The position numbers and the translations under genes are program-made. Below, piece by piece: positions 1-64,000 of a stretch of 64,000 nt of DNA (the first letter of the stretch is position 1; each line of letters begins with the position of its first letter). The notes beneath the pieces were generated by a model that saw nothing but the letters and a program-made list of their open reading frames with translations, had not been told where the DNA came from and ran no database searches. The stretch is from the NCBI RefSeq assembly GCF_024055725.1, contig NZ_JAMXMX010000017.1:62001-126000 (forward strand), in the 5' to 3' direction. The DNA comes from Actinoallomurus spadix (lineage in GTDB: Bacteria > Actinomycetota > Actinomycetes > Streptosporangiales > Streptosporangiaceae).

Positions 1-375
1 CTCGCACTCCAGGGCGGCCGATCCCCCCTCGATCACCAGCGCCTCGGAGCTCGGGCCCCGATGGTGGGGCTCCCCGGCGATGAGCAGCCGGGCACTCGGC
101 CGGCCCGTCGCCGCGAACCGGCCGGCGAGCACCCGCTGAGCCGAGGACAGCACCGTCACGGCCCAGCGGTCGCACCGATGCAGCACCTCGCCGAGATACG
201 AACCGGTGCCGACGCCGATCAGGACCATCGGCGGATCGAGGGAGACCGAGCCGAAGGCGGTCAGCGTCGTGCCGATGTCGTCGCGCCCGTCCCGGACGGT
301 CACGACCACGACTCCGGTCGCGAACGCCGCCAGCGCCTCGGTGAAGTCGGCCGGCGTCACCTCGCCCACCGTCAC
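1..375 (-). CDS. Flavin reductase family protein, 3' part cut by window edge
   Basis: Reading the minus strand from a GTG at 375 gives 125 codons with no stop before the window edge, so the C-terminus is missing. The N-terminus (TPADFTEALAAFATGVVVVT, then a DG and an FGSVSLDPPMVLIGV stretch) is the start of the FMN-binding split-barrel flavin reductase family, which supplies reduced FMN/FAD or F420 chemistry to partner oxygenases. The family assignment rests on these motifs; the substrate is unknown. It lies 43 bp downstream of sppA on the same strand, so cotranscription is possible. A second GTG at 369 is an alternative start. Confidence 0.75.
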   Translation of the reverse strand, partial: MTVGEVTPADFTEALAAFATGVVVVTVRDGRDDIGTTLTAFGSVSLDPPMVLIGVGTGSYLGEVLHRCDRWAVTVLSSAQRVLAGRFAATGRPSARLLIAGEPHHRGPSSEALVIEGGSAALECE

Positions 376-418
376 GCCCCGGTAGGCCCGGCCGGCACGG
401 GCGTCCGGCAGGCGCCCA

Positions 419-2119
419 TCAGCGGATCTCCCAGGAGCCCGGCAGCAGCAGCGGGCCGCCGGAGGGCAGGCCCAGCCGCGTGGCGACCCCGGTGAGCGGT
501 CCCCACGCGTCGACGCGCGCGCTCGCGGCCGTACGGTCGTCGCTGGACTCGGCCGGGCGCAGGCGGTCGAGGGGCGAGACGCGCGGGTAGGACCGCACCG
601 GCGCGTCGGCGGCCAGCCCGGCCTTCTTCCTCGCCAGCTCGACCGCGTAGGACAGCCCGCCGAGCTCGTCGACCAGGCCGCGCTCGTGGGCGTCGGCGCC
701 CGTCCACACCCGTCCCCGGGCCAGGTCGTGGACGCGCTCCGGAGACAGCCCCCGGCCCTCGGCGACCTTGCCGACGAAGTCGTCGTAGACCCGGTCGAGG
801 AACGTGTTGACCCGTGACCACTCCTCGTCGGTGAAGTCACGCGTCGGCGCGTACATCCGGGCGTGCGCGCCGTGTTCCGCGCTGCCGAGCCCGATGCCGA
901 GCCGGTCGAGCAGGTCACCGACGACCGGCTTGCCGAAGACGACCCCGATCGAGCCGGTCAGCGTGCCCGGCTGCGCCACGATCGTGTCGGCGGGAGCCGC
1001 AACGAAGTAGCCGCCCGAGGCGGCGACGTTGCCCATCGACACGACGACGGGCTTGCCGGCCTCGCGGGCGAGGATCACCTCGCGCCAGATGGTGTCCGAG
1101 GCGACGTACGAACCGCCGGGGCTGTCGATCCGGAACACGATCGCCTTGACCTTGTCGTCTCCGGCCGCCGCGCGGAACGCCGCCGCGATCGTGTCCGAGC
1201 CGATCGACGCGCTCTGCCCCGGCAGGAGACTGCGGCCGCTCCGGCCCAGCCGGATCTGCCCATGCCCCTGGATCAGCGCGATGACGTCCTGCTGGGGGCG
1301 GGGGATCCGCTTGCTCACCCCCTGGGCCCGGTTGTACCGGGCGACGTAGCGCAGCCGGGCCTCCGCGCCCGCCGCGGCGCGTACCTCGGCGTAGACCTCG
1401 TCACGGTAGGCGAGCCGGTCGACCAGCCCGGCCTCAAGGGCCTCCGGACCCAGGAGCGGCGCCCGGTCGATCAGCTCGCGGACGCGGTCCTCCGGCAGCC
1501 CGCGCCCGGCGGCCACACCCGCCACCAGCTGCTCGCCGATGGAGGAGACGATCCGATCGGACATCTCCCGATGCTCGGGGGTGTACGAGCGTTCCATGAA
1601 GGTGTTCGCGGCCGTCTTGTACTCGTGCCGCTTGGCGAAGCGCGGCGTGATCCCGGCCTTCTCGAGGGCCTCGTTGAAGAACGGCTCCTCCAGGGCCACG
1701 CCGGTCAGCGCCAGGTCCCCGGACGGCTGCAGGTAGATGCGCTCGAACGCGGTCGCCAGGTAGTAGGGGACCGTCCCGCGGCCGGTCTCGCCGAAGGACT
1801 CGGCCCACGCCACCGTCAGCTTCCCGGCGTCCCGGAACGCCTGGACGGCCGCCCGGAGCTCCTGGGCCACCGCAAGGCCGATCCGGTTACCGCCGATCCG
1901 CACGACGAGTGCCTTCACACGGGGGTCCGAACGGCCTTTCCGCAGCCCGCCCAGCACGTCCCGCAGATGGGCCCGGCGCATCGAGATCACCGCGGACACC
2001 GGGTCGGCGGGCGGCCCGTCGATGAGCCCGTCGGTCAGGTCCAGCTCGAGTATCAGGGGGGCGGTGCGCCGCTCCCGCGCGTCCTTCAGGAGGTCGACCA
2101 CTGCTCCGGCATCCACCAT
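419..2119 (-). CDS. sppA: Signal peptide peptidase SppA (protease IV type)
   Basis: 566-aa serine protease of family S49 that degrades cleaved signal peptides. It has the duplicated long-form architecture (about 67 kDa type). The general-base lysine is K168 in the N-terminal half (HEYKTAANTF) and the nucleophile is S368 in the C-terminal half (NVAASGGYF), the Lys/Ser dyad known for this family. I see no obvious N-terminal membrane segment, so membrane association would have to be peripheral. A minus-strand TAGGGT box at 2127-2132 lies 7 nt before the ATG, suggesting a leaderless transcript divergent from the NUDIX gene at 2161. Confidence 0.93.
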   Translation of the reverse strand: MVDAGAVVDLLKDARERRTAPLILELDLTDGLIDGPPADPVSAVISMRRAHLRDVLGGLRKGRSDPRVKALVVRIGGNRIGLAVAQELRAAVQAFRDAGKLTVAWAESFGETGRGTVPYYLATAFERIYLQPSGDLALTGVALEEPFFNEALEKAGITPRFAKRHEYKTAANTFMERSYTPEHREMSDRIVSSIGEQLVAGVAAGRGLPEDRVRELIDRAPLLGPEALEAGLVDRLAYRDEVYAEVRAAAGAEARLRYVARYNRAQGVSKRIPRPQQDVIALIQGHGQIRLGRSGRSLLPGQSASIGSDTIAAAFRAAAGDDKVKAIVFRIDSPGGSYVASDTIWREVILAREAGKPVVVSMGNVAASGGYFVAAPADTIVAQPGTLTGSIGVVFGKPVVGDLLDRLGIGLGSAEHGAHARMYAPTRDFTDEEWSRVNTFLDRVYDDFVGKVAEGRGLSPERVHDLARGRVWTGADAHERGLVDELGGLSYAVELARKKAGLAADAPVRSYPRVSPLDRLRPAESSDDRTAASARVDAWGPLTGVATRLGLPSGGPLLLPGSWEIR

Positions 2120-2160
2120 GCGCCCAACCCTATGCCGCCCCGCCGGTTACCCTCACCGGT

Positions 2161-3000
2161 ATGGGCGATGGGGACGGCTGGGTGACGTGTGACGCCGGTC
2201 ATCGGCACTGGGGACGCCACGGCGCCGCCGGTCTGCTCCTGTACCACCTGGCGCCCGAGCCGCATGTGCTCCTGCAGAAACGCGCCCTCCTCTCCATCGG
2301 CGGCGGCACCTGGGGGATCCTCGGCGGCGCGCGGCACAGTCACGAGGACGCGGTCACCGGCGCGCTGCGCGAGGCCGGTGAGGAGAGCACGCTCGACCCG
2401 TCCGTCGTGCGGGTCCACGGCCTGATCGGCGAGCACCACGGCGGCTGGTCGTACGAGACGGTGATCGCGTCCGTCGCCGAACGGCCCGACGTCCGCCGGG
2501 CGTCGTTCGAGACGGCGGCCGTCGACTGGGTCCACGTCGACGAGGTGCCCGGCAGGAGGCTCTTCCCGGCGTTCGCCGATGGCTGGTCCCGGCTTCGCGC
2601 GGCGCTGGTCCGGCCGGTCCTCGTCGTCCACGCCGCGGCCCTCGACGGTACGGACGGCGGAGGAATGGGCGGCGGAGGCGCGGACCGTCTCGTTCGATGG
2701 CGCGACCGGCTGGCCGCCATCGGCCCGATCGAGAACCTCCCCGGCACCGTCGCCGACCTGTCCTACCCCGAGATCGTCCTCGCCGCCGAGGACACCGATC
2801 CCGTCCAGGGGGAGGACGGCACCGGCGTGCGGGTCGTCGCCGTACGGGACGGCGCGGAGGGGCTCGCCCGCCTCGTCGCGCCACGGGCTCCGGACGAGCA
2901 CCGCGTCGTCGTCACCGGCGACACCGCGTTGCGCCGCCGCGCCGAGGAGGCGGGCGCGACGGTCGCCGGCCCGCGCTGGCTGCTCGGCCTGCTCTCCTGA
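2161..3000 (+). CDS. NUDIX hydrolase fused to a degenerate NYN/PIN-like domain
   Basis: 279 aa. Residues 20-140 form a NUDIX domain with the box G56-x5-E62-x7-R70E71-x2-E74E75, which binds metal and cleaves nucleoside-diphosphate-linked substrates. The usual glycine after EE is replaced (EEST). Residues 150-279 closely match the free-standing NYN-type protein encoded at 5092-5511 (PEIVL, ALRRRAEEAGAT, GPRWLLG). However, the first catalytic-type motif VDGANVVG has become VHAAALDG and the GSGDD motif is lost, so this half is probably not a nuclease. A TACCCT box 7 nt before the ATG suggests a leaderless start. The substrate is not deducible. Confidence 0.82.
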   Translation: MGDGDGWVTCDAGHRHWGRHGAAGLLLYHLAPEPHVLLQKRALLSIGGGTWGILGGARHSHEDAVTGALREAGEESTLDPSVVRVHGLIGEHHGGWSYETVIASVAERPDVRRASFETAAVDWVHVDEVPGRRLFPAFADGWSRLRAALVRPVLVVHAAALDGTDGGGMGGGGADRLVRWRDRLAAIGPIENLPGTVADLSYPEIVLAAEDTDPVQGEDGTGVRVVAVRDGAEGLARLVAPRAPDEHRVVVTGDTALRRRAEEAGATVAGPRWLLGLLS

Positions 3001-3009
3001 GCGTTCTCC

Positions 3010-3732
3010 TCACCAGGGCAGCGGGCCGTTCTCGTCGAAGTTACCGCACGTGGGCCCGTCCTCGCCCAGCAGCGCCAGGTCGATGGCGACCTTCGCGCTC
3101 TGCGCCGGCGTGCGGACGCCCCGATGCCCGTTGAGGTCGGTGGCGGTGTACCCGGGCTCGCAGGCGTTCACCTTGATCGGAGTGTCCCGCAGCTCCTTGC
3201 CGTACTGGACCGTGATCGCGTTCAGCGCCGACTTCGACGACCCGTACGCGAGGTAGGACGGCACCGTCGAGTCCGGGGCCGCGTGCGCGCTGATCGACGC
3301 CAACCGGCTCGAGACGTTGACGATCCGCCCCGCGGGGGAACGCCTCAGCAGCGGCAGCAGCGCGTTGGTCACCGCCACGACCCCGAACACGTTGGTCTCG
3401 TACACGGCCCGCATCGCCGGCACGTCCGTCCCGCTCGGCGGGACCGGAACGGGGCTGTCGGTGATGCCGGCGTTGTTCACCAGGATGTCGAGCCGGCCGA
3501 AGCGTTCCTCGATCCAGCGCGCCGCCTCCGCGATCGACGATTGGTCCGTCACGTCGACCCGCACGTAGTGGAACTCACCGCCGTCGGCGCTCAGCGCGGC
3601 GACGGCCTCCTCACCTCGTGTCCGATCACGAGCGGCCACCAGTACGGCGCAGTCATGCTGTGCCAGCCCGCGAGCGATCTCGTATCCGATGCCCTTGTTC
3701 GCCCCGGTCACCAGGGCCAGTTTGGACGCCAT
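3010..3732 (-). CDS. Short-chain dehydrogenase/reductase (carbonyl-reductase-like)
   Basis: 240-aa classical SDR. It shows the nucleotide-binding TGANKGIG (9-16), NNAG (86-89), a serine near 141, and the catalytic pair Y163/K167 (YGSSK), so it should be an active NAD(P)H-dependent carbonyl reductase or alcohol dehydrogenase. The AAGG ribosome binding site lies about 13 nt upstream of the ATG. Immediately upstream is a perfect 16-bp palindrome (3749-3764) and then the 3' end of tnpB. Its native promoter region has therefore probably been displaced by the insertion element. No TetR-type regulator is adjacent. The substrate is unknown. Confidence 0.88.
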   Translation of the reverse strand: MASKLALVTGANKGIGYEIARGLAQHDCAVLVAARDRTRGEEAVAALSADGGEFHYVRVDVTDQSSIAEAARWIEERFGRLDILVNNAGITDSPVPVPPSGTDVPAMRAVYETNVFGVVAVTNALLPLLRRSPAGRIVNVSSRLASISAHAAPDSTVPSYLAYGSSKSALNAITVQYGKELRDTPIKVNACEPGYTATDLNGHRGVRTPAQSAKVAIDLALLGEDGPTCGNFDENGPLPW

Positions 3733-3748
3733 TTGATGATCAAAACCT

Positions 3749-3764
3749 TTAGAGCGCGCTCTAA
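3749..3764. promoter_or_regulatory. Perfect 16-bp palindromic operator, TetR-like
   Basis: TTAGAGCGCGCTCTAA is an exact inverted repeat ending 17 bp upstream of the SDR start codon (3732). Its form is typical of TetR-family operators. The outer TAG also supplies the stop codon of tnpB, so it sits exactly at the junction between the transposon gene and host DNA. Which regulator binds it cannot be told from this window. Confidence 0.6.
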
Positions 3765-4936
3765 GTCAAATCCCGCCGCTTGGGCTCCGGGGTGGTGGTG
3801 GGTCTTACACCGGCTCCACAGGCCGACACCGCCAGCCCGGCGGCCAAAAGGTTCTTCGCCGCGTTCACGTCCCGATCATGGATCGCGCCGCAGCCACACG
3901 TCCAGGCGCGGACGTCAAGAGGCATCGCCTCGGCCATGGTGCCGCAGGCCGAGCACAGTTTGGAGGAGGGGAACCAGCGGTCGACCACGATCACCTCACG
4001 GCCGTACCACGCCGCTTTGTACTCCAGCATGCGCCGGAACTCACTCCACGCCGCGTCGGAGATGGCGCGGGCCAGCGCGTGGTTCTTCAGCATGTTCCGG
4101 ACGGTCAGGTCCTCGATCACGACCACTTGGTTATCGCGGAGGAGTCGAGTGGTGAGCTTGTGCAGCATGTCGCGGCGCCGGTCGGTGATCCGCGCGTGGA
4201 TCCGGGCGACCCGACGCCGCGCCCTGGCCCGGTTGGCCCCATCCCCCTTGGCCTTGCGCGACAATTCCCGTTGCGCGCGGGCCAGGCGGGCCCGGTCGCG
4301 GCGCTCATACCGGGGGTTGGTGATCTTCTCCCCGGTGGACAAGGTCAGCAGATGCTCCAGCCCGGCATCGATCCCGACCGCGGCGCCGTTCGCGGGAAGC
4401 GGCCGGATGCCGGAGTCTTCGCACAGCAGGGACACGAACCAGCGCCCCGCCGCATCCTGAGACACCGTCACCGTCGAGGGCCTGGCGCCCTCGGGCAAAG
4501 GCCTCGACCACACGATGTTCAGCGGTTCGGTCATCTTGGCGAGAGTCAGCTTCCCGTCCCGGTACCGGAATCCGCTGCGGGTGTATTCGGCGGACGTGCG
4601 GGACTTCTTCTTCGCCTTGAACCGCGGATACCCCGCCCGCTTGGCGAAGAAGTTCGTGAACGCCGTCTGCAGATGCCGCAGCACCTGCTGCAGCGGAACC
4701 GAGGACACCTCGTTCAAGAAGGCAAGGTCCTCGGTCTTCTCCCACGCCGTCAGCATCGCCGAAGTGTCGTTGCAGGTGAGGCTTTCGCGGCGCGACGTCC
4801 ACGCCTGGCTGCGGGCCGCCAGCGCGAGGTTGTAGACCTTCCGTACGCACCCGAACGTGCGCAACAGCTCCGCTGCCTGCGCATCGGTCGGATAGAAGCG
4901 GTACTTGAACGCACGCTTCGCACGGGGGGTCGTCAC
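3761..4936 (-). mobile_element. tnpB: TnpB-only IS200/IS605-type element (RNA-guided nuclease TnpB)
   Basis: 391-aa TnpB/OrfB. Residues 5-45 are the N-terminal HTH_OrfB region. The split RuvC core has all acidic residues: D190 (GIDAG), E275 (VIEDL) and D354/D356 (HDRDVNAAKN). The zinc ribbon cysteines are C328, C331, C347 and C349. Family knowledge: TnpB is a guide-RNA-directed DNA endonuclease whose omega-RNA comes from the element right end. No TnpA transposase is present. The coding sequence stops inside the palindrome at 3749-3764, only 29 nt before the SDR gene, leaving almost no non-coding right end. Start is a GTG. Nuclease activity is likely; autonomous mobility is not. Confidence 0.9.
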
Positions 4937-4992
4937 AATCAGTGGACTATAACGTCAGTGTGTGACCGCCCGCGGGTTTTCCGGTGTGGACG

Positions 4993-5073
4993 CCGGATCG
5001 CCGTGACGGCGATCCGGTTGATCCTTGCCCTGCCCTGCAGGGGTCCGATTTCTCCCCGCCTTGAAGGGCGGGG
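4993..5073. repeat. Two hairpins, candidate left end of the TnpB element
   Basis: Between tnpB and the NYN gene lie two strong hairpins. The first has CCGGATCGCC and GGCGATCCGG arms around GTGAC (4993-5017). The second has CCCCGCC and GGCGGGG arms around TTGAAG (5054-5060 and 5067-5073). A CCCTGCAGGG palindrome (5033-5042) lies between them. Subterminal hairpins are characteristic of IS200/IS605 ends. The exact boundary cannot be set without an empty site. The second hairpin is followed within 8 nt by the Shine-Dalgarno GGAGG of the gene at 5092. Confidence 0.5.
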
Positions 5074-5091
5074 TCTCCTCGGAGGATTCAG

Positions 5092-5511
5092 ATGACGGAG
5101 CAGTGCTCGGACCAGGCGCCCCGGAGACCGGTCCTGATCGTCGACGGGGCGAACGTCGTGGGCGCCACGCCCGACGGCTGGTGGCGCGACCGGACCGGTG
5201 CGGCGACGCGTCTGCGTGACCGGCTCGCCCGCCTCGGCGCGGTGGAGGGACTGCCGGGAGCGGGTTTCGGCCCCGCCCGTCCCGAGATCGTCCTGGTCAT
5301 CGAAGGCGCCGCCCGGGGCGTCCCCAGCGTGCCCGGCGTGCGCGTCGTCGAGGCTCCCGGCAGCGGCGACGACACGATCGCCCGGCTGGCCGCCCCCGAG
5401 GCGGGGGAGACGCGCACCGTCGTCACCGCCGACCGCGAGTTGCGGCGCCGCGCCGAGGCTGCGGGCGCCTCGGTCGTCGGCCCCGGCTGGCTCCTGGGCC
5501 GCCTCCCCTGA
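5092..5511 (+). CDS. NYN/PIN-like domain protein (annotated elsewhere as NTP pyrophosphohydrolase)
   Basis: 139 aa, single domain. The order is a hydrophobic strand ending in VDGANVVG (D18, N21), DGWWRDR, a second strand PEIVLVIEGAAR, GSGDDTI (D93/D94), and VVTADRELRRR (D114). This pattern of acidic residues at strand ends fits the NYN/PIN nuclease fold. The pyrophosphohydrolase name used for relatives is not supported by any motif I see. It is paralogous to the C-terminal half of the NUDIX protein at 2161. GGAGG at 5081-5085 sits 6 nt before the ATG and lies at the presumed edge of the TnpB element, so the insertion may now influence its translation. Confidence 0.7.
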   Translation: MTEQCSDQAPRRPVLIVDGANVVGATPDGWWRDRTGAATRLRDRLARLGAVEGLPGAGFGPARPEIVLVIEGAARGVPSVPGVRVVEAPGSGDDTIARLAAPEAGETRTVVTADRELRRRAEAAGASVVGPGWLLGRLP

Positions 5512-5583
5512 TCTTCGTGATCAGGTGGAGCGATGAGCCGTCATGACGTTCGATCGGACGAGCGGTATCGGCCGAGGGACCGT

Positions 5584-6309
5584 TCAGACGAGCCTGCCGC
5601 CACCGTCGACGTGCAGCACCGTGCCGGTGACGAACGGGTTGCCGATGGCGAACAGGACGGCCTGCACCAGATCGTCGGCGGTGCCGACCCTGCGGGCCGG
5701 GTTCCGCTCCGCCACCCCGCGAAGGAACGCCTCCTTGTCGGCGCCCAGCCGGTCCCACGCGCCGCTGTCGACGATGCCGGGCGAGACGGCGTTCACGCGG
5801 ATCGGCGCGATCTCCACGGCGAGCGCCTGCACCAGGAACGCCAGGGCACCGTTGGTCGTGGCCATCACGGTCCGTTCCGGGGACGGGCGCCAGGCGGCCA
5901 CCCCGGAGAAGAAGGTGAACGACCCGCCCTCGTTGACCTGCCCGGCGAGGTGCTTGGCGAGGAACAGCGGGCCGATCACCTTCGCCGCGAACGCCCGCTG
6001 AACCGCGGCGAGGTCCAGACCGGCCAGCGGCCCGTTGGCGGGCACCGCGGCCGTGGACACCAGATGGTCGAAACGGCCCGTCTCCTTGGCGAGCCCGGCG
6101 ATCGACCCCTCATCGGTGATGTCCAGGGGGATCACCTGAGCCGAACCGGCGAGCTCACCGGCGGTCCATTCGAGCTTGCGGGGATCGGGACCGGCCAGTA
6201 CGAGGTCGGCCCCGGCGGCCGACGCGGCCTGCGCGATCCGGCGCCCGGTGTGGGACCCCGCACCGATGACGACGAGCCGCTGCCCGGCGAGCGCGGTGGT
6301 GTTCGACAT
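5584..6309 (-). CDS. SDR-like protein lacking the Tyr/Lys catalytic dyad
   Basis: 241 aa with the Rossmann core of an SDR, including S135 and the RVNAVSPG segment. The YxxxK motif is replaced: M149 stands where Tyr should be and N153 (TTNGAL) where Lys should be. The nucleotide motif is GAGSHTGR instead of TGxxxGIG, and NNAG is STAA. Either it uses unusual catalysis or it only binds cofactor or ligand. The ATG at 6309 was chosen because the open frame upstream runs antisense through lysR. It is divergent from the LysR gene at 6439 with a LysR box between, so it is the likely LysR target. A similar protein is encoded at 47441. Confidence 0.82.
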   Translation of the reverse strand: MSNTTALAGQRLVVIGAGSHTGRRIAQAASAAGADLVLAGPDPRKLEWTAGELAGSAQVIPLDITDEGSIAGLAKETGRFDHLVSTAAVPANGPLAGLDLAAVQRAFAAKVIGPLFLAKHLAGQVNEGGSFTFFSGVAAWRPSPERTVMATTNGALAFLVQALAVEIAPIRVNAVSPGIVDSGAWDRLGADKEAFLRGVAERNPARRVGTADDLVQAVLFAIGNPFVTGTVLHVDGGGRLV

Positions 6310-6394
6310 GACGATTCCTCCACGAGTGGTCGGATGACGGTCGCCCCACCCATGACGCCGGGCGACCGCCATCAACACTCGTCGCCGGCCTGCC

Positions 6395-6411
6395 ATAAGT
6401 CCAATGCTTGT
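6395..6411. promoter_or_regulatory. LysR-type operator (ATAAG-N7-CTTGT)
   Basis: In the 129-bp gap between the divergent SDR-like and lysR genes, ATAAG (6395-6399) and CTTGT (6407-6411) form the interrupted dyad with T-N11-A character known for LysR regulators. TAATAT at 6427-6432 is the probable lysR -10, 6 nt before its ATG. Confidence 0.5.
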
Positions 6412-6438
6412 CTTCTGACCGAGCGATAATATTTCTTC

Positions 6439-7347
6439 ATGGCGACGCTCCGGCAGTTCGAGTACCTCGTCACGGTGGTCGACACGGGCTCCTTCACCCG
6501 GGCCGCCGAGTCGCTCCACGTCACCCAGCCCGCCCTGTCCCACCAGATCCGGGCACTCGAACGCGACCTCGGCGGCCCCCTGCTCGAGCGCCTCCCGAGG
6601 TCGGTCCGGCTGACACCGCTGGGCCGCTCGGTGCTGCCGCACGCCCGCGCCGCGCTCGCCGACGCCGAGCGCCTCCGTTCGGCGGCCCGCCGCACGGCGG
6701 GTCTGGAGAGCGGAGAGCTCGAAGTGGCCACCGTCTACTCGGTCAGCCTGGGCGTCCTGCCGCCCGTCCTGCGCGGCTGGCGGGAGCGCCATCCGGGCGT
6801 ACGCGTCCGCCTCCGCGAATACCCGCACGCCGACGAGCTGCAGGCCGCGATGAGCACCGGGCAGGCGGACCTCGCCGTCGGCCCGACACCACCGGGCTGG
6901 GAAGGTCCCGTACGCGAACTCGGCACCGAGGAGTTCGTCGTCGTCGTGGCGGCCGACGACCCACTGGCCGGCGAGACGAGCGGGAGCATCGCGCTGGACT
7001 CCCTCGCCGGCCGGGCCTGGGTCCACTACGCGCCCGGGAACGGCCTCGCGGACCTCTTCGACCGAGTCTGCGCCCGGGCCGGCTTCCAGGCCCAGGTCGC
7101 GATCCGCGCCGAGCAGACCGCCGCCGTGCCCCTCCTGGCCGCCGCCGGTCTCGGCCCCGCCCTGGTCCCGGCGAACATCCTCCCGCCCGGTTTCGACGGT
7201 CTCCTGCTCCGCCCCGACCCCCCGATCCGCCGCGTTCTCAGCGCCTACGGCCGAATCCGCCCGGACCCCCTCACCGCCGCCTTCGCCGACCTGCTCGCCC
7301 ACCAGGTCCGCAGCAACCTCTCGCTGCTCCGGCCTGTACAAGGCTGA
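6439..7347 (+). CDS. LysR-family transcriptional regulator
   Basis: 302 aa. Residues 1-60 are the winged HTH (FTRAAESLHVTQPALSHQIR, then LERLPRSVRLTPLGR), and about 90-295 form the periplasmic-binding-protein-like effector domain. LysR proteins normally autoregulate and control a divergent gene, here the SDR-like gene at 5584-6309. The effector is unknown. TAATAT only 6 nt upstream of the ATG suggests a leaderless mRNA. Downstream, a 15-bp hairpin separates it from the convergent peptidase gene. Confidence 0.9.
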   Translation: MATLRQFEYLVTVVDTGSFTRAAESLHVTQPALSHQIRALERDLGGPLLERLPRSVRLTPLGRSVLPHARAALADAERLRSAARRTAGLESGELEVATVYSVSLGVLPPVLRGWRERHPGVRVRLREYPHADELQAAMSTGQADLAVGPTPPGWEGPVRELGTEEFVVVVAADDPLAGETSGSIALDSLAGRAWVHYAPGNGLADLFDRVCARAGFQAQVAIRAEQTAAVPLLAAAGLGPALVPANILPPGFDGLLLRPDPPIRRVLSAYGRIRPDPLTAAFADLLAHQVRSNLSLLRPVQG

Positions 7348-7396
7348 GCCGGCTATTCCATCGAGGACGTTCTCGGCTGAAGACGGTCGTACGTGA

Positions 7397-7430
7397 GCGG
7401 GCCCCGGGACGAGCACGTCCCGGGGCCCGC
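7397..7430. terminator. Bidirectional terminator, 15-bp perfect stem
   Basis: Arms 7397-7411 and 7416-7430 pair perfectly around an AGCA loop, between the convergent lysR and peptidase genes. There is no U-tract, as is usual in high-GC actinobacteria. Confidence 0.8.
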
Positions 7431-7442
7431 TTCCGGTTCGGA

Positions 7443-9371
7443 TCAGCGGAACTGGCGGGGCTGCCTGGGGAGCATGACGTGGGTCGGGCCGCGCCACTTC
7501 TGCTGGGCGGAGAAGGACGGCGCGGACGACGAGCCGCCGATGATCACCGGGAGGGTGATCCGGCTGCCGGCCAGGTCGACCGTGACGGCGGCGCCGGTGG
7601 CGTCGTCGTCCTGGGTGTCGGCGTCGGTGCCGATGAGGATCAGGGCGAGCCGGTGCCCGGCCTTGAAGCGGTAGTCCTGCGGCAGGGTGTCCCAGCGGAC
7701 CGTGTAGGTCCTGCCCGGCGTGAGCGGTGACGGGTGGCTGAGGGACGCGCGGTTCTGCGCGTCGAGGTAGCCGCGGGTCACCACGTTGACGTCGGAGGTC
7801 ACGGTGTCCGTGACGACCTTCCGGTAGCAGGCGTCGTCGCCGGCCGTGCTGTCACCGTGGCAGTCCTCGGTGGTCAGCGTCTTCACGCCCGATCCGGCGC
7901 CCAGGTAGTTCACCCGGGTGTCGGTGCCGTAGTCGACGAGCAGCGCGCCGAGGTTGGCCGTCGGCCCGTCGAGCTTGATCTTCAGGCTGACCTCCGGCGT
8001 GCCGGAGAGCCGGACGTCGGTCTTCAGCGGCGGGGTCGTGTAGGCCAGCCGGTAGGGCTTCGCCGTCGTGGGGTCGGAGACGGTGTCGTCCTCGGTCTGC
8101 TTGGTGTCGCTGTACGAACCGGTGCCGGTGCCGGCCGTGAGGCCGAGGCCGCCGCCGGCCTGGGGGTGGAGGCTGAGCCGCCGGGTGTGCGGCGCGGGCC
8201 AGTCGGACTGGGTGGCCCACTGGTCGGGGCCGGTCTCGATGTCCGCGCGCGGTTGCTTCATGATGCCGTTCGGCAGTTTCCAGAGCCAGTGGTCGAACCA
8301 CTGGTGCAGGGTGTCGACCCAGACGTCGCGGCGGAAGTCGAACGGGTCGACGTGGCCGTACTGGGACAGCCACACCTTGCGCGGCACTCCACGCTCGGCC
8401 AGCGCCGCCCACCAGGTGGAGAACTGGCTGGGCTTGACGTTCAGGTCGTTGAGCCCGTGGATCGCGAAGACGCTGGCGTGCACCCGCCTCGCGTCGGCGA
8501 TGGGACCGGTTCGGTAGTCGCGTTCGTTCCAGAAGGCGTTGTCGTTCCCGGTGGCGTCGTCCTGGCCCTGGGCGAGGCGCTGCCGGACGGCGGCGCACTT
8601 GGCGGGCGGGTCGGTGTCGACCACCTGGGCGAGGCCGTCCTCCTCGCCCTTGAACCAGATCACGCCGTTCACGCGGCTGTAGTCGTACCAGGAGCTGATC
8701 GCGGAGATCGGCACGATGGTGTCGAGGCCCTTGACGCCGGTGGCCGCGACGCCGTTGGCGAGGGTCCCGTCGTAGGACTTGCCGATCATGCCGGCGTGGC
8801 CGGTGGACCACGTGGCCTTGACCGGCCTGCCCTGGGCGTCGAAGGCCTTGGCCCGGCCGCCCAGCCAGTCGATGACGGCCTTGCCGCCGAGCACGTCCGA
8901 GGCGCCGCCGGAGGTGGGGCAGCCGTCGGACCTGGTGGTGCCGTCCATGTCGACGTTCAGGACCGCGTAGCCGCGCGGCACGAAGTAGTTGTCGTAGAAC
9001 AGCGGGAACTTGACCGGATCGCCGTTCGCGTCGTAGGTCTTGCGCTCGCCCTCGTTGCCGCGGCCGAGATTGTCGTAGTACGGGCTCTCGTCGATGATCG
9101 CCGGCACCTTGAGTCCGGCGTCGGTCTCGCGGGGCCGGACGATGTCGACCCGGATGAGGTCCTTCTTGCCGTCACCGTCGGAGTCGACGCTCGACTGCAC
9201 CCGGACGAATTCCCGGATGGCGTTCCCGTACGAGAAGACGGGCTGGGTGACGCCGTCCGCCACTTTGATCGTCGGCTTCTTCGCCGCGTGGGCGGCGGGT
9301 GCGCCGGTCGCCGTGAGGGCGGCCGCGACCGCGATTGAGGCGAGAGCTCCTCGCCGTGCTGAGATCCGCAC
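7443..9371 (-). CDS. Secreted X-Pro dipeptidyl-peptidase-type (S15/CocE) hydrolase
   Basis: 642 aa. Residues 1-29 are a Sec signal peptide (basic start, hydrophobic core, AHA-A cleavage). The alpha/beta-hydrolase domain carries S199 in GKSYDG, D309 (HGLNDLN) and H340 (YGHVDP), the triad of the PepX/CocE family. The C-terminal 270 residues fit the PepX_C jelly-roll. A DSDGDGKKD stretch at 63-71 looks like a calcium-binding loop. It probably removes Xaa-Pro dipeptides from extracellular peptides; an ester or amide substrate cannot be excluded. It lies downstream of glgB on the same strand but is separated by a hairpin. Confidence 0.88.
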   Translation of the reverse strand: MRISARRGALASIAVAAALTATGAPAAHAAKKPTIKVADGVTQPVFSYGNAIREFVRVQSSVDSDGDGKKDLIRVDIVRPRETDAGLKVPAIIDESPYYDNLGRGNEGERKTYDANGDPVKFPLFYDNYFVPRGYAVLNVDMDGTTRSDGCPTSGGASDVLGGKAVIDWLGGRAKAFDAQGRPVKATWSTGHAGMIGKSYDGTLANGVAATGVKGLDTIVPISAISSWYDYSRVNGVIWFKGEEDGLAQVVDTDPPAKCAAVRQRLAQGQDDATGNDNAFWNERDYRTGPIADARRVHASVFAIHGLNDLNVKPSQFSTWWAALAERGVPRKVWLSQYGHVDPFDFRRDVWVDTLHQWFDHWLWKLPNGIMKQPRADIETGPDQWATQSDWPAPHTRRLSLHPQAGGGLGLTAGTGTGSYSDTKQTEDDTVSDPTTAKPYRLAYTTPPLKTDVRLSGTPEVSLKIKLDGPTANLGALLVDYGTDTRVNYLGAGSGVKTLTTEDCHGDSTAGDDACYRKVVTDTVTSDVNVVTRGYLDAQNRASLSHPSPLTPGRTYTVRWDTLPQDYRFKAGHRLALILIGTDADTQDDDATGAAVTVDLAGSRITLPVIIGGSSSAPSFSAQQKWRGPTHVMLPRQPRQFR

Positions 9372-9434
9372 GCGCTACCTCCTGAGGTTGCGCGCGAAAT
9401 CTCTCGCACCGCACGGCTCTGCCACAACATCATT

Positions 9435-9446
9435 GCCACATGTGGC
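9435..9446. promoter_or_regulatory. 12-bp palindrome upstream of the peptidase
   Basis: GCCACATGTGGC is a perfect inverted repeat 64 bp upstream of the GTG start at 9371, in the only non-coding DNA available for its promoter. It is a possible operator; no regulator is assigned. Confidence 0.3.
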
Positions 9447-9473
9447 CCGGTGATCGTCGGCGCCGCCCCATCA

Positions 9474-9496
9474 TGGCCGTGTGGGGGACACGGCCA
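9474..9496 (-). terminator. glgB terminator hairpin
   Basis: TGGCCGTGT and ACACGGCCA pair as a 9-bp stem with a G5 loop, 27 bp downstream of the glgB stop and before the peptidase promoter. Confidence 0.55.
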
Positions 9497-9522
9497 CAAC
9501 GGGCGTCAGGGGCGGAAGGCGA

Positions 9523-11721
9523 TCATTCCGGGGCGAGCCAGAGGGCGCCGAGCGGGGGCACGCGCAGGCAGGCGGACGCGGGCAGCCCGTGGCTGGGCTC
9601 GTCGACCGCCTCGACGGCGCCGAGGTTGCCGACGCCGCTGCCGCCGTACTCGTACGCGTCGGTGTTGACCACCTCGCGCCAGCGGCCCGCGCGGGGCAGG
9701 CCGAGCCGGTAGTTCTCGTGCGGGACACCGGAGAAGTTGACGACGCAGGCGAGCGGCGCGCCGTCCGGCCCGTAGCGCAGGAAGGAGATGACGTTGCCCG
9801 CGACGTCGTCGGCGGAGATCCAGCGGAAGCCCGCCGGGTCGGTGTCCATGGTCCACAGCTGGGGCGAGGCGGTGTAGGTGTGGTTGAGGTCGCGGACCAG
9901 GCTGCGTACGCCGACGTGGAAGTTGTCCTCGGCCTCGTCCAGCAGCCACCAGTCGAGGGAGCGGGACTCGGCCCACTCGGCGCCCTGGCCGAACTCCTGG
10001 CCCATGAACAGCAGCTGCTTGCCCGGGTGCGCCCACATGAACGCCAGCAGGGCCCGCAGGTTGGCGAACCGCTGCCACTCGTCGCCGGGCATCTTGCCCA
10101 GCAGGGAGCCCTTGCCGTGCACGACCTCGTCGTGCGACAGCGGCAGCACGTAGTTCTCCGAGTAGGCGTAGACCATCGAGAACGTGATCTCGTGGTGGTG
10201 GTAGCCGCGGTACAGCGGGTCCCGCTGGAGGTAGGCCAGCGTGTCGTGCATCCAGCCCATGTTCCACTTGAACCCGAATCCGAGCCCGCCGAGGTGGGTG
10301 GGGCGGGAGACGCCGGGCCAGGCGGTGGACTCCTCGGCGATCGTCACGATGCCGGGGGAGCGCTTGTACGCGGTGGCGTTCATCTCTTTGAGGAAGTCGA
10401 TCGCCTCGAGGTTCTCCCGGCCGCCGTAGATGTTCGGCGTCCACTCGCCCTCGGCGCGGGAGTAGTCCAGGTACAGCATCGAGGCGACGGCGTCGACGCG
10501 GAGCCCGTCGACGTGGAACTCCTCCAGCCAGTAGTTGGCGTTGGCGACCAGGAAGTTGCGGACCTCGGCGCGGCCGAAGTCGAAGATGAGGGTGCCCCAG
10601 TCCTTCTGCTCGCCGCGGCGCGGGTCGGCGTGCTCGTACAGCGGGGTTCCGTCGAAGCGGGCCAGGGCCCACTCGTCCTTGGGGAAGTGGCCCGGCACCC
10701 AGTCGATGATCACACCGATGCCGGCTTGGTGGAGCCGGTCGACGAGGTGGCGGAAGTCGTCGGGGTTCCCGAACCGGGAGGTCGGCGCGTAGTAGGAGGT
10801 CACCTGGTAGCCCCACGAGCCGCCGAACGGGTGCTCCGCGACCGGCAGGAACTCCACGTGGGTGAAGCCCATCTCGGTGACGTAGCCGACGAGCTGGTCG
10901 GCGAGTTCGCGGTAGCCCAGGTCGGCGCGCCAGGAGCCGAGGTGGACCTCGTACGTGCTCATCGGCGAGTGCAGCGCGTCGTAGGACTTGCGGCGCGTCA
11001 TCCACTCGTCGTCATCCCATTCGTAGGAGGAGGTGAAGACGGTGGAGGCGGTGGCGGGCGGCCGCTCGGCGTACCGCGCCATCGGGTCGGCCTTGCGCCG
11101 CCAGATCCGGTCGGCGCCGAGGATCTCGAACTTGTAGTTCGTGCCGTCGCCGACATCAGGGACGAACAGCTCCCAGACGCCCGAGGAGCCGAGCGAGCGC
11201 ATCGGGTGGGCCCGGCCGTCCCAGTGGTTGAAGTCGCCGATGACCCGCACGCCGCGGGCGTTCGGGGCCCAGACCGCGAAGGAGGTGCCGGAGACCGCGC
11301 CGAGGACCGAGGCGTACGTGCGGGTGTGCGCGCCGAGGACCTTCCACAGCTCTTCGTGCCGGCCTTCGCCGATCAGGTGCAGGTCGAGTTCGCCGAGGGT
11401 CGGCAGGTGCCGGTACGGGTCGTCCTGGATCACCTCGGGCCCGTCGTACGCCACCGCCAGCCGGTAGTCCGGTACCGCCTGGGGCTCGTCACCGGCCAGG
11501 GCGGTGCCGGTCGGCAGGGTCACCGCGAAGACACCCTCGTGCACGTGGCGCATCGGGTGCCGGGTGCCGTCCGGAAGGATCACCTCCACCGTGGTGGCCA
11601 GCGGCCGCAACGCGCGGACGGTGACGCCGTCGCGCCCGGGATGGGCGCCGAGCACGCTGTGGGGGTCGTGGTGATCTCCGCCGATCAGCCGGTCGATCTC
11701 GTCGTTGGTGACCCGCGCCAT
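9523..11721 (-). CDS. glgB: 1,4-alpha-glucan branching enzyme GlgB
   Basis: 732 aa, the full family length. Residues 20-110 are an extra N-terminal beta-sandwich, about 130-235 the CBM48 module, about 250-600 the GH13_9 barrel, and the rest the C-terminal all-beta domain. The nucleophile is D410 ([10 protein letters not shown]) and the acid/base E463 (IAEESTAWP). It cuts alpha-1,4 chains and reattaches them as alpha-1,6 branches in the cytosol. It completes the GlgE pathway with mak, treS and glgE upstream. Unusually, a GntR gene and a 72-aa gene lie between mak and glgB, so glgB probably has its own promoter in 11722-11797. Confidence 0.95.
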
Positions 11722-11797
11722 GACGCTCCTCGGATGTTCTTGTGTGCACGCTCCTCCTAAGCCTGCCCGACGAGCGTCGCCTAATCCTCGGGGGGTC

Positions 11798-11813
11798 CGG
11801 ATCTTGAGATCCG
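11798..11813 (-). terminator. Small hairpin after the GntR gene
   Basis: CGGATCT and AGATCCG pair around TG immediately after the GntR stop codon and upstream of glgB. It could be a terminator or an operator dyad for glgB. Confidence 0.35.
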
Positions 11814-11814
11814 C

Positions 11815-12573
11815 TCAAAGGTCGAGCGCGTAGTCGAGGACGACGCGGTCCGCGGGCAGGACGATGTCCCGGCAGACCTCCAGGACCTGGTCGCCGGACA
11901 GCATCCGCCGGGTGATGGTGAGCACCGGCACGCCCGGCGCCATGCGCAGCGTCGCGGCCTCCTCCGGGGTCGGCATCCGCGACCGTACGGACTCTTCGAC
12001 GCGGGTCGCGGGATGTCCCAGGTAGGCGAGCTGCGCGGGGGTGCCGCCCGGCCACGGTTCGCGGTCCGGGTCGGCCACGGGCGTCCCGGCCACCAGGCTC
12101 CAGGGCAGGTAGTTGGTGGAGATCTGCTGGGGTTCGCCGCGCGCCCAGAAGACGAAGTGACGCCGGAGCAGCGGAGTCCCCGGTTCGAGCGCGAACAGGG
12201 CCGCCAGGTCCTCGTCGGCGCGCCGCCGGGAGTAGGACCGGTCCAGCCGGTAGTCCCGCCAGGTGATGTGGTGGTCGACGGTGAAGGACGTGGCGGGCGT
12301 CGTGCCCGGGTCCGTCTCGGCGCGGTACCGCTCCATGGCCAGCCGGCGCGCGGGCGGGCGGGCGCGGACGAGCGTGCCGCCGCCACGGCGGGTCTCGATC
12401 AGCCCCTCGGAGCGGAGTAAGGAGAACGCCTGGCGGACGACGATCTCCGAGACGCCGTACGACGCGGACAGCCGGCTGATCGTGGGCAGCCGGGAGCCGG
12501 GCGGGTAGGTGCCGTCGCGGATCAGGTCGCGGAGCTCGCCGGCGATGCGGGCGTAAGCGGGGGGGATCGCCAC
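11815..12573 (-). CDS. GntR-family (HutC/UTRA type) transcriptional regulator
   Basis: 252 aa from the GTG at 12573, chosen because AGGAGG lies 5 nt upstream and the protein then begins right at the HTH. Residues 1-75 are the GntR winged helix (GSRLPTISRLSASYGVSEIV, RRGGGT), and about 95-250 the UTRA ligand-binding domain ending in VLDYALDL. It is divergent from the small gene at 12688, with a dyad in the intergenic region. It sits between glgB and mak, so it may control the alpha-glucan genes, or it may be an inserted regulator/small-protein pair. The effector is unknown. Confidence 0.87.
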   Translation of the reverse strand: MAIPPAYARIAGELRDLIRDGTYPPGSRLPTISRLSASYGVSEIVVRQAFSLLRSEGLIETRRGGGTLVRARPPARRLAMERYRAETDPGTTPATSFTVDHHITWRDYRLDRSYSRRRADEDLAALFALEPGTPLLRRHFVFWARGEPQQISTNYLPWSLVAGTPVADPDREPWPGGTPAQLAYLGHPATRVEESVRSRMPTPEEAATLRMAPGVPVLTITRRMLSGDQVLEVCRDIVLPADRVVLDYALDL

Positions 12574-12641
12574 CTTGCCCTCCTCATGGCCGTGGGGAGA
12601 CGTTCCGCTTACGCGCGGGTTGACACCTTCAGCTATCAGAC

Positions 12642-12664
12642 CCACTTTCGTATACAGAAGGTGG
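12642..12664. promoter_or_regulatory. Candidate GntR operator dyad
   Basis: CCACTTTC (12642-12649) and GAAGGTGG (12657-12664) match as inverted arms at 7 of 8 positions around GTATACA, in the 114-bp gap between the divergent GntR and 72-aa genes. A TTGACA at 12620-12625 is a possible -35. Confidence 0.45.
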
Positions 12665-12687
12665 AGTTTCCAGCGCGAAGGGGCAAT

Positions 12688-12906
12688 ATGGCGGATTTCG
12701 CCGCTACCAAGGCCACGTTAGAGAGCAAGTTCCCCGGCTGGATCGTCTGGCGCAGCGACGCGGGGCACTGGTACGCGACCCGTGCGGGCAGCCTCACCGA
12801 CCAGCAGATCCGAGCCGGTCAGGCGATGACCGTGGCCGCCGAGGCGCCGGAGACGCTCCGGCTGCTTCTGGCCGAGCAGGAGCGTCCCGGCGAGGGCGCG
12901 GGATGA
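12688..12906 (+). CDS. 72-aa conserved-looking small protein beside GntR
   Basis: 72 aa, no recognised domain. The sequence has an aromatic core (FPGWIVWRSDAGHWYATR) followed by a charged alpha-helical half (LTDQQIRAGQAMTVAAEAPE). It starts at an ATG with AAGGGG 4 nt upstream, within a longer open frame starting at 12586. It is divergent from the GntR gene and convergent with mak, whose stop is 7 bp away. Small proteins of this shape next to GntR or XRE regulators are common in Streptosporangiales, from general familiarity. A function as regulator partner is inference. Confidence 0.65.
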   Translation: MADFAATKATLESKFPGWIVWRSDAGHWYATRAGSLTDQQIRAGQAMTVAAEAPETLRLLLAEQERPGEGAG

Positions 12907-12913
12907 CCGTTCG

Positions 12914-14302
12914 TCAGGAGGCCAGGTAGCCGGACTCCGGGCGGACGCTGAGGGCGGCGATCGACCCCAGCGGGATCGGCAGCCAGGAGGGCCGGTTCCG
13001 CGCCTCGTACATGACCTCGTAGACGGCCTTGTCGAACTCGAAGGCCCGCAGGATCACCTCGTGCGCGGCCGGGTCGATGCCGCCGGCCTCGGCGTACCCG
13101 CGGCAGAAGGCGGAGCGGTTCCGGTCCGCCCACTCCTGGGCGCGGTACTCCAGCTGGTCGCGGTCGCCGCGGAAGGTCTGCCCGTTGATGAGGAGGTGAC
13201 GGGCCGCGTAGTCGAACGAGCGCAGCATCCCGGCGACGTCGCGGAGCGGATGGGCGGGCGCCCGGCGCTCCTCCAGGGACTTGGCGGGCTCGCCCTCGAA
13301 GTCCAGCAGCATCCAGCCGGAGTCGGTCCGCATGACCTGGCCGAGGTGGTAGTCCCCGTGGACGCGCTGCACGAGGAGCGGCTCGTCCAGCTCGGCCAGC
13401 GCGTCGAAGGCGTCGGTGAGCCGCCCGGCGTACGGCGTGAGCTGCGGGACGACCTCGCACGTCTCGCAGAGGCGGGTGTGCATCCGGTCGGCGACCGCGC
13501 GGATCTCGGCGGGCGTCATCTCCCCGGTGCCGAACGCGGCGGCCAGGTCGCGGTGGACGTCGGCGGTCGCCGCGCCGAGGCGTTCGGCCTCGGCGGCGAA
13601 GTCGCCGCCGACCTCGTCGGCGCGCAGGTCGGCCTCGGCGTACAGGTCACGGACGCTGGTGCCGGCGAGTTGCCAGCCGTCGGTCCCGCTGCGCAGGAAC
13701 TCCGACATCATCGCCAGCGTGGACAGCGTGCCGCCGAGGTCGCTGGAGAACCAGCCGTACAGCTCGGGGACGTGCTTGCTGCCGGCGCGGGCGAGGCCGA
13801 TGCTGACCTCGAGGTCGGGGTTGATGCCGGGGGTGAGGCGGCGGAAGAGCTTGCAGATGTAGGCGTCGCCGTAGATGAGCGAGGTGTTGCTCTGCTCCGC
13901 CGGGCTGGCGAAGCTGGGCAGGCCGGGGTCGATGCCGGTGATGGACCGGAACGTCAGCGGGCCGACGTCGACGTTGCCGGCCATGTTCTCCAGCCAGACC
14001 CGGGTCAGCTGAGGGTCGTGGACCGCGTCGTAGACGCATGATCCGTTGCCGAGCTGCCCGATCACGGCGTACTTGAGTCGGCCGGGCAGCTCGCTGCGAA
14101 CACCCAGGGGCACCTGGTATCGATCGGTGCTCTCGCCCTGGTGCACGGCGATGATCACATGGTGCAGCGACGGATCGCCCTCGACGAGTTCGGTGTCCGA
14201 GACGACGGATATGCCGTCGATCCTCCGATCCTTGCCCGCGAACCACCGCTGGCGCGGAAGCCACTCCACCAACAGGTCGTCGAGTCGTTCCATCAACAGC
14301 AC
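12914..14302 (-). CDS. mak: Maltokinase (Pep2/Mak), ATP-dependent maltose 1-kinase
   Basis: 462 aa, the length of stand-alone maltokinases. N-terminal RQRWFAGKDR is the family signature. The kinase-like fold carries the catalytic loop HGDYHLGQV and the metal-binding LLDFEGEP, as in aminoglycoside-phosphotransferase-like kinases. It phosphorylates maltose made by TreS to maltose-1-phosphate, the donor for GlgE. Gene order glgE, treS, mak on the minus strand with a 37-bp treS-mak gap indicates one operon. A second ATG three codons in is an alternative start. Confidence 0.93.
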   Translation of the reverse strand: MLLMERLDDLLVEWLPRQRWFAGKDRRIDGISVVSDTELVEGDPSLHHVIIAVHQGESTDRYQVPLGVRSELPGRLKYAVIGQLGNGSCVYDAVHDPQLTRVWLENMAGNVDVGPLTFRSITGIDPGLPSFASPAEQSNTSLIYGDAYICKLFRRLTPGINPDLEVSIGLARAGSKHVPELYGWFSSDLGGTLSTLAMMSEFLRSGTDGWQLAGTSVRDLYAEADLRADEVGGDFAAEAERLGAATADVHRDLAAAFGTGEMTPAEIRAVADRMHTRLCETCEVVPQLTPYAGRLTDAFDALAELDEPLLVQRVHGDYHLGQVMRTDSGWMLLDFEGEPAKSLEERRAPAHPLRDVAGMLRSFDYAARHLLINGQTFRGDRDQLEYRAQEWADRNRSAFCRGYAEAGGIDPAAHEVILRAFEFDKAVYEVMYEARNRPSWLPIPLGSIAALSVRPESGYLAS

Positions 14303-14339
14303 TGACTATGTCACCTCGCCTGTGCCTCCTGTTTGTGCG

Positions 14340-16079
14340 TCATGGCGCTTCGCCATCACCCCCGGGGCTCGGGGACAGGAGGAACCAATAGAAACCATGC
14401 CCAGGAAGCGTCAGAAGATACGGGAGCTCCCCAATCGTGGGGAATTGCACTCCTCCCATGCACTCGACGGGGTTGGCCCCCTCGAACCGCCGCAGGTCGA
14501 GCTCGACCGGCTGCGGGAAGCGCGAGAGGTTGTTGACGCACAACACGCGATCTTGACCGTACTCCCGTACGAACGCCAGCACGCTCGGGTTCGAGGCGGT
14601 CAGCTCGGTGTAGTCGCCGACGCCGAAGACCGGATGCCGCTTGCGGATCTCGATCATCTTGCGCGTCCAGTGCAGGAGCGACCCGGTGTTGTTCTGCTGC
14701 GACTCCACATTGATCGCCTGGTACCCGTAGATCGGGTCCATGATGACCGGGAGGTACAGCCGCGCCGGGTCGCAGGAGGAGAAGCCGGCGTTGCGGTCCG
14801 GGGTCCACTGCATGGGCGTCCGCACGCCGTCGCGGTCGCCCAGCCAGATGTTGTCGCCCATGCCGATCTCGTCACCGTAGTAGATGACGGGCGAACCGGG
14901 CAGCGACAGCAGCAGGGCGGTGAACAGCTCCAGCTGGTTGCGGTCGTTGTCCAGGAGCGGCGCCAGGCGCCGGCGGATGCCGATGTTGGCCTTCATCCGC
15001 GGGTCCTTGGCGTACTCCGAGTACATGTAGTCGCGCTCTTCGTCCGTCACCATCTCGAGCGTCAGCTCGTCGTGGTTGCGGAGGAAGATGCCCCACTGGG
15101 CGTTCTCCGGGATCTTCGGCGTCTGCGCCATGATCTCGGAGATGGGGTAGCGCTGTTCCCGCCGGACCGCCATGAAGATGCGCGGCATGACCGGGAAGTG
15201 GAACGCCATGTGGCACTCGTCGCCGCCCGTGGCCGGGTCGCCGAAGTACTCCACGACGTCGGCGGGCCACTGGTTCGCCTCGGCCAGCAGCACCCGGTCG
15301 GGGTACAACCGGTCGACCTCGGCCCGGACCCGCTTGAGGTAGTCGTGGGTCTCCTTGAGGTTCTCGCAGTTCGTGCCCTCCCGCTCGTACAGGTAGGGCA
15401 CGGCGTCCAGGCGGAACCCGTCGATGCCGAGGTCCAGCCAGAACCGCAGGACCTCCAGCATGGCGTCCTGCACCGCGGGGTTGTCGAAGTTCAGGTCCGG
15501 CTGGTGGTTGAAGAACCGGTGCCAGTAGTACTGGCCGCGCACCGGGTCGTACGTCCAGTTCGACGTCTCGGTGTCCACGAAGATGATCCGGGCGTCCTTG
15601 TACGCCTCGTCCGTGTCGGACCACACGTAGAAGTCACCGAACGGCCCGTCGGGGTCCTCCTGGGACGCCTTGAACCACGGGTGCTGGTCGCTCGTGTGGT
15701 TCATGACCAGGTCGGCGATGACGCGGATGCCGCGCTTGTGCGCCTCCTCCACCAGCTCGACGAAGTCGCCGAGGTCGCCGAACTCCGGGAGGATCTTCAT
15801 GAAGTCGCTGATGTCGTACCCGCCGTCGCGCAGCGGCGACTCGTAGATCGGCAGCAACCAGATGCAGTCGATGCCGAGCCACTGCAGGTAGTCCAGCTTC
15901 TGGGTGAGCCCCCGGATGTCACCGGTGCCGTCACCTGTTGAGTCGTAGAAGCCTCGGATCAGAACCTCGTAGAAAACACAGTTCTTGTACCAGTGAGGCT
16001 CGTTGGGCGTCTCACGCGTGAACGTGTCGGGAACCGGCTCGACGGGGCCGACTCCGGGTAGGGGATCCAACTGCGTCAA
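14340..16079 (-). CDS. treS: Trehalose synthase TreS (maltose/trehalose isomerase)
   Basis: 579 aa, GH13_16. N-terminal [22 protein letters not shown] is typical of TreS. The catalytic triad is D225 ([10 protein letters not shown]), E267 (LLAEANQWP) and D337 (RNHDELT). It interconverts trehalose and maltose in the cytosol; in actinobacteria the flux is mainly trehalose to maltose for Mak and GlgE. Its start codon overlaps the glgE stop by 4 nt, so translation is coupled. It is not fused to Mak, unlike in some relatives. Confidence 0.95.
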
Positions 16080-18199
16080 CTCTCGCCTCTCGAGACCGTG
16101 AAGATGTGGGCAGGCCGGGTGTGGGGGTCAAGGCGTACGTAGTTCGCCTGCCGCCAGTGATACGACTCGCCGGAGAGCTCGTCGGTGACGACGAACTCGT
16201 CCGACCAGTCGAGTCCGAGCGCGGGCAGGTCGAGATGGACCGTCGCCTCGCGAACCTGATGTGGATTGAGATTCACGACGACCAGCACGACGTCTCCGAG
16301 GCGGTCGGGGCCGTCCGGCACGCGTTTGGAGTAGCAGATCAGCTCCGGCTGGTCGACATGGTGGAATCGTAGGTCACGCAGCCTGTGCAACGCAGGATGC
16401 GCTCGCCGGACGGAGTTCAGCGTCTCGATGAACGGCGCCAGGCTGCGCCCCTCACGCTCGGCCGCCTCCCAGTCCCGCGGCCGGTACTGGTACTTCTCCG
16501 AGTCGCGGTACTCCTCGCTGCCCGGCCGTACGGGGGTGTTCTCGTACAGCTCGTAGCCCGAGTAGACCCCCCAGGTGGGCGACAGCGTCGCGGCGAGGAC
16601 GGCGCGGATCGCGAACGCCGGCGGCCCGCCGTGCTGCAGGTACTCGTGGAGGATGTCGGGCGTGTTGACGAAGAAGTTCGGCCGCATGTAGGCGGCCGCG
16701 GCGCCGGACAGCTCCCGGAGGTACTCCTCCAGTTCGTCCTTGCTGTTGCGCCAGGTGAAGTAGGTGTAGGACTGGTGGAAGCCGATCTTGCCGAGGGTGT
16801 GCATCATCGCCGGACGGGTGAACGCCTCGGCGAGGAACAGCACGTCCGGGTCGGTCGCGGCGATGCTGCCGAGCAGCCGCTCCCAGAACGCCACCGGCTT
16901 GGTGTGCGGGTTGTCCACCCGGAAGATCCGGACGCCGTGCGCCATCCAGTGCCGGACGACCCGCTCGACCTCCTCGTAGATTCCTTCGGGGTCGTTGTCG
17001 AAGTTCAGCGGATAGATGTCCTGGTACTTCTTCGGCGGGTTCTCCGCGTACGCGATGGACCCGTCGGCCCGCGTGGTGAACCACTCGGGATGTTTCTGGA
17101 CCCACGGGTGGTCCGGCGAGCACTGCAGCGCCAGGTCGAGCGCGACCTCCATGCCCAGCTCACGGGTACGGGCGACGAAGGCGTCGAAGTCCTCGAACGT
17201 TCCAAGTTCGGGGTGGATGGCGTCGTGGCCGCCGTCCTCCGAGCCGATCGCCCACGGCGAGCCGGGATCGTGCGGCTCGGCGTGCAGGGTGTTGTTCGGG
17301 CCCTTGCGGAACTGCCGGCCGATCGGGTGGACCGGCGGCAGGTAGACGACGTCGAAGCCCATCTCGGCGATGGCGGGGAGCCGCCGCATCGCCGTTCGGA
17401 ACGTTCCCGACTGCGGCGCACGGCGGCCCATCGGGTCGTACGTCGCGCCCTCCGACCGGGGGAAGAACTCGTACCAGGATCCGAACAGCGCCCGCTCCCG
17501 GTGCACCACCAGCGGATGCCACTCCGAGGTGGTCACGTGCTCGCGCAGCGGATGCGCGTCGAGGATCTCGCGGATCTCCGGTGCCTCCGCCGCCTCGAAC
17601 CGCGTCATCGGCGGGATCGTCCGGTCCCGGAGCGTACGGGCCAGCGCGGTCAGCGCGGCCCGCTTCTTCGGCACGCCGACCTTGCCCTTGGGCAGTCCGG
17701 CCGCCGCCCGCTCGAACAGCCGGGCGCCCTCCTCGAGCATCAGCTCGGTGTCCTGCCCGCGGGGGATCTTGATGCCCGCGTCGTGGTGCCAGTGCGCGAT
17801 CGGATCGCCCCACGCCTCGACCCGGAAGTGCCACAGCCCGGTCGTGGCCGGGGCCACCCGCGCGGCGTACCGGTCGGTGCCGGGGGTGACCTCGGACATG
17901 CGGGCGAGCGGCCCGACCCGGCCCTCCGGATCCCGCAGCACGACGGCGGCGCCGAGCCTCTCGTGTCCCTCGCGGAACACGGTGGCGCCGACCTCGAACT
18001 CCTCGCCGGGAACGGCCTTGGCGGGCCAGCGTCCGCAGTCGATCACTGGCTGCACGTCGAGAATGGGAATGCGTCCGATCATCGCAGGCGAGCGTACAGA
18101 CGCGGATCCGCGATCACCCTGTTCTTCGGAAAGCTCTGATCTTTCTTGAGGGTCGCTGCCGCCGGAGGGGGTGGGGGTGCTCGGCGTGGGTTGGCGCAT
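16076..18199 (-). CDS. glgE: Maltosyltransferase GlgE (alpha-1,4-glucan:maltose-1-phosphate)
   Basis: 707 aa from the ATG at 18199. An internal ATG at 18082 (codon 40, [11 protein letters not shown]) is where many homologues start, so the true protein may be 668 aa; the first 39 residues are Ser/Pro-rich and unlike a folded domain. The GH13_3 barrel contains [10 protein letters not shown] with the nucleophile Asp and LAEAFTRP with the acid Glu. It extends alpha-1,4-glucan with maltose from maltose-1-phosphate. First gene of the glgE-treS-mak operon, divergent from glgP. Confidence 0.94.
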
Positions 18200-18533
18200 A
18201 ACGTCTCCGTTGCCGGTTTTGTGGGTGTGAAACGGGATTCGAACGCCCGGAATCGCCGCGTTCGGTGACCGCCCGCGCCGACCTCCGTCCGCGCTCGGAT
18301 TCTTTCATCGCCGCGCGTGAGGCGCCGGGTGTGACGCGTACTCGGTATGCCTCGGATCGAAGAGGTCAGGGGTGCCCTCGCCGGTCTATCGTCTCCATCC
18401 TCGCACTCAGGGAGCTACCTCGTATTTCGGGCTCGGCCGACGGGGTGCCCGGTGCCAAGTCGAGGCCAAGATGTGGCCCGCCGGGCGAGTTTCGGTCGCG
18501 AGCACCGGTCCCGACCGATTAGTGTCGCCGCAC
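18200..18533. promoter_or_regulatory. 334-bp divergent promoter region glgE/glgP
   Basis: No gene is supported here; the in-frame extension of glgP upstream to 18372 looks non-coding. TAGTGT at 18520-18525 lies 8 nt before the glgP GTG and looks like a leaderless -10. TATCGT at 18387-18392 is a second plus-strand -10 candidate. No clear operator was found. Confidence 0.45.
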
Positions 18534-21131
18534 GTGAAGGCGATCCGCAGATTCACCGTCCGCTCCGTCCTGCCCGAGCCGCTGCAGCCGCTCGAGGAAC
18601 TCGTTCTCAACCTGCGCTGGTCATGGCATCCGGAGACGCTCGAGCTCTTCGAATCGGTCGATCCGGACCTGTGGGAGGCGACCCGGCACGACCCGGTGCG
18701 CCTGCTCGGCGAGGTCTCGCCCGAGCGGCTGTCCGCTCTCACCGGTGACCGGCGTTTCCTGCGCGCGCTCGGCGACGCCGTCGACGACCTCCGCGAGTAC
18801 GTCACCGCCCCGCGCTGGTACCAGAGACTCACCGACGCCCCCACGGCGATCGCCTACTTCTCCCCGGAGTACGGCATCGCCGCGGCGCTGCCGCAGTACT
18901 CCGGTGGCCTGGGCATTCTCGCCGGTGACCACTTGAAGACCGCCAGCGATCTGGGTGTGCCGATCGTCGGGGTCGGATTGCTGTACCGCCATGGTTACTT
19001 CTCCCAGTCCCTCTCGCCGGACGGCTGGCAGCAGGAGCGCTACCCCCCGATCGACCCGGCCGGGCTCCCGCTGACGCTCCTGCGCGAGGCCGACGGCACG
19101 CCGGCACGGGTCGGCGTCGGCCTCCCCGAGGGACGCACCCTCAGCGCCCAGATCTGGATCGCGAAGGTCGGCCGCGTGCCGTTGCTCCTCCTCGACTCCG
19201 ACGTCGAGGAGAACGACCCGGTGGCCCGGGACGTCACCGACCGCCTGTACGGCGGCGGCACCGACCACCGCCTGCTCCAGGAGATGCTGCTCGGCATCGG
19301 CGGCGTCCGCGCCATCCGCGCCTACTCCCGCATCACCGGCAACGCCGCCCCCGAGGTCTTCCACACCAACGAAGGCCACGCCGGCTTCCTCGGCCTCGAG
19401 CGCATCCGCGAGTACATCGAGCAGGGCCTGACCTTCGACGAGGCCCTGGAGGCCACCCGGGCGGGCACGGTCTTCACGACCCACACCCCCGTCCCGGCCG
19501 GCATCGACCGGTTCCCGCGCGAGCTGATCGAGCGCTACTTCGGCGGCTCCAACGAGGAGGGCAGCCTCCCCGCCGACCGCATCCTCGCGCTCGGCGCCGA
19601 GTCCTACGAAGAGGGCGACCCCGCCGTCTTCAACATGGCGGTCATGGGCATGCGCCTGGCGCAGCGCGTCAACGGCGTCTCCGAACTGCACGGCCACGTC
19701 AGCCGCGAGATGTTCGGCGGCCTGTGGCCCGGGTTCGACACCGACGAGGTCCCGATCGGCTCGATCACCAACGGCGTCCACGGCTCGACGTGGGTCGCGC
19801 CCGAGATCATCGACCTGGCCCGGCGCGAGCTGCCCGACATCGTCGAGCTCGGCCGCGGCTGGGAGGGCGTCGAGAAGGTCCCCGCGGCCGAGATCTGGCG
19901 CATCCGCCGGACCCTGCGCGCCCGCCTCGTCGAGGACGCCCGGCGGCGGCTGCGCGAGTCCTGGCGCCAGCGCGGCGCCAGCGAGGCCGAACTGACCTGG
20001 ATCGACGATGCGCTCGACCCGGACGTCCTGACGATCGGCTTCGCGCGCCGCGTCCCGTCGTACAAGCGGCTCACCCTGATGCTGCGCGACCCGGAGCGGC
20101 TCAAGTCGATCCTGCTCGACCCCGAGCGGCCGGTGCAGATCATCATCGCCGGCAAGGCGCACCCGGCCGACGAGGGCGGCAAGCGGCTGATCCAGGACAT
20201 CGTCCGGTTCAGCGACGACCCCGCCGTGCGGCACCGGATCGTCTTCCTGCCCGACTACGACATGGCCCTCGGCCAGTCGCTCGTCCAGGGCTGCGACGTC
20301 TGGATGAACAACCCGCTGCGCCCGCTGGAGGCCTGCGGCACGTCCGGCATGAAGGTCGCCCTCAACGGCGGCCTGAACCTCTCCATCCGCGACGGCTGGT
20401 GGGACGAGTGGTTCGACGGCAACAACGGCTGGGCGATCCCGTCCGCCGACCGCGCCGACGACCCGGACCGCCGCGACGACATCGAGGCACAGGCCCTCTA
20501 CGAGCTGATCGAGGACCACGTCACCGCCCTGTTCTACGACCGCGCGGGCGAGGGCGGGACGCCGCGCCGCTGGCTGGAGATGGTCAAGCACACGCTGGCC
20601 TCCCTCGGCCCGAAGGTCCTCGCCGGGCGCATGCTCCGCGACTACGTCCAGGAGCTGTACGCCCCAGCGGCCGCCTCGGCCCGCCGCCTGTCCGCCGACG
20701 GCAACGCCGGCGCCAAGGCGCTCGCCACCTGGCGGCACCGGGTCGCCAAGGCGTGGCCGGCCGTGTCGGTCGAGCACGTCGAGTCCACCGAGGCGGGCAA
20801 GACCCCGCACCTGGGCACGCGCCTGACCGTACGGGCCACGGTCCAGCTCGGTGAGCTGCGGCCGGACGACGTCGCCGTCGAGGTGGCGTACGGCCGGGTC
20901 GACGACCATGACGCCCTGGTGCAGCCGTCGTACCTGGAGCTGAGCGAGGCCGAGGACCTCGGCGAGAGCCGGTTCCGCTTCACCGGCGAGGTCCCGCTGG
21001 ACCGGACCGGGCCGTTCGGCTACAGCGTCCGCGTCGTGCCCCGGCACGACCTGCTGGCCTCCCGTGCGGAGACGGGCCTGATCGCCCTGCCGCCGGCCCC
21101 GATCGGCATGACCAACGGCGACCTGCGCTGA
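18534..21131 (+). CDS. glgP: Alpha-glucan (glycogen/maltodextrin) phosphorylase
   Basis: 865 aa from the GTG at 18534, which gives the N-terminus VKAIRRFTVRSVLPEPLQPL typical of the actinobacterial GT35 branch. The PLP-lysine motif is CGTSGMKVALNGG. GGLGILAGDHLKTASDLG and NEGHAGF are active-site segments. It releases glucose-1-phosphate from alpha-1,4-glucan using phosphate, so it opposes the GlgE synthetic operon transcribed away from it. A further C-terminal region (about 760-865) resembles the DUF3417-associated layout; the DUF3417-type N-terminal segment is also present. Confidence 0.93.
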   Translation: MKAIRRFTVRSVLPEPLQPLEELVLNLRWSWHPETLELFESVDPDLWEATRHDPVRLLGEVSPERLSALTGDRRFLRALGDAVDDLREYVTAPRWYQRLTDAPTAIAYFSPEYGIAAALPQYSGGLGILAGDHLKTASDLGVPIVGVGLLYRHGYFSQSLSPDGWQQERYPPIDPAGLPLTLLREADGTPARVGVGLPEGRTLSAQIWIAKVGRVPLLLLDSDVEENDPVARDVTDRLYGGGTDHRLLQEMLLGIGGVRAIRAYSRITGNAAPEVFHTNEGHAGFLGLERIREYIEQGLTFDEALEATRAGTVFTTHTPVPAGIDRFPRELIERYFGGSNEEGSLPADRILALGAESYEEGDPAVFNMAVMGMRLAQRVNGVSELHGHVSREMFGGLWPGFDTDEVPIGSITNGVHGSTWVAPEIIDLARRELPDIVELGRGWEGVEKVPAAEIWRIRRTLRARLVEDARRRLRESWRQRGASEAELTWIDDALDPDVLTIGFARRVPSYKRLTLMLRDPERLKSILLDPERPVQIIIAGKAHPADEGGKRLIQDIVRFSDDPAVRHRIVFLPDYDMALGQSLVQGCDVWMNNPLRPLEACGTSGMKVALNGGLNLSIRDGWWDEWFDGNNGWAIPSADRADDPDRRDDIEAQALYELIEDHVTALFYDRAGEGGTPRRWLEMVKHTLASLGPKVLAGRMLRDYVQELYAPAAASARRLSADGNAGAKALATWRHRVAKAWPAVSVEHVESTEAGKTPHLGTRLTVRATVQLGELRPDDVAVEVAYGRVDDHDALVQPSYLELSEAEDLGESRFRFTGEVPLDRTGPFGYSVRVVPRHDLLASRAETGLIALPPAPIGMTNGDLR

Positions 21132-21140
21132 CCACCCTGG

Positions 21141-21174
21141 ACGTCCCCGGACCCGCTGACGGGTCCGGGGACGT
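21141..21174. terminator. Bidirectional terminator, 15-bp perfect stem
   Basis: Arms 21141-21155 and 21160-21174 pair perfectly around CTGA, between the convergent glgP and peptidase genes. Confidence 0.8.
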
Positions 21175-21183
21175 TCGCGTGTC

Positions 21184-22749
21184 TCAGGCGCAGGTCACGT
21201 CGGTCGCGGGCAGCCGGCCGCCGGCCAGGTACGCGTTGACCCGGTCGTTGACGCAGGCGTCGTCGTAGCGCGGATAGACGGCGTGGATGCGCGCTCCGCG
21301 CAGTGTGAGCAGCCGGGACCGGGTCAGCAGCCGGTGCAGGCCCTGCGCGTGCGGGTAGATCGTGCGGGTGTCGCCGGTGGAGGCGACGATCAGCGCCGGC
21401 ACGGCATTGTGCACGCGGGTCGGCCGCTCACGCGGTCGGAACGGCCAGAACGCGCAGGGGCTGATGTCCGTCACGAACGGCCCCAGCACGGGCTGCTCCC
21501 GGCGCACCGCCTGGATCCGCCGCCAGTAGTGCTCCGGGTCGCGGTCGACCGCGCGGTCCCCGCACAGCACGGCCGCCTGCGAACCGCCGTACGCGGACTC
21601 GGCCCCGGTCAGGACGAAGTCCAGCGTGTCCTGGAGGTTCGGCGTCGGCCGTACCATCCGGCCCGCCGCGGCGTCGGCGAGGACACGGACGTCGGCGGCG
21701 AGGCTCGCGGCGGCCTCGTCCCTGTCGTCGTCGAGGCCGTTGAACAGCACGAACGGCACTATCTGCGAGTCGACCCGGCGATCGCCGACGGGCAGCGGGC
21801 GGCGCGCCGCCGCCCGGATGATCCGCGTCACCGTCGCCAGCACGGCCCGCCGGGTGCCACCGAGGTGATAGGTCCCGTCGCGGCGCGCCGTCCACGCGGC
21901 CCAGTCCCGCAGCGCGGCCTCGTTCGCGGGCGCGGCGTCCGCCAGCATCGTCTCGGCGCCGTAGCGACGCGGATCGGTGGCACTGTCGAGGACCATCCGG
22001 CCGACGTGGCCGGGGAACATCTGGGCGTACACCGCACCGAGGTAGGTCCCGTACGACGCGCCGTAGTACGAGATCGTCCGCTCCCCGAGAGCGGCCCGGA
22101 CGACGTCGATGTCCCGCGCGGTGTTCCGCGTGCTGACGTACGGGAGCAGGTCCGCGTGCCGCCGCGCGCACCGGTCCGCCAGGTCCCGCTCCAGGGCGAC
22201 CACCCGCTCGAAGCCGCGCCGGTCCGGCCCCGGAGCGCGGGTCCAGGTGCCGGTCGGCCACCCGCAGTCCACCGGGGTGCTGCGGCCGCTCGACCGCGGA
22301 TCCATCCCGATCAGGTCGAAGCGCCCGCCCACGTCCTTCATCAGGGAGCGGAAGTCGAGCGGCAGGTCGATCGAGCCGCCACCCGGGCCACCGCCGTTCA
22401 GCAGCAGCGCCCCGTCCCGGTGCGCCGGGTCCGCCGCCGCGAGCCGGGAGATCGCCACCGTGATCGTCCGGCCGCCCGGATCCGCGTAGTCCAGCGGCAC
22501 GGTCAGCATCGCGCACCGCGCCCCGGCCGCGTCGAGCGCGCCACCGAGATCATCGGACGACCCCAGCCGGCAGCCCGTCCACCGGACCACCTGCCGCTCG
22601 TACCGGGCGAGCCTGGCGGGCGCCGGCGCCGCGGTCTCCGTACGGGCCCCGGCGGCGATCGGAACGATCAGCGCCATGGCGGCGACGGCCAGGCCACCGG
22701 CGAGCCCGGCGATGCGCGCTCCGCTCATCGTGATCATGTTCGTCCTCAT
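21184..22749 (-). CDS. Secreted alpha/beta hydrolase, tripeptidyl aminopeptidase-like
   Basis: 521 aa from the ATG at 22749, whose A overlaps the stop of the upstream serine hydrolase (TGATG), so the two are translationally coupled. Residues 11-35 are a signal peptide/anchor. LLLNGGGPGGGSID is the oxyanion-loop region, S232 sits in GASYGTYLG, and the TAP-like C-terminal domain contains STGDTRT and the histidine region RIHAVYP. The family removes N-terminal tripeptides from secreted proteins or hydrolyses esters. GGGPGGG is a small variant of the usual GGPGxSG. Confidence 0.85.
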   Translation of the reverse strand: MRTNMITMSGARIAGLAGGLAVAAMALIVPIAAGARTETAAPAPARLARYERQVVRWTGCRLGSSDDLGGALDAAGARCAMLTVPLDYADPGGRTITVAISRLAAADPAHRDGALLLNGGGPGGGSIDLPLDFRSLMKDVGGRFDLIGMDPRSSGRSTPVDCGWPTGTWTRAPGPDRRGFERVVALERDLADRCARRHADLLPYVSTRNTARDIDVVRAALGERTISYYGASYGTYLGAVYAQMFPGHVGRMVLDSATDPRRYGAETMLADAAPANEAALRDWAAWTARRDGTYHLGGTRRAVLATVTRIIRAAARRPLPVGDRRVDSQIVPFVLFNGLDDDRDEAAASLAADVRVLADAAAGRMVRPTPNLQDTLDFVLTGAESAYGGSQAAVLCGDRAVDRDPEHYWRRIQAVRREQPVLGPFVTDISPCAFWPFRPRERPTRVHNAVPALIVASTGDTRTIYPHAQGLHRLLTRSRLLTLRGARIHAVYPRYDDACVNDRVNAYLAGGRLPATDVTCA

Positions 22750-23903
22750 CAGGGGTTCGTGGATTCGGCGCACAGGGCGGTCTCGACGGCGTCGTGCAGG
22801 GTCCGGAACGACTCCTCCGAGTCGATGTTCTGGTTCACCACCACCTGCACCCACCGGCCGTCGGAGGTCGTCCCACCGGCGGTGTCGTAACCGGGGACCG
22901 TGCCGCCGTGCCCCCAGGCCGGACCGCCGCACCGCAGAGGCGTCGAGATCAGCCCGAGGCCGTACCGCGCGCCGGGCCAGAGCCGATCCGGATCGGCGGC
23001 CACCGTCCGGCGCATCTCGGCGAGCTCCGCACGGGGCAGCAGCCGCCCGCCGACCAGGGCGGCGAAGAACCGGCCCTGATCCCGGAGACTGGAGACCAGC
23101 GCTCCTCCCGCACCCCCGTACGACATGTTCAGGTCGCTGAAGTCGGCCCTCCGATCGCCCACCTGCTGGTAACCCCGCGGATGCGGGCCGCGGATCCGCA
23201 CGCCGTCACCCGGCCAGTACGTGTCCCGCAGGCCCAGCGGCGCGATGATCCGCCGGGTGATCTCCCGGCCGATCGGCTGCCCGGTGACCTTCTCGACGAT
23301 GAGCCCGGCGACGACGTAGTTGGTCGTCGAGTAGGTCCATCGCCGCGCGGGACGCGGTTCCCCCAGCGCCAGCGCGACCAGCTCCCGCGGCTCGAAGTGC
23401 CGGAACCGCCGGCGCTCCAGGTGGTCCCAGTCGAGCGCGTCGACGTGGTCGGGGAGCCCGCTGGTGTGCCGGAGCAGCCCCCGTACGGTGATCTTCTTCC
23501 CGTCGTAGCCGTTCCGGTCGATGAGGCCGGGCAGATACCGGTCCACGGGCGCGTCGAGCGCGATCCGACGCTCCGCCACGAGCTGGAGCACCACGGCCGC
23601 CGTGAACGTCTTCGTGGTGCTGCCGATCCGAATCCGCTCGTCCGCCCGCATCGCGCGGCCGGTACGGACGTCCGCCAGCCCGCTCGCGGCGCTCCAGCGG
23701 CCACAGGCCGGGCCGCCGCCCTCCGCCGCCGCCCCCGCCATCCCGAACTCGTGCGTCAGCGCGTCGAGCTCCCGCCGCACCTGCAGCCCCGCGCCGCAGC
23801 CGGCCGTTCCGCCATCGGAGGCGGCGGCGGGCCCGGCCATGAGGCCGGCCAACATGAGGCTCGCGGCCACCGGCTCGGTGACGATTCCCCTACGCCATCT
23901 CAC
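22749..23903 (-). CDS. Secreted serine hydrolase, class C beta-lactamase/DD-carboxypeptidase fold
   Basis: 384 aa from the GTG at 23903 (GGAGGG just upstream), giving a clean signal peptide (RWRRGIVTEPVAASLMLAGL, PAAASDGG). Motifs of penicillin-recognising hydrolases: SxxK in GSTTKTF, YxN in YSTTNY, and HGG in WGHGGTVPG. Probably a D-Ala-D-Ala carboxypeptidase or esterase outside the membrane. The first gene of a two-gene unit with the coupled peptidase at 21184. A longer start at 23945 would add 14 residues unlike a signal peptide. Confidence 0.87.
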   Translation of the reverse strand: MRWRRGIVTEPVAASLMLAGLMAGPAAASDGGTAGCGAGLQVRRELDALTHEFGMAGAAAEGGGPACGRWSAASGLADVRTGRAMRADERIRIGSTTKTFTAAVVLQLVAERRIALDAPVDRYLPGLIDRNGYDGKKITVRGLLRHTSGLPDHVDALDWDHLERRRFRHFEPRELVALALGEPRPARRWTYSTTNYVVAGLIVEKVTGQPIGREITRRIIAPLGLRDTYWPGDGVRIRGPHPRGYQQVGDRRADFSDLNMSYGGAGGALVSSLRDQGRFFAALVGGRLLPRAELAEMRRTVAADPDRLWPGARYGLGLISTPLRCGGPAWGHGGTVPGYDTAGGTTSDGRWVQVVVNQNIDSEESFRTLHDAVETALCAESTNP

Positions 23904-24070
23904 GCGCCCTCCCCGTGATCCACCGGCACATGAGAGACAGCACACCGCGCCGGGTCGCCGGAATCACTGGAGGCAGCGCCCCGTCCGAAACGGGGGCCAG
24001 GCCCAGTACGCGCCGGCGATCACTCCGGTAACCTCGGCGAACCGGGCCATGTCGTCGGTAGGTTGTCCGG

Positions 24071-25078
24071 ATGACCCGCTCTCGGACCACACCGCCCCGG
24101 CCCGTCGACATCGCGGCGGTGTTCCCGGAGCTGGCCGCCCACCGTCGTACGGCGACGCGCCTGCATCCACGGCCGGGAGCCCCCGGCCCCGGGGACAGCT
24201 CGGTGGGCGGGCCGCTGCTGTGGCCGGCGGACGAGCCGTGGCCGGCCTGCGAGCGGTTCCACGTCGGAATGGTGACGACCGACGGCGTCCGGCTGGGGCG
24301 CCGCATCCTCGAGCGGGCCTGGGGCCGCACCAGACGAGGCGAGACCCTGGTGCTCGCCGAGCAGGAACAGGCCGACCTGAAGCGCGCCGAGGCTCCGCCG
24401 ACGGACGAGGACGACGCGAAGGCCAATCCGATGCCGTTGATGGCACTGGCGCAGCTGTACGCCCGTGACGTCCCCGGGCTGACCTGCCCGGAGGGCATGG
24501 ACGTGCTGCAGGTCCTGTGGTGCCCGCACGAGCACGACGATCTGTGTCTGCCCGCCGTGCACCTACGTTGGCGCCGCGCCTCCGACGTGACCGCCGTCCT
24601 GGCCGACCAGCCGGAGCCGGCGACCGTGGAGTACGACGACTACGTGCCGGAGCCGTGTGTGCTCCACCCCGAAGTGATCACTGAGTACGAGTACGTCGAG
24701 TCGCTCCCCGACGATCTGCGGAAGCGGATCGAAGACTGGGAGGAGGCCACCGGACACGACTACCGGGGCGAACTATCACTGGCTCTCGGATGGAAGGTCG
24801 GCGGCTTCGCCTCCTGGAGCCTGTCCGGTCCCCAACCGGTGGTCTGCGAGTGCGGCCGGGACATGAAGCCGCTGCTCACCATCGACACCTGCGAGTGGGA
24901 GAGCCCGTACGGCGGGAGCTGGCGGCCCGTCGAGGAGCCGGACCATCCCGCCGGCGAGTTCGAGTCCCTGGCAAACCCGAACATGCCCACGGCGATCGTC
25001 ATCAGCCGCGGCTACGCGCTCTACGTGTTCACCTGTCCGGACTCCTTCGACCACCCGCTCCGTTTCACCATGCAGTAA
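24071..25078 (+). CDS. DUF1963/YwqG-like protein
   Basis: 335 aa, no catalytic motif recognised. SVGGPLLWPADEPWPACE near residue 43 and a late VCECGRDMKPLLTIDTCEWE, plus GYALYVFTCP at the end, follow the pattern of YwqG/DUF1963 proteins of unknown function. The conserved cysteines could bind metal. TAGGTT at 24059-24064, 6 nt before the ATG, suggests a leaderless mRNA. Its last 14 nt overlap the convergent DUF397 gene. Confidence 0.65.
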   Translation: MTRSRTTPPRPVDIAAVFPELAAHRRTATRLHPRPGAPGPGDSSVGGPLLWPADEPWPACERFHVGMVTTDGVRLGRRILERAWGRTRRGETLVLAEQEQADLKRAEAPPTDEDDAKANPMPLMALAQLYARDVPGLTCPEGMDVLQVLWCPHEHDDLCLPAVHLRWRRASDVTAVLADQPEPATVEYDDYVPEPCVLHPEVITEYEYVESLPDDLRKRIEDWEEATGHDYRGELSLALGWKVGGFASWSLSGPQPVVCECGRDMKPLLTIDTCEWESPYGGSWRPVEEPDHPAGEFESLANPNMPTAIVISRGYALYVFTCPDSFDHPLRFTMQ

Positions 25079-25178
25079 GCCGAACGGTGTCCTCGTCGAG
25101 GGACGTCACCTCGACGCACGTGTCACCGCCGTTCCCGCTGTGGGATGACTTCCGCCAGGTTGCGCTGGTCAGGTCCAT
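25065..25178 (-). CDS. DUF397 protein, C-terminally shortened (37 aa)
   Basis: The frame begins MDLTSATWRKSSHSGNGGDT and continues CVEV, the classic DUF397 start, and then ends after 37 aa (DTVRLTAW). Family members usually run 60-70 aa with a VRDSKDP and a W-x-x-F segment, both absent. The ATG overlaps the end of the XRE-DUF5753 gene by 10 nt, the usual coupling of this regulator/partner pair. The truncated tail also overlaps the convergent gene at 24071-25078. It may be a broken partner. Confidence 0.65.
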   Translation of the reverse strand: MDLTSATWRKSSHSGNGGDTCVEVTSLDEDTVRLTAW

Positions 25179-25969
25179 TGCTTCGCCACTTCCGCCAGCA
25201 GGTCGACCGATTGCTTGCCCGGGAGCGCCTCGACGCGCAAAGCCTCCCAGACCCGCTTCATCGTAGCGACGTCCGCGGCGGCCTCGATGATGTCGCCGCT
25301 GAAGGCGTCGTCCACGTAGACGGCCTCCCTGCCGTCGAAGCCGAGGATGAGGAAGCCGCCCGCCAGGCCCGGATAGGCGCCCACGCCGCTCGGAACGATC
25401 TGGATGACGACGCCCGGGCATTCCGCGACGGCGAGCAGATGGGCGAGTTGCTCGCGCATCACGTCCGGGCCGCCGACGGGCCTGCGGAGGACCGACTCGT
25501 CCATGATCGCGACCAGCAGGGGAGCGTCGTCCGCGGTCAGGATCGTCTGCCGGTCCAGGCGCGCCTGGACGAGTTCGTCGACGTCCGGATAGTGCCTGCC
25601 GGAGCGCAGCAGGACCTCCCGCGCGTAGTCGCCGGTCTGCAGCAGCCCGGGCACGAGGAGCGGCTGGTAGGTGGACAGCGAAGACGACCGCGTCTCGATC
25701 TCCAGCAGCCTCCCGAGCCACTCTGGAGCGTCACCGGTCACGAGTTCAGTGATCACCCGGGCGAGGATCGCGTCGATCCCGAGCACCTCGATGAGCGGAG
25801 GAACGTACTTGGGCTTGGGAATGCGCCGGCCCGACTCCCACGCCGCGACCAGCGAGTCGGACGCGTAGATCGCTTTTGCGAGGGCCGCCTGGGTCATCCC
25901 TTTCTGCTCGCGTGCCCGACGCAGCTCTTTGGCGACGAAGGCACGCGGTGTCAGGTGGTTACCGGTCAT
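25169..25969 (-). CDS. XRE-family regulator with DUF5753 domain
   Basis: 266 aa from the ATG at 25969. Residues 12-70 form the HTH (LRRAREQKGMTQAALAKAIY, SLVAAWESGRRIPK). About 85-262 is DUF5753 (YQPLLVPGLLQTGDYAR, ARLDRQ, QIVPSGVGAYPGLAGGF). These proteins pair with DUF397 proteins in actinobacterial development and metabolism control. Here the DUF397 partner directly follows. The gene is divergent from two small ORFs at 26093 and 26371, which are likely under its control. Confidence 0.9.
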   Translation of the reverse strand: MTGNHLTPRAFVAKELRRAREQKGMTQAALAKAIYASDSLVAAWESGRRIPKPKYVPPLIEVLGIDAILARVITELVTGDAPEWLGRLLEIETRSSSLSTYQPLLVPGLLQTGDYAREVLLRSGRHYPDVDELVQARLDRQTILTADDAPLLVAIMDESVLRRPVGGPDVMREQLAHLLAVAECPGVVIQIVPSGVGAYPGLAGGFLILGFDGREAVYVDDAFSGDIIEAAADVATMKRVWEALRVEALPGKQSVDLLAEVAKQWT

Positions 25970-26032
25970 TTCTGCCGCACACCTCCGTACAAGCGGATGC
26001 GTTCCCGTACAGGTCGTTGTGCTGCCTTTGAG

Positions 26033-26096
26033 TGTTCCATGGACAACGGGCGGGCGGCATTCTGTTCGAGGAATCGACGGAAGGAATGTTCCATGG
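26033..26096. repeat. Direct repeat TGTTCCATGG, two copies 54 bp apart
   Basis: The 10-mer occurs at 26033-26042 and 26087-26096 in the XRE/small-ORF intergenic region. The second copy overlaps the ATG of the 93-aa gene. Each contains CCATGG. It could be an XRE operator pair or a duplicated start region. Confidence 0.45.
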
Positions 26097-26374
26097 CGGT
26101 CAAGGACCAAGGGGACGTGTACACACTCGTGACGCGACTGGCCGAAGAATGCGGAAAGGCGGGTCTCGCCGCGACGGTCATCAGCCCGACCCGGGTCCAC
26201 GTCAACGCGGGCGTGCATTCGCGCCTTGCCGAGACCATCCGGTGTCATCCGGACACCGACGAGCGGCTGATGTGGTGGTGGAGCTGGGGCGAGCCGATCT
26301 GCCCGGCCGCCCGCATCGACCTCGCCGTACGGCGCATCGCGCACGTCGTCAGGCCGGGGGAAGGCGGACGATGA
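26093..26374 (+). CDS. 93-aa hypothetical protein
   Basis: No recognised domain. It has a possible helix (VTRLAEECGKAGLAATVI), a strand region around RVHVNAGV, and a tryptophan-rich MWWWSWGEPICPA segment. It overlaps the next gene by 4 nt (ATGA), so the two form one unit. Divergent from the XRE-DUF5753 gene. Similar small proteins are frequent beside XRE regulators in this group, a general observation and not a function. Confidence 0.65.
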   Translation: MAVKDQGDVYTLVTRLAEECGKAGLAATVISPTRVHVNAGVHSRLAETIRCHPDTDERLMWWWSWGEPICPAARIDLAVRRIAHVVRPGEGGR

Positions 26375-26547
26375 ACGGCCTGCAACGCGTGATCGACGAG
26401 TTCTACGCGGCCTTGGACGCGCTACGGTTCTACGGTGTTTCGCAGGTCGCCGAACTGCAGCAGCTCAAGACTCTGATCCGGAGATATCCGGAATCGGCGC
26501 AGCGGTTCCTGGAGCAATTCGGGCAGCATCGCCACGAATCGGGATGA
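26371..26547 (+). CDS. 58-aa hypothetical helical protein
   Basis: 58 aa, predicted almost entirely helical from its pattern (LQRVIDEFYAALDALRF, VAELQQLKTLIRRYPESAQR). It starts by a 4-nt overlap with the 93-aa gene, a strong sign that it is real and cotranslated. No family is recognised. It is followed by a long hairpin at 26575-26630. Confidence 0.6.
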   Translation: MNGLQRVIDEFYAALDALRFYGVSQVAELQQLKTLIRRYPESAQRFLEQFGQHRHESG

Positions 26548-26574
26548 GTCGCCGTCTGCGGGTAGGGCTCGCTG

Positions 26575-26630
26575 TTCTGAGGGCGTCTACTGAGCCGGGA
26601 AACTTCCCGCCTCAGTAGACGCCCTCAGAA
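26575..26630. terminator. Long hairpin, 20-bp perfect outer stem with inner stem
   Basis: Arms 26575-26594 and 26611-26630 are exact reverse complements. The 16-nt interior folds again (CGGGAA with TTCCCG). It is followed by TTT on the plus strand and lies between convergent units (small ORFs and SWIM/SNF2), so a bidirectional terminator is likely. The stem is longer and less GC-rich than the other terminators here. Confidence 0.7.
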
Positions 26631-26690
26631 TTTGCTGGCCCCCCTGGGCGGCCGGTCATGACGGCGTTCGCTAGGAATGGTGTTCGAGTC

Positions 26691-27494
26691 CTATTCCGGC
26701 TGGTCGAGGCTGGGGAGGGCCTCGTAGGCGGGCTTGAGGACGTCGGCGAGGTTCTTGCGGCGGACCTTGACCTTCGGTGGGTCGAGGAGGCGGAGCAGCA
26801 GGCCGGGCGGGACCGGGGGAGCGGGCGGGCGGTCGCGGACGACGGCGGGTGCCCAGAAGTCCTCCATCCGCTCCGCCAGCGGTGTCTCATCGATGGTCAG
26901 TGGGTCGACCTCGGCGGGTTCGAGGCGGCGCAGGCCGGCGAGGAGGTCGTCCTTCGTGCGGCCGTGCCAGGCGAGGATGAGGAACGGGTCGTCGTCGAAC
27001 GCCTCGGCGAGGAGATAGAGCACGGCGGCGGTGTGCTTACAGGGGTCGCCCCAGTCGGGGCAGCTGCACATCAGGTGCATGTCCGTCGACGCCCGGGGGA
27101 ACAGCGAGACGCCGAAGATGGCGAAGACATCCTCGATCTCCGGCGGCATCTCCCCGGCCAGCAACCGGGCCCGGAACACCGCCTGGGAGGCCAGGGCCTG
27201 CTCGATCGACTCCCAGACCGTGTCCTGGATCGGGTCGATGCCGATCGACACCTCGTACGGCTCGGGATCGGAGCCCTGGACGAGCGCGGTCACCTCGTAC
27301 GCGTCGATCCGCAGCTGCATCACCTGGCCCTTGCGGGCGTACGTGCGGCCCCGGGTGAGCCGGCTACGGTCGGCGAAGGACTCCAGGACGTCGATGAAGC
27401 GGCGGGACCACCACTGCTCGCCGATCGAGCCGCGCCCGCCCGACTTCGCCTTCAGGCCGCCCTCGACGGGCCGGGCCTTGCCGTACATCGGCAT
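26691..27494 (-). CDS. SWIM zinc-finger protein
   Basis: 267 aa from the ATG at 27494, whose A is shared with the stop of the SNF2 gene (TGATG), so expression is coupled. The SWIM motif CxCx(n)CxH appears as CSCPDWGDPCKHTAAVLYLL near residue 145. The N-terminus (GEQWWSRRFIDVLESF, RGRTYARKGQV) is typical of SWIM partners of bacterial SWI2/SNF2 proteins. SWIM domains bind DNA or proteins. It probably forms a complex with the helicase. Confidence 0.88.
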   Translation of the reverse strand: MPMYGKARPVEGGLKAKSGGRGSIGEQWWSRRFIDVLESFADRSRLTRGRTYARKGQVMQLRIDAYEVTALVQGSDPEPYEVSIGIDPIQDTVWESIEQALASQAVFRARLLAGEMPPEIEDVFAIFGVSLFPRASTDMHLMCSCPDWGDPCKHTAAVLYLLAEAFDDDPFLILAWHGRTKDDLLAGLRRLEPAEVDPLTIDETPLAERMEDFWAPAVVRDRPPAPPVPPGLLLRLLDPPKVKVRRKNLADVLKPAYEALPSLDQPE

Positions 27495-30493
27495 CAGTCG
27501 CTCACCGCCTCGGGGTCGAGCCGCATGATCTCGCGCAGGTCGGCGACGGACAGCTCGGTGAGCCAGCCCTCGCCGGTGCCGACGATGCGCTCGGCCAGGG
27601 ACTTCTTGCGCTCGATCATCTCGTCTACGCGCTCCTCGATCGTGCCGACGCAGATGAACTTGCGGACTTGGACGTTCTTGGTCTGCCCGATGCGGAACGC
27701 GCGGTCGGTCGCCTGATCCTCGACGGCGGGGTTCCACCAGCGGTCCACGTGGACGACGTGGTTGGCGGCGGTGAGGTTGAGTCCGGTGCCGGCCGCCTTC
27801 AGCGACAGCAGGAAGATCGCCGGGTCGGAGTCCTCCTGGAACCGGCGGATCAGCTCGTCACGCTGCCTCTTGGTGACGCCGCCGTGCAGCCACAGGACCG
27901 GGCGGTCCAGCGTGGTCTCCAGGTGCGGCCGCAGCATCGCGCCGAACTCGGCGTACTGGGTGAACACGAGCGCCTTCTCGCCCTGCTCGACGACCTCGGC
28001 GCAGATCTCCTCCAGGCGTTCGAGCTTGCCGGAGCGGCCGTGCAGGCGTGAGCCGTCCTTGAGCAGGTGGGCCGGGTGGTTGCAGACCTGTTTGAGCTTG
28101 GCCATGGTCGCCAGCACGAGGCCGCGCCGCTCCATGCCCTCGCTGTTGCTGATCTGGTCGAGCATGTCCTCGACGGTCGCCTGGTACAGCGACGCCTGCT
28201 CCTGCGTCAGGTTGCACCAGACCTTGATCTCCTGCTTGTCCGGCAGGTCGGAGATGATCGTCTTGTCGGTCTTCAGACGGCGCAGGATGAACGGGCCCGT
28301 CGCCCGGTGCAGTGCGGCGGCGGCCTCCTCGTCGCCGTGCGCCTCGATCGGCACCGCGAACCGCTCGCGGAAGTACTGGCGCGGCCCGAGCACGCCGGGG
28401 TTGGCGAACTCCATGATCGACCACAGCTCGGTCAGGTGGTTCTCCACCGGCGTGCCGGTGAGCGCGAGCCTGCTGCGCGCCGGGATGCTCCGGACGGCCC
28501 GCGCTTGCCGGGTGCCGCTGTTCTTCAGCGCCTGCGCCTCGTCGCAGACGACGCGATCCCACCCGATCGCGGCCAGCGCCTCGTGGTCCCGCGCGGCCGT
28601 GCCGTACGTCGTCAGCACCAGATCGGCCTCGGCCGCCGCCTTGACGAGGTCCTCGCCGCGCTGCCGCCCGCTGCCGTGGTGCACGTAGATCCGCAGCTTC
28701 GGCGTGAACCGCGCCGCCTCCCGCTGCCAGTTCCCGATCAGCGACATCGGCCCGATCAACAACGTCGGCCCGGTTTTTGTCCGATTTGCGAGCAGAGCAA
28801 GTGTCTGAGCGGTTTTGCCGAGTCCCATATCGTCCGCGAGGATTGCGCCGAGGCCGAGGCGGTCGAGGAAGGACAGCCAGGCGAGGCCGCGTTCCTGGTA
28901 GGGGCGGAGAGTGCCCTCGAAGTCGTCCGGGGTCGCGATCGGCTCCAGGCGGCGGTCGGCCTCGCCGGAGAACAGGTCACCGAGGGGGCCGTCGGCGTCG
29001 ACCTGGAGCAGCGGCAGCGCGTCGTCGCCCGCGTGGATAGCGGCGCGGACGGCCTGCGCGGCGGTCATCTCGCCGGTGCGGCGCTGCTGGAGGAAGTCGA
29101 GGGCGGAGGCGAGCTGCTTCTCGTCGAGCTCGACCCACTTCCCGCGCAGCCGTACGAGCGGGGCCTTGAGCCGGGCCAGCTCGGCCAGCTCCTCCTCGGT
29201 GATGTCCTCGCCCTCGATGGCCAGGTCCCAGCGGAAGTCGACCATGCTGTCGAGGCCGAAGCCGGAGGAGGTGGCGGCGCCGGATCCGTCGGTCGCGGTC
29301 TTGGCGCGGGTGGTGAGCTTCATGCCCAGCCGGGTCCGGCCCGCCCACTGCGGCAGCTGGACGCCGAATCCGGCGGCGGCCAGCAGTGGCGCGGCCTCGC
29401 GGAGGAACCGGAACGCGCCCTCGGCGTCGGTCGTGACGCTGGTGGGGGTGGCCACCCGCAGGGCCTGGGCGAGGTCCGGGTAGAGGCGCAGCGCCCGGCC
29501 CAGGCCGGTGAGGAGGGTCTCCTCGGCGTTCGGCACGGAGGTGACCTCGCCCGTCCAGAGGGCGGCGGCCGGGACGTACAGGCTGGGGTCGTCGGTGCCC
29601 TGCACGGCGAACTCGACCGTCCACGGCCCCTGCACGGCGACCTCCCCCTCGGGCGCCGGCGGCTCGACGAGGCGGAAGCAGACGCGGAGCGGGCCGGTCG
29701 AGCGGCGGGCCGCGGCGGCCCAGGCGTCCAGCTCGGCGGCGAGCGCGTCCGGGTCGTCGCCCGGCTCGCGGGACACACCCGGGTCGGGGCCGGTGAGCGC
29801 GGCCGCCCAGCGTTCGGCGAGCGGCAGCCGGTCGGGGACCCGCCCCGCCCGCTCGGGCAGCAGCGGGTGCGGGACGACGCCGCGGACGGCCGCGTCGACC
29901 AGGCCGGACAGCGCGTCCAGCAGCACGTCGGACGCGGGACGGTCCTCATCGGCGGCGCGGCAGGCGGGCGGCATGGCGGCGGCCAGCTCGCGGAACCGCG
30001 CGGCGTCGTCGCCGGTGATCACCGGACGCCACCGGGCCGTGAGATCACCGTCCTCGCGCACGAGGGCGGGCAGGACGCGGCCCCGGGCGGCGAGGTGGAC
30101 GGCCTCGTCGGCGACGTGCGAGAAGAACCGCAGGTCCGCGCCGCGTACGACGTCCTCGGCGTCGGTGGCCAGGTGCAGCAGCGTCATCGCGGCGAGGGGG
30201 TCCAGCACGAGCGCCGGGACCCGCCAGGGGCGCGGCTCGGGCCGCTCGGAGGTCGGCTCGCGCGCCAGCTCGGGGGAGGGGAACGGCCCGGTGGCGGAAC
30301 CGGGGAGGACCAGGGTCGGCTCGATCCTCGGGGCGCCGCGCGTCACGGCGGCGTAGGACGTGCCCTCGAAGTCGGGGGCGGCGAAAGGGTGCGGCTTCGG
30401 GGAGACGCGGATGCGCGTGGTGGCCGGGAGGGCGGAGTCCTCCGCCCACAGGCAGAGCGCGCCACCATGCCAGGTGGCGTGCGCGATGAGCAT
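27494..30493 (-). CDS. SNF2-family DNA-dependent ATPase/helicase
   Basis: 999 aa from the ATG at 30493, with GGGGGGCAGG just upstream; the open frame further upstream to 31291 runs antisense to the enoyl-CoA hydratase gene and is not coding. The N-terminal half (about 1-480) is the SNF2-associated region of bacterial HelZ-like proteins. The ATPase core has the Walker A motif DDMGLGKT, Walker B CDEAQALKN, and the C-terminal lobe AGTGLNLT and RAFRIGQT. It translocates on double-stranded DNA; the target process (repair, chromosome remodelling or defence) is not determined. Operon with the SWIM gene. Confidence 0.9.
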   Translation of the reverse strand: MLIAHATWHGGALCLWAEDSALPATTRIRVSPKPHPFAAPDFEGTSYAAVTRGAPRIEPTLVLPGSATGPFPSPELAREPTSERPEPRPWRVPALVLDPLAAMTLLHLATDAEDVVRGADLRFFSHVADEAVHLAARGRVLPALVREDGDLTARWRPVITGDDAARFRELAAAMPPACRAADEDRPASDVLLDALSGLVDAAVRGVVPHPLLPERAGRVPDRLPLAERWAAALTGPDPGVSREPGDDPDALAAELDAWAAAARRSTGPLRVCFRLVEPPAPEGEVAVQGPWTVEFAVQGTDDPSLYVPAAALWTGEVTSVPNAEETLLTGLGRALRLYPDLAQALRVATPTSVTTDAEGAFRFLREAAPLLAAAGFGVQLPQWAGRTRLGMKLTTRAKTATDGSGAATSSGFGLDSMVDFRWDLAIEGEDITEEELAELARLKAPLVRLRGKWVELDEKQLASALDFLQQRRTGEMTAAQAVRAAIHAGDDALPLLQVDADGPLGDLFSGEADRRLEPIATPDDFEGTLRPYQERGLAWLSFLDRLGLGAILADDMGLGKTAQTLALLANRTKTGPTLLIGPMSLIGNWQREAARFTPKLRIYVHHGSGRQRGEDLVKAAAEADLVLTTYGTAARDHEALAAIGWDRVVCDEAQALKNSGTRQARAVRSIPARSRLALTGTPVENHLTELWSIMEFANPGVLGPRQYFRERFAVPIEAHGDEEAAAALHRATGPFILRRLKTDKTIISDLPDKQEIKVWCNLTQEQASLYQATVEDMLDQISNSEGMERRGLVLATMAKLKQVCNHPAHLLKDGSRLHGRSGKLERLEEICAEVVEQGEKALVFTQYAEFGAMLRPHLETTLDRPVLWLHGGVTKRQRDELIRRFQEDSDPAIFLLSLKAAGTGLNLTAANHVVHVDRWWNPAVEDQATDRAFRIGQTKNVQVRKFICVGTIEERVDEMIERKKSLAERIVGTGEGWLTELSVADLREIMRLDPEAVSD

Positions 30494-30604
30494 GATCGCC
30501 TGCCCCCCGTGACGGCGCTGCGGACCAGGTGAAGCTATCAAACGGGGCCGACACCACCGTTCGTTACGCTCGCGACGCAGCGCAGTCGATGAGGGAGGTG
30601 CCCC

Positions 30605-31384
30605 ATGGGGGAGTTCGTACGCGTGGAGGTGGCTGAGGCCGTCGCCACCATCCGGCTGGACCGGCCGAAGGTGAACGCCCTGAACACCCAGGTCGTCGCC
30701 GAGCTGGGCGAGGCGGCGCGGGCCGTGGACGCCGATCCGGACGTCCGGGCGGTCGTGCTGTACGGCGGTGAGCGGGTGTTCGTGGCCGGGGCGGACATCA
30801 AGGAGATGGCCGAGCTGCCGTACGCGCGGGCGACCGGGCACGCCCGGGCCCTGCAGGAGGCGCTGAACGCGGTCGCGCGGATCGGTAAGCCGGTCGTCGC
30901 CGCGATCACCGGGTACGCCCTCGGCGGTGGCCTGGAGCTCGCGCTGTGCGCCGACTTCCGCGTGGCCGGGGAGTCGGCGAAGGTCGGCCAGCCGGAGATC
31001 CAGCTCGGCGTCATCCCCGGCGCCGGCGGCACCCAGCGGCTGCCCCGGCTGATCGGCCCGTCCCGTGCCAAGGACCTGATCTTCACGGGGCGGCACGTCG
31101 GCGCCGAGGAGGCCCTGGCGATCGGGCTGGTCGACCGGGTCGTGCCGGACGACCAGGTGTACGCCGCCGCGACGGAGCTGGTCGCGCGGTACGCGGGCGG
31201 TCCGGCGGTCGCGCTGCGCGCCGCGAAGGAGGCCATCGACGCGGGCCTGGAGACCGACCTGGCCACCGGTCTGGAGATCGAGCGGCTGCACTTCGCCGGC
31301 CTGTTCGCCACCGAGGACCAGAAGAACGGCATGCGCAGCTTCGTCGAGGAGGGCCCCGGCAAGGCGCGGTTCACCGGCCGCTGA
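30605..31384 (+). CDS. Enoyl-CoA hydratase/isomerase (crotonase family)
   Basis: 259 aa, the standard crotonase length. The oxyanion-hole region is FVAGADIKEM, and the catalytic glutamates are E111 (GGGLELALCADFR) and E131 (GQPEIQLGVIPG), both present, so hydratase activity is expected. It hydrates trans-2-enoyl-CoA in beta-oxidation. GGGAGG precedes the ATG. Divergent from the SNF2 gene. The etf genes 11 kb downstream serve the same pathway but are not linked to it. Confidence 0.92.
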   Translation: MGEFVRVEVAEAVATIRLDRPKVNALNTQVVAELGEAARAVDADPDVRAVVLYGGERVFVAGADIKEMAELPYARATGHARALQEALNAVARIGKPVVAAITGYALGGGLELALCADFRVAGESAKVGQPEIQLGVIPGAGGTQRLPRLIGPSRAKDLIFTGRHVGAEEALAIGLVDRVVPDDQVYAAATELVARYAGGPAVALRAAKEAIDAGLETDLATGLEIERLHFAGLFATEDQKNGMRSFVEEGPGKARFTGR

Positions 31385-31466
31385 CCGGAGGGAACCCGGC
31401 GTCCGCGCCGGACGTCACAGGACCAGGTCGGAGTGTCCGGCCGGACGCCAGGGGAGAGGGGACGGG

Positions 31467-32342
31467 GTGCCGAACGAAGCGCTGCCGCCCGTGGCACAGG
31501 CGCGGCTCGGTCAGGCCCGGCAGGGCGGCACCTGGACCTCCGGCCTGAGCGTGGAGGAGTTCGCGGCGCTGCGGTCCGTCGGGTTCGAGCCGGTCGGCCA
31601 GGTGATGGGCAGCACGGTCTACAACCTGGGGCTGTTCTACCGGTCCTCGGCGAACTGCGGGTACGTGCCCGCCTTCTTCGGCGGCGGGGCCACGACGACG
31701 GTTACGTCGAGCGGGCCTGCGTGGAAGGGCGGCTTCGGCGCCTACATCGACACGCTCTACCGTGCGCGGCGCACAGCCATGGACCGGATGGCGGCCGAGT
31801 GCGCCGCCCTGGGCGGCGACGGCGTCGTGGCCGTCGACCTGACGATCGCGCCGTTTCAGGGGGCGGCGCACCATCTGGAGTTCCAGGCGATCGGCACGGC
31901 CGTGCGCGCCGCCGGGCCGGTCCGGCCGGGCCGGGTCTTCCTGTCCCATGTCGGCGGGCAGGAGTTCGCGAAGCTGATCGAGACCGGCTGGGTGCCGGTC
32001 GACCTCGCGATCGGCGCCTCCGTCGGCATCCGTCACGACGACTGGCGGACGAACCGGTCGGCCCGCAGGTTCGCGCCCGCACAGGAGATCGACGGCTGGA
32101 CCGAGCTGCTGGCGGTCACCCGGCACGACGCCCGGACGCGCCTGCACGCCGACGCGAGGCGTACCGGCGCGGACGGCGTCGTCGTCTCCGACATCGACCT
32201 GCGCGTCGAGGAGCGCCCCTGCTCCGCCTCCAGTCAGCAGCACGACCACATCGTGGAGACCACGATCCTCGGCACCGCGATCGCCGAGTTCCGTGTCCCG
32301 CATCGCCCGATCCGCCCGTTGACGATCATGAGGTTGACGTAG
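31467..32342 (+). CDS. Tandem YbjQ-like (heavy-metal-binding-domain type) protein
   Basis: 291 aa containing two diverged copies of a YbjQ-like domain. The first (about 25-145) follows EFAALRSVGFEPVGQVMGST, AMDRMAAECAALGGDGVVAV and EFQAIGTAV; the second is about 155-285. YbjQ folds are pentamer-forming in other bacteria and were named for putative metal binding; function is not established. The gap to the next gene is zero (TAG then ATG), so it is in an operon with 32343 and 33166. GTG start. Confidence 0.7.
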   Translation: MPNEALPPVAQARLGQARQGGTWTSGLSVEEFAALRSVGFEPVGQVMGSTVYNLGLFYRSSANCGYVPAFFGGGATTTVTSSGPAWKGGFGAYIDTLYRARRTAMDRMAAECAALGGDGVVAVDLTIAPFQGAAHHLEFQAIGTAVRAAGPVRPGRVFLSHVGGQEFAKLIETGWVPVDLAIGASVGIRHDDWRTNRSARRFAPAQEIDGWTELLAVTRHDARTRLHADARRTGADGVVVSDIDLRVEERPCSASSQQHDHIVETTILGTAIAEFRVPHRPIRPLTIMRLT

Positions 32343-33158
32343 ATGACCGATCCTGTCGCCCAGGGAGTCCCCGCCGACGCGATGACCCGCCTCGCGGGGC
32401 TGCGCCCGGGCGCGCCCGGGGGGCTGTTCACCAGCGACCTGTCCGTGAACGAGTTCCTGCTGGTCCGGGAGGCCGGGTTCCGTCCGCTGGGGCTGGTGCT
32501 GGGCAGCTCGATCTACCACGTCGGCATCCAGGTCGGCCGGTGGAGCAAAAATATGGAGCTGGATCAGCTCTCCGGCGCGATGTACCACGCGCGGGAGCTG
32601 GCGATGACCCGCATGGAGGCCGAGGCGGACCAGCTCGGCGCGGACGGCATCGTCGGTGTGCGGCTGCGCGTGGAGTTCCGTGACTTCGGCAGCGACATCG
32701 CCGAGTTCATCGCCATCGGCACGGCGGTCAAGGCCGACGACACGTCCCAGAACTGGCGGAACAACAAGAACCAGCCGTTCACCTCGGACCTGAACGGCCA
32801 GGACTTCTGGACGCTGATCCAGGCGGGGTACGCGCCGCTGGGCATGGTGATGGGCACGTGCGTGTACCACGTCGCGCACCGCCGGCTCGGTGCGGTGCTC
32901 GGCAGCCTGGGGCAGAACGTCGAGATCCCGGAGTTCACCCAGGCGCTGTACGACGCGCGGGAGCTGGCGATGACCCGGATGCAGGCGGAGGCGCAGGCCC
33001 TGCACGCAGAGGGGATCGTCGGCGTCTATCTCGACCAGTTCCACCACCAGTGGGGCGGCCACACGATGGAGTTCTTCGCGATCGGGACGGCGGTCCGGCC
33101 GCTGCGGGCCGATCACGTCATCGCCAAGCCGCAGATGGTGCTCGGGCTGGACCGCTGA
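32343..33158 (+). CDS. Second tandem YbjQ-like protein
   Basis: 271 aa, paralogous to the preceding gene product. Two repeats: about 30-130 (EFLLVREAGFRPLGLVLGSS, AMTRMEAEADQLGADGIVGV, EFIAIGTAV) and about 150-255 (FWTLIQAGYAPLGMVMGTC, AMTRMQAEAQALHAEGIVGV, EFFAIGTAV). The repeats here are closer to each other than in the first protein. No signal peptide or membrane segment. Role unknown; adjacency suggests a hetero-oligomer with the upstream product. Confidence 0.7.
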   Translation: MTDPVAQGVPADAMTRLAGLRPGAPGGLFTSDLSVNEFLLVREAGFRPLGLVLGSSIYHVGIQVGRWSKNMELDQLSGAMYHARELAMTRMEAEADQLGADGIVGVRLRVEFRDFGSDIAEFIAIGTAVKADDTSQNWRNNKNQPFTSDLNGQDFWTLIQAGYAPLGMVMGTCVYHVAHRRLGAVLGSLGQNVEIPEFTQALYDARELAMTRMQAEAQALHAEGIVGVYLDQFHHQWGGHTMEFFAIGTAVRPLRADHVIAKPQMVLGLDR

Positions 33159-33165
33159 TTCACTG

Positions 33166-33564
33166 ATGGCCATGGACTTCGACATGGTGGCCGCCGCGCT
33201 GCGCCGTGACACCGCCGACCTCGGGACGTACGCCCGCGTGCTGACCGGCACGCTCGCCGACGCGCTGCCGCCCGGCTGCGTGACCGTCGAGCACGAGCGG
33301 AGCCTGGGGGACCGGCTGCGCGGCCGCGACGGGCGGCCCCACCGGATCGTCGTCCGGCTCGGCGAGCGCACGCTGTCCCTGACGGCCGGGCACGGCGGCC
33401 GTCCGGTAGGGGAGATCCACCACGAGGTGCGCGGCGTCGTGCTGTCCCGCGACCAAGTGACGCTCGACGTGTGGGTGCACACGCTGACCGAGGAGCTCAT
33501 GGCCCAGGCCGAGGCGGACGCCCGCGCCGCCGAGGCGCTGCGCCGCCTGGTCGCCGGCGGCTGA
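33166..33564 (+). CDS. Small conserved partner of the YbjQ-like pair
   Basis: 132 aa, no domain recognised. An N-terminal helical part is followed by a beta-rich middle (HRIVVRLGERTLSLTAG, VGEIHHEVRGVVLSRDQVT) and a helical C-terminus. It starts 7 bp after the second YbjQ-like gene and is probably the last gene of the three-gene unit. Function unknown. Confidence 0.6.
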   Translation: MAMDFDMVAAALRRDTADLGTYARVLTGTLADALPPGCVTVEHERSLGDRLRGRDGRPHRIVVRLGERTLSLTAGHGGRPVGEIHHEVRGVVLSRDQVTLDVWVHTLTEELMAQAEADARAAEALRRLVAGG

Positions 33565-33619
33565 CCGGCCGGAGCCCGCGAGGTACGGTCGAGGCGCCGT
33601 CTCGTGGAGGGAGTCGTCA

Positions 33620-34462
33620 GTGCGGGTGTTCGTCTCGGTCGACATGGAGGGCGTGTCCGGGCTCACCGATCCGGATGAGATGCGGGCGGGCGGGCGCGGC
33701 TACGAGCGCGGCTGCGAGCTGATGACCGCGGACGCGAACGCCGCGGTGGCCGGGGCGTTCGACGCCGGGGCCGATGAGGTGGTCGTCACGGACGCGCACG
33801 GCAGCACGAAGAACATCCGCGCCGACCTCATCGACGAGCGGTGCACGCTGATCCGCGGGCCGTACCGCCCGCTGCGCATGGGACAGGGGCTCGACACCGC
33901 GCACGACGCGGCGATGTTCGTGGGCTACCACGCCCGCGCGGGCGTGCCGCACGGCGTGCTCAACCACACGTGGATGGGCTATGAGATCCAGAACCTCTAC
34001 CTGAACGGTGAGGTCTGCGGGGAGATCCGGCTGATCGCCGCGCTGGCCGGGTCGATGGGCGTACCGGTCGCGCTCGTGGCGGGCGACGAGGCGGCGTGCG
34101 CGGAGGCCCGCGAGGTGCTCGGCGACGTCGAGACGGTGGCGGTGAAGAAGGGCATCGACCGGTACTCCGCGCAGCTCCTGCCGCCCGCCCGCGCGCAGAC
34201 CCTGATCCGGGAGGCGGCCGGCCGCGCCCTGCGGGACCTGGACCGCCGCCGCCCGTACACGGTGCCGTCCCCGTACACGCTGGGCATCGACTGGGCGTCC
34301 ACGGCGATGGCGGAGTCGTGCGCCATGATCCCGGGCATCAAGCGGCTCGGGCCCCGGTCGGTGGAGTTCACCACCGACGACTACGCCGAGATCGTCGGGG
34401 TGCTGGGCATCATGGCCTCGATCGGCGGCAGCGTCGGCTGCACCGGGCAGCACTACGGCTGA
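33620..34462 (+). CDS. M55 family D-aminopeptidase (DppA-like)
   Basis: 280 aa. The zinc ligands of DppA align: D8 and E10 (SVDMEG), H60 (TDAHGS), H104 (GYHAR) and about E131; H115 (NHTWMG) matches the proposed nucleophile. DppA forms a decamer that cleaves D-Ala-containing dipeptides, so the likely role is recycling of peptidoglycan-derived D-amino-acid peptides. GTG start with GGAGGG upstream. It sits just before the kinase array, and a wall-signal connection is conceivable but unproven. Confidence 0.9.
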   Translation: MRVFVSVDMEGVSGLTDPDEMRAGGRGYERGCELMTADANAAVAGAFDAGADEVVVTDAHGSTKNIRADLIDERCTLIRGPYRPLRMGQGLDTAHDAAMFVGYHARAGVPHGVLNHTWMGYEIQNLYLNGEVCGEIRLIAALAGSMGVPVALVAGDEAACAEAREVLGDVETVAVKKGIDRYSAQLLPPARAQTLIREAAGRALRDLDRRRPYTVPSPYTLGIDWASTAMAESCAMIPGIKRLGPRSVEFTTDDYAEIVGVLGIMASIGGSVGCTGQHYG

Positions 34463-34505
34463 CGGTATCCGGAACCTCCGGACCGGATTCCGCGTCAAAC
34501 CGGGC

Positions 34506-35315
34506 ATGAACGCGACGGGAGTTGCGCCGCTGGGCTCGTACGAACTGCTGGAGCGGGTCGGCGAGGGGGCCACGTCCGTGGTGTACCGCGCCACGGACCC
34601 GTTCGGGCGGACGGTCGCGGTGAAGGAGCCGCGGCGGGAGTTCGCGCACGACCCGGCCGTGCGCCGTCGCCTGGCGCGTGAGGCCCGGACGATGGCGCGG
34701 GTGCGCAGCCCGTACGTCGCCGAGGTGTTCGACGCCTGCCTGGACGGCGACCGCCCCCATCTCGTCACCGAGTTCGTCCCCGGAGTGCCGCTGCGCGACC
34801 TGGTGACGACCTACGGGCCGCTGTGGGAGGAGGCGCTGTACGGCTTCGCGGAGCGGTTCGCGCGGGGCCTGGCGGCGGTGCACGGGGCCGGGGTGCTGCA
34901 CCGGGACCTCAAGCCCGGCAACGTCATGGTGCTCGGCGGCATCCCTAAGATCATCGATTTCGGCATCGCGCGGGAGGCGGGGACCGAGGAGGTCACCCAG
35001 CCGGGCGTGCTGACCGGCACGCCGGGCTACGTCGCGCCCGAGCTGATCGACGGCGGGCCCTGCGGCGAGGCGTCCGATGTCTTCTCGTGGGCCGCGACGG
35101 TCGCGTTCGCGGCGACGGGCCGCCCGCCGTTCGGGGCGGGGTCGCTGCACGGCATCTGCTTCCGGGTGCTGCGCGGGGCCGCCGACCTGGACGGCGTGCC
35201 CGAGCCGCTGCTGCCGCTGCTGCGCCGTGCCCTGTCCCGCGACCCGGCCGAACGCCCGGCCGCGGCCTGGCTGACGGGCCGCCTGGCCGAGCGGCGGCCG
35301 GTCCCCGCGTGGTGA
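34506..35315 (+). CDS. Ser/Thr protein kinase 1 of array, soluble
   Basis: 269 aa, only a kinase domain. The glycine loop is GEGATSVVY, then K40 (VAVK), catalytic D134 (LHRDLKPGN) and D151 (DFG), and GTPGYVAPE as P+1 loop; all key residues are present. It lacks the linker and membrane part seen in the three following kinases. The sequence around RSPYVAEVFDA and VTEFVPGVPL is closely shared with them, so the set arose by tandem duplication. Confidence 0.9.
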   Translation: MNATGVAPLGSYELLERVGEGATSVVYRATDPFGRTVAVKEPRREFAHDPAVRRRLAREARTMARVRSPYVAEVFDACLDGDRPHLVTEFVPGVPLRDLVTTYGPLWEEALYGFAERFARGLAAVHGAGVLHRDLKPGNVMVLGGIPKIIDFGIAREAGTEEVTQPGVLTGTPGYVAPELIDGGPCGEASDVFSWAATVAFAATGRPPFGAGSLHGICFRVLRGAADLDGVPEPLLPLLRRALSRDPAERPAAAWLTGRLAERRPVPAW

Positions 35316-35371
35316 CCGGTTCGGCCGGGAAGGCCGTGAGGGGACACATGCCCGGGTATCGTGACGCATCT

Positions 35372-37027
35372 ATGGAGGGGGTCGAGACGTCCGGCGAGAG
35401 CATCGGCCGATACCGCCTGATCGAGAAGATCGGAGAAGGCGGCATGGGGGTCGTGCACCTGGCCACCGACCCCTACGGCCGCAAGGTCGCCGTGAAGGTC
35501 CTGCGGCCCGGTGTCGCCGCCGACCAGACGGCCCTGCGCCGGCTCGCCCGTGAGGTCGACTCCATGCGGCGGGTGCACAGCCCGCACGTCGCGGAGATCG
35601 TCGACGCGGACGTGACGGCCGAGCCGCCCTACGTCGTCACCCAGTTCGTCCCCGGCCGGACCCTGGAGGAGGCGGTCCGCGACGACGGCCCGCTGCGCGG
35701 TGACGCGCTGCAGCGGCTGGCGACGGGGCTGGCCTCCGCGCTGGCCGCCATCCACGACGCCGGCATCGTGCACCGGGACCTGAAGCCGGGCAACGTCATG
35801 TTCCTGGAGAACGGCGAGCCGGTCGTCATCGACTTCGGCATCGCGCAGGGCGTCGACGCGACGCGGCTGACCGCGACCGGGCTCGTGATCGGCACCCCCG
35901 GCTACCTCGCCCCCGAGATCATCGAGGGTGAGGACGCCGGCGCGCCCGCGGACGTCCACGCCTGGGCCGGCACGATCGCGTACGCCGCGACGGGACGGGC
36001 GCCGTTCGGCGGCGGCACGTTCGAGTCGATCTTCTACAAGATCATGGAGGGGCGGCCGGACCTGGACGGCGTGCCCGAGGCGATGCTCCCGGTCGTCCGG
36101 GCGGCGATGGCCCGCAACCCGGCCGAGCGGCCGACCGCGCACGGCCTCGTCGAGCTGACCCGGCGCATCGACGTCAACAGCACCCGGCTGGACCCGCCGT
36201 CGACCCAGACCAAGCGCCTCACCGCCGTCTCGGCCCCGCCGCCGGCCCCGGCCCCGGCGCGCCCGCGCGATTTCGTCGGGCAGCTGCCGCCGGCGCCGCC
36301 CCCGCCGCCTCCGCAGGCGTACGCGCCTCCCGCCTACGGCCCGACGGGGCGACAGGCCGCCCCGCAGGAGCGCTCGCCGGGATACGCGCAGCGCCCGCCG
36401 AAGCCGCCGCGTCCCGACGAGCCGAAGCCGTACGGCGTCTACCGCTTCCTCAGCCTGCTGCTCCTCGTCGCCGGGATCGGGCTGGCCCTGGTGACGCCCA
36501 CGATCGCGCTGATCATCGTGCTCGCCGTCCTGCTGGTGCTGCGGACCGCCGACCGCGGCCACCAGGAGCTCACGTCCAAGCGCACCCGGCGCGGGCCGCG
36601 CTCGGGCGACCTGGTGGCGATCGTCGCCAAGTCGCCGTTCACGGCGGTACGCGCGGCGCTGGGCATGCTGCTGGTCAGCCCGTTGGCGATCATGGCCGCG
36701 GTCGTCGTGCTGCTGATCGGGCTGGCCGCCAAGACCGCGCTGACGATCCCGCACGCGGTGGCGCTGGCCACCGCGGCGTTCGTGATCGTCCAGTGCCTGG
36801 GGCCGGGCAGCGAGCCCGCGCGCCGTCAGCTCGCGCGGTTCTGGGGAGCCGTGCTGCCGAGACGGAACCAGGCCCTCATCGCCCTGGTGGTCATCGGGTT
36901 CGTCGTCTTCCTGCTCGTGTCGTTCGCGCTCAGCCAGACGCCGGACCTGCGGCCGTTCGCGGGCGGCTCGTTCACCCGGAACCTCGCCCACCTCCGCTCC
37001 GGCATCCGGGACCTGCTCGGCGGCTGA
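35372..37027 (+). CDS. Ser/Thr protein kinase 2 of array, with multi-pass membrane module
   Basis: 551 aa. Kinase domain 13-265 with K42, D136 (HRDLKPGN) and D154 (DFG). A Pro/Ala-rich linker (about 285-350) leads to a C-terminal membrane module with about five hydrophobic segments from residue 357 on, including the basic-flanked GPGSEPARRQ motif. Unlike PknB there is no PASTA domain. The ATG at 35372 lies 9 nt after a TATCGT box; an ATG at 35348 with GAGGGG before it is an equally possible start. Ligand and substrates are unknown. Confidence 0.87.
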   Translation: MEGVETSGESIGRYRLIEKIGEGGMGVVHLATDPYGRKVAVKVLRPGVAADQTALRRLAREVDSMRRVHSPHVAEIVDADVTAEPPYVVTQFVPGRTLEEAVRDDGPLRGDALQRLATGLASALAAIHDAGIVHRDLKPGNVMFLENGEPVVIDFGIAQGVDATRLTATGLVIGTPGYLAPEIIEGEDAGAPADVHAWAGTIAYAATGRAPFGGGTFESIFYKIMEGRPDLDGVPEAMLPVVRAAMARNPAERPTAHGLVELTRRIDVNSTRLDPPSTQTKRLTAVSAPPPAPAPARPRDFVGQLPPAPPPPPPQAYAPPAYGPTGRQAAPQERSPGYAQRPPKPPRPDEPKPYGVYRFLSLLLLVAGIGLALVTPTIALIIVLAVLLVLRTADRGHQELTSKRTRRGPRSGDLVAIVAKSPFTAVRAALGMLLVSPLAIMAAVVVLLIGLAAKTALTIPHAVALATAAFVIVQCLGPGSEPARRQLARFWGAVLPRRNQALIALVVIGFVVFLLVSFALSQTPDLRPFAGGSFTRNLAHLRSGIRDLLGG

Positions 37028-37064
37028 CCGACCCGGGGCGCCCCCGACCGACGAAGATCGAACG

Positions 37065-38807
37065 ATGCCAGTGGAGGACGTCCCCGTGGACCAGGTCGGC
37101 CCCTACCGACTCGTCGCGACCCTCGGGAAGGGCGGCATGGGCGTCGTCCACCGGGCGGTCGACGACGCCGGCCGCGAAGTGGCCCTCAAGGTCGTACGAG
37201 GCGAATACGCCGAGGACACGACCTTCCGGCGGCGGCTGGCCCGCGAGGTCGACACGATGCGGCGGGTACGCAGCCCGTACGTCGCCGAGGTCCTCGACGC
37301 CGACGTCGCCGCCGAACGCCCCTACATCGTCACCCGCTTCATCGACGGCCACCCGCTCGACGGCGTCGTCCGCGCCGCCGGCCCGCTGTCCGGCGGCCCG
37401 CTGGCGCGCGTGGCGATCGGCCTGGCCGAGGCGCTGACCGCCATCCACGAGGCGGGCGTCGTCCACCGGGACCTCAAGCCGAACAACGTCATGATGGTCG
37501 ACGGGGCCCCGGTCGTCATCGACTTCGGCATCGCCCACGCGGTGGACGCCGCCCGGCTCACCCGGACCGGGCTGGTCGTCGGCACGCCCGGTTACATCGG
37601 CCCGGAACTGTTCGACGGCAAGGCGCCGGGCCCCGCCGTCGACGTGTACGGCTGGGCGGCGACCGTCGCGTACGCCGCGACCGGGCGCGCACCGTACGGC
37701 GGCGGATCGTTGGAGGCGGTACTCGCCCGCATCCTGTCCGGAAACCCCGATCTGGACGGCGTGCCGCCCTCCCTCGTGCCGCTGCTGCGCACGGCCCTCG
37801 CCCGCGAACCGGAGGCCCGGCCGCCGGCTGCGGAGCTCGCGGCCCGGGTCCGCGCGCTCGATCTCGGCGCCCCGCCGTCCATCGCCGCGACGGCGCTCAG
37901 CCCCGCCGTCGACGCGGCCGGCCCCACCGGGTCGCCGCCGGGCTCCCGGCCCGCCGGCCCCCTCGGCGCGCCGCCGGACTCCGGGTCCTCTGACCCCGCG
38001 GGTGCGCCGCCGGGCCCCGGCCCCTCCGATCCCTCCGGTGCGCCGCCGGACTCCGGGTCCTCCGGCGCCGCCGGTGCGCCGCCGCGCCCTGCGTCCTCCG
38101 ATCCCTCCGGGGCGTCGCCGGGCTCCGGGCCTTCCGGTGCCGCGGCGGCGGGCGGTCCCCGGCCCCCGGCGAGCCCGGCTCCGGGGACGGTCCCGCCGAG
38201 CGCCGCGCCGCGCGTGGCGCTCGGCTGGTACAAGCTGCTCGCCTACCTGGCGATCGTCACGGCCGTGGCGGCCTGTGCCGTGGCCCCCGTCGTCGGCCCG
38301 CCCCTCGTGGTGGTGGCCGCCTGGTACCTGCGGGCGGGGGACTCCGCCGTCCGATCCCGCCGGGTGCCGGTGCGCGGCGTCCAGGACCTGATCCTGGTGC
38401 CCTTCCGCGTGCCGCGGGCGCTGGGCCGGTCGACCGGAGCGCTGGTGCCCGCCCTGCTCTACGCGGCGGTGGCGGCGGGGGTGACCGCCTTGGCGCTGCT
38501 CCTCTGGACCGTCTCGCGCGCCGTGTACTGGCCGGACGCCGTCATCCGGTGGAGCGCGGCGGCGTTCGCGTGGGTGACGCTCGCCGGACCCGGGGTCATG
38601 GGGCCGCGCCGCCAGTCGGTCCGGCTGCTGTCGGCGGCCGCCCAGAGCCGGCTGCGGACCGCGTCGGTGGGCCTGTGCCTCGCCGGGATCACCGCGCTGG
38701 TGGGCGCGGCCGGGTTGCTGCTGCGCCCGCGGTGGTGGCCCATCGGCGACCGGGCCGGGACCATCGTCGATCTCACGGACACGATCGCCAGGCTCCTGCA
38801 CCAGTGA
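37065..38807 (+). CDS. Ser/Thr protein kinase 3 of array, repeat linker and membrane module
   Basis: 580 aa. Kinase domain 13-268 with K42, D136 (HRDLKPNN) and D153 (DFG). Residues 301-360 are five degenerate 12-aa repeats of the GAPPDSGSSDPA type. From about residue 385 the membrane module follows: a first pair of hydrophobic segments ending in WYLRAGD, a basic amphipathic stretch (RRVPVRGVQDLI), further segments, GPGVMGPRRQSV and a final segment ending in RPRWWP. The same module occurs in the orphan gene at 38964 and, more diverged, in kinases 2 and 4. Confidence 0.88.
   Translation: MPVEDVPVDQVGPYRLVATLGKGGMGVVHRAVDDAGREVALKVVRGEYAEDTTFRRRLAREVDTMRRVRSPYVAEVLDADVAAERPYIVTRFIDGHPLDGVVRAAGPLSGGPLARVAIGLAEALTAIHEAGVVHRDLKPNNVMMVDGAPVVIDFGIAHAVDAARLTRTGLVVGTPGYIGPELFDGKAPGPAVDVYGWAATVAYAATGRAPYGGGSLEAVLARILSGNPDLDGVPPSLVPLLRTALAREPEARPPAAELAARVRALDLGAPPSIAATALSPAVDAAGPTGSPPGSRPAGPLGAPPDSGSSDPAGAPPGPGPSDPSGAPPDSGSSGAAGAPPRPASSDPSGASPGSGPSGAAAAGGPRPPASPAPGTVPPSAAPRVALGWYKLLAYLAIVTAVAACAVAPVVGPPLVVVAAWYLRAGDSAVRSRRVPVRGVQDLILVPFRVPRALGRSTGALVPALLYAAVAAGVTALALLLWTVSRAVYWPDAVIRWSAAAFAWVTLAGPGVMGPRRQSVRLLSAAAQSRLRTASVGLCLAGITALVGAAGLLLRPRWWPIGDRAGTIVDLTDTIARLLHQ
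37965..38144 (+). repeat. Five 36-bp degenerate coding repeats in kinase 3
   Basis: The region encodes five consecutive 12-residue units starting GAPP or GASP, a Pro/Ser/Gly-rich linker between the kinase and membrane domains. Unit number is likely to vary between strains. Confidence 0.7.
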
Positions 38808-38963
38808 CGCGCGGCGCGTCGGCCGCGTCGCGCCGGATGCACCTTCGCGGCGCGGTAGTGTGGCACCGCCTTCACGTCCGCCCGATGCGGGACCCCAGCG
38901 ACTTTCCGAGGAGGGAACGGCGTTCCCCTCCGGCCCGTCGGCCGGAGCACGCGCCGCGCACCG

Positions 38964-39626
38964 ATGACGTGGGATGAGACATCCGGCGCGATCTCCGACC
39001 CGCCGCTGGCGGCCGAGGAGACCGTCGACGCCGTCGTCGAGGGCTGGTCACGGCTCTTCACGTACCTCGTCGTCGCCAGCGTGTTCGGGGTCGCCGTCAT
39101 CACGCCGTTCTTCGGGCTCCTGCTGGCGCTGGCGGGCGCGTCCTACCTGCGGGCCGGGGAGCTTCACGCGCGGCGGCACGCCGCCACACCGTTGCGGCTG
39201 ACGGTCGGCCCGCTGACCGCGCCGCTGGACCTCATCCGGGGTGCCGCCGGGACGCTGCTCACCGTGCCGTACGCCGCCGTGTTCGCCGTCGCCGTGCCGA
39301 TGGCGATCATGGCCGCGGCGGCCGTCGACGTCCAGGTCGCCCCGCTCGTCGCGGCCGCCTGGGGTGCCGGGGCCGCGGCGTACGTCCTGCTGGCCGCGCC
39401 GGGCGTCCGGGCGCCGCGCCGGCACCTCGTCCAGGTCTTCACCGTGCTCGCGTACGGCCCGCGCCGGATCGCGGTCATCGGAGCGATCCTGTGCGTGGTG
39501 ACCCTCGCCGTCCTGGCCGCCGCGATCGTGCTCCGGCCGACCTTCGCCCCGATGTACGAGCTGGAGAACTCCATCGCCCAGGAGCTCTCCCGGTTCCAGG
39601 ACTCGATCCAGCAGCGCGTGTCGTGA
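38964..39626 (+). CDS. Orphan membrane protein equal to the kinase C-terminal module
   Basis: 220 aa with about five hydrophobic segments and no kinase domain. It matches the membrane part of kinase 3 in order and motifs: a tight pair of segments ending SYLRAGELHARR (kinase 3: WYLRAGDSAVRSRR), a basic amphipathic segment, two segments, APGVRAPRRHLV (kinase 3: GPGVMGPRRQSV), and a last segment ending RPTFAP. The 155-bp gap before it contains a GGGAACG/CGTTCCC dyad (38913-38927). Either a free subunit that pairs with the kinases or a kinase that lost its catalytic half. Confidence 0.75.
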   Translation: MTWDETSGAISDPPLAAEETVDAVVEGWSRLFTYLVVASVFGVAVITPFFGLLLALAGASYLRAGELHARRHAATPLRLTVGPLTAPLDLIRGAAGTLLTVPYAAVFAVAVPMAIMAAAAVDVQVAPLVAAAWGAGAAAYVLLAAPGVRAPRRHLVQVFTVLAYGPRRIAVIGAILCVVTLAVLAAAIVLRPTFAPMYELENSIAQELSRFQDSIQQRVS

Positions 39627-39689
39627 CCGGGGGCCGGCCGGGCCGAACATTTACGATCATGCGGTAGCCCGTCGACCGCGGAACCCCCC

Positions 39690-41222
39690 ATGACGTCCCT
39701 GCGTGAGAGTCTCGGCCCCTACCGGCTCCTGGAGGAGATCGGTGTCGGCGGCATGGGCGAGGTGCACCTCGCGCTGGCCCCGGACGGCGGCACGGTCGCC
39801 GTCAAGATCCTGCACCCCGCCGTCGCCCGCGACCCGCTCGCCCGCCGCCGCCTCGAGCGTGAGGTCGCGACGATGCGCCGGGTCCGCAGCCCGTACGTCG
39901 CCGAGGTGGTCGACGCGGACTTCACCGGGCGTCGTCCGTACGTCGTCACGCGATACATCCAGGGTCGCTCCCTCGACCTGCGGGTACGCCGCGAGGGCCC
40001 GCTCCGGGGCGGGGCGCTGCCGGCGGTGGCGCGCGGGCTGGCGCGGGCGCTGCACGTGATCCATGCGGCCGGGGTCGTGCACCGTGACCTCAAACCGGCC
40101 AACGTGATCCTCGTCGACCGCGACCCGGTCGTCATCGACTTCGGCCTCGCGCACGTGCTCGACGCGACCCGGCTGACGCGCACGGGCACGGCGATCGGCA
40201 CGCCCGGCTATCTGGCGCCGGAGGTCCTCGACGGGGAGCGGGCCGGGCCGGCCGCCGACGTCTTCTCCTGGGCGGGGACGGTCGCGTTCGCGGCCACCGG
40301 CCGCGCGCCGTACGGGCCAGGGCCCGCGCAGGCGATCTTCTCCCGCGTGCTGCGGGGACGGCACGACCTTCGCGGCATCTCGGGCGACCTGCGGGAGATG
40401 CTCGAGGCCGCGCTGGCGATCGACCCGGAGGTGCGCCCCGGGACCGGTGACCTCCTGGAGGCGCTCGCCGTACGGAACCGCCCGCGGCCGGCCGCGGTAC
40501 CGCGCCGGCCCCGTGCGGTCGCCGCTCCTCCGGACGCTCGCTCCGCGCGGGACGCTTCGCCGGGCCGGGATGCTCTGACGGCCGGAGACGCGGTGCCGGC
40601 CCCGGAGGCCCCGGCGGCGTTGGACGCTCCCGCCGCGCCCGGGGATGAGCCGGCCGGTCCGGCGGCGGGCGGTGCCGTGGGTCCTGAGGACGCGCCGCCG
40701 GGGGACGAGGCGGGCGCCGGTGAGCGGCGCCGCGGCCTGCCGATGCGCCTGCTGCGCGGGACGGCGGCGCTCGCCGTGCCGGCGGCCTGCTACGCCCTGC
40801 CGGTCCTGGCCGTCGCGACGATCCTGTCGGCGTGCGCCGCCGGCTACGCGTGGGACGCGGTGGCGCGCGCCCGCCGCCGGGCGGCGTCCCGGGCCGGCCG
40901 GCTGGCCCGCCTGGGGTCGGTCCTCGCCGCCTCCGTCACGGTTCCGGCGCAGACGGTGGTCCGGCTGGTGGCGCTCGTCGTCGCGATGGTGGTCGGGTAC
41001 GGCGCGGTGCTGGGGATCACCTGGTGGTCGGTCGTGCCGCGTGAGCGGGCCCTCGCGCTGCCCCTCGGAGTGCTCATGGTGGTGGCGGCGGTCGTCCGCG
41101 CGCGTTATGGCCGGGAGCGCCGTCCGGCCCGGCTGGTCCTGGCGGTCCTGGCCGCCGGAGCGCTGGCGCTGGCGGTCGTCGGGATCCCGTTCCCGGCGTG
41201 GTGGCCGGTTACCGCACCCTGA
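39690..41222 (+). CDS. Ser/Thr protein kinase 4 of array, membrane-anchored
   Basis: 510 aa. Kinase domain 9-265 with K39, D133 (HRDLKPAN) and D150 (DFG). An Ala/Pro/Asp-rich linker (about 275-350) is followed by hydrophobic segments and a basic spacer, ending FPAWWPVTAP like kinase 3 (RPRWWPI). Its module is the most diverged of the set. The segment RSPYVAEVVDADFTGRRPYV is nearly identical in kinases 2 and 3. The etfB promoter region follows. Confidence 0.87.
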   Translation: MTSLRESLGPYRLLEEIGVGGMGEVHLALAPDGGTVAVKILHPAVARDPLARRRLEREVATMRRVRSPYVAEVVDADFTGRRPYVVTRYIQGRSLDLRVRREGPLRGGALPAVARGLARALHVIHAAGVVHRDLKPANVILVDRDPVVIDFGLAHVLDATRLTRTGTAIGTPGYLAPEVLDGERAGPAADVFSWAGTVAFAATGRAPYGPGPAQAIFSRVLRGRHDLRGISGDLREMLEAALAIDPEVRPGTGDLLEALAVRNRPRPAAVPRRPRAVAAPPDARSARDASPGRDALTAGDAVPAPEAPAALDAPAAPGDEPAGPAAGGAVGPEDAPPGDEAGAGERRRGLPMRLLRGTAALAVPAACYALPVLAVATILSACAAGYAWDAVARARRRAASRAGRLARLGSVLAASVTVPAQTVVRLVALVVAMVVGYGAVLGITWWSVVPRERALALPLGVLMVVAAVVRARYGRERRPARLVLAVLAAGALALAVVGIPFPAWWPVTAP

Positions 41223-41250
41223 AGCGGGTAGACGGACTTTGCGCAGTCGC

Positions 41251-41262
41251 TACCCGTGGGTA
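41251..41262. promoter_or_regulatory. Candidate etf operator/promoter
   Basis: TACCC and GGGTA form a dyad around GT; TAACAT (41261-41266) overlaps it as a possible -10, with TTTGCG 17 nt upstream. It lies 160 bp before etfB in a 200-bp gap with no other gene. Confidence 0.4.
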
Positions 41263-41422
41263 ACATCGGGTGCGACGCGAGGAGACGCCCCGGGGCCGAA
41301 CCACTTTCGGGTGTTTGGCAGGCTTGGGGCGTCCAACGCGTCAGCCCGCGTCGCCCGCGAGGACGGCGCCCGTCGTGCCGGAGGAGCGCGTAGATGAAGT
41401 GTGCAGGGAGGGCGGACACCAT

Positions 41423-42202
41423 ATGAACATCGTCGTCTGCGTGAAGCAGGTTCCCGACACGGCGACCGAACGGAAGCTGCGGTCCGACGACAAGACCCTC
41501 GACCGCGAGGCGGCCGACGGCGTCATCAACGAACTCGACGAGTACGCCGTCGAGGAGGCCTTGACCATCAAGGAGGCCCACGGCGGTGAGGTGACCGTCC
41601 TCACCATGGGCCCGGAGAAGGCCTCGGAGTCGATCCGCAAGGCCCTGGCCATGGGCGCGGACAAGGCCGTTCACCTCTCGGACGAGGCGCTGCACGGTTC
41701 GGACGCGCTGTCGACCTCGTACGCGCTCGCGCAGGTGCTCAAGAAGATCGGCTTCGACATCGTCCTCCTCGGCTCGGAGTCGACCGACGCCCGGACGGGC
41801 ATGCTGGCCGCAATGCTGTCCGAGCGGCTCGGCGTACCCCAGGTGACGCTGGCCAACAAGGTCGAGATCGACGGGTCCTCGCTCAAGGCACAGCGGCTCA
41901 CCGACTACGGCTTCGACCGCGTCGAGGCGAGCCTGCCGGCCGTCGTCAGCGTCGTCGAGAAGATCAACGAGCCGCGCTACCCCTCCTTCAAGGGGATCAT
42001 GGCGGCGAAGAAGAAGCCGGTCGAGAAGCTCGCCGTCGCCGACGCCGAGATCGACGCCGCCAAGGTCGGGCTCGCCGGGGCCTCGACCGAGGTCGTCGAC
42101 TTCGCGGACGCGCCGCCGCGCGAGAAGGGCCAGATCGTCAAGGACGAGGGCGACGGCGGCGTGAAGGTCGCCGAGTTCCTCGCGTCCAAGAAGTTCATCT
42201 GA
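41423..42202 (+). CDS. etfB: Electron transfer flavoprotein beta subunit
   Basis: 259 aa from the ATG at 41423 (GGGAGGG upstream; N-terminus NIVVCVKQVPDTATERKL is the family start). The AMP-binding region and the recognition loop (around ADGVINELDEYAVEEAL) are present. With EtfA it forms the soluble FAD/AMP heterodimer that takes electrons from acyl-CoA and other dehydrogenases and passes them to the membrane quinone reductase. First gene of the etfBA operon, 11 bp before etfA. Confidence 0.95.
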   Translation: MNIVVCVKQVPDTATERKLRSDDKTLDREAADGVINELDEYAVEEALTIKEAHGGEVTVLTMGPEKASESIRKALAMGADKAVHLSDEALHGSDALSTSYALAQVLKKIGFDIVLLGSESTDARTGMLAAMLSERLGVPQVTLANKVEIDGSSLKAQRLTDYGFDRVEASLPAVVSVVEKINEPRYPSFKGIMAAKKKPVEKLAVADAEIDAAKVGLAGASTEVVDFADAPPREKGQIVKDEGDGGVKVAEFLASKKFI

Positions 42203-42213
42203 GAGGCGGGGAA

Positions 42214-43164
42214 ATGCCGGAGATTCTCGTCCTCGTCGACCATGTCGACGGGGAGGTCAAGAAGGTCACCTTCGAGCTGCTGACACTCGCGCGCCGGCAC
42301 GGTGACGCCGCGGCGGTATGGGTCGGCCCGGGCTACGAGGGCGCCAAGGACAAGCTCGCCGAGTACGGCGCGGCCAAGGTCTACGTCGCCGCCGACGAGG
42401 AGCTGACCTCCTACGTCGTCGCGCCGAAGGCCGAGCTGCTGGCGCAGCTCGTCGCCGAGAAGTCCCCGGCGGCGGTCCTCGTCGCCGCGACGGGCGAGGG
42501 TAAGGAGATCGCGGGGCGGCTCGCGGTCAAGACCGGGTCCGGCGTGCTCACCGACGTCGTCGACGTCGCCGACGGCTTCGTCGGCGAGCACTCCATCTTC
42601 GGTGGCGCGATCGTCACGCACGCCAAGGTGGCGACGGGCACGCCGATCATCGCGGTGCGCCCGAACTCCACCGCCGCCGAGGCCGCGCCGTCGACGCCGG
42701 CCGAGGAGCAGGTGTCGGTGACGCTGTCCGACGCGGCCAAGGCCGCCAAGGTCGTCGAGAAGGTCGTCCAGGAGAAGGGCGAGCGCCCCGAGCTGACCGA
42801 GGCCGCGATCGTCGTCTCCGGCGGCCGGGGTGTCGGCGGCGCCGACAACTTCAAGCTCATCGAGGAGCTGGCCGACTCGCTCGGCGCGGCCGTCGGCGCC
42901 TCGCGCGCCGCGACCGACGCCGGCTGGTACCCCCATTCCTTCCAGGTGGGCCAGACCGGCAAGACGGTGTCGCCGCAGCTGTACATCGCGGTCGGCATCT
43001 CCGGCGCCATCCAGCACCGAGCGGGCATGCAGACCTCCAAGACGATCGTCGCGATCAACAAGGACCCGGACGCGCCGATCTTCGAGCTGGTCGACTACGG
43101 CATCGTGGGTGACCTGTTCCAGGTCGCCCCACAGCTGACCGAGGAGATCACCAAGCGCAAGTGA
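42214..43164 (+). CDS. etfA: Electron transfer flavoprotein alpha subunit
   Basis: 316 aa. The C-terminal FAD-binding domain is clear: [41 protein letters not shown] and [10 protein letters not shown]-terminal half carries the ETF alpha/beta fold. Partner of EtfB. In Mycobacterium (fixA-fixB) the pair also precedes a cysteine desulfurase and mnmA. A 19-bp hairpin terminates the operon. Confidence 0.95.
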
Positions 43165-43171
43165 CCTCGCG

Positions 43172-43214
43172 CACGGCGACGCCCCGGCGGAATCACCGCC
43201 GGGGCGTCGCCGTG
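43172..43214. terminator. etfBA terminator, 19-bp perfect stem
   Basis: Arms 43172-43190 and 43196-43214 are exact complements around AATCA, 7 bp after the etfA stop and facing the convergent glycosidase gene. Confidence 0.85.
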
Positions 43215-43270
43215 TCCGGGGAGCGAGCGATGACGGGCGGAGCACCCTTTCCCGCGTCGGCGGTGTCGTG

Positions 43271-44797
43271 TCACCGGAGCCTGGTGGGCGTCCCCTCGCT
43301 CTCGTGCCAGAGGCGGTCGAGGGCGGTGACGACGTAGACGTACGCCCTGCCCGGCTCGGCGGCGCCGTCGGTGAAGGACGTACCGCCGGTCACGGCGATC
43401 CGGTGGGCCTCGTCGGGGGCGCACCCGGTGGCCGGGCCGTCGAACCGGTAGACGGCGTATCGCGCGGCCCCGCGGGCCGGGCGCCAGGTGATCGCGGAGC
43501 CCTCGATCGCTGGCCGCGGCCGGTGCGGAGCGTGGCCGCCGAGCCGTGGCATGAGCGGCCCCAGCGCCGGGCGGGCGTAGTGGTCGGCGACCATCCGGCT
43601 CACCGCGCCGAGCCGGTCGGCGTTCATGTCCTTGGCGCTGAAGTGGATGTCCCCGGCGACCTGGGGGTACGCCCGGTCGAACGTGAGGTGCCGGGACAGC
43701 TCGGCCGGGTCCTGCCAGGGCGCGGCCTGCCCGGCGGCGCCCTCCCGGTAGTCGGCCTGGCCGATGTAGAGCTGCACGCCGGTGCCGTCGACCTGGCGGG
43801 CCCACCAGGGGACGAGTTTCGCGTAGTCGGCCACCGTGAAGCCGATGTACCAGTAGATCTGCGGCGCGAGGTAGTCGATCCACCGCTTCCTCACCCAGCC
43901 GCGGGTGTCGGCCGAGATCGCGGTGTAGGACTCCAGGCCGTTCGTGTCCGAGCCCCGGGGGTCGGAGCTCTTGTTGCGCCAGATGCCGAACGGGCTGATC
44001 CCGAACTTCACCCACGGCTTCAGCGCGTGGATCCGGCGGTCCATCTCCCGTACGAGCAGGTCGATGTTGTGGCGCCGCCAGGACGCCTTGTCCGCGAACC
44101 CGGAGCCGTACCTGGCGTACGTGGCGTCGTCGGGGAAGTCCGCGGTGCCGCTGGGGTAGGGATAGAAGTAGTCGTCGAAGTGGACGCCGTCGATGTCGTA
44201 GCGGCGCACGGCGTCGAGCATCGCCCGTTCGGCGAAGTGGCGGACGTCGGGGATGCCGGGGTCGTAGTAGAGCTTGCCCGCGTACGGGTGGACCCAGTCC
44301 GGGTGGCGCCGGGCGGGGTGGCCGGGGGAGAGCAGGCCCGGATCGGCCTTCATCGCCACCCGGTAGGGGTTCATCCACGCGTGGAACTCCAGGCCGCGCG
44401 CGTGCGCCTCCCGTACGAGGAAGGCGAGCGGGTCGTACCCCGGGTCCCTGCCCTGGGTACCGGTGAGGTACTGCGACCACGGTTCGTACGGCGAGGGCCA
44501 GAACGCGTCGGCGGTCGGCCGCACCTGCACGAACACCGCGTTCAGATGGCGGGCCACCGCGTTGTCCAGCAGGCGGACGTACTCCGCCTGCTGCCGGGCG
44601 GCGGGCAGTCCGGGGGCGGACGGCCAGTCGAGGTTGGTGACGGAGGCGATCCACACGCCCCGCAGCTGCCGGCCGGCGGTGGCCGGGGCGGCGCAGGGCG
44701 TGGTACGGGCGCCGGCGGGGGTGGTGAGCGGCCCGGCGGCGAGGGCGGCGCCGAGCAGGGCGGCGGTGGCGAGAGACAGGACGCGGCGAACGATCAC
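43271..44797 (-). CDS. Secreted GHL10-type glycoside hydrolase with FN3-like tail
   Basis: 508 aa from the GTG at 44797 (GAGGAG 6 nt upstream), which yields a signal peptide (IVRRVLSLATAALLGAALAA). Residues about 45-370 match GHL10 (DUF187/YddW family): RGVWIASVTNLDWPS, FVQVRPTADAFWPS, HAWMNPYRV, GVHFDDYFYPY, and LAPQIYWYIGF. The last 90 residues resemble a fibronectin type III domain. Relatives act on bacterial cell-wall glycans, so wall turnover is plausible but not proven. A palindrome lies 30 bp upstream. Confidence 0.88.
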   Translation of the reverse strand: MIVRRVLSLATAALLGAALAAGPLTTPAGARTTPCAAPATAGRQLRGVWIASVTNLDWPSAPGLPAARQQAEYVRLLDNAVARHLNAVFVQVRPTADAFWPSPYEPWSQYLTGTQGRDPGYDPLAFLVREAHARGLEFHAWMNPYRVAMKADPGLLSPGHPARRHPDWVHPYAGKLYYDPGIPDVRHFAERAMLDAVRRYDIDGVHFDDYFYPYPSGTADFPDDATYARYGSGFADKASWRRHNIDLLVREMDRRIHALKPWVKFGISPFGIWRNKSSDPRGSDTNGLESYTAISADTRGWVRKRWIDYLAPQIYWYIGFTVADYAKLVPWWARQVDGTGVQLYIGQADYREGAAGQAAPWQDPAELSRHLTFDRAYPQVAGDIHFSAKDMNADRLGAVSRMVADHYARPALGPLMPRLGGHAPHRPRPAIEGSAITWRPARGAARYAVYRFDGPATGCAPDEAHRIAVTGGTSFTDGAAEPGRAYVYVVTALDRLWHESEGTPTRLR

Positions 44798-44826
44798 GAG
44801 GCTCTCCTCAGGGTCTTGAAGAGAAC

Positions 44827-44852
44827 TTACGATCATCGCCTAGATGATGTAA
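44827..44852. promoter_or_regulatory. Palindromic operator upstream of the GHL10 gene
   Basis: ATCATC-GCCTA-GATGAT (44832-44848) is flanked by TTAC(G) and GTAA, giving a nearly perfect AT-rich dyad in otherwise GC-rich DNA, 30 bp before the GTG start. Confidence 0.5.
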
Positions 44853-44945
44853 ATCATTCACCGCTCCGTCGTGGCGGCCCGCCGTTCCTCATCGGCGGGC
44901 GCCCCTGCCGCGCCGGGCCGCCGGGCTGCCGGGCCGCCGGTCCGT

Positions 44946-46142
44946 TCAGGCCGCGAGCCGTACGGCCTCGGGCTCCACCTCGGGCTCACTCGCCACCACC
45001 AGGAGACGGCGCGCCGGGACGAACCGGGCACTGGCCGCGATCAGCAGCGCGAGGACGACCGCGAGGCCGAGCCCGACCCGCAGCGAGGCGGCGTCGGCCA
45101 GGAAGCCGATCACCACGGGACCCAGGACGAGACCGCCGTACCCCATCGCGCCGACCTGGCCCACCGCCGCGGCGGACCGGCCGGGCACGACCGAGCCCGC
45201 CACCGAGATGGTCGTCGGCACCACGGTGCAGACCATCAGCCCGGCCAGCCCGAATCCGGCCAGCGCGAACGGCGTCGCCGGAGCGAGGACCACGATCGAG
45301 ACGGCGACCGCCGTGCCCAGCCCCGCGTACGTCAGCATCCGGCGGGTGCCCAGCCGGGAGCGGACGCGGTCGCCGACGAGCCGCCCGCCGAGCATGGCGG
45401 CCTCGAAGAGCGGGTACGCCAGGGCGGCGACCGACTGGGTGGCGCCGAGTTCATGGTTGAGGAACAGCCCGCTCCAGTCCGCGATCGTGCCCTCCATCAT
45501 GAAGGCGACGAACGCCAGCGTGCCGATGAGGTAGACGACGAGCGGCAGCCGCGCGCGGCCCCGGCCGGTGGCGGCGGGCGCCCGGTCGTCGATGTACGTG
45601 CGGCCCAGGACGAGGGTCAGGGGAAGGGCGATGATCGCCCCGCCGACGAGTGTCTCGCCGAAGGACAGCCCGGCGGAGGCGCTGAAGGAGCCGAGCAGGC
45701 CCCCGGAGATGCCGCCGGCGCACCATCCGGCGTGCATGCCGTTCATCACCGGCCGCTGGTAGGAACGTTCCACGGCGCTGCCCTGGGCGTTCATCCCGAT
45801 GTCGGTCAGGCCGAACGTCATGCCGAACAAAGCGACCGCGACGAACAGCAGCGGCCGGGTGGGGGCAAGCCCGACCAGCGCCACGCTGACCGCCGTCAGC
45901 GGCGCCGCGACCCGCAGGACGGCCGTGCCGCCGAGCCGCGCCATGACGCCCCGCAGCCCCTGCATCGCGATGATCGCGCCGATCCCCCAGACGAGGATGG
46001 CCATCCCGACGTCGCCCTCCCTCATCCCGAACTTGTCCGCGAGGGCCGGCGTCCGTGACACCCAGACTCCGCAGAGCATGCCGGCCAGGGCGAACGTCAG
46101 CACGGTGCCCAGGCGGGCCCGGACGAGGACGCGAGACGTCAT
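44946..46142 (-). CDS. MFS transporter (YbjJ-like)
   Basis: 398 aa with about 12 hydrophobic segments. Family-like pieces include the first segment LTFALAGMLCGVWVSRTPAL, DIGMNAQGSAVE and NGMHAGWCAGG of the YbjJ/FucP-like branch. Probably a proton-driven exporter or sugar permease; the substrate is unknown. A purine-rich AAGAGGTG precedes the ATG. It follows TetR gene 46233, and a 10-bp hairpin lies between them. Confidence 0.85.
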   Translation of the reverse strand: MTSRVLVRARLGTVLTFALAGMLCGVWVSRTPALADKFGMREGDVGMAILVWGIGAIIAMQGLRGVMARLGGTAVLRVAAPLTAVSVALVGLAPTRPLLFVAVALFGMTFGLTDIGMNAQGSAVERSYQRPVMNGMHAGWCAGGISGGLLGSFSASAGLSFGETLVGGAIIALPLTLVLGRTYIDDRAPAATGRGRARLPLVVYLIGTLAFVAFMMEGTIADWSGLFLNHELGATQSVAALAYPLFEAAMLGGRLVGDRVRSRLGTRRMLTYAGLGTAVAVSIVVLAPATPFALAGFGLAGLMVCTVVPTTISVAGSVVPGRSAAAVGQVGAMGYGGLVLGPVVIGFLADAASLRVGLGLAVVLALLIAASARFVPARRLLVVASEPEVEPEAVRLAA

Positions 46143-46183
46143 GATTTCACCTCTTTCTTTTTTGCCGTGGTGCGCACGGAAGG

Positions 46184-46208
46184 ACCGGCGCCCGTGATGG
46201 GCGCCGGT
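46184..46208 (-). terminator. Hairpin between TetR and MFS genes
   Basis: ACCGGCGCCC and GGGCGCCGGT pair perfectly around GTGAT. It can end or attenuate transcription running from the TetR gene into the transporter gene. Confidence 0.6.
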
Positions 46209-46232
46209 GTGGTCGGTCGTGGTGGTCGGCCG

Positions 46233-46754
46233 CTAGAGCGAGCCGAGCAGCCGTTCGCGCAGCGTCTCGAGCTGCGCCTCGTCGTAGAGGCCGGGGTCGT
46301 GCATCGCGACCTCCCACAGCCCCTCGGCGGCCAGCCGCGCGATCCGCGCGGCGACCGGATCCGGATCGTCGGCAGGGTCCCGGTCGTGCCAGCGGTGCAT
46401 CGCCTCGCGGATCTGGGCGAGCAGGGCCGGGTCGGCCGCCGCCGCGCTGACCGTCGCCCACCGTCGCAGCAGCCGCGACTGGTCGCGGTCCATGACGACG
46501 GCGAAGTTGGCCTCGACGAACGCCCGGGTGTACGACCCGGGGCCGCCGGTCTCGTACGAGGCGATCAGCGCGTCGAACTCCTCGATCAGCCGCTCCACCA
46601 GCCCTCTGATCAGGGCCTCCTTGTTCGGGAAGTGGTAGAGCAGCCCGCCCTTGCTGACCTGGGCGCGCTCGGCGACCGCGGACAGCGTGAGCGCCTGGGT
46701 CCCCTGCTCGCACAGCAGGGCCTCGGCGGCATCGAGGAGGGCATCGCGTTTCAT
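46233..46754 (-). CDS. TetR/AcrR regulator of the MFS gene
   Basis: 173 aa. HTH at 1-50 (LLDAAEALLCEQGTQALTLS, AQVSKGGLLYHFPNKEAL), C-terminal ligand-binding helices after that (TetR_C_37-like length). A perfect 16-bp palindrome lies directly upstream of its ATG and overlaps the 3' end of the preceding tetR gene, so autorepression is likely, together with control of the downstream MFS gene. Confidence 0.88.
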   Translation of the reverse strand: MKRDALLDAAEALLCEQGTQALTLSAVAERAQVSKGGLLYHFPNKEALIRGLVERLIEEFDALIASYETGGPGSYTRAFVEANFAVVMDRDQSRLLRRWATVSAAAADPALLAQIREAMHRWHDRDPADDPDPVAARIARLAAEGLWEVAMHDPGLYDEAQLETLRERLLGSL

Positions 46755-46764
46755 GACACTCGTA

Positions 46765-47373
46765 CTATACCGTCCGGACGGTACAGTTATTCCCGTTCCG
46801 GACAGACCGGGCGATCAGGGACGCGAGGTCGCGTGCCGTGTCGTCGTTCAGCGGGGCGTGCCGGAACAGCAGGCGGTACCAGAGCACGCCGTACACCATG
46901 TCCTGCAGCAGGACGAGATCCGTGCCGGCGGGGATCTCCCCACGCGCGACGGCGTGGTCCAGCACCTCGCTCAGCGCCGCCCGCCGGCCGGCCAGGAACC
47001 GGTCACGGAAGACGTCGGCGAACTCCCGGTCGAGCAGCGACTGGGCCAGCAGGCCCATCAGCACGGGTCCCTCCGACCCCTGCATCCCGAACGTGTGACG
47101 GAGGAAGACGTCCAGGTCGGCTCCGAGGTCGCCCTCGTCGGGGATCGGGATCCCCTCCGCCGCCACATTGAGCAGCGAGTCCAGCGCGACTTCCGCCTTG
47201 GACCGCCACCATCGGTAGATCGTCTGCTTGCCGACCCCGGCGCGTGCCGCGATGCGCTCCATCGTCAGCCCGCCGTAACCGTGTTCGACGAGTTCGTCAT
47301 GCGTCGCCTCGAGGATCGCCAGCCGGGCCGCCTCGCTGCGCGGGCGGCCGGGGCGCCGGGTGCCGTCGGCCAT
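46765..47373 (-). CDS. TetR/AcrR regulator divergent from the SDR-like gene
   Basis: 202 aa. N-terminal RRPGRPRSEAARLAILEAT and the HTH (ERIAARAGVGKQTIYRWWRS) are TetR-typical. The C-terminal domain has the length and pattern of TetR_C_11-like domains. Its last codons and stop are made of the operator of the following tetR gene (46768-46783). Divergent from the SDR-like gene at 47441 with two AGAC-N5-GTCT sites between, so it most likely represses that gene and itself. Confidence 0.88.
   Translation of the reverse strand: MADGTRRPGRPRSEAARLAILEATHDELVEHGYGGLTMERIAARAGVGKQTIYRWWRSKAEVALDSLLNVAAEGIPIPDEGDLGADLDVFLRHTFGMQGSEGPVLMGLLAQSLLDREFADVFRDRFLAGRRAALSEVLDHAVARGEIPAGTDLVLLQDMVYGVLWYRLLFRHAPLNDDTARDLASLIARSVRNGNNCTVRTV
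46768..46783. promoter_or_regulatory. Perfect 16-bp TetR operator
   Basis: TACCGTCCGGACGGTA is an exact inverted repeat 14 bp before the ATG of tetR at 46233-46754 and inside the last codons of the upstream tetR gene. Confidence 0.7.
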
Positions 47374-47387
47374 GCCCCAACTTTACA

Positions 47388-47427
47388 AGACGGTCAGTCT
47401 CGGAATAGATTTCGAGACGAAGCGTCT
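47388..47427. promoter_or_regulatory. Twin AGAC-N5-GTCT operators around a -10 box
   Basis: AGACGGTCAGTCT (47388-47400) and AGACGAAGCGTCT (47415-47427) are two 13-bp sites with centres 27 bp apart. TAGATT (47406-47411), a fitting -10 for the SDR-like gene, lies exactly between them. The inner half-sites also give a GTCTCG/CGAGAC dyad (47397-47418). Confidence 0.6.
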
Positions 47428-47440
47428 AGAAATTGGAGCC

Positions 47441-48136
47441 ATGATGCGCGTTGTCGTGCTGGGCGGTACGTCGGGAATCGGCCGGGCGATCGCCGAGAGT
47501 TGTGCCGCGGACGGTGACGAGGTCCTCGTGACCGGGCGTGACCCGGAGAAGCTGAGGACCGTCGCGGAGAAGGTGGCCGTGGCCGAGGCCGTGGACGGAC
47601 GTTCGGCGGAGGACGTCCGGGCGTTCTTCGCACGCCACGGCCGGTTCGACCACCTGGTCCTCGCGCTGAGCAGCGCGAGTGGCGCGGGCACCCTGCGGGA
47701 CCTGAAGATGGACGACCTGCGGGCGGGCTTCGAGGGCAAGCTGTTCCCGCACCTCACCGCCGCGCAGGCGGCCCTCGACACGATCGCCGGGGACGGCTCG
47801 ATCACGTTCATCACCGCCGCCAGCGCCCAGGGCTCCATACCCGGCACCGCGGGCCTGGCGGCGATCAACGGTGCGCTGGAGCGGGCCGTGCCGCCGCTGG
47901 CCGCCGAACTCGCGCCGATCCGCGTCAACGCGGTCTCGCCCGGCGTGATCGACACCCCCTGGTGGTCCGCGATCCCCGAGGCGCAGCGGCGCGAGCAGTT
48001 CGCCGCGTTCGCCGAGCAGACGCCCGTCCGCCGCGTCGGCCGTCCCGAGGACGTCGCCGGCACGGTCCGCTTCCTCATGAGCGCCGGCTTCGTCACCGGA
48101 CGAGTGATCACCTGCGACGGCGGCCTGACCCTCTGA
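47441..48136 (+). CDS. SDR-like protein lacking the Tyr/Lys dyad
   Basis: 231 aa from the first of two adjacent ATGs (TTGGAG upstream). The cofactor loop GGTSGIG (8-14) and RVNAVSPG are canonical, but L139 and N143 (LAAINGAL) replace the catalytic Tyr and Lys, and NNAG is missing. The same NGAL pattern occurs in the protein encoded at 5584, so both belong to one non-canonical clade. It is the likely target of the divergent TetR at 46765. Activity cannot be assumed. Confidence 0.82.
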   Translation: MMRVVVLGGTSGIGRAIAESCAADGDEVLVTGRDPEKLRTVAEKVAVAEAVDGRSAEDVRAFFARHGRFDHLVLALSSASGAGTLRDLKMDDLRAGFEGKLFPHLTAAQAALDTIAGDGSITFITAASAQGSIPGTAGLAAINGALERAVPPLAAELAPIRVNAVSPGVIDTPWWSAIPEAQRREQFAAFAEQTPVRRVGRPEDVAGTVRFLMSAGFVTGRVITCDGGLTL

Positions 48137-48220
48137 CCCCGGCGGCCCGCGACCGTACGGGCCGGCCTCCGCCCCGCCGCCGTGGCCCGCCGGCGGCGGC
48201 GCGGATAGGCTGGGGCCGCC

Positions 48221-49375
48221 ATGGTGTACCTGGATCACGCGGCGACCACGCCGATGCTGCCCGAGGCGGTCGAGGCGATGACCGCCGAGCTCGCGCGCAT
48301 CGGCAACCCCTCCTCGCTGCACGCCTCCGGTCGCCGGGCGCGGCGCGTCGTCGAGGAGTCCCGCGAGGTCATCGCGGAGTCGCTCGGCGCCCGGCCGAGC
48401 GAGGTCGTCTTCACCAGCGGTGGCACGGAGGCCGACAACCTCGCGCTCAAGGGCATCTTCTGGACCCGCCGGAGCGCCGCCCCCGCCCGGACCCGCGTGC
48501 TGGTCAGCGCCATCGAGCACCACGCCGTCCTCGACTCGGCACAGTGGCTCGCCGGCCACGAGGGCGCGACGGTCGAGCACCTGCCCGTCGACGCCGACGG
48601 CCGGGTCCGGCCCGACACCCTGCGCGCCGCCATCGACCGCGACCCCGGCACCGTCGCGGTCGTCAGCGTCATGTGGGCCAACAACGAGATCGGCACGGTC
48701 CAGCCGATCGCCGAGCTGGCCGCGATCGCCCGCGAGCACGGCATCCCGTTCCACACCGACGCCGTTCAGGCCGTCGCACAGCTTCCCGTCACCTTCGCCA
48801 CGGACGCGATGACCGTCACCGGGCACAAGATCGGCGGGCCGGTCGGGGCCGGTGCCCTGCTGCTCGCCAAAGGGCTCGACCCCGTTCCCGTCCTGCACGG
48901 CGGCGGCCAGGAGCGCGACGTGCGGTCCGGCACCCTGGACGCCGCCGCGATCGCCGGGCTCGCCGCCGCGATGCGCCTCGCCGTCTCCCGGCGGGCCGCC
49001 GAAGCGGAACGCCTGGCGAGGCTCCGCGACGACCTCATCGCCCGGGTCCGCCAGGCCGTACCCGACGTCGTGCTCAACGGCGACCCCGACGACCGGCTCC
49101 CCGGCAACGCCCACCTGTCCTTCCCCGGCTGCGAGGGCGACGCGCTGCTGATGCTGCTCGACGCCCGGGAGGTCGAGTGCTCGACCGGGTCGGCGTGCTC
49201 GGCCGGCGTCGCCGAACCCAGCCACGTGCTCCTCGCGATGGGCGCGGACCTGCCGCGGGCGCGCGGCTCACTGCGGTTCTCCCTCGGCCACACGAGCACG
49301 CAGGCCGACGTCGACGCCGTCGTCGAGGCCATCGCCCCCGTCGTCGAGCGCGCCCGCCGCGCCGGCGCCGCCTGA
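48221..49375 (+). CDS. Cysteine desulfurase (NifS/IscS family)
   Basis: 384 aa, class V aminotransferase fold. YLDHAATTP at the N-terminus, H100/H101 (SAIEHHAVL), PLP lysine K203 ([10 protein letters not shown]) and the sulfur-carrying cysteine C326 ([10 protein letters not shown]) in a short-loop context. It mobilises cysteine sulfur for tRNA thiolation by MnmA, encoded 1.45 kb downstream, and possibly for Fe-S clusters. TAGGCT at 48206-48211 is a probable -10, 9 nt before the ATG. In mycobacteria the homologue directly precedes mnmA; here a minus-strand gene lies between. Confidence 0.93.
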
Positions 49376-49413
49376 CCGCGCCGCACCGGGCCACGCTCCC
49401 GGAGATGGCCGCG

Positions 49414-49433
49414 TCTGGCCGGATTCGGCCAGA
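49414..49433. terminator. Short bidirectional terminator
   Basis: TCTGGCCG and CGGCCAGA pair around GATT between the convergent desulfurase and DUF695 genes. Confidence 0.6.
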
Positions 49434-49436
49434 ACC

Positions 49437-50438
49437 CTACGGCTGATACGGCTCCAGGATCTCCCATGCCGGGTCGGGCTGGGACGAGACCTTGGCCCGC
49501 CCCTCCGACCAGCCCGCCGCCAGCTGGTCCAGCTCGGCGACCGCGCCGGAGTCCGGGTCGGCGTACACGTGGAACACCCGCCGCCCGTCGCCGCTCTCGT
49601 GCGCGGCCAGCACGACCCGCCCGCCCATCGCCTCGATCGACTTCTCGAAGTCCCGGAGCGCCGACGCCGACGGCTCGACCGGGAGCCGGTCCGGGTTGGC
49701 GTGGGCGTACGGCAGCGTCACCGCGACGTACAGGTCGCACAGCGGGTGGTCCTGCCGGTGCAGCGGGAAGCGCACGGCCACTCGCGCCGCGTGACCCAGC
49801 GGGGTGCGGCCCTCACCGGTCAGCCACGCCGGCTCCCGGAAGGGCGCCGCGACCTGCTCCACCACCGCGGACAGCATCGACGGCGGTAGCGCGTCCATCG
49901 GCTCGCCCGTGACGGTCGCGACGTCGCCGATCCACCGCGCGACGTCGTCCTCGCCCAGCGCCCAGTCCAGCACGCGGTACGTGAGGGTGAGCTGCGTCTC
50001 CTCCGGAACGAACAGGAAGTCCGGGTGGTAGGCGGTGACGTCGACGCGGGCCCGCCGGGCGTCCGCGCGCAGGCCCGTCCGTACGTAGCTCAGATCGAAC
50101 TCATGGTCGTCGAGCTGGAGCTTGCCCTCCAGCATCGCCGGGTCGGCGGCCCGCGCCGGGCGGTACTCCCAGCCGTCGTCGGGCGCCGCCTGGAACCAGC
50201 GCTCGGCGATCCCGCGCAGCTCGCCCACTCCGCCGCCGCTCACCGTCAGACTCGGCCCCGGCCCGATCTCCCACTCCAGGTCGGGGTGCATCGCCTCGAT
50301 GTACGCGGCGAGCTGTTCGGCGAGGTCGTCGGGAACGCCGTCGTTCAGCCGTTCCCGGGCCTCCGGCCACCATTCCCAGAACCGGGCGATGGCGGGGTCG
50401 GGCGAAGGCGTCCCTGGAGAGCGTCGGAAGATTCCCAT
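49437..50438 (-). CDS. DUF695-containing protein
   Basis: 333 aa, no signal peptide. The C-terminal third (LRDFEKSIEAMGGRVVLAAH, GRRVFHVYADP, WEILEPY) matches DUF695. The N-terminal part starts FWEWWPEARERLND and has an alpha/beta pattern I cannot assign. Function unknown. It is inserted in antisense orientation between the desulfurase and mnmA genes, which are neighbours in other actinobacteria. Confidence 0.72.
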   Translation of the reverse strand: MGIFRRSPGTPSPDPAIARFWEWWPEARERLNDGVPDDLAEQLAAYIEAMHPDLEWEIGPGPSLTVSGGGVGELRGIAERWFQAAPDDGWEYRPARAADPAMLEGKLQLDDHEFDLSYVRTGLRADARRARVDVTAYHPDFLFVPEETQLTLTYRVLDWALGEDDVARWIGDVATVTGEPMDALPPSMLSAVVEQVAAPFREPAWLTGEGRTPLGHAARVAVRFPLHRQDHPLCDLYVAVTLPYAHANPDRLPVEPSASALRDFEKSIEAMGGRVVLAAHESGDGRRVFHVYADPDSGAVAELDQLAAGWSEGRAKVSSQPDPAWEILEPYQP

Positions 50439-50507
50439 GGTGCGGCCAATCGTACGGCCGACAGTGACCTCTCCAGCCTAATCACGCCCGATTTCCCACC
50501 TCGATCT

Positions 50508-50531
50508 TGCGCCGTCGGGCCCGACGGCGCA
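50508..50531. promoter_or_regulatory. 24-bp perfect GC-rich palindrome
   Basis: Two 12-bp arms (TGCGCCGTCGGG and its complement) meet with no spacer, 70 bp upstream of the DUF695 ATG and 300 bp upstream of mnmA. It is the longest spacer-free palindrome noted in the window; operator or protein-binding dyad is more likely than a terminator. Confidence 0.5.
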
Positions 50532-50564
50532 TCGCGCACAGTGACCGGCCGTGTGCGGAACGGC

Positions 50565-50665
50565 TTGACAGGGGTGCCGCTGTAGGAGAATAGGAGCAGC
50601 CGACCTCATCGGGGTCTGGAAGTGAAGCCGGGAACCCCCGCACAGCCGGGAGCCCGGCTTCGCGC
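50565..50665 (+). ncRNA. Candidate structured RNA or mnmA leader
   Basis: The 388-bp gap before mnmA contains a consensus TTGACA (50565-50570) with an AT-richer GAGAATAGG about 15 nt on. The following sequence can fold: AAGCCGGG (50625-50632) with CCCGGCTT (50653-50660), or alternatively a compact GCCGGG-AG-CCCGGC (50645-50658), so two exclusive structures exist. No known riboswitch core was recognised. The gene function, if any, is unproven. Confidence 0.25.
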
Positions 50666-50826
50666 GTTCCTCCGGTGGTCACGCCACCTCGATCAGAGTC
50701 GTGTGAGGCGCGTACCACCTCGACCAGTTGTCCTTGCCCCCCACGAGATCGCGCCGCCAGGCCGCCGCGGCCGCGTCGGCGGTGCCGCGCGGAAGGGGAG
50801 GCCGAGCGCGTACCCTCGTGTAGGTC

Positions 50827-51921
50827 ATGACTCTTCGCGTACTCGCCGCCATGTCGGGCGGTGTCGACTCCGCCGTTGCCGCCGCCCGTGCCGCCGAGGC
50901 CGGCCACGAGGTGACCGGCGTGCACCTCGCGCTCTCGTCCAACCCGCAGTCGTACCGCACCGGCGCGCGGGGGTGCTGCACGCTCGAGGACGCCCGGGAC
51001 GCCCGCCGGGCGGCCGACGTGATCGGCATCCCCTTCTACGTGTGGGACATGGCCGAGCGGTTCGATCGTGACGTCGTCCAGGACTTCGTCGCCGAGTACG
51101 CCGCGGGCCGTACGCCCAATCCGTGCCTGCGCTGCAACGAAAAGATCAAGTTCCAGGCGTTGCTGGACAAGGCGCTGGCGCTCGGGTTCGACGCGGTCTG
51201 CACCGGCCACCACGCCCGGCTGGCCGACGGGGTCCTGCGCCGCAGCGTGGATCTCGGCAAGGACCAGTCATACGTCCTGGCCGTCTGCACGCGCGAGCAG
51301 CTGGCGCACGCGATGTTCCCGCTCGGCGACACGACCAAGGCGGACGTTCGGCGGGAGGCCGAGCGGCGCGGACTCGCGGTCGCCGACAAGCCGGACAGTC
51401 ACGACATCTGCTTCATCGCCGACGGTGACACCCAGCGCTTCCTGGCCGACCGGATCGGCGCGGAGAAGGGGCCGATCGTCGACACGTCCGGGGAGGTCCT
51501 CGGCGAGCACGACGGGGCGTACGCCTACACGATCGGCCAGCGCAAGGGCCTCCGGCTCGGCCGCCCGGCGTCCGACGGCCGGCCGCGCTACGTCCTCGAC
51601 ATCTCGCCCGTGACCAACACGGTGACGGTCGGACCGCGCGAGGCGCTCGACGTCCAGGAGATCCACGGTGAGCGCCCGGTCTGGCTGGCCGAGCCGCCCG
51701 CCGCGCCGCGGGACTGCCAGGTGCAGCTGCGGGCGCACGGCGAGGTGTACGACTGCACGGCGACGCCGGACGGGGACGTGCTGCGGATCTCGCTGCGCAC
51801 GCCGGCGCGCGGGGTGGCCAAGGGCCAGGCGGCGGTGCTGTACGACGGCGACCGGGTGCTGGGCTCCGCGACGATCGCGGCGACGTTCTCCGCGGCGAGC
51901 GCGGTGCGGGCCGGCGCCTGA
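50827..51921 (+). CDS. mnmA: tRNA-specific 2-thiouridylase MnmA
   Basis: 364 aa. The ATP-binding SGGVDSAV (10-17), C103 in CNEKIKF and C195 in DICFI form the pair of cysteines used to carry and transfer sulfur. It thiolates U34 of Lys, Glu and Gln tRNAs using sulfur passed on from the cysteine desulfurase encoded upstream. TACCCT at 50811-50816 is a possible -10 close to the ATG. Cytosolic. Confidence 0.95.
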
Positions 51922-51931
51922 GACCCATCTT

Positions 51932-52231
51932 TCAGGGGCGCTGCCGGGCCGTGCCCACGATGCGCTCGAGCGCGGCGGCGTGCGCCGCGAAGGCCGCGTG
52001 GCCGTGGTCGGTGAGCCGGACGAGGGTCCGGCGCGCGGTGCCGGAGCGCTCCTTGCGGACGGCCACGTAACCGGCGTTCTCCAGGGCCGTGATCTGCTTG
52101 GAGAGGGCCGAGTCGCTCGTGCCGATCGTCTCGCGGAGGAACCGGAACTCCACCCACTCGGCCGGGGCGAGGAGGGCCACGATCGACAGCCGCGCCGGCA
52201 CGTGGATGAACTCGTCGAAGCCTTCCTCCAT
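51932..52231 (-). CDS. Winged-helix regulator (MarR/HTH_34 type)
   Basis: 99 aa from the ATG at 52231, overlapping the stop of the preceding membrane-protein gene (TGATG). The pattern FDEFIHVPARLSIVALLAPA, then GTSDSALSKQITALENAGYV and the wing RTLVRLT, is that of short winged-helix DNA-binding proteins. It probably binds the twin palindromes upstream of the pair and represses its own unit. Confidence 0.8.
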   Translation of the reverse strand: MEEGFDEFIHVPARLSIVALLAPAEWVEFRFLRETIGTSDSALSKQITALENAGYVAVRKERSGTARRTLVRLTDHGHAAFAAHAAALERIVGTARQRP

Positions 52232-52671
52232 CACGGCTCCCGGCGGAGCGTGGCCTTCATCGCCCGATTCAACCACGGCGTCATCAGGACCCACGCCAGC
52301 GCCATGGCGGCCGCGCCGATGGTCGAGGGGTGCGACCAGTCCGCCAGCGAGGCGACGACGTACAGCCCGATGAAAGCGGTGATCATGGCTGCCATCATCG
52401 ACAGCACGAGCAGCGCCGACCTGTTCGTGTAGCGGGAGCGGCGCAGCCGCGCCGTGCGCGACCGGTTCGAGATCACGCTCAGGACGAGGAGCAGCGCGAT
52501 ACCGGCGGCCTGGTAGGGCAGGCATCCGGAGACGTAGTCGGGGACGGCGCCGACGGCGCACAGCAGGACGGCGACGCTGACGAGGTACCACCGTGGTACG
52601 GGCCCGAGGGCGGCGTCGGTCGTCTGGTCCTCGCGGGCCCGGATCTCGCGCAGGGCGTCTTCTGGGGTCAT
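52231..52671 (-). CDS. Small four-segment membrane protein
   Basis: 146 aa with about four hydrophobic segments (37-52, 58-71, 85-105, 115-132). No family is recognised beyond similarity of layout to membrane partners of HTH_34 regulators. GGGAGG precedes the ATG. It is translationally coupled to the winged-helix gene, so the two likely form a sensing/regulation or regulator-target pair. Confidence 0.72.
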   Translation of the reverse strand: MTPEDALREIRAREDQTTDAALGPVPRWYLVSVAVLLCAVGAVPDYVSGCLPYQAAGIALLLVLSVISNRSRTARLRRSRYTNRSALLVLSMMAAMITAFIGLYVVASLADWSHPSTIGAAAMALAWVLMTPWLNRAMKATLRREP

Positions 52672-52690
52672 GATTCCTCCCGTACGGCCA

Positions 52691-52740
52691 ACTTTCCTCT
52701 CAGGAAAGTAGCACCTGCTTTCCTCTGAGGAAAGTAGGTG
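52691..52740. promoter_or_regulatory. Twin operators CTTTCCT-N3-AGGAAAG
   Basis: Site 1 (52691-52709) has ACTTTCCT and AGGAAAGT arms around CTC. Site 2 is a 29-bp near-perfect palindrome (52712-52740, one mismatch per arm) with the same core. Centres are 26 bp apart. They lie between the membrane/regulator unit (minus) and the F420 oxidoreductase gene (plus). Confidence 0.7.
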
Positions 52741-52784
52741 TGGCGACCGGCGTCCGCCGGGCCGGCCGCGTTAGGGTCGGCAGA

Positions 52785-53600
52785 ATGAGATTCGGTGTTT
52801 CGACCTTCGTGACCGATGAGGGCATCGCGCCGGCCGCCCTCGGCCGGGCGCTGGAGGAACGCGGGTTCGCGTCGCTGTTCGTAGCCGAGCACACCCACAT
52901 CCCGGTGAGCCGCGAGACGCCGTACCCGGGCGGCGGGGACCTGCCGCGCGTCTACTACCGCACCCTCGACCCGATCGTCTCCCTGACGGCGGCGGCCGTC
53001 GTGACCGAGCGGCTCACGCTGGGCACCGGGATCGCGCTGGTCCCGCAGCGCGACCCGATCGTGTTCGCCAAGGAGATCGCCTCGCTCGACCTCGTCTCCG
53101 GCGGCCGGGCCGTGCTCGGTATCGGCGGCGGCTGGAACCGCGAGGAGATGCGCGACCACGGCACCGACCCCAAGACCCGGATGGCGCTGATGCGCGAGCG
53201 GGTCCTCGCCATGCGGGAGATCTGGGCGAACGACGAGGCCGAGTTCCACGGCGAGTACGTCGACTTCGACCCGATGTTCTCCTGGCCCAAGCCGGTACGG
53301 ACGCCGCCGGTCCTGGTCGGCGGCTGGGGGCCGAAGACGTTCGACCGGGTCCTGGAGTACGGCGACGGGTGGATGCCGATCGCCGAGGACCCTGCCCGTA
53401 TCGCCGAAGGCGTCCGGGAACTGCGCGAGCGCGCCGGTCGGCACGTCCCGGTCACCGTGTACGCCACGCCCGCGAGGAAAGAGGCCGTCGACGCGCTGGC
53501 CGCCGCCGAGGTCGACGAGATTCTGCTGTTCCTGCCGACCAAGCCCGCCGATGAGACGCTGCGCCGCCTCGACACGATGGTCGGCCTGATCACGGGTTAG
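52785..53600 (+). CDS. LLM-class F420-dependent oxidoreductase
   Basis: 271 aa from the ATG at 52785, with TAGGGT at 52772-52777 exactly 7 nt upstream (leaderless). N-terminal MRFGVSTFVTDEGI, LFVAEHTH, LGTGIALVPQRDPIVFAKE and GGRAVLGIGGGW are the pattern of actinobacterial F420 luciferase-like monooxygenases/reductases. The substrate is unknown. The twin operators upstream could also repress this gene. Confidence 0.9.
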   Translation: MRFGVSTFVTDEGIAPAALGRALEERGFASLFVAEHTHIPVSRETPYPGGGDLPRVYYRTLDPIVSLTAAAVVTERLTLGTGIALVPQRDPIVFAKEIASLDLVSGGRAVLGIGGGWNREEMRDHGTDPKTRMALMRERVLAMREIWANDEAEFHGEYVDFDPMFSWPKPVRTPPVLVGGWGPKTFDRVLEYGDGWMPIAEDPARIAEGVRELRERAGRHVPVTVYATPARKEAVDALAAAEVDEILLFLPTKPADETLRRLDTMVGLITG

Positions 53601-53764
53601 GTGCCGAGCCGCCGCGGACGGAGCGGTCTCGCGGCGGCGCCCGGCCCTCCCGCACAGACCCGCTCGCCGGCGATCGCCGCGAAACACCCGCACTGTGGCA
53701 GGACCGGCTGAAATGATCTGCAGGAGCAGGCACCGGCGTCCTCGGGTGAAGGGGTTGTGCGCTG

Positions 53765-55948
53765 ATGGATCGGTTGCGGGCGGGCGATCCGGAGTGGGTC
53801 GGACCGTACCGCCTGCTCGGCAGGCTGGGCGGCGGGGGAATGGGGCAGGTGTTCCTCGGCCTGTCCCGGGGCGGCCGGCAGGTCGCGGTGAAGGTGGTCC
53901 GCCCCGAACTGGCCGACGACGCGCGGTTCCGTGAGCGGTTCGCCGCCGAGATCGCCGCGGCCCGCAAGGTCGGCGGTTTCTTCACCGCGCAGGTCGTGGA
54001 CGCGGACCCCGACGCGGACCCGCCGTGGCTGGTGACCGCCTACGTCCCGGGCCCGTCGCTGGAGCAGGCGGTCCACGAGCACGGTCCGCTGCCCGGCGAG
54101 ACGGTCAGCGTGCTGGGCGCGGGACTGGCCGAAGGGCTGGCCGCCATCCACCGGTGCGGCCTGGTGCACCGGGACCTCAAACCCGGCAACGTGATCCTGG
54201 CCGAGGACGGACCACGGGTCATCGACTTCGGCATCGCCCGCGCCCTCGACGCCACCCACCACACCGCCTCGATCACCGGCACCCCGCCGTTCATGTCCCC
54301 CGAGCAGACACGGGGCCAGGAGATCGGGCCGGCCAGCGACGTGTTCTCCTTCGCGTCGGTGCTGGTGTACGCGGCCACCGGCCGCACACCCTTCGGCGAG
54401 GGCCCCACCGACGCGATCATCTACCGGATCCGGCATGACCCGCCGGACCTGTCCGGCCTGCCCCCGCACCTCACCGGTCTGGTCACCGACTGCCTGGCCA
54501 AGGATCCCGAGAGCCGGCCGAGCGTCGACGACGTCATCGACCATCTCGCCGGTCCGCACATCTCCAGCCGATGGCTGCCTCCGGCCGTCACCACCGCCGT
54601 CGCCGAACGCAGGGCCGAGGCCGACGCGCTTCTCCACCCCTCCCGAGGATCCACCGACGAGACCGGCCGCTGGGGAGCCCACGACCGGGGGCAACGCGGC
54701 GCGGCGAGCGGCGCCGGGAACCCGGGTACCGACCTGGGCCATGCCGAGACCATAGGCCCGAGCGCGTTCGACGGCCGCGAGGCGTCACGGGCCGCCCCAG
54801 GGCCCGCGACCCCGCAGGACCCCGGCCGGGCCGGCCCTGCCGGCCCTGCCGGGCCGGGCGCCCCGGTCCGCCGGTCACGCCTCCGGGCGTCGGTGCTGCC
54901 GGCGTCTGTCCTCCTGGCCGCGGTGGTGGTCGCGGCGACGACGGCGTTCGTGCTCACCCAGAGGCACGGCGGCACGACGCCCGGCCCCGCACCGACTCCG
55001 GCCCAGAGGCGTGGTGGCAGTGGTGGTCACGCCCCGGCCCCGGTGAGTGGAGGTGGCAGTACTCCCACCTGGCACCTGCTGAAAGTGGTCGATCTGAACA
55101 CTACGAACGCGCTCGGGACGGTCGCCTTCAGCCCGGACGGCAAGACCATCGCCGCGGGCGCTCCTGACGACGACAAGATATGGCTGTTCGGCGACACCAT
55201 CGCGGCCCGGACACTCTCCGGTCCCAGCGGAGTGAGCTCGGTGGCGTTCAGTCCGGATGGCCGGACCCTCGCCGCCGGCGGCCACGACGACAAGGTGTGG
55301 TTGTGGGACGTGACCAGCGGCGCTCCCACCGGCCATGCCCTGACCGGTCACACCGACACCGTGTACTCGGTGGCGTTCAGACCGGACGGCAGGACCCTCG
55401 CCTCCGGCAGCGCCGACAAGACGATACGACTGTGGAACACCGCCCCCGGGGCTCCCCTCGGCCATCCCCTCACCGGTCACACCGACAGCGTCTACTCGGT
55501 GGCGTTCAGCCCGGACGGCCGGACCCTCGCCTCCGGCGGCCGCGACACACTGCGGCTGTGGAACACGGCCACTCAGGCTCCGATCGGCCAGGCCATCACC
55601 GGTGGCACCTATTCGGTGGCGTTCAGCCCGGACGGGAAGACCATCGCCTCGGACGGCGATGCCGATGACGTGCGGCTGTGGGACGCGGCCACCGGCAATC
55701 CCGTCGGCCATCCCTTCACCGGTCATACCGACACCGTGTTCTCGGTGGCGTTCAGCCCGGACGGCAGGACCCTCGCGGCCGGCGGCGACGACCAGGAGGT
55801 GCGCCTGTGGAATACCGCCGACGGCGCGCCGATCGGCCAGCCCCTCGGCTACTCGGACGACATCATGGCGATCGCCTTCAGCCCGGACGGCCGGACCCTG
55901 GCCTCCGGGGGTAGGGACGGCAAGGTACAACTGTGGGGACTGAGCTGA
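53765..55948 (+). CDS. Transmembrane Ser/Thr kinase with extracellular WD40 propeller
   Basis: 727 aa. Kinase domain 14-265 with K43, D137 (HRDLKPGN) and D154 (DFG). A Gly/Ala/Pro-rich linker runs to one membrane segment at about 376-397, and residues 433-727 form WD40 repeats (SVAFSPDGRTLASGG, then V-LWNTA), enough for one seven-bladed propeller outside the cell. The blades are very similar even at DNA level. Single-pass layout, so it is a different type from the array kinases at 34.5-41.2 kb. The sensed ligand is unknown. Confidence 0.9.
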   Translation: MDRLRAGDPEWVGPYRLLGRLGGGGMGQVFLGLSRGGRQVAVKVVRPELADDARFRERFAAEIAAARKVGGFFTAQVVDADPDADPPWLVTAYVPGPSLEQAVHEHGPLPGETVSVLGAGLAEGLAAIHRCGLVHRDLKPGNVILAEDGPRVIDFGIARALDATHHTASITGTPPFMSPEQTRGQEIGPASDVFSFASVLVYAATGRTPFGEGPTDAIIYRIRHDPPDLSGLPPHLTGLVTDCLAKDPESRPSVDDVIDHLAGPHISSRWLPPAVTTAVAERRAEADALLHPSRGSTDETGRWGAHDRGQRGAASGAGNPGTDLGHAETIGPSAFDGREASRAAPGPATPQDPGRAGPAGPAGPGAPVRRSRLRASVLPASVLLAAVVVAATTAFVLTQRHGGTTPGPAPTPAQRRGGSGGHAPAPVSGGGSTPTWHLLKVVDLNTTNALGTVAFSPDGKTIAAGAPDDDKIWLFGDTIAARTLSGPSGVSSVAFSPDGRTLAAGGHDDKVWLWDVTSGAPTGHALTGHTDTVYSVAFRPDGRTLASGSADKTIRLWNTAPGAPLGHPLTGHTDSVYSVAFSPDGRTLASGGRDTLRLWNTATQAPIGQAITGGTYSVAFSPDGKTIASDGDADDVRLWDAATGNPVGHPFTGHTDTVFSVAFSPDGRTLAAGGDDQEVRLWNTADGAPIGQPLGYSDDIMAIAFSPDGRTLASGGRDGKVQLWGLS

Positions 55949-55970
55949 CCGGCCAGATCATCGCCTGACC

Positions 55971-57131
55971 TCATCCGAGCGCCCGGCGGAATCGGTCGCC
56001 GAGGCCCGTCAGGCGGTCGACCGGCTCGTTGGCGAACACGAGCCGCAGGTACCGGCTCCCGCCGGGACCCCAGCCGTCCATCGGCGTGGCCGCCACCTTC
56101 GCCCGGTCGAACAGGCGCCGGGACAGGCCGGCCGGGCTCAGCCCCAGCGGCTCGGCGTCGATGAGCAGCGACCACCCGCCGTGCGGCCGGACGACCGGGT
56201 ACGCGGCGAGTTCGCGCAGTACCGTGTCGCAGCGCCGCCGCCACTCGGTCGTGGCGGCGGCCACGTCGGCGTCGGCGTCCGGCGCGTCCAGCGCGGCGGC
56301 GACGGCGCCCTGTGCCAATCCGACCTGGCACACGACGTTCGTCAGCCCGACCAGCCGGACGTCGGCGAGAAGGCCGGCCGGGCCGACCACCCAGCCGACC
56401 CGCCAGCCGATCATCCGCAGCTCCTTGGAGGCCGACCCGACGGTGACGGTCCGCCCCGCCAGCCCCTCGTGGGACGCCGGGTGGCTCGGCGGCAGGCCGT
56501 CGAACCGGAGGCGTTCCATCGCCGCGTCATAGATCAGCCAGGCGTCATGGCGCTCGCAGGCGTCCGCGAGCGCCGTCCAGTGCCGGTCGTCGAGCACGAG
56601 GCCGGTGGGCATGGCCGGGCCCATCATCAGGACCGCCGCCGTCCGCGGGCCGACGGCGGCCGCGAGCCGCGCGGGATCCACGGACCAGCCCTCCGCCGTG
56701 GCCTCGGCCGGGACGAAGCGCGGCACCCCGCCCGCGAGGCGTACCCGGTTCACCAGACCGGCGTAGACGGGGTCGCACAGTACGACCTCCTGGCCCGGCT
56801 CGACCGTCGCCAGCAGCGTGTTGAGGATGCCGTTCAGCCCGCCCGCCACACTGACGCACTCGGTGGCGGGGTCGTACGAGCGCCCCGCGATCCGGCCCAC
56901 GTGCGCGGCCGCCGCGGCCCGGAGCGACCGGTGGCCCTGGAACGGGAGGTAGCTGTTGGCGGCATCGTCGTCGATGGCCGCACGGGTCGCGGCGAGCGCG
57001 ACGGCGGGCGGCCTGAGGTCGGTGTCGAGGTTCTCCAGCCGCAGGAAGTCCGGGTCGGCGAGGGCGTCGGCGGCGTCTCCGACGACGTCCACGCCGATTC
57101 CCGGAATACCGCGAAGCCGGGTGACGGTCAT
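55971..57131 (-). CDS. PLP-dependent aminotransferase, class I/II
   Basis: 386 aa, fold type I. NSYLPFQGHRSLR, the VAGGLNGIL cofactor-phosphate region, CDPVYAGL, YDAAMERL and the PLP lysine in GSASKELRMIGWRVGW are clear. The usual YxxP substrate loop is the variant SYLPFQG. Amino donor and product are unknown. Divergent from an XRE-cupin regulator 52 bp away, its probable controller, as is common for amino-acid transport and metabolism genes. Confidence 0.88.
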   Translation of the reverse strand: MTVTRLRGIPGIGVDVVGDAADALADPDFLRLENLDTDLRPPAVALAATRAAIDDDAANSYLPFQGHRSLRAAAAAHVGRIAGRSYDPATECVSVAGGLNGILNTLLATVEPGQEVVLCDPVYAGLVNRVRLAGGVPRFVPAEATAEGWSVDPARLAAAVGPRTAAVLMMGPAMPTGLVLDDRHWTALADACERHDAWLIYDAAMERLRFDGLPPSHPASHEGLAGRTVTVGSASKELRMIGWRVGWVVGPAGLLADVRLVGLTNVVCQVGLAQGAVAAALDAPDADADVAAATTEWRRRCDTVLRELAAYPVVRPHGGWSLLIDAEPLGLSPAGLSRRLFDRAKVAATPMDGWGPGGSRYLRLVFANEPVDRLTGLGDRFRRALG

Positions 57132-57183
57132 GCGCGGGCTCCGTTCACTATGTCGCTACGTGTGTACCACTATGCTGATACGC

Positions 57184-57729
57184 ATGGACGTAGGGCAAGT
57201 GGTCGGCGGCAACCTGCGGAGGCTGCGTACGGCGGCGGGCATCTCCCTGGCGGACCTCGCCGCGGCCGGCGGGATCGGCAAGACGACGCTGCACGGCATC
57301 GAGCTGGGCCAGGCCAACCCGACGCTGAGCACACTGTGGGCGCTCGCCACGGCGCTGAAAGTGCCGCTCGGTGAGCTGCTCGAAGCGCCCGCCTCGGCCG
57401 TCGAGGTCGTACGGGCGGCGGACGACCGCCCCCGCGCCGAAGGCGACGCCGTCAGCGCCCGCCTGCTGCACCGCATCCGGATCCGCGGCACCGTCGAGGT
57501 GTACGACATCGAGGTCGCCCAGGCCGACCGGCACTCGGCCGCCCACCTCCCCGGCGTGGAGGAGTGCCTCGTCGTGACGGAGGGCCGCGTCACGACCGGC
57601 CCCGCCGACGCCGCCGAGGAGCTGGAGACGGGCGATTCCATCCGCTTCGACGCCACCCGGCCGCACGTGTACCAGGGACGCGGGCCGCGCAACCGTGCCG
57701 TCCTCCTGATGCTGCACCCCGAACCCTGA
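57184..57729 (+). CDS. XRE-cupin transcriptional regulator
   Basis: 181 aa from the ATG at 57184; TATGCT at 57171-57176 lies 7 nt upstream, so the mRNA is probably leaderless. HTH 8-62 (NLRRLRTAAGISLADLAAA, GIGKTTLHGIELGQANPT). A cupin domain (about 95-178) includes HLPGVEECLVVTEGRV and DSIRFDATRPHVY. Such regulators sense small metabolites in the cupin pocket. Two CACTATG copies (57146 and 57168) in the shared promoter may be half-sites. Confidence 0.9.
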   Translation: MDVGQVVGGNLRRLRTAAGISLADLAAAGGIGKTTLHGIELGQANPTLSTLWALATALKVPLGELLEAPASAVEVVRAADDRPRAEGDAVSARLLHRIRIRGTVEVYDIEVAQADRHSAAHLPGVEECLVVTEGRVTTGPADAAEELETGDSIRFDATRPHVYQGRGPRNRAVLLMLHPEP

Positions 57730-57809
57730 CCCGGCCGGACCCTGCTGCGGCGCCGGCGCGGGTGGCGCCACTGACCGCGTCGAAGTCGCGCGAATCGCGG
57801 GAAAGAGGG

Positions 57810-57962
57810 TCAGCCGTAGGCCCTGGTGAGGGAGCGGATCGAAGGGCGCAGGAGCTCGACGATATGATCCGGGTCGCCGTCGGCCAGGTGATCCAGCTTG
57901 ATCAGATGCCGGCCGAGGGCGACGCCGATGAGGACCGTGCTGACCAGGGCGGCGCGCAGAGC
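57810..57962 (-). pseudogene. C-terminal remnant of a TetR regulator
   Basis: The minus frame ending at 57810 encodes about 50 residues (RAALVSTVLIGVALGRHLIK, ADGDPDHIVELLRPS) that look like the last helices of a TetR ligand-binding domain. No start codon, HTH or first helices precede it; the frame upstream changes into unrelated sequence near the serine-hydrolase remnant. Gene decay is the simplest reading. Confidence 0.5.
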
Positions 57963-58026
57963 GGACGCCGGTGCCCTTCCGGACGCTTGCGGATCGCCCG
58001 GTGAAGTCACTGTCAGCGGGCGCGCG

Positions 58027-58566
58027 TCAGTCCTGGCCGGTGACGGCCTGCGTCTCCTGCTCGGCCATCTCCTGCAGCGGCACCTCGTCGATGTTGCCGA
58101 GGATGACGCCGACCCAGTCGGTGTCCGGGTAAATGGTCCAGTTGGCGCCGATACCGGGGGCACCACCGCCGCGGGTCCATGTCCACTGGCCGTTGACGAT
58201 GGCGACCGGCAGCCCGTAGGCCTCGAACGACATGTTGGCGGGGGCTGCCCGGAAGCCCTCGGTCTGAGGCGTATGGGGGATCTTCGCCCCGGTGAACAAG
58301 TCGGCATAGTGCCGGTCCAGCACCGTGCCGTCACGCAGCGCGTGCGCGAACCGGACCAGGTCCGGCGCGGTGGCGAAGCCGCCGTCGCCGGGGGCATCGA
58401 TGAAGCTGCGGCCTGGGTTCTTGCCTGGTTCGTACGGGCGCGGACTGCCCTTGTCGAGATTGCGGACCGCGTCCACGACGCTGCCGTCGGCCAGCGTCAT
58501 GTACGGGTGCGCGATGTGCTCGTCGGTGAGCCACTGCGGCCGGGTATAGAAGCCCGAGCCGGTCAT
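58027..58566 (-). pseudogene. C-terminal fragment of a beta-lactamase-fold serine hydrolase
   Basis: Up to 179 codons from an ATG at 58566. The sequence GMTGSGFYTRPQWLTDEHIA, GDGGFATAPDLVRFAHAL and the late WTWTRGGGAPGIGANW is the second half of class C beta-lactamase-like hydrolases. The SxxK and YxN motifs, which lie in the missing first half, are absent, and the DNA upstream of 58566 is unrelated. It may still be translated but cannot be catalytic. Confidence 0.7.
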
Positions 58567-58770
58567 GCCGCAGCGTCCGGGGCCGATGATGCGCGGCGCT
58601 CCAGGCCCGTATTGAAGACGGGAGGGCGTATCGCGGGCGTATGCGTTCTTCGAGCTCCCTCGCGGTGGCAACGCGACAGAACGGCGACGAGGGCGGGTCG
58701 GGCGCCGCCCCGCCGTGGGAGCGCGGCCGGTGGTGGCCGGAGATCCATCGCCAGCCTTTAGGCTTCTGCT

Positions 58771-59775
58771 GTGCCTGATCTTCCGTGGACCATCGAAACC
58801 GCGACCGGTGTCGGATCGCATCCCGGAGATGATCCAGCCGAGGCGTTGCGGATCGTCCTCGGTGAGCTCCCCGGCCTGCCGTACCTCCCGGAGCTGCCCG
58901 GACGCGGCCCCGGCGCGGACATGATCGGGCGCGCCGCCGGACTGCTCGTCGAACTGGCCGTCGCGCTGCAACCGTCCGGGTGGAGGTTCGCCGACCGGCC
59001 GGGCCGCGACACCACCCGGGCTCGGAGCATGCTCGCCCAGGACCTCGACACGCTGGAAGAGCAGGCGAGGGAGTACGAAGGGCCGTTCAAGATCCAAGTG
59101 GCCGGGCCGTGGACCCTCGCCGCCTCGATCGAGCTGAGGCACGGCGACCGGGCGCTCCGCGACCCCGGCGCCGTACGCGACCTGATCGCCTCGCTCGCCG
59201 AGGGTGTCGCCGCGCACGTCGCGGAGGTGCGCCGCCGGCTCCCGCGCGCGACGATCCTGCTGCAACTCGACGAACCCGGCCTGCCCGGTGTGCTGGCCGG
59301 AACCGTGCCCACCGCGAGCGGCTTCTCCCGGCTTCCCGCCGTCGAGGCCCCGCTGGTCGAGGACGGCCTGCGCAGGATGATCGAGGCGACGGACGCCTTC
59401 CCACTCGTGCACTGCTGCGCTCCGCGCGCCCCGTACGGCCTGCTGCGCGCCGCCGGAGCGAAGGCGGTCTCGGTCGACGCCGCCTTGCTGCGCCGGGAGG
59501 ACGAGGACACGATCGGTGAGGCCGTCGAGGCGGGCACCGGCTTCCTGCTGGGCATCGTCCCCGGCACGGACGCGCCGCTGCCCGCGCCGAAGGCGTCGCT
59601 CTCCCGCGTCCAGGAGCTGTGGCGGCGGCTCGGCTTCTCGCCGCGCGTCCTCGCCGAGGGCGTCGCCGTCACCCCCGCCTGCGGCCTCGCCGGGGCGAGC
59701 CCCGGCTACGTACGCGCCGCGTTGAAGCACTGCCGTGAGGCGGCTCGCGTACTGCGGGAGACCGCCGAAGACTGA
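58771..59775 (+). CDS. Cobalamin-independent methionine synthase-like (MetE C-terminal family)
   Basis: 334 aa, half the length of full MetE. Starts TIETATGVGSHPGDDPAEA, with PFKIQVAGPWTLAAS, ILLQLDEPGLP, and the zinc-site-like VHCCAPRAP and PACGLAG. Members of this short branch stand just upstream of ligA in many actinobacteria (Rv3015c type); the methyl donor or true substrate is not known. TAGGCT at 58759-58764 is 6 nt before the GTG, so leaderless translation is likely. Confidence 0.83.
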   Translation: MPDLPWTIETATGVGSHPGDDPAEALRIVLGELPGLPYLPELPGRGPGADMIGRAAGLLVELAVALQPSGWRFADRPGRDTTRARSMLAQDLDTLEEQAREYEGPFKIQVAGPWTLAASIELRHGDRALRDPGAVRDLIASLAEGVAAHVAEVRRRLPRATILLQLDEPGLPGVLAGTVPTASGFSRLPAVEAPLVEDGLRRMIEATDAFPLVHCCAPRAPYGLLRAAGAKAVSVDAALLRREDEDTIGEAVEAGTGFLLGIVPGTDAPLPAPKASLSRVQELWRRLGFSPRVLAEGVAVTPACGLAGASPGYVRAALKHCREAARVLRETAED

Positions 59776-60107
59776 TCGCGGTCAGAGCTTCGGGGGAGCG
59801 CCGAAGAGCGGGGCCATCCGCCGGCCACGCGGCCGCTACTTCGCCGTCCTTCTGCCGCTGACGCTCCGCGCCACGTCGGCGGGAGTGTCCGTCGGGCACG
59901 GCCTTGTGCCGCCGGATCATGCTGCTGACCGCTCCTCCACCGGACGCTCGCCGGGAGTGCTGTGTCCGTGATCGCAGCCTTGCTCCTGTTTCGGCGGGGT
60001 TGCTCACCCGATAGGCCCCCATGGACCGCGAATGATCAATATCGTCTGATCGTCTTCGGCAACGAGGGCCCGGCGGGGTCACAGCACAGCAGGGAGGAGC
60101 AGCTGCC
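59776..60107. other. 332-bp intergenic region
   Basis: No convincing gene on either strand. A weak CTTCGG/CCGAAG hairpin (59788-59806) follows the MetE-like gene. An AT-rich patch with TATCGT (60040-60045) is the likely promoter of the gene at 60108, giving a leader of about 55 nt with a GGAGG ribosome binding site. Confidence 0.4.
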
Positions 60108-61043
60108 ATGGCGCGGTTGCGAGAGGCGGAGCAGGGCGAGGACGGCTCTGCCGCCAGACGGAGTACGAGCGGTTCCGCCGCCGGAAGAGCGAAACGCAGG
60201 CCCACCGCCAGCCGGAGGAAGACCGTCCCGGCGGCAGAGCCGAAGGAGACCGGGGCGGCGGCGGAGCGGAAGAAGACCGCTTCGGCGGCAGGCCGGGGGA
60301 AGACCGGTGCGGCGGCGGAGCGGAAGAAGACCGGCGCGGGGGCGGCGCGGGAGAAGGCCGGTTCTGCGGCAGGCCGGAGGAGGACCGCTTCGGCGGAGCG
60401 GAAGAAGACCGAGACCGCGGAGGGGCGGAGAAAGAGCAGGCCGACGACCAGGAGGAACAGGAGCGGGCGCGGCCTGCTGGCGTCCCTGCGGGGCCTGGCG
60501 TTCGGCGCGGGCGGCGTGCTCGCCGCGATCGGCGTTCTGGCTCTGGCGGGCTGGCTGCTGACCTTCCCGCTCGGCGATTTCCGCTACTCGTCCGGGATGT
60601 CCGGGACCCCGGGGACGTTCACGGCGGCACAGTGCCACACCACCGGGGCCGGCAAGAACGAGAAGCGCGTCTGCACCGGGACGTTCGTGGCGGCGAAGGG
60701 GGGGATCGTCGACGGATCCGCGCGGATCAGCGACGCTCGGGTCGACGTCGGCAAGCCCGTGAAGCTGCGCCGCAGGCCCGACGGCGGGTACGTCCACCCC
60801 GGTGCGATGAACGCCGGGATGAACCTGGCGACCGCGTTCGGGATCGTGAGCCTGGCCGCGTTCCTGCTGGTGGTGCTCTGCGTGTCACCGGGACGGGTCT
60901 CGGCCGGCAGCTACAAGCGGCTGCGGAAGAACCCCCCTCCCTGGGGGACGCTGCTGACCGTCCTCGTCCCGGTGTTCGGGGTCTCCCTGGCCCTGGCCGC
61001 CCTGTGCGCCGTGGTCGGCTTCCTGCTCTCGCTGATCTTCTGA
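60108..61043 (+). CDS. Membrane protein with long basic repeat-rich N-terminus
   Basis: 311 aa. Residues 1-122 are Lys/Arg/Ala-rich with repeated AAAERKKT and SAAGRxxT units (best between 47 and 108), like histone-H1-type nucleic-acid-binding tails. Hydrophobic segments at about 129-153, 237-259 and 281-311 place an intervening domain (154-236, with two cysteines) most likely outside. No family recognised. The tail is predicted cytoplasmic and could bind DNA, RNA or acidic lipids. GGAGG before the ATG. Confidence 0.7.
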   Translation: MARLREAEQGEDGSAARRSTSGSAAGRAKRRPTASRRKTVPAAEPKETGAAAERKKTASAAGRGKTGAAAERKKTGAGAAREKAGSAAGRRRTASAERKKTETAEGRRKSRPTTRRNRSGRGLLASLRGLAFGAGGVLAAIGVLALAGWLLTFPLGDFRYSSGMSGTPGTFTAAQCHTTGAGKNEKRVCTGTFVAAKGGIVDGSARISDARVDVGKPVKLRRRPDGGYVHPGAMNAGMNLATAFGIVSLAAFLLVVLCVSPGRVSAGSYKRLRKNPPPWGTLLTVLVPVFGVSLALAALCAVVGFLLSLIF

Positions 61044-61060
61044 TACCGGGAAGAGCCGGG

Positions 61061-61318
61061 TCAGCCGGCCGCGGTCCCGACGACCCGGCGCGGGCTGATG
61101 CGGATGACGACGCGGACGATCTCTGGCGGGAGTTCCAGGTACTCCTGACCGGCGCCGGGTCCCTCGTACTGCCCGGCGAGCTCGACGGCGAACCGCCTGC
61201 CGGTGTCCTCGGTGATCGTGGCCGTGCCGCGCACCTCGACGTACCGCAGCGGGTCGTTCCGGTCGAAGACGGTGAGGCCGGCCCGGGGATCGCGGCGCAG
61301 GTCGGCCTCCTTGCGGCG
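61061..61318 (-). pseudogene. C-terminal remnant of a PPOX-class F420-dependent oxidoreductase
   Basis: 85 codons read RRKEADLRRDPRAGLTVFDR, then RYVEVRGTATIT and RVVIRI, the conserved second half of the split-barrel PPOX/F420 family. The first half (with the FMN/F420-binding start) and any start codon are missing; upstream sequence is unrelated. Broken gene. Confidence 0.6.
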
Positions 61319-61352
61319 CCCGGCGCTTCCTGGTCTCCTTCTCCCGAGGTGG

Positions 61353-61787
61353 TCAGGCGGCAGGCCTGGTGGCGGGCTGGACCTTGAAGGAGATGGCCTC
61401 CATGAGGGCCTTGTGCTTGGTGTTCTGGAAGGCGGCGACCTTCCAGTCGCCGCTCTCCTGGCGGACCAGGGTGTAGGTCTGGATCTTGTGGAGTCGGCCG
61501 GGGCGCCCCTTGTGGACGTCGCCGCGGGTGATGACCACGGCGGTGTCGGGACCGGTGAAGCGGACGTCGACGATCTCGCTGGTGAGCCGCGTGCCCTTGA
61601 GGAAGCTCTCGAACAGCGCCTGGTGGGCGGCGCCGATCTCCGCGCCGCCGACGTACAGGGTGCCGACGTAGGTGATGTAGGTGGCGTCGGCGGTGAACTC
61701 GGCGCCGTAGGCGGCTCCGTCGCCGGCGTTCCAGGCGGCGGTGAGGCGGTCCAGAACGGCGGTGACGGCGGCGGTTGAGGTGTTCAC
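61353..61787 (-). CDS. SgcJ/EcaC-family SnoaL-like protein
   Basis: 144 aa, NTF2/SnoaL fold. VLDRLTAAWNAGDGAAYGAE, FTADATYITYVGTLYVG and the GRLHKIQTYTLVRQESGDWKV region are typical of SgcJ/EcaC proteins, found near enediyne clusters but also widely elsewhere. No enediyne PKS is present here, so a biosynthetic role is not implied. Divergent from a MarR gene whose operator lies between them. Confidence 0.85.
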   Translation of the reverse strand: MNTSTAAVTAVLDRLTAAWNAGDGAAYGAEFTADATYITYVGTLYVGGAEIGAAHQALFESFLKGTRLTSEIVDVRFTGPDTAVVITRGDVHKGRPGRLHKIQTYTLVRQESGDWKVAAFQNTKHKALMEAISFKVQPATRPAA

Positions 61788-61839
61788 GACATGGCCCCTT
61801 CGTGGTAGCTTCCTTCAGGCATTTAGTGCTCAGAAGATT

Positions 61840-61859
61840 TCTCTTCTCTGAAGAAGAGA
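61840..61859. promoter_or_regulatory. MarR operator palindrome
   Basis: TCTCTTCT and AGAAGAGA are perfect arms around CTGA in the AT-rich 91-bp gap between the divergent SgcJ-like and marR genes, 19 bp before the marR GTG. Confidence 0.65.
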
Positions 61860-61878
61860 TTATGGAAGGGGATCGGGC

Positions 61879-62346
61879 GTGTCAACACCGGAGGACGCGG
61901 GAGCGGTGTACCGGCGCTACCTCAGCGCCGTGCTGCTGCACGGTCACGCCAGTGCGAAGGCCGTCGACCTGGGCGCGACCGACCTGTACGCGCTGAACAT
62001 CCTGGGGCTGGGCGGCCCCATGACCCCAGGTGAACTCGGCCGCCGTACCGGCCTGACCACCGGACCCACCACTCGGCTGATCGACCGTCTCGAACAGGCC
62101 GGATACGTCCGCCGCGTTCCCGCCCCTGACGACCGCCGTAAGGTCATCGTCGAACCTGTCGCCGGTCCCGGCGGTCTCGACGCGGCCCTGGCCCCGGCCC
62201 GTCAGAGGATCGGCGCCATCATCCAGGGCTACTCGCCCGAACAGCAGGCCGTCCTCTTCGACTACTTCGCGCGCGCCGCCGACGCCTACCTGGAGGCCAC
62301 CGCGGAGCTCACCGGCAGGGCACGGCCCGCCTCTGCCGACGGTTAG
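61879..62346 (+). CDS. MarR-family regulator
   Basis: 155 aa, GTG start. Winged helix at about 30-95: ALNILGLGGPMTPGELGRRT, GLTTGPTTRLIDRLEQAGYV, and the wing with PAPDDRRKVIVEP. Probably represses itself and the SgcJ-like gene through the palindrome at 61840-61859. The ligand is unknown. The rhodanese gene follows on the same strand. Confidence 0.88.
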   Translation: MSTPEDAGAVYRRYLSAVLLHGHASAKAVDLGATDLYALNILGLGGPMTPGELGRRTGLTTGPTTRLIDRLEQAGYVRRVPAPDDRRKVIVEPVAGPGGLDAALAPARQRIGAIIQGYSPEQQAVLFDYFARAADAYLEATAELTGRARPASADG

Positions 62347-62386
62347 GATGCTCGCCCATCGGCGGGGCGGAAGAGGGGGGCAGCGC

Positions 62387-64000
<1,614 letters not shown>

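Follow-up and report, generated by a model that had tools for sequence, protein, structure and literature searches.

The window analysed here, a stretch of 64,000 nucleotides from the 8.0 Mb genome of Actinoallomurus spadix, carries on its forward strand, in this order, genes for an M55 peptidase, K1, K2, K3, an orphan module protein, K4, EtfB and EtfA, where K1 to K4 are Ser/Thr kinases and the orphan is a membrane protein that has no kinase domain (Table 1). Neighbouring genes of the array are 32-63 bases apart, except that 156 bases precede the orphan and 200 precede etfB with the start taken in the table. A search of the locus for sigma-70 promoters and terminators found none, such a search being uninformative in DNA so rich in GC. 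Elsewhere in the window are found two adjacent YbjQ-type genes (31467-33158, +), which are likewise located 5' of the array in two other loci (L043, L045), a fifth kinase of the ordinary kind that carries WD40 repeats and lies outside the array (53765-55948, +), and a GlgE maltosyltransferase gene (16076-18199, -) set back to back with a DUF3417/glucan phosphorylase gene (18372-21131, +).

Table 1. Genes of the kinase array and its flanks, with the membrane modules, in window coordinates.
Feature	Position	Strand	Basis and remarks
M55 D-aminopeptidase, flanks the array	33620..34462	+	PF04951, E 1.1e-97; 43 bases 5' of K1
K1, soluble Ser/Thr kinase, 269 aa	34506..35315	+	Pkinase, E 8e-41; catalytic set intact
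K2, intact kinase, Pro-rich linker and A-type module	35348..37027	+	likely start is the ATG at 35348, by comparison with relatives
K2 membrane module (A-type)	36392..37024	+	module profile; tree
K3, intact kinase, low-complexity linker and C-type module	37065..38807	+	
K3 membrane module (C-type)	38175..38804	+	module profile; tree
Orphan module protein (ORPH, O-type), 220 aa, without kinase domain	38964..39626	+	between K3 and K4
K4, intact kinase, linker and hydrophobic C-terminal region from about 40737	39690..41222	+	
etfB, electron transfer flavoprotein beta	41423..42202	+	PF01012, E 2.4e-49; start likely
etfA, electron transfer flavoprotein alpha	42214..43164	+	PF00766 and PF01012

The kinases of the array

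A sequence-only reading of the locus had described four intact kinases on the forward strand between 34506 and 41222, and all four indeed exceed the Pfam Pkinase cut-off (PF00069, 124-141 bits against 31.7), which identifies them as Hanks-type Ser/Thr kinases, each with the full catalytic set of GxG, K, alphaC-E, HRD, N, DFG and APE. The stretches that it took to be near-identical are HRDLKP and GTPGY, which are present in all four, and RSPYVAE, which is present in K1, K3 and K4 and reads HSPHVAE in K2. The genome contains 60 Pkinase matches, 59 of them over the cut-off, and in a FastTree tree of 55 kinases, comprising K1 to K4 and 51 of the other 56 matches (the five weakest being left out), K1 to K4 form one clade with a support of 0.998. 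The four kinases are real tandem duplicates of each other, as had been proposed.

Actinobacterial Hanks kinases of the AfsK or PknB type usually have one membrane segment. The array kinases are like them in that the best NCBIfam models for their kinase domains are AfsK and PknB, and differ in that they score far under both full-length cut-offs, with 158-208 bits against 450 for the PASTA kinase model (PknB/Stk1, NF033483) and 171-214 bits against 1300 for the full-length AfsK equivalog (NF053615), and in that the place of a PASTA or WD40 sensor is taken by a multi-pass module some 200 residues long. PASTA repeats were not matched by Pfam in K1 to K4 at E up to 1. The suggestion that such a module replaces these sensors holds for K2 and K3; K1 is a bare soluble kinase in which a search for a membrane segment found no hydrophobic segment over the threshold.

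The membrane module and its link to etfBA

The module is secure in two of the kinases rather than in the three first supposed, and the sequence-only reading had passed over the orphan, which consists of the module alone. With the orphan as query, its own genome yields matches to the C-terminal part of K3 (E 2.8e-14) and to K2 (E 2.2e-4), and K2 and K3 have the module in common, at 25% identity. K4 was considered as the third carrier and is doubtful, because its C-terminal membrane region is unmatched both by the orphan query and by the module profile searches, aligns to the module profile only weakly (hhalign probability 60% over 78 columns), which is a weak hint at most, and lacks the PG-x-PRR motif that had been noted near the C-terminal end. 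In genera that have three array kinases and no K1 (L049-L053) the third kinase is short, and comparison of its C-terminal membrane part with the module (A7, five sequences) revealed no kinship.

With a profile made from the orphan and the K2 and K3 modules, 229 of 250 family genomes, in 64 of 68 genera, give a match, and in a sample of 61 genomes from the order a later, 84-row profile finds the module in 36, so that conservation within the Streptosporangiales is borne out. Of 197 genomes drawn from the class, 15 match the 84-row profile; 11 of these belong to the same family, and among the remaining four there are two weak matches. Both profiles are incomplete: of seven genomes that the first profile did not match and that were examined around etfB, four have a kinase with a weak module match there, and the other three show no module kinase in that stretch, two of them being on short contigs.

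This widespread membrane domain is absent from Pfam's descriptions, and the check for an already described family gave no significant match in searches of Pfam, NCBIfam and PDB sequences. The orphan itself has no match in Pfam at E up to 1 or in NCBIfam at E up to 0.1. When 84 module copies were compared with Pfam the best E value was 0.009, to Abhydrolase_9_N, a family matched by five of the 84 at E up to 0.1, and 15 other families were matched by one copy each, none of this being significant. The AlphaFold model of the orphan, calculated from 84 sequences as a single chain, is a confidently predicted helical membrane fold (pLDDT 86.8, pTM 0.75) with helices at residues 15-46, 48-71, 76-85, 87-119, 127-144, 149-162, 166-189 and 198-219, and comparison of the predicted module structure with the PDB returned no significant fold match. 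Basic residues are gathered in the N-terminal stretch and in loops 64-94 and 147-168 (mean K+R of 3.8, 3.6 and 5.2, respectively), the loop 119-126 is poor in them (0.3), and the C-terminal tail has fewer (2.3) than it has acidic residues (2.8), with segment limits for these counts set by the analyst. The topology is probably one of five membrane passes, in which the N-terminus (the kinase side) and the two basic loops are inside and the short C-terminal helix is outside.

The array usually lies directly upstream of etfBA. Anchored on the module, etfB is found downstream on the same strand in 37 of 40 loci, the exceptions being L038, which is at a contig end, and L071 and L073, which have no etfB in the stretch; among the named loci the linkage is present in 56 of 60, with the other four at contig ends. 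Anchored on etfB, module kinases lie directly upstream in 15 of 20 further genera from the family, which are not a blind sample in that each had already given a module match; no module kinase is found there in G011, G002, G013 and G024, and G019 is a short contig. Adjacency as a universal feature was rejected on this count. Beyond the family, a module kinase lies upstream of etfB in a genome of a sister family (L209) and is missing from that of another family in the order (L228), etfBA has no adjoining kinase in four genomes from other families of the class, and two genomes from other families (L150, L151) have a module kinase and no etfB in the stretch examined. In several genera a single kinase sits between an enoyl-CoA hydratase and etfB, so the array has most likely grown from one kinase at that place. 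The gap between kinase and etfB is often 150-290 bases, which means that co-transcription is not implied.

What does this neighbourhood signify? It may be positional only, inherited along with the genes, the target of the kinases being the cell envelope or something more remote, and we regard this as a substantial possibility that falls somewhat short of an even chance. The width of the gap to etfB fits such an account, as do the five etfB-anchored genera that lack the linkage (one being the short contig), the two module-anchored loci without etfB, and the M55 peptidase that is the other neighbour here. The high frequency of the linkage among module-anchored and named loci, together with its occurrence in the sister-family genome, argues for a closer connection.

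In many Actinomadura loci (L047:2800-4548, L057:1205-3007 and others) a further kinase gene is found on the opposite strand just after etfA, with a much lower score against the array kinase profile. Several Actinomadura also have an extra array protein of about 800-860 aa (L059, L079, L083, L093, L094, L098, L109, L111, L120, L121 and L131), which in L059 (6151-8616) has a pair of successive kinase domains and no module, and is perhaps a fusion of K1-like copies.

Decay and loss of the kinase domain

A tree of 59 modules, in which Actinomadura was thinned and the distant D-type copies were left out, contains four groups: A, with K2 and its orthologues (support 100/100), C, with K3 and its orthologues (99/98), B, with the second kinases of Actinomadura, Thermomonospora and others (95/84), and O, the orphans (100/100). 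O and B together form one clade (98/94), so the nearest relatives of the orphan are the type-B modules, from which it is separated by a long branch of 0.68 changes per column; in an earlier FastTree tree the orphans fell within B, next to the Actinomadura alba group. The tree program warned of long branches that meet between A and C, a warning that does not directly touch the O+B branch. That the orphan arose by truncation of a copy of the neighbouring K3 is disfavoured, since it joins B and not C, with a clade of O and C only just rejected (p-AU 0.044). In the 156 bases 5' of the orphan no kinase remnant is readable by eye in the three forward frames.

The orphan is kept within the kinase array in all eight genomes of the genus and is under purifying selection, with dN/dS values of 0.28-0.38 in pairwise comparisons (three genomes, three pairs). 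This constraint is about that of the attached modules and not clearly stronger (K2 module 0.30-0.51, K3 module 0.39-0.64, K4 C-terminal region 0.20-0.34), being weaker than that of the K2 module in one of the three pairs (0.38 versus 0.30), and it is laxer than that of the kinase domains (0.10-0.22 for K2 to K4, 0.18-0.25 for K1) or of ETF (EtfA 0.08-0.11).

In the type-B kinases the catalytic domain is decayed to differing degrees. At least one key residue is lost in 45 of the 49 named copies (most Actinomadura and Thermomonospora copies), two copies are intact throughout and another two are missing just alphaC-E or APE, so that catalysis is not always given up. The lysine is changed to R in 42 of 49 and the arginine of HRD to G in 41, and the aspartate position of HRD is occupied by D in 17, A in 14, E in 10, R in 3, S in 3 and G in 2, and never by N. 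The D of DFG is kept in 47 of 49, and the residue that follows this position is F in 46 and Y in one. The activation segment is deleted in all 28 Actinomadura-type copies compared, of which 0-5 residues remain. Five losses are needed on the tree, where losses only were counted. The Actinomadura type-B proteins can be classed as pseudokinases, in that catalytic residues are lost and the kinase fold is predicted to be kept; the copy modelled (L084) is predicted to be well folded and has HER3 structures among its structural matches. A MAG titled Glaciihabitans sp. RYN_57 (L101) has an Actinomadura/Actinoallomurus-type locus with an intact type-B kinase, and this record is probably misnamed or mixed.

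The K2-type kinases that stand beside decayed type B are intact wherever they are readable whole, and A is accompanied by B or the orphan in 53 of 53 named loci, a count biased by the choice of an A-type query for the scan. Type B and the orphan could be relics on their way out, the kinase decaying since the gene as a whole is unneeded, and both the recurrence of the decay and one Actinomadura genome (L055/L110) with no type B between the A-type kinase and etfB are in keeping with this. Set against the selection on the orphan, its retention throughout the genus and the well-folded prediction for the type-B pseudokinase, such an outcome appears highly improbable.

A proposed regulatory subunit and its known counterparts

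What, then, is a membrane module for once its kinase has gone? Within one orthologous group, and in a stable neighbourhood, the kinase can be seen intact, decayed to varying degrees and finally deleted altogether, with the module kept throughout, a clean natural experiment which implies that the module must act without the kinase. That the kinase-less orphan keeps its membrane part suggests a separate role for the module, probably that of a regulatory partner; the natural candidate for the module-only protein to pair with is the intact sister kinase alongside. The earlier suggestion that the module may oligomerise the kinases gains indirect support from the orphan and from the repeated decay of one kinase whose module is retained, whereas nothing in the analysis pointed to lipids, potential or stress as what it senses. 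The simplest account is a hetero-assembly with a non-catalytic subunit, because the module repeatedly outlives its kinase beside an intact sister.

On this account the array would be a membrane signalling unit that duplication has expanded, its most likely source being a single etf-linked kinase, and K2 (A-type) would be the constant catalytic subunit. The orphan would join K2, and perhaps K3, via the membrane module and, like the type-B pseudokinases, would set kinase activity as pseudokinase partners do elsewhere, while the module itself may sense or position the complex in the membrane. By a slight balance of judgement we favour the view that the module assembles and/or senses and that the orphan or type-B pseudokinase serves K2 as a regulatory subunit without catalysis of its own. 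The output might concern electron flow through ETF, with ETF or the quinone pool named purely as a guess from gene position, and the full picture of a homologous-module kinase complex, in which one subunit is a kinase-less regulator of its active sister and which is coupled to the ETF branch of respiration, is considerably more doubtful. The orphan may instead have left signalling to become a membrane protein in its own right, with a task in transport, lipid or envelope work and no contact to the kinases; its freedom from a kinase, its full helical membrane fold, as predicted, and its long branch from type B would all suit this, but it lies inside the kinase array in every genome of the genus and its closest relatives are still joined to kinase or pseudokinase domains, which makes such a departure rather unlikely. 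If the full picture with its coupling to ETF is true, a bacterial pseudokinase partnership has been caught at all stages, from intact kinase to complete domain loss.

HER3 and EGFR are a familiar membrane pair of a pseudokinase and an active kinase, which offers the array an analogy only. Kinase and pseudokinase are known kinds of protein, and for the module, the kinase-less form and the graded series no description was found in the open papers searched: a search of open-licence papers by titles and abstract starts, which is weak evidence of absence, returned nothing on this module, on a kinase-etfBA cluster or on Actinomadura pseudokinases. A ChrS variant of Corynebacterium glutamicum is, in the available part of its description, a dead paralogue that heterodimerises with the active kinase HrrS so that the output changes (PMC9491836), much as is proposed for the orphan and type B; it differs in being a histidine kinase that arose in laboratory evolution, with no common descent with the array.

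Bacterial pseudokinases are, according to the part of O'Boyle et al. (2025, PMC12599244) available here, largely unexplored by experiment, with the functions of the families unknown, and those which it names, ActPs1, ActPs2, ActPs3 and DYD, are actinobacterial, as is type B. By the same partial account type B has a C-terminal membrane region in common with ActPs2 and ActPs3, the change of K to R with ActPs2 and DYD, and a deleted activation loop with ActPs3. Identity with ActPs2, in which the D of HRD is changed to N and the activation loop has about 250 extra residues, is rejected by the absence of N at this position in any of the 49 type-B copies and by the short remnant of the segment in 28. 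ActPs3 has completely degraded catalytic motifs and a deleted activation loop; the deletion is found in all 28 copies, but the degradation is incomplete in type B because the D of DFG is kept. DYD combines a DYD motif with K to R, of which type B has the latter, but with F and not Y after the D in nearly all copies. On these motifs, as that part of the paper gives them, kinship with the four families is rejected (DFG-D kept in 47 of 49). Type B is set apart from them by this retained D, by the G in place of the HRD arginine (41 of 49) and by having no 250-residue insert, and by a decay that passes through several grades inside a single kinase type and culminates in the complete absence of the domain.
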